Positions 1 to 27,410 of a stretch of DNA of 27,410 bases are shown piece by piece. Positions within the stretch are counted from its first letter, which is position 1. The number at the start of each line of letters is the position of its first letter. The notes under the pieces were generated by a model, which was not told where the DNA came from, did not search any database, and saw only the letters and a program-made list of their open reading frames with translations. The DNA is taken from the IMG/VR virus record IMGVR_UViG_3300008450_000367, positions 1-27,410 of that record; one strand, written 5' to 3'. A program made the position numbers and the translations under genes. This DNA comes from a virus.

Positions 1-736
1 CCCGCCGCACCCATTTCCAAGTGCCTGGCCGGATGCCGGCCTTGGCCACGATCCGCCGCACTTGGTCGTTGAATGTCTCGTGCGAACTGGGCCACGGGAC
101 AACAAGGTCGCGGGGAACGTCCACGAGCGTCTGGCGGAGCAGTTCTAACGTCGGCTGCGAGATTCTGCACACGACGATCCTTTTGGTCTTGTGCTGCGGC
201 AGCGCCACGAGACCGTCGGCCGTCACTTGGTCAACGCGGAGCCGAATCAAGTCTCCCCATCGAAGCCCCGTGTCCCACGCAAGCCTCACTGCCAGCGACC
301 ACCACGCCGATCGGCGCAGACCGCACTTGTGCGTCCGCGGAAGCCGCTGGCAAACCTGGAGTAGCTTCTTGATCTCGTCGCGCGTCCATGATTCTGGGTC
401 GTCCAGCACGACCCGCACCGACCGGATTCGTTTCCGCGGCGGTTCGACGTATCCGTCGTCGGCTGCCTGCTTCCACAATGACACAATCTGCGTCCTCTTG
501 GATCGGACTGTGGACGCGGCCTTGCCGCTGGCCGCGTAGTCGCGGAGCCAGGACGAAACCTCCAGCTCGTCCAAGTCCTCGAGCCTGACCGATCGGCCGT
601 GGCGGTCGATGTACCAGCGGTCGAACAGACTGACCGAGATTCCGTATTGCCGGATCGTCTCGGCGTCAATTTCTCGCGTCAGGCAGTATTCCGCGAGGTA
701 ATCGCGGAGCGTCTGCGGTGTCTTCTGTCGGATCAT
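1..736 (-). CDS. int: Tyrosine recombinase / phage integrase, C-terminus cut by window edge
   Basis: Site-specific recombinase that would insert and excise the phage genome by cutting at the att sites. The minus-strand reading frame starts MIRQKTPQTLRDY at 736 and stays open for 245 codons to the edge. The first ~100 residues look like the SAM-like core-binding domain. The catalytic domain follows, with box I seen as DTGLRWGDLIRL (first catalytic Arg) and then LPQHKTKR (the beta-hairpin Lys). The frame leaves the window at GTWKWVRR, which resembles the box II (H/K)xxR region, so the final H/R/Y motifs are not visible. Its 5' end faces a tRNA-derived sequence at 863-909, the usual neighbourhood of attP. 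The family assignment is firm; integration into a tRNA gene is inferred. Confidence 0.9.
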   Translation of the reverse strand, partial: MIRQKTPQTLRDYLAEYCLTREIDAETIRQYGISVSLFDRWYIDRHGRSVRLEDLDELEVSSWLRDYAASGKAASTVRSKRTQIVSLWKQAADDGYVEPPRKRIRSVRVVLDDPESWTRDEIKKLLQVCQRLPRTHKCGLRRSAWWSLAVRLAWDTGLRWGDLIRLRVDQVTADGLVALPQHKTKRIVVCRISQPTLELLRQTLVDVPRDLVVPWPSSHETFNDQVRRIVAKAGIRPGTWKWVRR

Positions 737-862
737 GGCAGCCGGTCATAGGTAGTGCGCTCCTGCGCTTGGTGCGGTGCCAATCCCGACACCGTTGGTC
801 ACTCAAAAAAAAAAACGCCAGCACCACCCCTACAGACGGTATTACCGCCCATCGGTACGGCA

Positions 863-909
863 TCGGTCTACGGAACCGAAGGTTGAAGGTTCGAGCCCTT
901 CCGGGTGTA
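863..909 (+). other. 3' portion of a tRNA-Arg(ACG)-like sequence, probable att core
   Basis: These 47 bases fold as the 3' part of a tRNA. A 5-bp anticodon stem (TCGGT/ACCGA) encloses the loop CTACGGA, giving anticodon ACG. A 5-nt variable loop follows, then a 5-bp T stem (GAAGG/CCTTC) with loop TTCGAGC, then CGGGTGT plus discriminator A. No matching 5' acceptor strand (ACACCCG) exists upstream, and no good D arm precedes it, so it is not a complete tRNA gene. A tRNA 3' end next to an integrase is the classic attachment core of tRNA-integrating phages. The fragment has phage genes on both sides, which fits an unintegrated attP rather than attL or attR. Confidence 0.6.
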
Positions 910-977
910 TTCGGCTCCACTGGCACCCTACGCCAGCGGCGCCGCGAAAGCAAATAGTTCCACGGAGGGCTGCGAGA

Positions 978-1247
978 ATGGCGAGTGTGAGCGATAAGCG
1001 CCACGCGGGCGGGCGTCCCAGAGTCCATCAGCCGTCCGATCTGTTTGTCCGCGTAAGGGACATGGCGAAGCGTCGCGGGATGCACCTGGACGAACTGGCT
1101 GACAAAGCCGGAATCCCAATCGGGACGCTCTACCAGCTCCGCGACCCAAGAGTGTCCACCGCAAAAGCCATAGCGAACGCCCTTGGTGTCACGGTCGATC
1201 GGTTGATTTGTCCGCCGCGGCGATCCGCTGGCCGATCCACGCCATGA
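978..1247 (+). CDS. Small Cro/CI-type helix-turn-helix protein
   Basis: This 89-residue protein has one recognisable domain, a lambda-repressor-like HTH at about residues 22-76. The helix-turn-helix itself reads DELADKAGIPIGTLYQL. It is preceded by a basic N-terminus (KRHAGGRPR), and no protease or oligomerisation domain follows. The start is the ATG after GGAGGG at 8-nt spacing; a longer in-frame start at 777 would run through the tRNA-like element and is unlikely. Its 3' end overlaps the convergent methyltransferase gene by 59 bp. Placed between the integrase and the early operator, it is a candidate phage repressor or Cro. Which of these roles it plays cannot be read from the sequence. Confidence 0.8.
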   Translation: MASVSDKRHAGGRPRVHQPSDLFVRVRDMAKRRGMHLDELADKAGIPIGTLYQLRDPRVSTAKAIANALGVTVDRLICPPRRSAGRSTP

Positions 1248-2424
1248 CCGGCACGGCCATCGAGTTTCCCAGCGCCTTGTATCGCGGCCCGTCTGCGGCG
1301 GGCTTCTTCCGGTACTCAATCGCCGTGTAATCGTCTGGGAAACCTTGCAGCCGCTCGCACTCGCGGGGCGTGAGGCGGCGCACAGCCACCGGCAAGGCTA
1401 CGCAAACGGTCGTCCTGGTGTCGCCTTGGTCAAAGCAGTTGACGGTTGGTGCGACCTGTCCTTGAACCCAGGTTTCGTTGTCGGTCGCACTTTGAGCTCT
1501 GCGGCTTTTCGTAAACGGCACCCCGACACAGTTGTGAAGCCGAAAGTTGTTTCCCTCGTGCGTGTAGGTGTGCGCCTCGTGCGCACTGACCGGGTCTGCG
1601 GTAAAGCCGTCACCCGTGAATATCTCGGCGGCTCGCCTCCATTGGCCGAGCGGCATTTCAGCGGGATCAGTAGGCCACGACTCGAGCGGACTGCAATCAC
1701 ACTCTGCGGCGTGTGTGCCGTGTATGTTGCACCAATCGTTTCCGCAGTCTAAGCACGGTTGCCATGCTGTCAGTGCGGCTTGGCCGCTACCGCCGCAAGC
1801 GCCACCCGCAGCCTCTCCGGCAACCGATTTCCCCTCCGCTCTGCTCGGCGGATTATCCCGGCACACGCTTTCGGACTCAAAAAGTACCTTTGCGGCACGT
1901 CGTGTATCTCCAAGACTTGCCACAAGAAACACACGGCGGCGTCTTTGGGCCACTCCGAACCATTGAGCGTCCAACACTCTGTAGGCCCACCCATACCCCA
2001 GGTGCCCCAGCGCCCCGACAAGGGAGCCAAAATCCCGTCCTCTACTGCTAGACAAGACGCCGGGCACGTTTTCCCAGACGAGCCATCTAGCCCGGTAGCG
2101 TTGAGCGATCTCAATAAACGTGAGCATGAGTCCTCCGCGCGGGTCGCGGAGTCCCTGCCGGAGTCCGGCGACGCTGAACGACTGACACGGCGTTCCGCTG
2201 ACGATGACCTCTGGGCCATTGGCGTCCTCCCACCTCATGAAATCGAAAGTGCCAGATACGCCGCCATGCAGCAAGGCGTCGCCGTAGTTCTCAAAGCCCC
2301 ATCGCTCTTTGACTACGGCGGCCGGAAATGGGTCGATTTCGCTCGTCCAAAGGCACGTCCAGCCCAGCGGTTGCCATGCAACGTGGACTGCGCCGATACC
2401 GTCACAGACGCTTGCGTAACGCAT
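1189..2424 (-). CDS. C5-cytosine DNA methyltransferase (Dcm family), orphan
   Basis: Transfers a methyl group from S-adenosylmethionine to cytosine C5 in a specific DNA site. Using the start at 2424 (411 aa), motif I is CDGIGA (7-12), the catalytic loop is GTPCQSF with Cys80, motif VI is ENV (118-120), motif VIII is QRRRR (160-164), and motif X is GNSMAVP near 386. The target-recognition part carries a cysteine/histidine cluster (C224, C227, C232, H235, H238, C242, C244) that could bind zinc. An AGCGAGG five bases before 2424 supports that start; ATG 2451 is an alternative but lies about at the predicted transcription start. No restriction enzyme gene accompanies it, so protection against host restriction or regulation are the likely roles. 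Confidence 0.93.
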   Translation of the reverse strand: MRYASVCDGIGAVHVAWQPLGWTCLWTSEIDPFPAAVVKERWGFENYGDALLHGGVSGTFDFMRWEDANGPEVIVSGTPCQSFSVAGLRQGLRDPRGGLMLTFIEIAQRYRARWLVWENVPGVLSSSRGRDFGSLVGALGHLGYGWAYRVLDAQWFGVAQRRRRVFLVASLGDTRRAAKVLFESESVCRDNPPSRAEGKSVAGEAAGGACGGSGQAALTAWQPCLDCGNDWCNIHGTHAAECDCSPLESWPTDPAEMPLGQWRRAAEIFTGDGFTADPVSAHEAHTYTHEGNNFRLHNCVGVPFTKSRRAQSATDNETWVQGQVAPTVNCFDQGDTRTTVCVALPVAVRRLTPRECERLQGFPDDYTAIEYRKKPAADGPRYKALGNSMAVPVMAWIGQRIAAADKSTDRP

Positions 2425-2455
2425 CCATGCCTCGCTGCGGATTGCAAACATCGGT

Positions 2456-2484
2456 GTTTTAGCCGGTTTCTGTTTTTCTGAAAA
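2456..2484 (-). promoter_or_regulatory. Predicted leftward promoter of the methyltransferase gene
   Basis: On the minus strand a -35-like TTTTCA (2484-2479) is followed after 17 bp by a -10-like TAAAAC (2461-2456). Each matches 4 of 6 consensus bases. Transcription would begin near 2449, just ahead of the preferred methyltransferase start at 2424. The -35 overlaps the left arm of the palindrome at 2478-2506. This is a pattern match only. Confidence 0.4.
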
Positions 2485-2506
2485 CTCGTGTTGACACGGT
2501 TTTCAG
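2478..2506. promoter_or_regulatory. 29-bp palindrome, candidate repressor operator
   Basis: An outer arm CTGAAAAC (2478-2485) is mirrored exactly by GTTTTCAG (2499-2506). Inside it CGTGT (2487-2491) is mirrored by ACACG (2494-2498), leaving one unpaired T at 2486 and a 2-base centre. The element lies between a leftward and a rightward gene block and covers the -35 hexamers of promoter-like sequences in both directions. That is the standard position of an early phage operator. The bound protein is probably the HTH protein at 978-1247 or the LexA-like protein at 7729, but this is inference. Confidence 0.65.
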
Positions 2507-2519
2507 TTGTCCGTAATCT
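2491..2519 (+). promoter_or_regulatory. Predicted rightward early promoter
   Basis: A perfect -35 TTGACA (2491-2496) and a -10-like TAATCT (2514-2519) are separated by 17 bp. The -35 lies inside the palindrome at 2478-2506, so a protein bound there should block it. It would drive the long overlapping early gene block starting at 2633. Confidence 0.55.
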
Positions 2520-2632
2520 TCCCCCCCAAGAACGTCGATCACGGCTGATCGACAGGCACGAGGGCGAGGGACGCGCCATGGCAGGACGGGCAAGGAAGCC
2601 AGCGGCCACCCTCATATCCAACGGAGGGAGTG

Positions 2633-2854
2633 ATGGACTGCAACGGAGTGCAAGGGGTGGTCGTGGCCAACTCCGACGAGGAGGGCCGCCTGCCGTGGGA
2701 GCCGTCAAAGGAACAAATCCTGGCGGCCTGCGAGGAGATTCGCAAAAGCTGGACGCCGCATCGTCTGGCGACTCGAGCCGGCTTCGTGGCGTGGCGGCTG
2801 CAATCAGCCCACTGCCCGTTCACGAGCGACACGCAACCGCTGCGGATCGAGTGA
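2633..2854 (+). CDS. Small early protein of unknown function
   Basis: A 73-residue acidic-to-mixed protein. The central segment ACEEIRKSWTPHRLATRAGF has the look of a helical, basic DNA- or protein-contacting stretch, and variants of it seem common in GC-rich phage early regions. ATG 2633 follows GGAGG at 5 nt, better than the GTG three bases upstream. GC-rich third positions support this frame over the longer overlapping frame that runs from 2488 to 3105. It is the first gene after the predicted early promoter. No function is assigned. Confidence 0.6.
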   Translation: MDCNGVQGVVVANSDEEGRLPWEPSKEQILAACEEIRKSWTPHRLATRAGFVAWRLQSAHCPFTSDTQPLRIE

Positions 2855-2856
2855 TC

Positions 2857-3105
2857 ATGGTCGCCACGGTGTTGTCCAACCGGGCGCAACTCGCCCGGCG
2901 GACGACTTCCGTGGCGGCCGTGGAGTGGGCGGCAATCGACCTCACGATCGACCAGCGGATCGCGGCCCGAGACCCGGCCGGATTTCACGACGCGATCGTG
3001 GAGGCGATCGGCCACCTGACGGCCGTGTGCGACGAGCTGGAGGCGGCAGTCATCGGCCCTGCGATGCGTGGAAGCCTGGCGGCCCTGGCCGCCATGAAGG
3101 AGTGA
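2857..3105 (+). CDS. Small early protein of unknown function
   Basis: An 82-residue, alanine-rich and mostly helical protein. The C-terminal half contains DAIVEAIGHLTAVCDEL, which looks like an amphipathic helix. ATG 2857 lies just after the stop of the preceding gene (TGA 2852-2854); an in-frame GTG at 2851 would create a GTGA overlap and is an equally reasonable start. The gene ends 3 bp before the CsrA start and carries that gene's AAGGAG ribosome-binding site in its last codons, implying co-translation. No domain is recognised. Confidence 0.6.
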   Translation: MVATVLSNRAQLARRTTSVAAVEWAAIDLTIDQRIAARDPAGFHDAIVEAIGHLTAVCDELEAAVIGPAMRGSLAALAAMKE

Positions 3106-3108
3106 ACC

Positions 3109-3306
3109 GTGCTCGTGTTGTCACGAAAAGTCGGCGAATCGTTGGTGTTCCCGGCTCTCGGAATTGAGATCGCAGTCGTGCAAATCCGCGGCGACAAGGT
3201 GCGGCTCGGTGTCACCGCGGAAAGCGACGTGCGGGTATTTCGCGACGAGCTGCTGGCAAGGATGGACGAGGAGGAGAAGCAGGATGCTGACACTCGACCT
3301 GAATGA
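3109..3306 (+). CDS. csrA: CsrA-family RNA-binding translational regulator, phage-encoded
   Basis: CsrA is a small dimer that binds GGA motifs in mRNA leaders and blocks or alters translation. This 65-residue protein matches over its whole length. It starts MLVLSRKVGE with the RNA-binding Arg6, continues with the beta strands IEIAVVQIRGDKVRLGV, and has VRVFRDEL carrying the second key arginine (Arg45 here, Arg44 in E. coli). A helical acidic tail follows. GTG is the start, preceded by AAGGAG at 6 nt. Its last 23 bases overlap the next gene. It sits in the early region, so it could redirect host or phage translation soon after infection. That role is inference; the family call is strong. Confidence 0.92.
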   Translation: MLVLSRKVGESLVFPALGIEIAVVQIRGDKVRLGVTAESDVRVFRDELLARMDEEEKQDADTRPE

Positions 3307-3496
3307 GCGAATTGCGGAGCAGCGGGTCGCGCTGAAGTTGGCCCGTCTGCTCGACGTGTACCGGGTGGCCAAGCAGATGGCCCGCGGGATGCAACGGATT
3401 GGACCGAGGGAGTACGAGATCGAACCGGCGGCAGTCCTGGCGTTGCGTTCAACGCTGGCGGAAGCCGCCATTTACTTGAACAAAAAGGACGCATGA
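3284..3496 (+). CDS. Small helical protein of unknown function
   Basis: A 70-residue protein starting MLTLDLNERIAEQRVALK. It appears almost entirely helical, with evenly spaced charged residues (VYRVAKQMARGMQRI) and a C-terminal half rich in Ala and Leu. ATG 3284 is preceded by GGAGGAGAAGCAGG and lies inside the 3' end of csrA, so the two are likely translated together. It ends one base before ATG 3498 of the ATPase gene. No known domain is recognised. Confidence 0.7.
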   Translation: MLTLDLNERIAEQRVALKLARLLDVYRVAKQMARGMQRIGPREYEIEPAAVLALRSTLAEAAIYLNKKDA

Positions 3497-3497
3497 C

Positions 3498-4427
3498 ATG
3501 GCACTGAAAATCACTCGCGGCATCAAGTCCTCTCCGGCCAGGGTCGTCGTCTACGGCACCGAGGGCATCGGCAAGAGCACACTGGCCACGCAGTTCCCGT
3601 CCGCCCTGGTGCTCGACACCGAGGACGGAACCTCACGGCTGGACGTGGCCCGCGTGGAGTGTCCCGACTACGCGACAACCGAAGCCGCGATGCACGAAAT
3701 GATCCGCGACCCGCAAGGGTTCAAGACGGTCGTGATCGACTCGGCCGATTGGCTCGAGCGGTCGATCATCGAATCCATCACGAGGAAGTCCGGTAAACGC
3801 AGCATCGAAGACTTCGGATTCGGGAAGGGCTACACGGTCCTGGCCGAGCACGTCGCCCGCGTCCTGGCCGTGGCCGATCAACTGATCGCGGCGGGCCTGC
3901 ACGTCGTTTTCGTCGCCCACTCCAAGGTGCAGCGCACAAGCCCGCCGGACGAAACGGATGGCTACGACCGCTACGAACTGAAGCTGACGAAGCAAGTGGC
4001 ACCGCTGCTGCGGGAGTGGGCCGACGCCCTGCTGTTCTGCAACTACCGCACGACACTCGTGGAGGGCTCCGACGGCCGCAAGAAGGCGACGGGCGGCAAG
4101 GAGCGAGTGATGTACGCGGAGCGGTCCGCGGCGTGGGACGCGAAAAACCGTTTCGGCCTGCCGGCCGAAATGCCCATGACGATCGAAAGCCTGGCCCCGC
4201 TGTTTGCCAACGCCGGGCTGGAGCCCGCACGTCCCGCGGCATCGAAACGCTCCTGGCGGGATCGCGTCCGCGACGCGAAGACCGTCGAGGAACTTGGCGG
4301 CATCGGCGACGAAGCCGACCAGGCGGCGAGCGAGGGGAAGTTGACCCTAGAGCAACGCGACCAGCTCGACGCCGTCATCGCCGTGCGGCACTCCGAGATC
4401 GAAGCAGAAAGCCAGGTGACGGCATGA
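3498..4427 (+). CDS. Sak4-like RecA-superfamily ATPase (AAA_24), phage recombination
   Basis: Sak4-type proteins are single-domain RecA relatives that assist single-strand annealing in phages and act with a phage SSB. This 309-residue protein has a Walker A at residues 20-28 (GTEGIGKST) and a Walker B at 77-84 (TVVIDSAD). A following HVVFVAHSKVQ strand is typical of AAA_24 ATPases. The C-terminal ~70 residues are a charged tail that may contact DNA or partners. AAGGA 8 nt upstream supports the start. The SSB-like protein three genes downstream in the same overlapping run supports a recombination/replication role. The ATPase fold is clear; the annealing role is inferred from the family. Confidence 0.88.
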   Translation: MALKITRGIKSSPARVVVYGTEGIGKSTLATQFPSALVLDTEDGTSRLDVARVECPDYATTEAAMHEMIRDPQGFKTVVIDSADWLERSIIESITRKSGKRSIEDFGFGKGYTVLAEHVARVLAVADQLIAAGLHVVFVAHSKVQRTSPPDETDGYDRYELKLTKQVAPLLREWADALLFCNYRTTLVEGSDGRKKATGGKERVMYAERSAAWDAKNRFGLPAEMPMTIESLAPLFANAGLEPARPAASKRSWRDRVRDAKTVEELGGIGDEADQAASEGKLTLEQRDQLDAVIAVRHSEIEAESQVTA

Positions 4428-4663
4428 CGCTGCATATCGTCCGCGTCTACGGCACAAGCGAAGACGTTGGCGCATTTCACGAGCATGGCCAGCCGGTCGT
4501 GGTGGACGGCGAACCGATGGTCCGCATGGGGCATGGCGTCATTGTCCCGCGAACCGGGTGGCACGAGTCGGAACAAGCGGCTCGCGAGGAGGCGGCTTTC
4601 AAGATCGAAGCGATGGCGGCGCGACTGCTCGCCAAGGCCAAGGAAGTAAAGGGGGCGTCATGA
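4424..4663 (+). CDS. Small protein of unknown function
   Basis: A 79-residue protein beginning MTLHIVRVYGTSEDV. The N-terminal half looks beta-rich and the C-terminal half is an alanine/glutamate-rich helix (ESEQAAREEAAFKIEAMAAR). Start and upstream stop form an ATGA overlap with the Sak4-like gene, and its own stop overlaps the next start in the same way. This places it inside the recombination module. No domain is recognised. Confidence 0.7.
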   Translation: MTLHIVRVYGTSEDVGAFHEHGQPVVVDGEPMVRMGHGVIVPRTGWHESEQAAREEAAFKIEAMAARLLAKAKEVKGAS

Positions 4664-4842
4664 ACACACCGGAGCGATTGCAGAAGGCCCGTGCCAAGGT
4701 CATCGAACTGATTTACGCATGGAACATGGGCGAAATGAACCTCGACCGGGCTGTTGATGCCATTGTCGAGGTCTGGACGGGCCAGGCCGATCCGATCGTG
4801 CGTGTCGGCGAACAGACTCACAAACCGGAGATTCAGTCGTGA
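4660..4842 (+). CDS. Small protein of unknown function
   Basis: A 60-residue protein starting MNTPERLQKARAKVIEL. It is likely two helices followed by a polar tail (GEQTHKPEIQS). ATG 4660 overlaps the preceding stop (ATGA), and its stop overlaps the GTG of the SSB-like gene, so it is translationally coupled on both sides. No family is recognised. Confidence 0.65.
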   Translation: MNTPERLQKARAKVIELIYAWNMGEMNLDRAVDAIVEVWTGQADPIVRVGEQTHKPEIQS

Positions 4843-5324
4843 GATTCGGAAAACTTTGGACGCAGGACGCCGAAGTGGCACCATCGGAGACTTTGCCGCT
4901 GGTGCCCGATGGAACGCACGTCGCGCAGGTGACGTTCGTGGATTTCCGCAAGAAGGAGCGCGTCAAGTGCGACGCCAACCCCGACGGCGAAGTCATACTC
5001 GTGCGCCTGGCGGTGCCGAAGTTTGAGCCTTTTTTTGTGGACGTTCCGTGCCACTACCGAGGCACGGTCGAGGCTCTCTGCCGGTCCGCGTCAGTCGATC
5101 CGCCGGACCCAAACGCCGATTGGGACTGCCGCGTCCTCAAGGACCGCATGGTCACGGTGGAAACCATCCACGGCATCAGCAAGACGGGCAAGGACTACGT
5201 CCGCGTGGAGCGATGGAAGACCGGGCCGGCACCGCTGCCGTCCGTCGTCCGCAACGCCCCGGCCAGGACGCCGAAGCAAAAGGCCGACAACGCCGGCCAC
5301 GATCCAGACGACATTCCGTTTTGA
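4839..5324 (+). CDS. SSB-like single-stranded DNA-binding protein (possibly DUF669-type)
   Basis: A 161-residue protein with a beta-rich body and an unstructured linker (PAPLPSVVRNAPARTPKQK) ending in the acidic tip DPDDIPF. The DDIPF tail is the hallmark of bacterial and phage SSBs, which use it to recruit replication and repair partners. The body (THVAQVTFVDFRKKE, MVTVETIHGISKTGKDYVR) is compatible with an OB-type fold but is not a textbook SSB sequence, so a DUF669-like phage SSB is the best description. GTG 4839 overlaps the previous stop (GTGA). The nearby Sak4-like ATPase supports a shared ssDNA annealing or replication role. Confidence 0.72.
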   Translation: MRFGKLWTQDAEVAPSETLPLVPDGTHVAQVTFVDFRKKERVKCDANPDGEVILVRLAVPKFEPFFVDVPCHYRGTVEALCRSASVDPPDPNADWDCRVLKDRMVTVETIHGISKTGKDYVRVERWKTGPAPLPSVVRNAPARTPKQKADNAGHDPDDIPF

Positions 5325-5523
5325 TACTCCCTGCCCCGCCGTGGGCATAGCCGCTGACAATCATCAGCGACATCGGCCGCGGATAGCAGTGAGTGGCGTG
5401 AGAACCGCTGCAGCAGTCGATGGATACGGTCATGGCCAGGCGACTGTGCCGTCCTCTAGCGGCGGCCGGGTGCGAGCCCCGGCGGGCGGGCTGGTTGATG
5501 AAGGAACACGAAGGAGCACGAAC

Positions 5524-5847
5524 ATGGATTGTTCGACGCAGGATGGAGCGGCGCACGGCGAAGCCTGTCTGGCAAAGGCGGAGCGTGTCGCGGGATTCGA
5601 TAGAGAGTCCGCCATGCACGAAATACTGGCGATCCTGACCCTCGAGGCCCGGCCCATGACGGGCGAGGAGCTGGTGGACGGGTGCCAGCGTCGCGGCCTG
5701 GTGCCGCACGACGGGCGGGCCTTCGGGCCCGTGTTCAAGGAACTTTCCCGTCGAGGGCTGATTGAGACTGTGGGATTCGCGATGCGGCGGAAGGGGCGAG
5801 GGACGGCCGGGGCAAGGGTGTGGCAATCAACGGCGGCGTCGCGGTGA
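5524..5847 (+). CDS. Winged-helix-like protein
   Basis: A 107-residue protein whose residues ~35-100 look like a winged helix: helix HEILAILTLEARPMTGEELV, then VFKELSRRGLIETVG and a basic beta wing (MRRKGRGTAGARVW). The start ATG follows AAGGAG at 7 nt; upstream is a repeat of the same ribosome-binding sequence (GAAGGAACAC then GAAGGAGCAC). About 200 bp separate it from the SSB-like gene; that gap has no convincing gene. Likely a DNA-binding regulator or replication accessory factor, but the specific role is unknown. Confidence 0.7.
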   Translation: MDCSTQDGAAHGEACLAKAERVAGFDRESAMHEILAILTLEARPMTGEELVDGCQRRGLVPHDGRAFGPVFKELSRRGLIETVGFAMRRKGRGTAGARVWQSTAASR

Positions 5848-5901
5848 CGTGCGGCCGATGGAAAGTGCATTTTTGTGTTCTCAATAAAAGGGAGGCCATA
5901 A

Positions 5902-6774
5902 GTGGCTACTGAAACAGTCCAGCACGAAACATACATGACAACAATGACGCCAGCCGAGTGGGCGCAGGTGTCAGACAATCCGCGTCAGCGCGACACGGAG
6001 AGGCGCGCGATGACGGCAAAACACCTATTCAGGCTGGAGGCCGCTCACCTTCTCGTCCATATGGCCGAGTGGCCCGGCGGAAGGTGCAAGCTTGAGGGCC
6101 ACACGCGGTCTAAGGTTTGGGCCGACAGGCCAGACATCGCTCCCGACGAGGTTGACGTTCGTGTTTATGTGGTCGCCGACATCGAGGATGCGAAGCGGCT
6201 CTACGGCCACTTCAACAGCAAGGAGGAGGCCGAGACATCGACCGACAGGCTGTTTGGTGCGATGCGTGACGCTGGGATAACTCCTGCAAGCACGTTGGTT
6301 CGTACATCGCGGTTTTCCAATGCAGTTCGCACCGCATACGGATATATGTGCGGTGCGTCTTCTGCCGCACCAAGGAAGCATGACACGAAAGCGTCATTGC
6401 AGTGCTCCGTTTATGAGGCTGTTGAGGAGTTTCGGCGCGAAATCCTTGCCCTGGATGCCTTAGACCTAAGCCAGCGCAAGGCTTATGGTGCGGTCGTGTG
6501 CTGCTACCTACTGTCGTTTCGGAAGCATGGAGACTCAATCAACGAGTTCTTCGCGAGATACGCAGCTGATGCGGGCGTCAAGGACGGCAGGAGCAAGGAC
6601 TGTGTCCAGGTGTTTGCTGACGCCATGGAATCATTTCGCATCGTCCACTCTGGATTTGAGACGTTCAACGAGGCTTGCAGGGTAGGGCTGGCTTGCATCG
6701 ACCGGTGGGTCAAGTCCCCGTCCGCGATGCTGTCTCGTTCGCCTAAGTGCGACCCGTTTCGGTATCTCGAATGA
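5902..6774 (+). CDS. ParB-like protein of unknown role, possible cargo gene
   Basis: A 290-residue protein. Residues ~12-130 resemble the ParB/Srx-type N-terminal fold. KLEGHTRSKVW (63-73) sits where ParB proteins have their G-x-x-R box; it is followed by DVRVYVVADIEDAKRLYGHF and ETSTDRLFGAMRDAG. The C-terminal half is helical and unassigned. GTG 5902 has GGGAGG six bases upstream. Sampled stretches of the gene are about 53-57% GC against 65-70% in neighbours. It is also separated from both neighbours by AT-richer gaps, so it looks like a later insertion (moron). Partition, regulation or nuclease roles are all possible. Confidence 0.6.
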   Translation: MATETVQHETYMTTMTPAEWAQVSDNPRQRDTERRAMTAKHLFRLEAAHLLVHMAEWPGGRCKLEGHTRSKVWADRPDIAPDEVDVRVYVVADIEDAKRLYGHFNSKEEAETSTDRLFGAMRDAGITPASTLVRTSRFSNAVRTAYGYMCGASSAAPRKHDTKASLQCSVYEAVEEFRREILALDALDLSQRKAYGAVVCCYLLSFRKHGDSINEFFARYAADAGVKDGRSKDCVQVFADAMESFRIVHSGFETFNEACRVGLACIDRWVKSPSAMLSRSPKCDPFRYLE

Positions 6775-6844
6775 ATCGGCTCCGCCATCGTGATAGGCAT
6801 GGAGCCTATTCGACGGGGTGTGGCGGAATGGAAAGGAGGCCAGC

Positions 6845-7732
6845 ATGGCCGGTGAATGGATCGCCGTTGACATAGCCCTCGACCAGAAGCCCGAGGTGCA
6901 GGAGTTGATCGACACGACCGGCAGGCCGGTGGAGTCGGTCTGCTTCCTGCTCTGGAAGCTCTGGGGGTGGGCGTCCATGCACTGCGGCGATGGGACGGCC
7001 CGCATGACCCTGGCAAGGCTGGTGAGGACGTGCGGGGGCGACGAGGGGTTTTGGCGAGCCGTGGAGGCCGTCGGGTGGCTGGAGATTGACGAGGCCGGGG
7101 CGACCGTTGCTGTCCCAGGGTGGGATCGCCGGTTCAGCCGGGCGGCCAAGGCAAGGCTCCAACACGCCGACCGTTCCAAGGACTACGAGGAGCGAAATCC
7201 CGGCCGAAAAGCCGGTTCTGGTGGTTCCGGCGCTCCTGCGCCGGACGATCCGGCGCGTGCGCGCCGCAGAGGAGAGGAGAGGAGAGGACAATATCCTCCT
7301 CCTCCGCGCGAGGCTTCGCCCGTCGAAGTCTGGCCGGTGCTCCTGGCGGCCTGGAACGACGGGGCGGGCCAGGCAGCTCGCCGGAAGCCATGGAAGCCCC
7401 TGACGCCACCTCCTGGGGCCGATGGCGTCATCCTGGCCCCTGGATGGCTCGACGCGGCCCTGGACGCCATCAAGGCACTCCCGGCCTGCCGGTATTTCGA
7501 TAGCCCCGTGCCGCTGTCCCAGTTCACACGGGAGGGGTTCGTCCAGAAGGTGCTCGGCGGGCAGTACGACTCGCCGAAGACCGTCCGTGGCGACGGGCCG
7601 GACCGCCCGGCCCCGGTGGTCGATCCCGACTTCGCCAAGGCCCGCGACGCCACCCTGGCCCGCGAGGCCGCCAAGCGCGAGGCCGAACACCGGCGGCTCG
7701 ACCTGGCCGCCACGATCAAGGTGCCAACGTGA
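6845..7732 (+). CDS. Phage replication initiator / replisome organiser-like protein
   Basis: A 295-residue two-domain protein. The N-terminal ~115 residues (EWIAVDIALDQKPEVQEL, then FLLWKLWGWASMH and WLEIDEAGATVAVPGWDRRF) resemble the winged-helix N-terminal domains of phage replisome organisers and O-like proteins. A low-complexity Pro/Arg/Gly linker follows (about 120-160). The C-terminal domain contains PCRYFDSPVPLSQFTREGF, a pattern common at the end of these proteins. AAAGGAGG five bases before ATG 6845 fixes the start; an upstream in-frame start at 6818 is weaker. The linker-coding DNA holds several inverted repeats, as in phages whose origin lies inside the initiator gene. The exact family is not certain. 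Confidence 0.65.
   Translation: MAGEWIAVDIALDQKPEVQELIDTTGRPVESVCFLLWKLWGWASMHCGDGTARMTLARLVRTCGGDEGFWRAVEAVGWLEIDEAGATVAVPGWDRRFSRAAKARLQHADRSKDYEERNPGRKAGSGGSGAPAPDDPARARRRGEERRGQYPPPPREASPVEVWPVLLAAWNDGAGQAARRKPWKPLTPPPGADGVILAPGWLDAALDAIKALPACRYFDSPVPLSQFTREGFVQKVLGGQYDSPKTVRGDGPDRPAPVVDPDFAKARDATLAREAAKREAEHRRLDLAATIKVPT
7200..7310. repeat. Cluster of inverted repeats, candidate replication origin
   Basis: Within the replication gene linker there are consecutive inverted repeats. They are CCGGC/GCCGG (7200-7215), CCGGCGC-TCCT-GCGCCGG (7227-7244), CGGCGCG-TG-CGCGCCG (7251-7266) and GAGGA-CAATA-TCCTC (7284-7298). Three tandem GGAGA units begin at 7271, and the only AT-rich patch nearby (CAATAT) is at 7289. 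Lambda-like phages keep their origin in the initiator gene. The repeats could instead be a by-product of a Gly/Pro/Arg-rich linker. Confidence 0.35.
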
Positions 7733-7929
7733 CGCCCCGCCAGCTCCAGGTGCTCGACGCGATCCGGTGGCTGACGGCCGACCGCGGCTTTCCGCCGACG
7801 CTCCGCGAGGTCGCCGACCGGATCGGCACCATCCCCAACAACGTCCACCAAATCGTCGTCAGGATGCGGCGCGACAAGCTGGTGGAGTGGGACGCCCACA
7901 AAAGCCGGACGCTGCGAGTTGTGTCGTGA
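7729..7929 (+). CDS. LexA-type winged-helix DNA-binding domain, no protease domain
   Basis: A 66-residue protein that matches only the N-terminal DNA-binding domain of LexA. MTPRQLQVLDAIRWL is helix 1, GFPPTLREVADRIGT is the conserved GxPPTxxEIA segment, and NNVHQIVVRMRRDKLVEW leads into the wing. The self-cleaving S24 peptidase half is absent and no remnant follows. GTG 7729 overlaps the stop of the replication gene, and its own stop overlaps the next GTG. It could be a stand-alone repressor that cannot respond to RecA by cleavage, or a replication accessory factor. The domain call is strong, the role inferred. Confidence 0.85.
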   Translation: MTPRQLQVLDAIRWLTADRGFPPTLREVADRIGTIPNNVHQIVVRMRRDKLVEWDAHKSRTLRVVS

Positions 7930-8198
7930 AGTTGTGCAATCGCTGCAACGCCGAGAAGGAGAGCAACGCGATATGCGAAAATTGCGGGTGTCCAGAGTTC
8001 CGAACGGAAACGAGAGAAGTGCAGTTGAGCATCCCGTTCACTACACGTCGCACCCGTCCGGCGTCGAGTGCATCACGGTCGCCGAAGCCTTCAACTTCAA
8101 CGTCGGCAACGCGATCAAGTACCTCTGGCGGGCCGGCCTCAAGAACGACGCGATCGAAGACTTGCGGAAAGCAGCGTGGTACGTCCAACGTGAGATAG
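7926..8198 (+). CDS. Zinc-ribbon ORF overlapping the DUF3310 gene
   Basis: GTG 7926 overlaps the LexA-like stop (GTGA) and opens a frame whose first 30 residues form a convincing zinc ribbon, with cysteines at 4, 7, 17 and 20 (CNRC...CENC). From about residue 35 the frame becomes Ser/Arg/Thr-rich and reads like the shadow of the overlapping DUF3310 frame. Either a short zinc-ribbon protein carries a meaningless tail, or the ribbon is joined to DUF3310 by a -1 shift (frame of 7926 to frame of 7973). The N-terminal part is probably expressed; the C-terminal part is doubtful. Confidence 0.45.
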   Translation: MKLCNRCNAEKESNAICENCGCPEFRTETREVQLSIPFTTRRTRPASSASRSPKPSTSTSATRSSTSGGPASRTTRSKTCGKQRGTSNVR

Positions 8199-8218
8199 AG
8201 CGTAGGGAGCGGTCGTGA
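7973..8218 (+). CDS. DUF3310 family protein (phage nucleotide kinase-like)
   Basis: Residues ~17-77 carry the DUF3310 signature: VEHPVHYTSHPSGVECI, then FNVGNAIKYLWRAGLKND and IEDLRKAAWYVQREIE. This short helical domain is widespread in phages and is often labelled nucleotide kinase, although a catalytic activity is poorly established. ATG 7973 is used; an AAGGAG lies 11 bases upstream, a rather long spacing. That weak start and the zinc-ribbon ORF in the alternate frame leave open an N-terminal extension by frameshifting. The stop overlaps the start of a small membrane protein (GTGA). Confidence 0.82.
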   Translation: MRKLRVSRVPNGNERSAVEHPVHYTSHPSGVECITVAEAFNFNVGNAIKYLWRAGLKNDAIEDLRKAAWYVQREIERRERS

Positions 8219-8349
8219 TACGCGAGTTGCTCATCGACCTAGTGTTCATGCGAGTCGGAATCGTGGCATTGTCTGGCCTCATCTTTTGCACGGGAGTGGT
8301 CGTCGGCATGGCGATAGCGGCCGTGGCGGTTGGAGGGCGAAATGGATAG
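8215..8349 (+). CDS. Short single-span membrane protein
   Basis: A 44-residue frame starting at GTG 8215, coupled by GTGA overlap to the DUF3310 stop and overlapping the next gene by 8 bases. Residues ~13-40 are almost wholly hydrophobic (VGIVALSGLIFCTGVVVGMA), enough for one transmembrane helix. A short charged N-terminus (MIRELLID) precedes it and GGRNG ends it. A holin-like or membrane-anchor role is possible, but no endolysin gene is nearby in this window. Confidence 0.5.
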   Translation: MIRELLIDLVFMRVGIVALSGLIFCTGVVVGMAIAAVAVGGRNG

Positions 8350-8572
8350 CGACACGATCGTGCAACGTCTCCGCGAAAGCGTAACGCAGTGTCGGGCGCT
8401 CGACCGCGCGGCGTTGCTCGAGGAGGCGGCCGCCGAGATTGAGCGGCTGCGGCTCACGGAGGAGGAGCGCCTGGCACTGGAGCGCCTGGTCCCGCAGGCC
8501 GAGACCTATAACCCGCGATGGGCGCAGACGCTCCGCGGCCTGCTGGAGCGGTTGTCTCCGCCAGCGACATGA
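8342..8572 (+). CDS. Small coiled-coil protein of unknown function
   Basis: A 76-residue protein with a probable coiled coil at ~20-48 (LLEEAAAEIERLRLTEEERL). It ends with a helix containing YNPRWAQTLRGLLERL. GGAGG five bases before ATG 8342 supports the start; a TTG start at 8330 is weaker. It lies in the run between DUF3310 and the terminase region. No known family is assigned. Confidence 0.65.
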   Translation: MDSDTIVQRLRESVTQCRALDRAALLEEAAAEIERLRLTEEERLALERLVPQAETYNPRWAQTLRGLLERLSPPAT

Positions 8573-8790
8573 GGGACCAACGTGTCGCAAAAACGACGAA
8601 GCGACGACAAACGCCAGCCCGCACCCGGCTCCGCGCCCTACGGAGTGTTTTCGGGACGGCTGGCAGCCCCCAGGCGCAGCACGGCCCGACAACGGCGGGG
8701 TGGCGATGGGACGGGGGCAGGATCAGCGGCGGCAGGAACTCGTCCGAGACGCGCGGCCTGCTAGAGCGAACCGGAGGACATCATGGGTAG
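8569..8790 (+). CDS. Doubtful small ORF in the gap before the nuclease gene
   Basis: The 210 bp between 8573 and 8782 must hold something in so compact a genome, but no frame is convincing. This frame starts with an ATGA overlap on the preceding stop and runs 73 residues (MRDQRVAKTTKRRQTPAR...) into the next gene. A rival frame, GTG 8582 to 8764 (60 aa, MSQKRRSDDKRQPAPGS), has GAGGG six bases before its start and similar GC-rich third positions. Both are basic and low-complexity. One of them may be real. Confidence 0.25.
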   Translation: MRDQRVAKTTKRRQTPARTRLRALRSVFGTAGSPQAQHGPTTAGWRWDGGRISGGRNSSETRGLLERTGGHHG

Positions 8791-9121
8791 GGCATCACGC
8801 GAGAAGGGAAAAAGGGGCGAGCGCGAAAGTGCCGCGGAGCTGTCATCGCTCCTCGGCGTTCCTGCCCGTCGCGGAGTCCAGTATCACGGCGGGCCCGACT
8901 CGCCGGACGTGGTGATCGACGCGGCCATCCACGTCGAAGCCAAGCGAGTCGAATCGCTGCAGCTCTATCCGGCCGTGAAACAAGCGACGGCCGACGCGCC
9001 GGACGGCAAGGTGCCGATCGTCTGGCACCGACGCAACAACCACAACAGCGTGGTCATCGTGGAAACGTCGCGGCTCGTTGACCTGGCCCGTGCCGTCATG
9101 GCGGCCGTGGAGAATCGCTAG
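8783..9121 (+). CDS. PD-(D/E)XK nuclease, Holliday junction resolvase-like
   Basis: A 112-residue nuclease of the restriction-endonuclease fold. Glu13 (KRGERE), Asp42 (SPDVVID) and the pair Glu52-x-Lys54 (HVEAK) form the expected metal-binding and catalytic set. The basic MGRASREKGKRGERE start and the GGPDSPDVV segment are typical of small phage resolvase-like nucleases. GGAGG five bases before ATG supports the start. The stop codon TAG shares its G with the terminase GTG. It may process branched DNA before packaging; its position next to the large terminase supports that. The fold call is strong, the substrate inferred. Confidence 0.8.
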   Translation: MGRASREKGKRGERESAAELSSLLGVPARRGVQYHGGPDSPDVVIDAAIHVEAKRVESLQLYPAVKQATADAPDGKVPIVWHRRNNHNSVVIVETSRLVDLARAVMAAVENR

Positions 9122-11229
9122 TGGTCGCCAAGAGCAAGGAAGCACTGGAGAACCGCCGCCGGGCCACGCTCGAGCGTGGCCGCGCCACGACGCGACTCGG
9201 TGCGGACATTGGTGCCGTCGGCAACCCGGTGAACCCGGAGCGACGCGAAGCCTGCCGGCTCGACCTGGCCAAGTTCCTCGTGGAGTATTTCCCGCAATCG
9301 ACCGGACTGTCGCCCTTCTCCGCCGACCATCTGCGGGTCATCGGCCGCGTCCAAGACTGCATCCTTCGTGGCGGTCGATTCATCAACGCGGTCTATCGCG
9401 GCTTCGCCAAGTCCACGATCTCGGAAAACTCTCTGATTTGGGCGGTCCTATACGGGCACCGACGATTCGGGGCCATCTTCGCGGCCGAGGCCGACCTGGC
9501 CGCCAAGGCCATTTCGTCCATCAAGCTGGAGTTGGCCGAGAACGATCAACTGGCCGAAGACTTCCCCGAGGTCTGTGTCGCGGTGCGGGCGCTGGAGGGC
9601 AAGCCGCAGCGGTGTCTCTCGCAGACGTGCGGAGGCGAACACACTCATATCCGATGGAACGCCGATTCCATCGTCCTGCCGACCATCGCCGGCAGCGTGG
9701 CCAGCGGTGCGATCATCATGAGCCGCGGCCTGACGGGGTCGATCCTCGGGCTGCGGCACAAGAGCCCAGACGGCAAGCAGAACCGCCCCGACTTCGTGAT
9801 CGTGGACGACCCGCAAACGCGGGAGAGTGCCGCGTCGCCGGTGCAAGTGACGAAGCGGCTCGACATTCTTTCCAAGAGTGTCATGAAACTCGCCGGGCAC
9901 ACGCGGAGCATCGCCTGCGTCATCAACGCGACGGTGATCCAGGTGGACGATATGGTCGATCAACTGCTCGACCAGCGGAAGTATCCGGCCTACCAGGGCG
10001 AGCGAATCCCGATGGTGCGGGCGTGGTCGAAGTCGCACGAGGAACTGTGGCTCAACAAGTACCGCGAGATTCGCAACACGTTCGACAAGTCGGTCGTGGG
10101 CGACCAGGCCCGTGCCCACCGCGACGCCAATGCGTTCTATCTCTCCAACCGCGACGCGATGGACGACGGGTGCGAAGTCTCGTGGGCGAGTTGCTTCGAC
10201 CCAGAGACCGAACACTCCGCGATCCAACACGCCTACAACGCGCTGATTGACGACGGCGAGGAAGTATTCGCGAGCGAGTTCCAGCAGGCGCCGCTCGTCA
10301 ACGATGCCAAGGGGGCGGCGCTCGCAAGCGACGACGTTCGCAGCCGCGTCGTCAACGTGCCGCGGTGGATCGTGCCCAGCGGCATGGACACCGTGACGGC
10401 GTTCGTGGACGTGCAGGAAAAACTCCTCTACTGGGCGGTGGTGGCCTGGGGGCAACAGTTCCGCGGGCACGTCGTCGCCTATGGGACGTACCCTGACCAG
10501 CAGCGGACGTACTACACGCTCCGCGACGCGAGGAAGACGCTCGCGAAAGCCGCCGGCGGCACGGGCATCGAAGCCGCGATCCACGCCGGGCTCGAGCGGG
10601 TGGCGGCGGAGCTGCTCGACCGCGAGATCAGCCGAGAGTCGGACGATGCCGTCCTCCGCGTGGGACAGTTGTTCGTGGACGCCAACTGGGCACAGACCGC
10701 CGGCGTGGTCCGCGACTTCGCCAGACGTAGCCAATGGGGGCCGCGAGTGCTGCCGACGCACGGGCGATTCGTCGGGGCGAGCGGTTCCACGCTGTCCGAC
10801 CGAAAGCCGGACAAAGGCGAGCGGGTGGGGGCCAACTGGCGGACGAGCACGATCCACAAGCAGCGGCACGTCCTCTACGACACCAATTCGTGGAAGACCT
10901 TTTTGGCCGCCCGCATGAAACTCCCGACGCCGGACCCGCTGGCGTTCACGATCCACGCCGGGCATCACGATATGCTCACCGAGCATCTCACCGCGGAGTA
11001 CCCGACGCGGGTGGAAGCCCGTGGCCGGGTCGTGGACGAGTGGCGACTGTTCCCCGGCCGTGACAACCACTGGCTCGACTGCCTCGTGGGGGCCGCAGTC
11101 GCGGCCAGTTACGTCGGCGTATCGGCCGTCGGCGCCAATGGTGCCGCACCGGCCCCGCCGCGGCGGACCATCTCGAAAGAGCAGATGGCCGCCAAGCGCG
11201 CCGAACTTCTCGCCAGACTCGGGCGTTAG
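9121..11229 (+). CDS. Terminase large subunit (GpA-like ATPase and nuclease)
   Basis: Motor and nuclease that cuts concatemeric phage DNA and pumps it into the prohead. The 702-residue protein has an ATPase Walker A-like RGFAKST (93-99) and Walker B DFVIVDDP (224-231). The C-terminal RNase H-like nuclease has three acidic positions: Asp430 (AFVDVQ), Asp520 (LFVDANW) and Asp653 (HWLDCL). FVDVQ...VAWG and NHWLDC are characteristic of the lambda GpA-type nuclease half. GTG 9121 overlaps the previous stop by one base. No recognisable small terminase subunit lies in front of it. The gene begins the structural region. Confidence 0.93.
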   Translation: MVAKSKEALENRRRATLERGRATTRLGADIGAVGNPVNPERREACRLDLAKFLVEYFPQSTGLSPFSADHLRVIGRVQDCILRGGRFINAVYRGFAKSTISENSLIWAVLYGHRRFGAIFAAEADLAAKAISSIKLELAENDQLAEDFPEVCVAVRALEGKPQRCLSQTCGGEHTHIRWNADSIVLPTIAGSVASGAIIMSRGLTGSILGLRHKSPDGKQNRPDFVIVDDPQTRESAASPVQVTKRLDILSKSVMKLAGHTRSIACVINATVIQVDDMVDQLLDQRKYPAYQGERIPMVRAWSKSHEELWLNKYREIRNTFDKSVVGDQARAHRDANAFYLSNRDAMDDGCEVSWASCFDPETEHSAIQHAYNALIDDGEEVFASEFQQAPLVNDAKGAALASDDVRSRVVNVPRWIVPSGMDTVTAFVDVQEKLLYWAVVAWGQQFRGHVVAYGTYPDQQRTYYTLRDARKTLAKAAGGTGIEAAIHAGLERVAAELLDREISRESDDAVLRVGQLFVDANWAQTAGVVRDFARRSQWGPRVLPTHGRFVGASGSTLSDRKPDKGERVGANWRTSTIHKQRHVLYDTNSWKTFLAARMKLPTPDPLAFTIHAGHHDMLTEHLTAEYPTRVEARGRVVDEWRLFPGRDNHWLDCLVGAAVAASYVGVSAVGANGAAPAPPRRTISKEQMAAKRAELLARLGR

Positions 11230-11253
11230 CCCCATTTTCGGGTGGTGGACAAT

Positions 11254-11285
11254 GGTACACTGACGGTAGACGCGGAAGTTCCGCG
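11254..11285 (+). promoter_or_regulatory. Promoter-like box plus leader hairpin before the head genes
   Basis: GGTACACTGACGGTA (11254-11268) contains a -10-like TACACT with a preceding TG in the extended -10 position. Nine bases after TACACT is a near-perfect hairpin CGCGGAA-G-TTCCGCG (11271-11285), then GAGG and ATG 11301. A very similar box and hairpin stand at 24574-24607. No good -35 is visible, so either an activator or a post-transcriptional role is possible. Confidence 0.4.
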
Positions 11286-11300
11286 CGCCGCCGAGGTGCC

Positions 11301-11510
11301 ATGGCCGACAACTCCGACGTTCTGGATGCGATCGCCGCCAACCTGGCGCAGCCCCTCCGTGCGCGAACCGACGCCGGCGAGGTCCAGCAGCACGAACTGG
11401 ACCGCCAGGTCGAGGCCGCCAAGTTCGTGATGCAGAACCGCGTGGCCGCCAAGAGCCCGTGGCTGTCGATGCGGTTCACCCGCCAAGAGTCGCCGGGGGC
11501 CATCGGCTGA
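11301..11510 (+). CDS. Small head-tail joining-type protein (gpW position)
   Basis: A 69-residue, helical, acidic-to-neutral protein (NSDVLDAIAANLAQPLRA, then ELDRQVEAAKFVMQNRVAA). In lambda-like gene order a small protein, gpW, lies between the large terminase and portal genes, and this gene has that place. Sequence alone does not prove gpW identity. ATG 11301 has GAGG five bases upstream, and its stop TGA shares a base with the portal ATG. Confidence 0.55.
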   Translation: MADNSDVLDAIAANLAQPLRARTDAGEVQQHELDRQVEAAKFVMQNRVAAKSPWLSMRFTRQESPGAIG

Positions 11511-13273
11511 TGCCCCGCAAAACCGAAACCAAGGCGGCTCTGCAGGAGCGGGTGACGAAGGCCGAGGCGGCCCTTCGCACCCTCGTGCGGGCCCGCTACG
11601 ACGCGGCCCAGACGACCCCGCTGAATCAGCGGCATTGGTCGATGGCCGACTACTACTCGGCGGATGCGTCCCTGTCGCCCAACGTGCGGCGGATGCTGCG
11701 GGCACGGGCCCGGTACGAGCTGGCGAATAACTCCTACGCGGCCGGCATGGCTTCGACCTGGGCGAACGATCTTGTCGGCACCGGGCCGCGGCTCCAGCTC
11801 GACCTCGGAACCGACGTGGACCCGGCTGCGGTGCGGCGCGTCGAGCTGGCCGTCTTCGATTGGATGGTGAACATCGACCTGGCCCGCAAGTTGCGGATCG
11901 GCAAAATCGCCAAGTTCTCCGACGGCGAAGCCTTCTGCGTCCTGACGAGCAACCGCCGGCTCGCCGGCGTCCAGTTGGACGTGAAGCTGGTCGAGGCCGA
12001 CCAGATTGTCGATCCGCAGGGTGCCCCGAACCCCGGCGAAGTCGATGGGCTGCGGTTCGACGCGGACGGCAACGTCACCGACTACTGGATCACGCGGCAT
12101 CACCCCGGCTCGCTTCGGCCCGGCTGGACGCTGGATGGCCGGTGGGAGAGTGCGGATAGCGTCCTGCACTGGTTCCACGCGACGCGGCCCGGCCAGCATC
12201 GCGGCGTCGGCGAAATCGTTCCGGCCCTCGAGCTGTTCGCCATGCTGCGGCGGTACACGCTCGCGGTCGTGACGGCCGCCGAGACCGCCGCCGACTTCGC
12301 GGCGATCCTCAAGACGACGATGCCGGCCGACGGGGCCGGCGCCGCCGGCATCGACGCATGGGAAACCATGCCCATCGTCCGCGGGATGATGATGAGCGCG
12401 CCGGAGGGATGGGAGCCGTATCAACTCAAGCCGGAGCAACCGACGGGCACCTACGACTCGTTCGTGCGGCGGATTCTGAACGAGATCGCCCGATCGGTGA
12501 ATATGCCGTACATCGTCGCGGCGATGGATTCGTCGTCCGCGAATTACTCGTCCATGCGGGGCGATTACCTCGTCTATCGCAAGCATCAAGCGACCGAGCG
12601 CGGCGACCTCGAGCGGGTGGTGCTCGACCCGCTGCTGAACAAGTGGCTGGACGAGGCCGCGCTGGTGCCCAACCTCATTCCCAACGGCCTGCCGCCGGTT
12701 GCAGAGTGGAATTGGTCTTGGACGTGGGACGGGCACGAGCACGTCGATCCGACGAAGGAGTCGGAAGCCGAAGCGATGCAACTGGCCAGCAACACGGCCA
12801 CGCTCGCGGAAATCTGCTCCAAGCGCGGCAAGAACTGGCAGCAAGTCCTCCGGCAGCGGGCGGTCGAGCGGCAAATGGAAACCGACCTCGGCCTGGTGGC
12901 GGAGCCTGTGTCTGCGGCGGCCGACGAAGACGAGATCATCAACGCCGGCGAGGACGTTCAGGCCGCCGAGGGCTATCGTCCGCCGCAAGCCGCCAGGGCC
13001 GCAGCCCGTCGCGGCCTGGAGCTGCGTCGCGAGTACGGCCGCGGCGGCACCGCGGTAGGCATCGCGCGTGCCCGCGATATCGCCAACGGTCGCGAACTGT
13101 CGCTCGACACGATCGGGCGGATGGTGAGTTTCTTCGCTCGCCATGCGGCCTACAAGAAGAACCACACCGTCGATCCGCCGTCCAACTCTTACATCTCGTG
13201 GCTCCTGTGGGGGGGTGACGCGAGCCGCGCGTGGGCGGAACGAATCTGGAAGCGAGAGGAAGCGAACGCATGA
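11510..13273 (+). CDS. Portal protein, lambda family, with C-terminal extra domain
   Basis: The portal is the dodecameric ring through which DNA enters and leaves the capsid. This 587-residue protein matches lambda-type portals: RYELANNSYAAGMASTWAND near the N-terminus, GTGPRLQ, then VNMPYIVAAMDSSSANYSSM and MRGDYLVYRKH, and WNWSWTWDG before the end of the core (~410). The last ~100 residues form a separate module (GLELRREYGRGGTAVGIARA, ISWLLWGGDASRAW) that standard portals lack. The start is the ATG overlapping the previous stop, and the stop overlaps the protease start (ATGA). The family call is strong. Confidence 0.92.
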   Translation: MPRKTETKAALQERVTKAEAALRTLVRARYDAAQTTPLNQRHWSMADYYSADASLSPNVRRMLRARARYELANNSYAAGMASTWANDLVGTGPRLQLDLGTDVDPAAVRRVELAVFDWMVNIDLARKLRIGKIAKFSDGEAFCVLTSNRRLAGVQLDVKLVEADQIVDPQGAPNPGEVDGLRFDADGNVTDYWITRHHPGSLRPGWTLDGRWESADSVLHWFHATRPGQHRGVGEIVPALELFAMLRRYTLAVVTAAETAADFAAILKTTMPADGAGAAGIDAWETMPIVRGMMMSAPEGWEPYQLKPEQPTGTYDSFVRRILNEIARSVNMPYIVAAMDSSSANYSSMRGDYLVYRKHQATERGDLERVVLDPLLNKWLDEAALVPNLIPNGLPPVAEWNWSWTWDGHEHVDPTKESEAEAMQLASNTATLAEICSKRGKNWQQVLRQRAVERQMETDLGLVAEPVSAAADEDEIINAGEDVQAAEGYRPPQAARAAARRGLELRREYGRGGTAVGIARARDIANGRELSLDTIGRMVSFFARHAAYKKNHTVDPPSNSYISWLLWGGDASRAWAERIWKREEANA

Positions 13274-15075
13274 GTGCGATGCAACTGACCGCCGACTTCA
13301 CGATCAAGGCCGTCGAGGGCGAGGCTCCCGCCTCCCCGACGTTTGAGTTGGTCGCGTATACGGGCCGGGCGATCCGGCAGTCGTGGAGCCGCAACCCGAT
13401 CGTGGTTGACCTGGCCGGGATGGATACCTCCCGCCAGGCCGTGCCGATCCTGTGGGGCCATGACGCCAGCCTGGATTCGGTCCTCGGCCAGAGTTCCAGC
13501 GTGACCAACGACGGCCAGGCGCTCACGCTCGCCGGCGAGATCATCGGCGAGGGGCCGGTGGCCGACCGCGTCTTGTCGCTGTCCCGCAAGGGTCTGCGGC
13601 TGCAAGCGAGCATCGGGGCCGACGCCGGGCGGATCGAGAACATCGCCCCAGGCGAAAGCGTCACGGTCAACGGCCGGGAGTTCACCGGGCCTGTGTCAGT
13701 CGTCCGAGCCTCGTCACTTCGCGAGGTGTCGATCGTCCTGTTTGGTGCGGACGCCAATACGTCCGCCGCTATCGCAGCGGATGCGAATGAGGGTGCGAAT
13801 ATGGCGGAGTCCGCCAACGACACGCCCGTCGAGGCCACCGTGCCGCAGACGGAAGCCCCGGCGATCGTCGCCGTGGAGTCGCCCGCTGTCGAGAAGATCG
13901 ACGTGGAGGCTGTGAAGGCCGAGGCCATCAAGGTCGCGAGGGAAGCCGTCCTGGCCGAGATTCGCGCCGCCCGGCCAGCCGCTCCGGCGGTTCACGTCGT
14001 GGAAAGGATCGACGGCCCCGCGGTCGTTGAGGCGAGCCTGTGTCTCGCCGGTGGCCTGCCCGACGTGGAGAAGCGTTTCGACCAGCGGACCCTCGAGGCC
14101 GCCGGGAAGAACCGCGGCGTTTCGCTCGGTGAGGTGCTGATCCAGGCCGCCCGTAGCAACGGCTACGACGGTGGCAACCGGATCACGCACAGCAACCTGC
14201 GGACGATCATGGCCACGGCGTTCGCGACCCACGCGATCTCCAACGTGCTGGCCGCGACCTACGGGAAGTTCCTGCTCGCCGGCTTCAACGCCGTCGAGGC
14301 GACGTGGGACGCGATCTCGTCGGTCCGGTCGGTGAGTGACTTCAAGGCCGTGACCGGCGTTCGTCTGAACGGCGGTTTCGAGTACGAGGAGGTCGCAAAC
14401 GGCGGCGAGCTGAAGTCGGCCGACGCGAGCGACGAGAAGCGGACGATCCAGGCCAAGACCTACGGCCGGCTCACGAGCGTGACCCGTCAGGACATCATCA
14501 ACGATGACCTGGGTGCTCTCTCGGCCGTCCCGCAGCGCCTTGGTCGCGGTGCCGCGATCAAGCTCAACAAGGTTTTCTGGGCAGAGTTTGAGTCGAGCAA
14601 CTCGACTTTCTTCGCCAAGGAAACCGCGGGGGCCGGCAACGCCCTGCAGCTCTCCTCGCTGAAGACGGCTGCGTCGTCCTACCGGAAGCTCCAAGACCCC
14701 GATGGCAACCCGCTCGGGATCGCCCCGTCGATCCTGCTGGTGCCGCCGGAGCTGGAGATTGCCGCGGCCGAACTGATGAGCGGTTCGCTGCTGATTACCG
14801 GCGAAAACGCCACCCGCACGAACGCCAACGTGCTGGCCGGCCGGTATCAAGTGGTCAGCTCGTCCTACCTCACCAGCGGTTCGACGTGGTGGCTCTGTGC
14901 CAACCCCGCCGATCTGCCGGCGATGGAGGTCGCGTTCCTCAACGGTCAGCGTCAGCCGACCGTGGAGCAGGCCGAGGCCGATTTCAACACCCTCGGCATC
15001 ATGATGAGGGGCTACTTCGACTTCGGCGTGGCCAAGGCCGAGAAGAACGCGGCCTACCGGATGGCGACGGCTTGA
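13270..15075 (+). CDS. Fused prohead protease and major capsid protein (gpT-like)
   Basis: A single 601-residue frame joins capsid maturation protease and shell protein. Residues 1-165 resemble HK97-type S78 protease, with His64 (ILWGHDAS) and Ser114 (LRLQASIGAD) at nearly the same positions as HK97 His65 and Ser114. Residues ~185-240 are an acidic/alanine helical spacer (VEAVKAEAIKVAREAVLAE) that could act as an internal scaffold. Residues ~255-601 resemble Mu gpT-like major capsid protein (RTIMATAFATHAISNVLAA, SVSDFKAVTGVRL, GRLTSVTRQDIINDDLGAL). The gene overlaps the portal by ATGA. A strong 13-bp-stem hairpin follows. The protease presumably frees the capsid protein by self-cleavage near the spacer. 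Confidence 0.9.
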   Translation: MSAMQLTADFTIKAVEGEAPASPTFELVAYTGRAIRQSWSRNPIVVDLAGMDTSRQAVPILWGHDASLDSVLGQSSSVTNDGQALTLAGEIIGEGPVADRVLSLSRKGLRLQASIGADAGRIENIAPGESVTVNGREFTGPVSVVRASSLREVSIVLFGADANTSAAIAADANEGANMAESANDTPVEATVPQTEAPAIVAVESPAVEKIDVEAVKAEAIKVAREAVLAEIRAARPAAPAVHVVERIDGPAVVEASLCLAGGLPDVEKRFDQRTLEAAGKNRGVSLGEVLIQAARSNGYDGGNRITHSNLRTIMATAFATHAISNVLAATYGKFLLAGFNAVEATWDAISSVRSVSDFKAVTGVRLNGGFEYEEVANGGELKSADASDEKRTIQAKTYGRLTSVTRQDIINDDLGALSAVPQRLGRGAAIKLNKVFWAEFESSNSTFFAKETAGAGNALQLSSLKTAASSYRKLQDPDGNPLGIAPSILLVPPELEIAAAELMSGSLLITGENATRTNANVLAGRYQVVSSSYLTSGSTWWLCANPADLPAMEVAFLNGQRQPTVEQAEADFNTLGIMMRGYFDFGVAKAEKNAAYRMATA

Positions 15076-15095
15076 TTCGTGTCGTGAACAACGTG

Positions 15096-15126
15096 CCCGG
15101 CGGGCCGGCGAGTCCGGCCCGCCGGG
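15096..15126 (+). terminator. Strong hairpin after the capsid gene
   Basis: CCCGGCGGGCCGG (15096-15108) pairs perfectly with CCGGCCCGCCGGG (15114-15126) across the 5-base loop CGAGT. No T-tract follows, so it is not a classic intrinsic terminator. It may instead be an RNA processing or mRNA-stabilising structure that sets capsid-to-downstream ratios. Confidence 0.5.
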
Positions 15127-15167
15127 GTTCCAAACTCCAGGGTTCGTAAGCGAAAGGGTTTTTCAAG

Positions 15168-15491
15168 ATGGCGACGATTCAGGAAGGCGATTCGCTCGAC
15201 TACACGCCGACGACCGGCGTGGCGGTGGGCGAGGCAGTGGTGATCGGTTCGATCGTGGGCGTGGCCACGCGGCCGATCGCCGCCAACGAGCTGGGCTCTG
15301 TGGCGGTCAAGGGCGTTCACTCCATCCCGAAGCCGACCGGCAGCGGTACGGACTACGCGATGGGCTCCAAGGTGTCGCTCTACAACGCGCAGGCCGTGAC
15401 CGGTGCCACCGGCACCGCGATGGGTTACGTCGCGAAGAAGCCCGCGACGACCGACACGACGGTGAACGTGCTGCTGGTTCCCGGTGCCTGA
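15168..15491 (+). CDS. DUF2190 family capsid decoration/cement protein
   Basis: A 107-residue beta-rich protein starting MATIQEGDSLDYTPTTGV. It has the pattern of DUF2190 phage proteins: VAVGEAVVIGSIVGVATRP, AANELGSVAVKGVHSIPK and the C-terminal TTVNVLLVPGA. These small proteins are thought to bind the outside of the capsid shell, as lambda gpD does, and lie next to the major capsid gene as here. GAAAGG lies upstream of the ATG. The gene stands between two large hairpins, unlike the overlapping genes around it, which suggests its expression is set separately. Confidence 0.85.
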   Translation: MATIQEGDSLDYTPTTGVAVGEAVVIGSIVGVATRPIAANELGSVAVKGVHSIPKPTGSGTDYAMGSKVSLYNAQAVTGATGTAMGYVAKKPATTDTTVNVLLVPGA

Positions 15492-15497
15492 CGCTAG

Positions 15498-15539
15498 GGG
15501 CCGCGCGGCCGCGGGACAAACCCGTGTGCCGCGCGGCCC
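15498..15539 (+). terminator. Long hairpin after the decoration gene
   Basis: GGGCCGCGCGGC (15498-15509) pairs perfectly with GCCGCGCGGCCC (15528-15539). The intervening loop contains a second small stem CGGG-ACAAA-CCCG (15512-15524). There is no T-run. It begins 7 bases after the decoration stop and ends 15 bases before the next ATG. Confidence 0.5.
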
Positions 15540-15554
15540 GGTGGCGGAACGACC

Positions 15555-15929
15555 ATGCAGGACATGATCGCCAAGGGTGCGTCGTGGTTCGATCAGCAAC
15601 GCAAGAAGCATCTTGCGGTGACGGTCGAGTACCAGGCCACCGGCACCATGTTCACGAAGTCGTTCCCCGCCACGATCGGCATGAGCCGCTGGGATTCCAT
15701 CGACGCCAGCGGGCAGATGATTCGGTTTGAGACTCGTGACTACTTCGTGAGCGTGGACGAAATGCGAGACAATCCCCGCCGCGGCGATCGCATCCACGAA
15801 ACGGACGCCACTGGCGTCCGCCGCACCTACGAGGTGATGGTGCCAGGCGGTGCCAATAACCCGTGGTCGTGGGCAGACCGCGGCCAGCGGATTCGCAGGA
15901 TTCACACGCAGCTCGTGGAGAGTGACTGA
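15555..15929 (+). CDS. Head-tail joining / head completion protein
   Basis: A 124-residue protein. The segment [23 protein letters not shown], a gap, then [19 protein letters not shown] and RRIHTQLV follows the pattern of small head-tail adaptors of the lambda FII/gp10-neck kind: a beta barrel with a GDRI turn and a conserved tryptophan near the end. It lies directly after the decoration gene, where head completion genes are found. ATG 15555 follows a GGAACG-containing leader. Its stop shares a base with the first collagen-like gene start. Confidence 0.65.
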
Positions 15930-16876
15930 TGCCGTTTTTCAGCATCTCGTCGCCGTCGAGCGGCAACGCGACCCAACTGCAGGGGCAACCGATTGCGGCG
16001 ACCGCCCCGGCGACCGGCACCGTTCTGACCTACTCTGGTTCCGCATGGGTAGCGTCCACGGGCGTGACGGGGCCGACCGGCCCCAACGGTGCGGACGGCC
16101 CGAAGATTTTCTCGGGCTCCGGTGCGCCGTCCAACGCCCTCGGAGTGAGTGGCGACTTCTACCTCGACGTGGCGAACTCGTACCTTTATGGTCCGAAAGC
16201 GTCGGGATCGTGGGGAGCGGGTATTTCGATCCAGGGCGGTCCGACCGGCCCGACCGGAATGGCAGGGGTCGCCGGGAGTACCGGAGCTACCGGCCCGTCG
16301 TCCACCGTCTCCGGGCCAACCGGCCGGACGGGCCCGACGGGATCGACCGGCCCGGCGTCGAGCGTGACGGGGCCGACAGGTCAGACGGGCCCAACGGGGA
16401 TCACCGGGCCTCGAGGCTTTACGGGCCCGACGGGTGCGGCATCAACCGTTACGGGACCAACGGGAGCTATCGGCCCAACGGGCAGCATCGGCGTCACCGG
16501 CCCCTCGGGAGGCCCGACGGGGGCGACAGGCAGCGCCGGACCGACCGGCCCCTCCGGCGGCCCTACGGGGCCAACCGGAGCCGGAGCGAGGGCCGGGGCC
16601 AACGCCGAGACCTTGGCCGGAAACAAGACGCTCACCAGCGCGAGCGAGCGTTACCAATTTCTCTACCCAGACGGCTCCAACCGGATCGTGACGCTCCCAA
16701 GCGGGCCAGCGAACGGCCTCGACTTCATCATCGTGGAGACAGAGGGCGGCGGCTACGACCTCCAGGTGCAGGCCGCCGACTCCACGCCAGTAGCCGACAT
16801 TGGGCTGACGCAGACCTACCGCAACGCGCTGGTCGTGTGGGACGGGTCGGTCTGGCAAGTGCTCAACTACGGGTAA
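15929..16876 (+). CDS. Collagen-like virion fibre protein 1
   Basis: A 315-residue protein. Residues 1-45 form a conserved head ([36 protein letters not shown]). [17 protein letters not shown] module follows at about 72-88. Residues ~105-225 are Gly-X-Y triplets dominated by Gly-Pro-Thr, interrupted by short GPSSTV/GAASTV-type breaks. The C-terminal ~85 residues are a globular beta-rich tip ([35 protein letters not shown]). The triplets should form a trimeric collagen-like rod that displays the tip. The many Thr in the third position resemble Bacillus BclA, whose GPT repeats are O-glycosylated. Expressed in the structural operon, so probably a head or tail fibre. Confidence 0.85.
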
Positions 16877-16882
16877 GAAACC

Positions 16883-17758
16883 ATGCCATTCTTTTCCATC
16901 AGCACGCCATCGTCCGGCAACGCTACGCAGCTCCAGGGCCGCAGCGTTTCGGCGACCGCACCGGCCACCGGGGCCGGGCTGTTTTGGAATGGCACGGCCT
17001 GGGCACCGGGCAACGGCACGACGGGACCGACTGGTGCTCCCGGCGTCGATGGCGCCAAGTTCTACAGCGGCTCCAGCGGCCCGTCGTCGGGGTTCGGGAA
17101 CAGCGGCGACTTCTGGCTCGACACGAATAGCGGCGTCCTCTACGGGCCGAAGGCCAGCGGCTCGTGGGGGTCCGGCCTGCAGCTCCAAAGCGGCCCGCAG
17201 GGACCGACGGGAGCACAGTCCACAACGCCAGGCCCGACCGGACCCACGGGGGCCGCGAGCACCGTGGCGGGGCCGACGGGCAGCGTTGGTGCCACCGGGC
17301 CGTCCGGCCCGACCGGGTCCACCGGCGTCCGCGGCGCCACGCTCCTGGCCGGCAGCGGCGCCCCGCTCAACAACTACGGCGAGAACGGCGATTGGTACAT
17401 CGACACTGCAGGGGCCGATTTTTACGGCCCCAAGGCCGGCGGGACGTGGGGTTCGCCCACGATCGACCTCCTGGCCATTACCGGGCCTTCTGGCCCGACC
17501 GGGGCCGCGAGCAACGTCGCAGGGCCGACCGGCCCAACTGGCGCCGTTGGTGCCACTGGTGCCGTCGGCGCTGCTTCGACCGTCACGGGGCCGACGGGAA
17601 GCGTCGGACAGACGGGTCCGACCGGAGCGCAAGGCATCCAAGGCAGCACTGGCCCCACGGGCGGTAATGGTTCAGCCGGAGCAACGGGTCCGACGGGCGT
17701 TCTCCCGGTGAATAGCGAAACAGCACTCAACCTCTACCTCTGGAGCACCTTTCGATAA
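16883..17758 (+). CDS. Collagen-like virion fibre protein 2 (paralogue)
   Basis: A 291-residue paralogue of the preceding protein, with an almost identical first 30 residues ([19 protein letters not shown]). It has two copies of the GDFW/YxD...YGPK module (about residues 73-90 and 170-187), where the first protein has one. Two Gly-Pro-Thr blocks follow these modules. There is no globular tip; it ends soon after the second block with [11 protein letters not shown]. Six bases separate it from the first gene and its stop overlaps the next ATG. Tandem duplication followed by tip loss or exchange is the simplest history. It may form mixed or alternative fibres. Confidence 0.85.
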
Positions 17759-18141
17759 TGGCTACTTCGCCAGCATTTGCCGTCACGCCGCGGATCGCGT
17801 CCGTCAACATCGCCACCGCGAACACCAATCGCGACGGCACCGGAACGGTCGCCACGCTCATTACCGGCGCGGCCACCGGAACACGAGTTGCGGAAATCGT
17901 CATCAAGGCCCGTGTCACGACGACCGCGGGCCAGGTCCGCGTGTTTCTGCACGACGGCACGACGTTTTACTTCTTTGATGAAATTGCCGTCGCGGCGGCG
18001 ACTGTGTCAAACAGCGTCCAGGGCGTCCGCGTCAGCACGTCCTACGCGAACTTGATCCTGCCGTCCGCGTCGTGGTCGGTCCGTGTCTCGACGCACAACG
18101 CCGAATCCATCGACGTGACGGCGCTCGGGGCGGATTTGTGA
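17758..18141 (+). CDS. Putative virion surface protein, beta-rich
   Basis: A 127-residue protein rich in Thr, Val, Ala and Ser, with alternating hydrophobic strands (VAEIVIKARVTTTAGQVRVF, TTFYFFDEIAV). It probably forms a beta-sandwich. It is coupled by overlaps to the collagen-like gene before it and to the gene after it, so it likely works with them as a fibre or baseplate accessory. No family can be named from sequence alone. Confidence 0.65.
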   Translation: MATSPAFAVTPRIASVNIATANTNRDGTGTVATLITGAATGTRVAEIVIKARVTTTAGQVRVFLHDGTTFYFFDEIAVAAATVSNSVQGVRVSTSYANLILPSASWSVRVSTHNAESIDVTALGADL

Positions 18142-19064
18142 ACGCCGGGATTCTAGCGCAGGTGCGGTCGCCGATGCCGACGCCCTACGGGTTGCTCGGC
18201 TCCGTGACGCCGGTTCCGTCGCCTGGCGTTTCGCTCCACCCCGAGGCAGTTGATTGGGCAACAAGGGTGGTCGCTAACGGCGGAAGCCCTGTGGCGCTGC
18301 CCGTTCTGTCTGCCGTGAGCGTCTTCTGCCACCGCGTAGATGCCGCGGCGTTGCGTCCTTTGCTATGGAGGGTCAATCTGCTTGCGGGCGACTCTCTTGC
18401 ATCATCGTTGGTTCCATTGTTTCGCTCGCCGACGCCGTTCGGAACTGTGCAGGGAAATGCTACCGACACGGCCGAGAACTTTGTCAGTTCCGACTACGTC
18501 GCCGCGTCAGGATTGCTCGGAAACGGCAGCAATAAGAGATTGCTAACCGGCCTGCCGTTGAACTTCTCTCCTGCGAGGCACCTTGGAGCGTTTATTCACA
18601 CCCTTGGAACGACGGCGTTTCGGACGTACATCGGAGCGGCTGGCGCGACCTTATTCGACGGATTACTGTCGCTGCAGTGCGACTCTCCGACAACCGTATG
18701 GCGAATGGAAAACACGCGAACTACCGCAGAAGGAGGAAGCGCTGGAGGCACAACCTCCGGGGTTCACTCAAGTGGAGACTTTGTGCTTGCGAGCTCTGCG
18801 GGAAACAACATCTTCGGCAACATTGTTCACTCGGGAATGTATAGGAACACGACGCGCGTCGGTTTTCCCGCCACCGCCAGTGTAGCCGGCGCCGTGTCTA
18901 CCGGAATAGCGATTTTCGCCTACCAGCTATCGGCAGGAACATTTGCAGGACACAGCAACGCTCGCATTGGCGGATATTCACTTGGGTCGCACTTGCTGTC
19001 AGACCAATGCTTGGCATACGCGGTGATCTGGGACGCACTGCTTCGCGCGCTGGGGCGACGATGA
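18138..19064 (+). CDS. Putative tail fibre / receptor-contact protein
   Basis: A 308-residue protein starting at GTG 18138 (overlap with the previous stop). After ~40 residues comes DWATRVVANGGSPVALPVLS, then CHRVDAAALRPLLWRVNLLA, and a beta-rich, Ser/Gly/Thr-rich body (FVSSDYVAASGLLGNGSNKR, TSGVHSSGDFVLASSAGN). I recall this arrangement from surface-exposed phage and planctomycete proteins beside collagen-like genes, but no function is established. The coding DNA is less GC-rich (about 53% in a sampled stretch) than the head genes, as often seen for exchangeable receptor-binding genes. Confidence 0.6.
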   Translation: MNAGILAQVRSPMPTPYGLLGSVTPVPSPGVSLHPEAVDWATRVVANGGSPVALPVLSAVSVFCHRVDAAALRPLLWRVNLLAGDSLASSLVPLFRSPTPFGTVQGNATDTAENFVSSDYVAASGLLGNGSNKRLLTGLPLNFSPARHLGAFIHTLGTTAFRTYIGAAGATLFDGLLSLQCDSPTTVWRMENTRTTAEGGSAGGTTSGVHSSGDFVLASSAGNNIFGNIVHSGMYRNTTRVGFPATASVAGAVSTGIAIFAYQLSAGTFAGHSNARIGGYSLGSHLLSDQCLAYAVIWDALLRALGRR

Positions 19065-19369
19065 AACTGTCCGACATTTCGCTACCGATGCCATACGAGC
19101 AGGCCCGCGAATACGGACTTGTGTTTTCCGCGCCGTTGGCTGAACGGTTAGCGGAACTCCACCATAAATACGGGTCTCCAAACTGCGTCCCGGTAGCGAG
19201 CCGGCTGGTTGACGGCCGGTTCGCGTTGTGTGCAGACGTGCTGACGGAAATCGGTCCCGGCGGCCTCCTGGCCGCCATGTGGGCCGCCGCCGACAAGGCC
19301 GTGCTGCTCGCGAGCGTGGACGTGCTGCCATGGCATGAAGTCACGGCCCTCCTGCCGCCGGAAACCTAG
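19061..19369 (+). CDS. Small protein of unknown function
   Basis: A 102-residue protein beginning MKLSDISLPMPYEQAREYGL. The middle (CVPVASRLVDGRFALCADVL) and C-terminal half (LLAAMWAAADKAVLLASVDV) suggest an alpha/beta fold. ATG 19061 overlaps the preceding stop. A 47-bp gap containing a GTGTAC-type leader follows. It is the last gene before the glycan cassette. No domain is recognised. Confidence 0.6.
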   Translation: MKLSDISLPMPYEQAREYGLVFSAPLAERLAELHHKYGSPNCVPVASRLVDGRFALCADVLTEIGPGGLLAAMWAAADKAVLLASVDVLPWHEVTALLPPET

Positions 19370-19416
19370 GGCAAACCCATCTTGCCGCGTGGTGCGGATG
19401 GTGTACGGTTGTTCCC

Positions 19417-20448
19417 ATGATCGAGCATCTTCACGGCGTGGCCGTCCACGCCTACTACTGCGGCGAGATGGAAGCCGGCCGCCGGGCGTGTGAAGCCCTT
19501 CTGCGGAAGAAACTGCCGGACGGCATGGAGCACGTCGTGCGTAGGAATCGGACGTGGTACACGCATCGGCTCGAGGAGTTGGCGAGCACGCGATTCCGCC
19601 GGATAGACGTGGAGCCGGCATTTCCTGGGTGGTCGCTGTTCAATCCGTCGATCATCGCGGAAACGTCCGGCTGGATCGTGAACGTCCGTTCCAGCAACTA
19701 CCGCATCGTGGAAGGTCGGTACGAGATGCCGCCGGAGGATAACGGCGTCATCCGCACCGAAAACCTCCTCGTCACGCTGGACGACGACATGGCCCCCACC
19801 TACGTCGAGCGGATGCCGGCCGCCTACGAGCGGACGGCTTTCCCGGTGGACGGGCTCGAGGACGTGCGGCTCAACGAGGTGGACGGCCGGCCCCTGCTTT
19901 CGGCCACCGTGCGAAACTTTGCCCCCTACGACGGGACGTGCCGCATCGGCGTCGGGTATTTCGATAGCATCCGCTGCCATCCCACGGGCGAGCGGCACGA
20001 AAAGAACTGGATGCCGATTCTGGGGCGGGCCCGGTGGCTCTACGCCTGCAACGATGGCGGACAGGTGGCCACGGTCGCGGAGCATGATGGGGCATGGCTT
20101 GTCGAGCGTCACGCCCCTTCCCCGCATATCGCGGCCGGCTTCCGCGGCGGGTCGCAGCTCGTCCCGATCGGCGGAAGCCGGTGGCTCGCCCTCATTCACG
20201 AGGTCGCCGAAGACGACGGAAAACGCATCTACGAGCACCGATTCGTGGAGTTTGATTCGGAAGCCTCGTGGGCGATCACGGGTATTTCGATGCCGTTCGC
20301 GTTCCTTGAGACGCGAGCGATTGAGTTTGCGGCCGGTCTGGCCCGCCGTGGCGACCGGCTCGTGGCGAGTTTCGGCGTCCGCGACGCCGAAGCCTGGATC
20401 GTGGAGCTGACGGTTCCCGAGGTCCGCAACCTCCTGACGCGACCATGA
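19417..20448 (+). CDS. Five-bladed propeller glycosidase/phosphorylase-like protein (GH43/GH130-type)
   Basis: A 343-residue protein. After a short helical N-terminus (YYCGEMEAGRRACEALL), residues ~75-335 show propeller-like blade repeats: LFNPSIIAETSGWIVNVRSS, RTENLLVTLDDDM, GLEDVRLNEVDGRPLLSATV, FRGGSQLVPIGGSRWLALIH and TRAIEFAAGLARRGDRLVAS. The recurring NPS / EDVRL / GGS pattern is that of five-bladed glycan-acting proteins of the GH130/GH43 kind, often found fused or adjacent to glycosyltransferases. Catalytic acids cannot be assigned with confidence. It opens a five-gene overlapping set with a methyltransferase and glycosyltransferases, consistent with making or trimming a glycan. Confidence 0.6.
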   Translation: MIEHLHGVAVHAYYCGEMEAGRRACEALLRKKLPDGMEHVVRRNRTWYTHRLEELASTRFRRIDVEPAFPGWSLFNPSIIAETSGWIVNVRSSNYRIVEGRYEMPPEDNGVIRTENLLVTLDDDMAPTYVERMPAAYERTAFPVDGLEDVRLNEVDGRPLLSATVRNFAPYDGTCRIGVGYFDSIRCHPTGERHEKNWMPILGRARWLYACNDGGQVATVAEHDGAWLVERHAPSPHIAAGFRGGSQLVPIGGSRWLALIHEVAEDDGKRIYEHRFVEFDSEASWAITGISMPFAFLETRAIEFAAGLARRGDRLVASFGVRDAEAWIVELTVPEVRNLLTRP

Positions 20449-20999
20449 CCATTACGCTCCGTACCTTCGACCGAGCAAAAACCCTGCTAGAAGCGAACTG
20501 GCGGGAGCACGATTGGTTTTTCTGCGACCAGGCCGTGATTGGCCACTACGCGATGAAAGCGGCGATTTGTGAGCGGTACAACCCGCGCCGCGTCATAGAG
20601 ATTGGGACGCGGTGCGGCTACTCGCTGCTCGTGTTCAACGCCGTTGCCCCGCGGGCGTCCTTCTTGTGCATCGACGGGTGCATGGACGACGATTCGCTCG
20701 ACTGCCTGGCCCACGCCAAGGCGCTGATCCAGCGGCACCAAATCGACGCGGAGCTGGTGATCGTTGATTCCCACGCGATCAAGAGTTTGCCCCCGGCCTG
20801 CTTCGCCCACGTTGACGGGGATCATTCCTACGCAGGAGCCCTGGCCGACCTTCGGCTCGTGGCACACTGCCGCGCGATCCTAGCCGACGACGTGTGCAAC
20901 CCAGAGGTGGCCAGGGCCGTGGACGTTTTCGCCCGTGAGGCCGGCCGCACCGTGGAACTCATCAACGACGGCCTGCGTCGCGTGGCGGTGCTGACATGA
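20445..20999 (+). CDS. Class I SAM-dependent methyltransferase (Methyltransf_24-like)
   Basis: A 184-residue Rossmann-type methyltransferase. Motif I is RRVIEIGTRCGYS (48-60), the acidic end of strand 2 is FLCIDG (73-78), and AHVDGDHSYAGAL (121-133) is the DGDHSY segment typical of Methyltransf_24/cephalosporin-hydroxylase-like enzymes, which methylate sugars or small molecules. ATG 20445 overlaps the previous stop (ATGA), and its end overlaps the next start. In this context an O-methylated sugar is a plausible product. The fold is confident, the substrate inferred. Confidence 0.8.
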   Translation: MTITLRTFDRAKTLLEANWREHDWFFCDQAVIGHYAMKAAICERYNPRRVIEIGTRCGYSLLVFNAVAPRASFLCIDGCMDDDSLDCLAHAKALIQRHQIDAELVIVDSHAIKSLPPACFAHVDGDHSYAGALADLRLVAHCRAILADDVCNPEVARAVDVFAREAGRTVELINDGLRRVAVLT

Positions 21000-21619
21000 G
21001 CGTGGCAGTTGTCACCGGCTACGTCCCGCTGCCGTGCGACCACCGTTCGGCAGACGACTACGCTGCACTTGGGTCGCAGCTCTTGGCCCTGTGCGGGAAG
21101 TCCTTGGCGTTCCGCCAGCCGCTCGCGGACTGCTGGATGGCGAACTGGATGGCCGATGCCGGCATGGCGGTGGAGCCGGGCGGCAAGGACACGGCCGCAT
21201 ACCATGCGGTCCAGCACGAGAAAAGCCGGTGGATCGCCAGGGCGGCCGGGGCGATGGAGGCCGAAACGCTGGTCTGGATCGACTACGGCCTGCTCCACAA
21301 CCGGAAGATTCATCCCATCCACGTTACGCAACTGCTCGAGGCCGTGGCGGCCACGCCACCGACGCGGATCGTGTCGCCGTCTTTCGGGGTGCAGTCTCCG
21401 GCGCCGGACCGCATCAACTGGACGTTTCTTGGAACGATCCTGGTCGTCCCCCGCGCCCTGGCGTTCTGGTTCCATAGCAACGTCTTAGACGCGGCCACCA
21501 ATCCGCCGACCTGGGAGGTCAACACCTGGGCCACGGTCTACCGGCAGAATCCCGACAACTTCTTCCTCTACGGAGCCAATCACGACGAGACCATGTTCAC
21601 GAGGTACTCGTCATGGTGA
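20996..21619 (+). CDS. HtrL/YibB-like putative glycosyltransferase
   Basis: A 207-residue protein. TLVWIDYGLLH (91-101) is the (V/I)WxDxG-type segment characteristic of HtrL/WlaTC proteins, in which an aspartate motif precedes a Leu/His-rich helix. NPDNFFLYGANHDETMF near the C-terminus resembles the later conserved part of that family. The protein is shorter than typical HtrL (~270-300 aa). It overlaps both neighbours in the cassette (ATGA at 20996, 7 bases at 21613). A sugar transfer role is inferred mainly from context. Confidence 0.5.
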   Translation: MSVAVVTGYVPLPCDHRSADDYAALGSQLLALCGKSLAFRQPLADCWMANWMADAGMAVEPGGKDTAAYHAVQHEKSRWIARAAGAMEAETLVWIDYGLLHNRKIHPIHVTQLLEAVAATPPTRIVSPSFGVQSPAPDRINWTFLGTILVVPRALAFWFHSNVLDAATNPPTWEVNTWATVYRQNPDNFFLYGANHDETMFTRYSSW

Positions 21620-22278
21620 GCATCATCGTCACGGCGTTCGGCGAGCCGGGAAACCGCTACGCACAGTTCACCGCCAGGTGGTGGGCGGCCGTCCTGTCCA
21701 TGCTGCCGGCCCCGGCCGAGGTCGTCGTCGCCCATACCTGTCCCGAGCCGCTCGGTCTGCTGCCGGGCCCGGCCACCGTCCGCACCGTCGCCGTGCCGTG
21801 CGTCAAGCCAGACGTTGTTTCCATGGTCAACGCTGCCGTCGAGGCCGCAACGCAGCCGTGGGTCAGCGTCATTGGCGTGGACGACTGCTATACGCCAACG
21901 GCCTTGACGGATTTGGTCAAGGCCGACGCCGCTGGGGCGGAGATTCTGGTGTGGCATCAGCGGGAGGTCGGGAGTCACGTCTGGAATTGCTACTGGAACC
22001 CCGACGTACTTCAGAGGGCCAATACGCTTGCCGGCTCCTGCCCAGTACGGCGGGATTTGTGGCTGCGGGTGGGCGGGCCGCCCAGAATCGCGTGGTCTGA
22101 TTGGGGGTTCTGGCTGCGGTGTGCGAAAGCCGGTGCCACGGCCTACCAAAGCGACGTGGTGGGCGTCGATTTCGACGCCGGCCGCGGCCATGCCACGTTC
22201 AGCGGGTCGGCCACGTTCGAGCAGCTCGCCGCCAGGGACGCCGAGGCACGGGCGTTCGCCATGGAGTTGTTCCTGTGA
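21613..22278 (+). CDS. GT-A type glycosyltransferase-like protein
   Basis: A 221-residue protein starting MVSIIVTAFGEPGNRYAQF, the usual nucleotide-sugar-binding first strand of GT2-like enzymes. VVSMVNAAVEAATQPWVSVI leads to GVDDCY (88-93), the DxD-type metal site. SCPVRRDLWLRVGG and WSDWGFWLRCAKAG are the common acceptor-side pattern (new item, then ED/SD-WG). ATG 21613 overlaps the previous gene's last codons. The fold is likely, the donor and acceptor unknown. Confidence 0.7.
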   Translation: MVSIIVTAFGEPGNRYAQFTARWWAAVLSMLPAPAEVVVAHTCPEPLGLLPGPATVRTVAVPCVKPDVVSMVNAAVEAATQPWVSVIGVDDCYTPTALTDLVKADAAGAEILVWHQREVGSHVWNCYWNPDVLQRANTLAGSCPVRRDLWLRVGGPPRIAWSDWGFWLRCAKAGATAYQSDVVGVDFDAGRGHATFSGSATFEQLAARDAEARAFAMELFL

Positions 22279-23330
22279 AAATCGGCATCTACGCACTAGC
22301 GAGGAACGAAGCCGCGAACGTCACGGCGTGGGAAGCCTCGTGCCGCGAGGCCGACGTGCGGGTCGTCACCGACACGGGCTCGACCGACGCGACGGTGGAG
22401 TTGCTCCACTCCGGCGGCGTGGAGGTGGCCCACGGGGCACCCGTGCCGTGGCGGTGGGACGATGCCCACAACCTGTCGCTCTACCATCTGCCGTCCGACG
22501 TGGACGTGGCCATCCGGCTCGACCTGGACGAAGTCCTCGACCCAGGATGGCGGGCGGCCCTCGAGGCCGCGTGGCGGCCGGAAACGACGAAAGGCCGCTA
22601 TTGGTATCAGTGGTCCGAGAACGTCCGATTCCTGTCCGATCGCGTCCATCTGCGGGCCGGCTACCGTTGGGTGGGGGCGACGCACGAGGGTCTGGCCTGC
22701 TGGAGTGGCGACGAGGTGCAGACGCAACTCGACGGGTTCACGATCCGGCATCACCGCCAGCCAGGCAAGACCCACAAAAGCGACCTGACGCTGCTCCGCC
22801 AGGCGGTCCGCGAGAATCCCCTGGACACGCGGATGCACTGGTATCTCGCCCGCGAGCTGGACTATGCCCGCGACGCCGAGGCCGCCGAAGCCTTTGAGAG
22901 ATACCTGGCCATGCCAAACGGGGCGGCCACCGAGCGGGCCTATGCCTGCCGGATGCTGGCAAAGCTCCAGCCGGACCGTGCCAAGCCGCGGCTTCTGGAG
23001 GCCATCATGGCGGCCCCTCGCGAGCCGGAAGCGTTCCTGGCGTTCGCGGAACTGGCCGAGAAGATGGGCGATTGGGTGTCGTGCCTTTATTACGCCCGCC
23101 ATGCTGCGTTCTGCCCAGCGCATAGCCAAAGCCACGCAAGCGATCCACGGGCCTACGGGGCCGCTGCCCCCGACCTGGCCTGCATCGCTGCGTCCAAGCT
23201 GAACCTCACGTCGGAAGCCCTGCAGCACGCCCGCGAAGCGTTCAAGCGGTGCCCAGGAGATCAACGTCTGGCGGCGAATCTCGCCATCCTCGAGCAACAG
23301 TCCCAGGAGCAAGGCCCGCGGGCCGCATAG
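22275..23330 (+). CDS. Family 2 glycosyltransferase with TPR-like C-terminus
   Basis: A 351-residue protein. The N-terminal GT2 domain has IGIYALARNEAANV, DTGSTDAT (33-40) and the catalytic metal motif LDLDEVLD (82-89), then WYQWSENVRFLSDRVHLR and WVGATHEGL. Residues ~185-345 are helical repeats of TPR character (MHWYLARELDYARDAEAAEA, EAFLAFAELAEKMGDWVS, AREAFKRCPGDQRLAANLAI). GT2-TPR enzymes commonly glycosylate proteins or extend glycans, with the repeats holding the acceptor. GTG 22275 overlaps the previous stop. This is the clearest glycosyltransferase of the set and the last gene of the cassette. Confidence 0.88.
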   Translation: MKIGIYALARNEAANVTAWEASCREADVRVVTDTGSTDATVELLHSGGVEVAHGAPVPWRWDDAHNLSLYHLPSDVDVAIRLDLDEVLDPGWRAALEAAWRPETTKGRYWYQWSENVRFLSDRVHLRAGYRWVGATHEGLACWSGDEVQTQLDGFTIRHHRQPGKTHKSDLTLLRQAVRENPLDTRMHWYLARELDYARDAEAAEAFERYLAMPNGAATERAYACRMLAKLQPDRAKPRLLEAIMAAPREPEAFLAFAELAEKMGDWVSCLYYARHAAFCPAHSQSHASDPRAYGAAAPDLACIAASKLNLTSEALQHAREAFKRCPGDQRLAANLAILEQQSQEQGPRAA

Positions 23331-23332
23331 TC

Positions 23333-23803
23333 ATGCCATCCGTCGCAGTCGAGATCGCCGAAGCCCTTGCGGATGGATTGTCCGCGTACACGTTCTCGCC
23401 GCCATACGAGTCGATCACGGCTCGTCGGCTCTATGTGCCGGACTACGAAGGGCCGGACCTACGCACCCTCAAGGTGTCGGTGGTGCCGGGTACGATTGAG
23501 AGTGAGCGGTCGTCGCGTGGCCAGGATTTATTCACGCACGAAATCGACGTGGTCATCGGCAAGCTGGTGGACGGGTCCAACGCGGAGATCGACGCCCTGA
23601 CGCGGCTGGCCGAGGAGATCATCGACGCCATCCGCAGCAACGTGCTAACCATGCCAACCATGCCGGAGAACGCACTGTATTTCGGTGCCACGATGGCCAC
23701 GACGTTCGACCGCGATTCCCTGACTGACCGGAGAGTATTTCTGTCGCAAATCAGCGTCACCTACCGGGTGCCGCGAGATCACTCTACGCCCACGGGACCG
23801 TAG
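23333..23803 (+). CDS. Tail terminator-like protein
   Basis: A 156-residue protein: N-terminal helix VAVEIAEALADGLSAYTF, central strands (RTLKVSVVPGTIESERSSR) and HEIDVVIGKLVDGSNAEID, then a helix LTRLAEEIIDAIRS. This matches the alpha/beta pattern of phage tail terminator proteins (lambda gpU-type), which cap the growing tail tube. It returns the operon to standard structural order right after the glycan genes. ATG 23333 lies 2 bases after the previous stop. Structural homology is inferred from length, pattern and place. Confidence 0.55.
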   Translation: MPSVAVEIAEALADGLSAYTFSPPYESITARRLYVPDYEGPDLRTLKVSVVPGTIESERSSRGQDLFTHEIDVVIGKLVDGSNAEIDALTRLAEEIIDAIRSNVLTMPTMPENALYFGATMATTFDRDSLTDRRVFLSQISVTYRVPRDHSTPTGP

Positions 23804-23804
23804 C

Positions 23805-24569
23805 ATGGCAATCTTTCCGACCGGCAACCTGTTCCCCGGCCTCGGCAGCGGCTTCCGCATCCCCGGCGTTGCCATGCGGGCGAGTGTGAAAAACTTCTTT
23901 GACCGCGACGCGGTCAAGAACGCGCTAAGCGAAATGGAGTACCGGGCTCTTTCGAAGGGCTCCATGCGGATCAAGGATCACGCAAAGCGGTCGATTCGCA
24001 AGATGGGCATGGCCAAGCCCAAGCTGAAGGTCATGCGGCAAAACCCCAACATGAATCTCCGCCAGGCCGCAGCCGTTCCCGGCCTCACGGCGCGGACGCG
24101 ACGTGCCATCGAAGCAAGGGCACGCGAGATCAAGACGCGGCCGCCGTCGTCACCGGGGACGCCACCGCACACGCACGTTCCATACGGCCATATGCTCGGG
24201 TTTCGACGCAATCTCTGGAACTTCTACGACCCGATCAGTCATTCGGCCGTCGTCGGACCGTCGCAGAAGGGCAAGATGCTGCCGTACCTTCATGAGTTCG
24301 GCGGGACGCAAATGCTTGCGACGTGGCAATACGTCCCGCAGTACCCACGGAAATACAACCCGATTTTTTGGCGTCTTTCCGTTGGCCAGAAGCCGCGAAA
24401 CACCGGAAAGTGGGTGGATGCCGGACACACGAGCCGCGCGACGTACCCAGCACGTCCGTTCATGCAGCCAGCCATGCGGAGGGCTATCGCTCGGGGCGAC
24501 CTGGCGAAGCCCTTTGGAGGCCAATTCAAGGCTGCGATCGGTCCGCGCGCCGGCTTCGGCAACCTCTGA
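23805..24569 (+). CDS. Minor tail / neck protein (HK97 gp10-like)
   Basis: A 254-residue basic protein. RALSKGSMRIKDHAKRSIRK near residue 55 and TSRATYPARPFMQPAMRRAI near the C-terminus match the pattern of HK97 gp10/lambda Z-like proteins, where an ARPF motif precedes the last helix. The protein is longer than typical gp10 (~130-150 aa) because of a central insert with PPSSPGTPPHTHVPYGHMLG. ATG 23805 begins one base after the previous stop. It is followed by a 59-bp gap with the regulatory box at 24574. Confidence 0.65.
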   Translation: MAIFPTGNLFPGLGSGFRIPGVAMRASVKNFFDRDAVKNALSEMEYRALSKGSMRIKDHAKRSIRKMGMAKPKLKVMRQNPNMNLRQAAAVPGLTARTRRAIEARAREIKTRPPSSPGTPPHTHVPYGHMLGFRRNLWNFYDPISHSAVVGPSQKGKMLPYLHEFGGTQMLATWQYVPQYPRKYNPIFWRLSVGQKPRNTGKWVDAGHTSRATYPARPFMQPAMRRAIARGDLAKPFGGQFKAAIGPRAGFGNL

Positions 24570-24573
24570 TTGC

Positions 24574-24607
24574 GGTATACTGACGTACAGGTGGGCGATT
24601 TCCGCCC
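24574..24607 (+). promoter_or_regulatory. Promoter-like box plus leader hairpin before the tail tube genes
   Basis: GGTATACTGACGTAC (24574-24588) contains a -10-like TATACT and is closely similar to the box at 11254-11268. Eleven bases later GGGCG-ATTTC-CGCCC (24593-24607) forms a 5-bp hairpin, followed by GGAG and ATG 24629. No convincing -35 is seen. The shared layout with the earlier site suggests one regulatory scheme for two structural blocks. Confidence 0.4.
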
Positions 24608-24628
24608 CCGCACGGAGTAACCGCCCAT

Positions 24629-25006
24629 ATGTCGGCTCAAGCCCACAAATATTTCCTCGGAAAAGACGCCTCGTTCACGTTCGCAAGCTCGATCGCCAAC
24701 AAGGACGTGAAAAGCGTCACGGTCAATCGGGAGACTGCGGCCGAGGCCGACGTGACGACCCGCGGGTCCGGAAACGAGCAGGAGTTCGCGTTCGTCCGGT
24801 CCAACACCACGATCGAGGTCGTCGTGTTGGACCACTCCGCAACCGTGGGCTCGACCGGCAGCGTCACGATGTCGCTGTCTCCTACCGGCCCGGCGCAGCC
24901 CAGCGGCACGTTCCAGGTCATGAGCATCTCGGAGCCGCAGGAGTTGGACGGCGCGATTGAGTGGACGATTTCGCTGCGAAAGACGCCGAGCACGACCGGC
25001 GCCTGA
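24629..25006 (+). CDS. Major tail tube-like protein A
   Basis: A 125-residue beta-rich protein: YFLGKDASFTFASSIANKDV, VKSVTVNRETAAEADVTTRG, TIEVVVLDHSATVGSTGSVT. This is the pattern of small tail tube or tail sheath-fold proteins that polymerise into the tube. A related protein is encoded directly downstream. The ribosome-binding GGAG is 11 bases from the ATG, a long spacing that suggests the leader hairpin affects translation. Its own promoter-like box implies a transcript enriched for this abundant protein. Confidence 0.6.
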   Translation: MSAQAHKYFLGKDASFTFASSIANKDVKSVTVNRETAAEADVTTRGSGNEQEFAFVRSNTTIEVVVLDHSATVGSTGSVTMSLSPTGPAQPSGTFQVMSISEPQELDGAIEWTISLRKTPSTTGA

Positions 25007-25019
25007 CGCGAGGTGAGTG

Positions 25020-25397
25020 GTGCCGAGCGCATCTGACAAGTTTCGCCTGGGGCGTGACTGCGTATTCACGCTGGACGGGCAAATCCTGTCGGGTGTGAGC
25101 GACGTGACTGTGTCCCGCCGCACCCAGGAGGTCGAAGCGACCGGGTACGGGCATGGCTCGCAGTCCACGATAGTCACTCACCGGACGGTGGAATTGACGG
25201 TGTCCGTCATCAAGCCGGCGGACGCCGCCAAGCTGATAGCTGCCGAGGCCGACGGCAGCGTGGTGACGGTTACGACCACTAACGGCCTGCGGCCGTTGAC
25301 GGCCGATTTCATCGTGTGCGACTCCTCGACTGACGAGCCGCTGAACGATGCCGTCCTGGCGACATTCACCTTGAAGCAGTGGAGCCACGGAAAATGA
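25020..25397 (+). CDS. Major tail tube-like protein B (paralogue of A)
   Basis: A 125-residue protein sharing the layout of the preceding one: KFRLGRDCVFTLDGQILSGV, VSDVTVSRRTQEVEATGYGH, then TVELTVSVIKPADAAKL. SVTV/DVTVSRxTxE-A is common to both. GTG 25020 has GAGG six bases upstream; GTG 25017 is also in frame. Its stop overlaps the chaperone start. One copy may form the tube and the other cap, decorate or start it. Identity as a tail tube protein rests on place and fold pattern. Confidence 0.55.
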   Translation: MPSASDKFRLGRDCVFTLDGQILSGVSDVTVSRRTQEVEATGYGHGSQSTIVTHRTVELTVSVIKPADAAKLIAAEADGSVVTVTTTNGLRPLTADFIVCDSSTDEPLNDAVLATFTLKQWSHGK

Positions 25398-25951
25398 AGA
25401 CGTTCACCGACGTAGAGGGGCGGCATTGGAATATCCGCGGGACGCTCGGCACGTTTGAGCGGGTCAAGACCGCCACCGGCGTCGATATGCTCGACCTCCC
25501 TACGACGCAGCAGTGTCTTCGCGACATTTCGGACGTGTTCAAGCTCGGTGCCGTTCTCTACGTCGTCTGTGAGCAGCAGGCCCAGGAGCGGGGCATCTCG
25601 CCGGAGCAGTTCAGCGATTCGTTCAACGCCGACACGCTCCACGCCGCTGCCGATGCGCTAATCGAGGAGACGATTTTTTTTTGCCGGAGCGACGTGAGGC
25701 CCGCCCTCGAGATGGCCTACGAGAAGGCGAAGTTGGCGGAAAAGAAGGCAGTCGAGGTGATGCAGACGCGACTAGCAGCTCTCGGGAAGGAGATGGACGC
25801 GGCCCTGGAAAACCTATCGACCCCTACCGACTCTGTTACGAACTTGCCGGAATCATCGGCGTCCATCCCGGCGAGTGGACGCTCCGCGGCCTCGTCTGGG
25901 CGTCGGAGGCGAAACAACGCGAGCGATGGAATCACACGTCGAGCCTCGTAG
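25394..25951 (+). CDS. Tail assembly chaperone, short form (G-like)
   Basis: A 185-residue frame in the position of lambda G: after the tail tube and before the tape measure gene. The N-terminal part (VEGRHWNIRGTLGTFERVKT, YVVCEQQAQERGISPEQF) and a helical segment (YEKAKLAEKKAVEVMQTRLA) look real up to about residue 139. The remainder is Ser/Arg-rich and reads like a shadow of the other frame. Chaperones of this kind are made with a longer GT form by -1 frameshifting, and such a shift here joins this frame to 25814-26094. A 9-T run (25674-25682) also lies in the gene. Confidence 0.75.
   Translation: MKTFTDVEGRHWNIRGTLGTFERVKTATGVDMLDLPTTQQCLRDISDVFKLGAVLYVVCEQQAQERGISPEQFSDSFNADTLHAAADALIEETIFFCRSDVRPALEMAYEKAKLAEKKAVEVMQTRLAALGKEMDAALENLSTPTDSVTNLPESSASIPASGRSAASSGRRRRNNASDGITRRAS
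25807..25813 (+). promoter_or_regulatory. Predicted -1 ribosomal frameshift site (G GAA AAC)
   Basis: The heptamer GGAAAAC is read as G GAA AAC in the short frame. Slipping back one base gives the frame that continues CCT ATC GAC CCC (Pro-Ile-Asp-Pro). The short frame looks protein-like before this point and the -1 frame looks protein-like after it. It resembles but is not identical to lambda's GGGAAAG. Direct tests have not been done. Confidence 0.5.
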
Positions 25952-26094
25952 CGCAGCAGTATTCAATCCACCGCGATCCCAAAAAGCGACCGAAACCGTA
26001 TCAGCCGCACGAGTTCAACCCCTTCCACGAAACGCCGGAAGTTAGACCCAAGCTGATAACGCCCGAAGTCTTCCACGAACTGTTTGGTGAATGA
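25814..26094 (+). CDS. Tail assembly chaperone, frameshift extension (T-like part)
   Basis: This -1 frame encodes about 94 residues after the presumed shift: PIDPYRLCYELAGIIGVHPG, then WTLRGLVWASEAKQRERWNH, HRDPKKRPKPYQPHEFNPF and LITPEVFHELFGE. It has no ATG or GTG start in its coherent part (only a TTG at 25681, inside a stretch that reads as shadow), so it is best explained as the C-terminus of a GT fusion. The segment with RDPKK and EFNPF is a common phage chaperone T-type ending. It stops 3 bases before the tape measure ATG. Confidence 0.65.
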
Positions 26095-26097
26095 ACT

Positions 26098-27410
26098 ATG
26101 GCTAGTGCTGGAAGCGTTCGGGCCGGCGCCGCGTTCGTGGAAATCTTCGCCAAGGACGGCCAGTTCCAGCGGGCGATGGCCCGCGTCCACGGACGACTCA
26201 AGGCCATTGGATCGGCCATGCAGTCATTCGGAACGAAGGCCATGCTGGCCGGGACGGCCGCCGGGCTTCCGCTAGTCCTGGCCGCCCGGCAGGCCGCCGG
26301 GTTTGAGGACGCCCTTCTCGGGATGCGCGCGGCCGCCGGGCTGACGGCCGATCAAGTCAAGGTGATGGAAGCCGAAGCGCTGCGACTGTCCCGCGCGATG
26401 GGAGTGGCGCCGGAAAAGATCGCCAACGCGATGCTCGAGCTGGCCAAGGCCGGCATGGACGTGAAGGACGTGCTGGCAGGGGCGGCCGAATCGGCTGTTC
26501 AGTTCGCCCGCGTGTCCGGCGTCGAGATGGCAGACGCGGCCGTGTTCATGAAAGTGGCCATGAACTCGTTTGGCGTGTCTGCAGTTGAGGCAGTCGATAC
26601 CCTTTCGGCCGCTGCCGACGCATCGGAAACGTCTATTGCGGCGATGGTGGAATCATTTGCTCTCGTCGGCTCTGCCGGCGCGTTGTTCAACCAATCGCTA
26701 TTCGATATTTCGCAGGGTCTTGCCGTCCTAGCACGGTTCGGAATCCGCGGCGAGGAGGCCGGAACCGGCATCAAGACGATGCTCGTGCGGCTTACGTCGC
26801 CAAGCAAGGAGGCTCAACAGTCGCTCGCGAGGATCGGATTGTCTGTTGAGAGTTTCCGCGGAGCGGACGGAAAAATCCTGCCGCTCGTGCAGATTGTCGA
26901 AGTGCTCGAGAAGGCGCTGGTGGGCGTTGACGAACAAGTCCGCGATCAAGTCCTCACCGACGTGTTCGGCGATCGCGGAATCCGTGTCGTCGGTGCCTTT
27001 CTAAACGTCGGGACGAAAGGGTTCACGACCATGGCGGACGCCATGGAGAGCAACCTTCCGGTGGCCGCGAAGTTCCAGATTCTCATGAGCGGGTTGAGCG
27101 GGGCGTTTGAGAGGCTCGGCGCTGGGGTGCAGCGTCTTTCCATCGCGTTCGCCAAGGCGCTGGGCGATTCAGCCGGAAGTGTCGTGTCTGGTCTTGTGTG
27201 GATGATGGACGTGCTCGGAATCTTGATTCAGAAGTTCCCGCTTGCGGCAAAAGTGGTCACTGGCGTCGTGGCCGGGATGCTCGCGTTGGGGATCGCGGCG
27301 ATTGCGCGCCTGGCCCAACTTCCACCCGCTCGCGGCGCTTGGCGGAAGTCTTGTCCCCAGGAGCCTTATCCTTCGCGTTGGCGCGATCCCTGGCCCGTGC
27401 CAGGTCTCCA
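26098..27410 (+). CDS. Tail tape measure protein, TP901 family, N-terminal part
   Basis: Scaffold that sets tail length and helps DNA entry. The 437 visible residues run off the window. ASAGSVRAGAAFVEIFAKDG starts the protein, then repeated helical TP901 core segments: GFEDALLGMRAAAGLTADQV, MAVEAVDTLSAAADAS-like and GIRGEEAGTGIKTMLVRLTS. FQILMSGLSGAFERLG precedes hydrophobic helices (AAKVVTGVVAGMLALGIAA) that may span the membrane. The last ~30 residues (from about 27310) become Arg/Pro/Trp-rich and unlike the family; a frame error near the edge is possible. ATG 26098 lies 3 bases after the chaperone stop. Confidence 0.9.
   Translation, partial: MASAGSVRAGAAFVEIFAKDGQFQRAMARVHGRLKAIGSAMQSFGTKAMLAGTAAGLPLVLAARQAAGFEDALLGMRAAAGLTADQVKVMEAEALRLSRAMGVAPEKIANAMLELAKAGMDVKDVLAGAAESAVQFARVSGVEMADAAVFMKVAMNSFGVSAVEAVDTLSAAADASETSIAAMVESFALVGSAGALFNQSLFDISQGLAVLARFGIRGEEAGTGIKTMLVRLTSPSKEAQQSLARIGLSVESFRGADGKILPLVQIVEVLEKALVGVDEQVRDQVLTDVFGDRGIRVVGAFLNVGTKGFTTMADAMESNLPVAAKFQILMSGLSGAFERLGAGVQRLSIAFAKALGDSAGSVVSGLVWMMDVLGILIQKFPLAAKVVTGVVAGMLALGIAAIARLAQLPPARGAWRKSCPQEPYPSRWRDPWPVPGL

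Follow-up and report, generated by a model that had tools for sequence, protein, structure and literature searches.

Collagen-like fibers are frequent in phages and large Thr-rich collagens are present in soil bacteria, and to our knowledge little is known about how such collagens are modified outside Bacillus-type spores. The BclA-type system of the spore surface places glycans on Bacillus collagen-like proteins, and Thr is frequent at the Y position of the Gly-X-Y repeats of bacterial collagens generally, at 31.6% (PMC8968730). Among phages, mycobacteriophage virion proteins reportedly carry glycans, on capsid and tail-tube subunits at their C-termini (Freeman et al. 2023, as described in PMC12619734). 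Two glycosyltransferases have a filament protein, flagellin, as their target: GmaR of Listeria, in which an N-terminal GT domain is followed by TPR (PMC9638930), and FlmG of Caulobacter, a modular enzyme of cytoplasmic O-glycosylation (PMC7591256). The GT108 family, which together with GH130 contains beta-mannoside phosphorylases and synthases, has been reviewed (PMC8950772).

Here we describe a cassette of five genes, A to E, in a viral DNA stretch of 27,410 nucleotides (IMG/VR record IMGVR_UViG_3300008450_000367), hereafter the window. It probably serves the phage as a module of its own for glycosylating its Thr-rich fiber proteins.

Results

The cassette lies in a late structural operon

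Five overlapping genes had been predicted at 19417-23330, and we confirmed five overlapping + strand ORFs there (Table 1), joined in order by ATGA, ATGA, a 7-base overlap and GTGA. Homologs of all five ORFs in relatives keep long open frames, and A to E are therefore real genes rather than chance ORFs. The cassette is inside the late structural operon, in a region with terminase, portal, protease/capsid and tape-measure genes and downstream of two Thr-rich collagen-like genes, so that glycosyltransferase genes are sited among virion genes. Contrary to the original prediction, three small genes totaling 1.66 kb separate it from the collagen genes, and the repeats are not pure (Gly-Pro-Thr)n but interrupted Gly-X-Thr. 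In the Gly-X-Y runs, Thr occupies Y in 22 of 36 triplets of fiber gene 1 and 21 of 40 of fiber gene 2; the two proteins score 33.0 and 38.4 bits against the Pfam Collagen cutoff of 27.2.

No hydrophobic stretch suggestive of a membrane segment was found in A to E (highest 19-residue mean 1.39). Gtr-type serotype conversion, which requires a membrane flippase, GtrA, and a membrane-anchored GtrB, was rejected for A to E on this ground. The window also contains an integrase gene, and the phage may therefore be temperate; on its minus strand, positions 1189-2451 encode a cytosine-5 DNA methylase, so the phage probably modifies DNA.

Table 1. Genes of the fiber and cassette region (positions in the window)
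Feature	Coordinates	Strand	Evidence or remark
Collagen-like fiber gene 1, 315 aa, proposed substrate	15929..16876	+	Pfam Collagen 5e-8; PHROG tail fiber
Collagen-like fiber gene 2, 291 aa, proposed substrate	16883..17758	+	Pfam Collagen 1e-9
Small conserved protein between fibers and cassette	17758..18141	+	
Phage protein phrog_17104 (2e-10)	18138..19064	+	Probably fiber or tail associated
Small conserved protein immediately 5' of cassette	19061..19369	+	Homologs in 11 loci
A: five-bladed propeller, GH130/GT108 fold	19417..20448	+	AlphaFold pLDDT 93; Foldseek
B: class I SAM methyltransferase (Methyltransf_24)	20445..20999	+	Pfam 33.1 bits, cutoff 26.3
C: putative glycosyltransferase, GT-A fold	20996..21619	+	AlphaFold pLDDT 87; Foldseek
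D: putative GT2-like glycosyltransferase	21613..22278	+	Pfam 21.2 bits, below cutoff 23.3; PHROG glycosyltransferases
E: GT2 + TPR, GmaR-like; start GTG at 22275	22275..23330	+	phrog_13126 1e-68
Next virion-operon gene	23333..23803	+	Also 3' of E in relatives; right edge of cassette

Predicted activities of A to E

The expected GT2-TPR architecture of E was upheld. Against solved structures, the broad E-family profile gave GmaR as first match (2.6e-21) and SunS at 9e-14, the narrow phage E profile alone matching GmaR at 0.011. The motifs DTGSTDxT, DxD and HE are invariant, and a DTGSTDxT-type motif and DxD are common to phage, rhizobial and actinobacterial members. After the GT domain, matches of the profile to TPR proteins range from 1e-5 to 1e-6; Pfam TPR_14 in the window protein is below cutoff. 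PHROG and old annotations label E a beta-1,4-glycosyltransferase or LOS glucosyltransferase; we propose it as the candidate enzyme placing the first sugar on fiber Thr.

That A is a glycosidase- or phosphorylase-like propeller likewise held, through its predicted fold and retained catalytic-Asp motif. The best 35 Foldseek matches of the A model in the PDB are GH130 or GH130-like structures, with probability 1.00, TM ~0.56 and 11-16% identity for 5b0p, 4udk and 9eqq. In the motif GLEDxRL, of the GxEDxR type, G146, E148, D149 and R151 are invariant in phage and bacterial members and align with the corresponding residues of Lin0857 and Uhgb_MS. The window protein was below cutoff for the Pfam family model and had no PHROG match; five of 21 relatives matched the GH130/GT108 model weakly, and the bacterial protein L050 passed it (31.3 versus 26 bits). 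A phmmer search with the second propeller of L050 gave no match. PDB sequence searches with narrow profiles were weak for A (0.05) and uninformative for C, and in both cases it was the predicted fold that gave an assignment.

B passes the Methyltransf_24 model, as foreseen for a SAM methyltransferase, and is proposed to be a sugar O-methyltransferase. C had been called HtrL-like; it has no match in PHROG or in Pfam, including HtrL_YibB, and its fold is instead GT-A-like, leaving a weak profile alignment to the HtrL domain of L070 (hhalign probability 11%, E 0.0026, 190 collinear columns). The top Foldseek match of C is the PBCV-1 capsid glycosyltransferase (2p72, 2p73, 2p6w; identity 11-12%, TM ~0.55). 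L043, a different protein, was left out of the C alignment. D, predicted as a GT-A-like glycosyltransferase, falls among PHROG glycosyltransferases and is GT2-like in Pfam, just below cutoff.

Association of the cassette with Thr-rich collagen

About 40 viral contigs keep A and E together at one conserved site, between the fiber block and the same tail gene, and practically no relative of sufficient length lacks either; B, C and D vary. The anticipated co-occurrence of fiber and cassette was found in 23 of the 24 cassette loci that extend 2 kb or more 5' of A: a Thr-rich collagen gene lies there, with 10 or more Gly-X-Y triplets and Thr at 33-69% of Y positions. Thr-rich collagen was also in the locus of 16 of 21 more distant E relatives that were chosen irrespective of collagen and have at least 6 kb upstream. 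A capsid-gene survey gave mostly short contigs and was left out of the statistics. That A to E and collagen share a structural operon may be due in part to the operon being inherited as a unit.

A cassette without collagen-like fibers, the case named beforehand as contrary, occurs in a minority only. No Thr-rich collagen lies upstream of the cassette in the relatives L004, L566 and L570, and none was found within ~9 kb on each side of the actinobacterial GT2-TPR-propeller genes L053, L058 and L063. The L004 fiber is 28% Ser+Thr, and some collagen-free relatives have other Ser/Thr-rich fibers. In the jumbo phages PaBG and Lu11, E-like genes have tail genes in their vicinity, and the annotation shows no collagen there.

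Viral stretches were also picked solely by collagen-repeat DNA and then scored for E-type genes with an independent profile. Such genes accompany Gly-X-Thr repeats in 19 of 134 GPT and 12 of 143 GAT stretches, and none was found in 120 GPQ and 120 GPA control stretches. Their rate by rising Thr fraction at Y is 0/69, 1/73, 3/83, 5/64, 8/42 and 4/15 (Fisher p=1e-5 for Thr at least 0.5 versus below 0.5), and GC is no confounder. The contrast persists after strict clustering (p=0.008), which is over-strict at the nucleotide level, as cross-matching between repeats put 81 stretches into one cluster. These counts supersede a scoring in which the profile had been built partly from the loci being scored (25/119 GPT versus 2/118 GPQ). 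When B, C and D were profiled in this set, none of them was associated with Thr-rich collagen, and the signal is thus carried by E only. The majority of GPT-collagen stretches have no E-type gene.

Bacterial counterparts include the fusions GT2-TPR-propeller, HtrL-GT2-TPR-propeller and GT2-TPR-methyltransferase, and in rhizobia cassette-type enzymes adjoin (GAT)n collagen. Because only one of 121 genomes in a family-level rhizobial sample has the propeller, the comparison was redone at genus level: in Mesorhizobium, (GAT)3 DNA is present in 28 of 28 propeller genomes and 16 of 91 others (p=3e-16).

Discussion

The proposal that the Thr-rich fibers of this phage are the target of its cassette is partly supported, by co-location, by an association that depends on Thr and is absent with Gln or Ala, by the rhizobial (GAT)n pairing, by the fusions and by the kinship of E with the protein glycosyltransferases GmaR and SunS; the collagen-free relatives and actinobacterial fusions, the many GPT-collagen stretches lacking an E-type gene, the general frequency of Thr at Y in bacterial collagens and a possible joint inheritance of the operon count against it. 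Inference covers the fiber as acceptor, the sequence in which the steps occur, the identity of the sugars, the purpose of the glycan and the parts of A and of methylation. E, soluble and with a TPR arm, would recognize the fiber chain and add the first sugar to Thr at Y of Gly-X-Thr. A, working in the synthetic and not the degradative direction, would extend this sugar together with the GT-A enzymes C and D, and B may methylate and so cap the glycan. The predicted O-methylation depends on a single gene, B, which is missing from some relatives. Translational coupling of the cassette to the late operon would place the modification in the cytoplasm during virion assembly, with no lipid carrier, and the glycan could serve triple-helix stability, shielding or adhesion.

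It is possible, if rather unlikely, that the fiber collagen is incidental and that the acceptor is any Ser/Thr-rich fiber or another virion protein of the operon, which would be a broader form of fiber glycosylation rather than its opposite. The three phage relatives that retain the cassette without Thr-rich collagen, the other Ser/Thr-rich fibers in some relatives and the actinobacterial fusions would fit this; the higher E rate with more Thr at Y among collagen-bearing stretches, and a rhizobial pairing that occurs outside any phage operon, argue for collagen itself. It is improbable that the enzymes alter a host surface glycan, in superinfection exclusion or serotype conversion, with their late-operon site due to chance or regulation. 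Such a role is common for phage glycosyltransferases (PMC10202952) and agrees with the labels of E and with a possibly temperate phage, but A to E have no hydrophobic segment, their ends overlap within the virion operon, E-type genes are tied to collagen repeats in a Thr-dependent way, the enzymes adjoin collagen in bacteria too, and the nearest solved relatives of E modify protein. Decoration of phage DNA against nucleases is very improbable: DNA-acting phage glycosyltransferases are known and the window has a methylase gene, but that gene is 17 kb from the cassette on the opposite strand, E groups with GmaR and SunS, the cassette pairs with collagen, and we know of no link of the GH130 fold to DNA.

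Beyond the proposed glycosylation of this phage's own fibers, the occurrence of related enzyme sets beside Thr-rich collagen genes in many phages and in soil bacteria (Mesorhizobium) suggests a widespread decoration of microbial collagen. There is an even chance that a dedicated O-glycosylation of Gly-X-Thr collagen is common to phages and bacteria. In it, Thr would be primed by a GmaR-like GT2-TPR enzyme; the GH130-fold propeller, frequently part of one fusion protein with this enzyme, would add sugar as a synthase on the protein-bound glycan, the GT-A and methyltransferase modules being interchangeable. The glycan would then partly replace for microbial collagen what hydroxyproline does in animal collagen. 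If our reading is correct, likely enzymes for microbial collagen modification are named and their acceptor site, Thr at Y, is predicted; GH130-fold proteins gain a role in protein glycosylation; phage genes currently annotated as LOS or general glycosyltransferases are accounted for; and a small soluble gene set becomes a candidate for glycosylated collagen production in E. coli.

Glycosylation is already known both for virions and for bacterial collagens, and the enzyme set of the cassette appears to be new for them; our literature search found no report of it. As in the mycobacteriophage system, glycans would be placed on phage virion proteins, but the cassette differs in its proposed acceptor, a collagen-like fiber, and in including a GH130-fold propeller. 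The BclA-type system resembles the proposed one in its collagen-like acceptor and differs in acting at the spore surface; compared by description only, the pair of GH130-fold propeller and GT2-TPR is not described there. A shares the fold and GxEDxR motif of beta-mannoside phosphorylases and synthases, from which it differs by extra N-terminal helices, an invariant motif of its own, EKNWMP, and a genome context of predicted protein glycosylation. The PBCV-1 enzyme nearest to C in fold is also a virus enzyme tied to capsid glycosylation, although it comes from a chlorovirus and the likeness is one of fold only. FlmG, compared by description only, has the cytoplasmic O-glycosylation of a filament protein in common with the proposed action of E, and flagellin instead of a fiber as acceptor. 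E resembles GmaR in its GT domain followed by TPR and in a proposed filamentous target; GmaR additionally has linker and antirepressor domains; E is a shorter protein, encoded by a phage, with a propeller and collagen as its genomic partners.

Results

Gene E, the last of the five overlapping genes of the cassette, appears from its distribution to be a general partner of Gly-X-Thr collagen, and gene A, the first, a lineage-specific extension of that pairing; this view rests on two surveys run in opposite directions. Viral stretches were chosen solely for DNA that encodes a particular collagen repeat over three triplets, and the E profile used to score them excluded their sequences. E-type genes occurred in 19 of 134 GPT and 12 of 143 GAT stretches (the two sets overlap) and in none of the control stretches (0/120 GPQ, 0/120 GPA). 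When the 346 stretches containing a genuine collagen run were pooled, the rate by rising fraction of Thr at Y, the third triplet position, was 0/69, 1/73, 3/83, 5/64, 8/42 and 4/15, or 17/121 at a fraction of at least 0.5 against 4/225 below it (p=1e-5). Neither GC content nor locus length accounts for the association. The 24 E-positive stretches form 19 groups when clustered at 70% identity, or eight at 50%. The association persists after strict clustering of the stretches (p=0.008). Conversely, when more distant E relatives were sampled irrespective of collagen, 16 of the 21 that had 6 kb or more of upstream sequence carried Thr-rich collagen in the locus, and gene A was absent from all of them.

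The window, a 27.4-kb IMG/VR virus record, runs from integrase and cytosine DNA methylase through AAA ATPase, terminase, portal and a fused protease-capsid gene to decoration and head-tail joining genes, two collagen-like genes, the cassette, and tail genes as far as the tape measure. The tyrosine integrase and C5 methylase suggest a temperate phage. All five cassette genes of the original prediction were recovered at their stated positions, their junctions being overlaps of a few bases (ATGA, ATGA, 7 bases, GTGA) consistent with translational coupling; no consensus promoter of the one type sought was found in 15500-26200. The cassette had been placed directly after the collagen-like genes, from which three small genes in fact separate it. 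Both collagen-like genes pass Pfam Collagen, with Thr at 22/36 and 21/40 Y positions.

Coordinates of features in the window and in compared loci
Feature	Position	Strand	Remark
Tyrosine integrase	2-736	-	window left end
C5 cytosine DNA methylase	1189-2451	-	window left end
tRNA-Gly (ARAGORN)	10721-10804		within terminase gene; probably false call
Head maturation protease + major capsid protein	13273-15075		one 600-residue ORF, apparently fused
Collagen-like genes	15929-16876, 16883-17758	+
Gene A	19417-20448	+
Gene B	20445-20999	+
Gene C	20996-21619	+
Gene D	21613-22278	+
Gene E	22275-23330	+
Acidimicrobial locus L070, fusion	4475-7981		1168 residues
Mesorhizobium locus L073	9038-16227
Mesorhizobium locus L073, (GAT)n	6293-6599	other strand
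Phage DSL-LC01 (L099), annotated tryptophan halogenase	6433-8004		overlaps E-type gene start

Gene A has no Pfam sequence match; its AlphaFold model (pLDDT 93) is matched with probability 1.00 by mannoside phosphorylases of GH130 and by a mannoside synthase, and its GxEDxR motif, which holds the catalytic Asp, and its HEKNWMP motif are nearly or fully invariant in phage and bacterial members. B is a Methyltransf_24 protein over the Pfam cutoff, and D is GT2-like, slightly below it. C had been called HtrL-like, a relation that is weak and possible; its model (pLDDT 87) is best matched by GT-A folds, namely the PBCV-1 glycosyltransferase that takes part in glycosylating the capsid, and then other GT-A enzymes. 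E matches PHROG 13126 over its full length, and the GT2 motifs of its family are invariant. A GT-domain profile built from E-type proteins of phages, rhizobia and actinobacteria found GmaR first (2.6e-21) and next SunS, a prophage-derived glycosyltransferase with the peptide sublancin as its acceptor.

Close relatives of E occur in 44 viral contigs. A lies upstream of E in nearly all E-bearing contigs of sufficient extent, and the same tail gene follows E. The presence of B, C and D between A and E varies, which makes A and E the cassette core. In many relatives B and C seem to be alternatives; D counts as an extra gene. Upstream DNA of 2 kb or more before A is present in 24 loci, and 23 of these have a Thr-rich collagen gene there; a later set added further collagen-positive loci and the exceptions L566 and L570. 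The fibre of viral relative L004 is Thr-rich and non-collagen. In the unrelated actinophage DSL-LC01, an E-type gene lies three genes after a collagen gene pair on the same strand. Shortly past those two genes is an annotated tryptophan halogenase, possibly a further fibre-modifying enzyme.

Relatives of A in bacterial genomes are mostly fused to GT2-TPR. One acidimicrobial chain, adjoining a collagen gene, combines HtrL_YibB, GT2, TPR and a GH130-fold propeller. In Mesorhizobium and Bradyrhizobium, a GT2-TPR-propeller fusion lies about 2-8 kb from long (GAT)n collagen genes with 79-100% Thr at Y, often together with an additional GT2-TPR gene; at L073 this additional gene carries an FkbM methyltransferase fusion. 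Among 119 Mesorhizobium genomes, (GAT)3 DNA was present in 28/28 with the propeller vs 16/91 without (p=3e-16, overstated since the genomes are related). We found no description of the Mesorhizobium loci (L073, L069, L080 and others) in which giant (Gly-Ala-Thr)n collagen genes stand beside these fusions. Within about 9 kb of several actinobacterial GT2-TPR-propeller genes (L053, L058, L063) no collagen was found, and L055 is another such gene with none nearby, so the system is not everywhere tied to adjacent collagen.

Discussion

In the most likely scheme, the TPR arm of E would bind the fibre chain and E would glycosylate Thr, A and C/D would extend the Thr-bound sugar, and B would cap the glycan; we infer the order of steps, the sugar and the purpose alike. 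The cassette proteins have no hydrophobic segments, which argues for cytoplasmic action on nascent or folded fibre. GH130 phosphorylases also work in reverse as synthases, and the GT108 family includes both transferases and phosphorylases (PMC8950772); we favor a synthetic role for A because it adjoins transferases and not sugar uptake genes.

Our search, mostly outside subscription papers, found no published report of a GT2-TPR and GH130-fold set acting on collagens. Glycosylation is already known for phage virions (Freeman 2023, via PMC12619734) and for BclA (PMC8968730). The suggested action of E on the fibre chain parallels that of GmaR, for which comparable TPR binding and glycosylation have been proposed on flagellin (PMC9638930).
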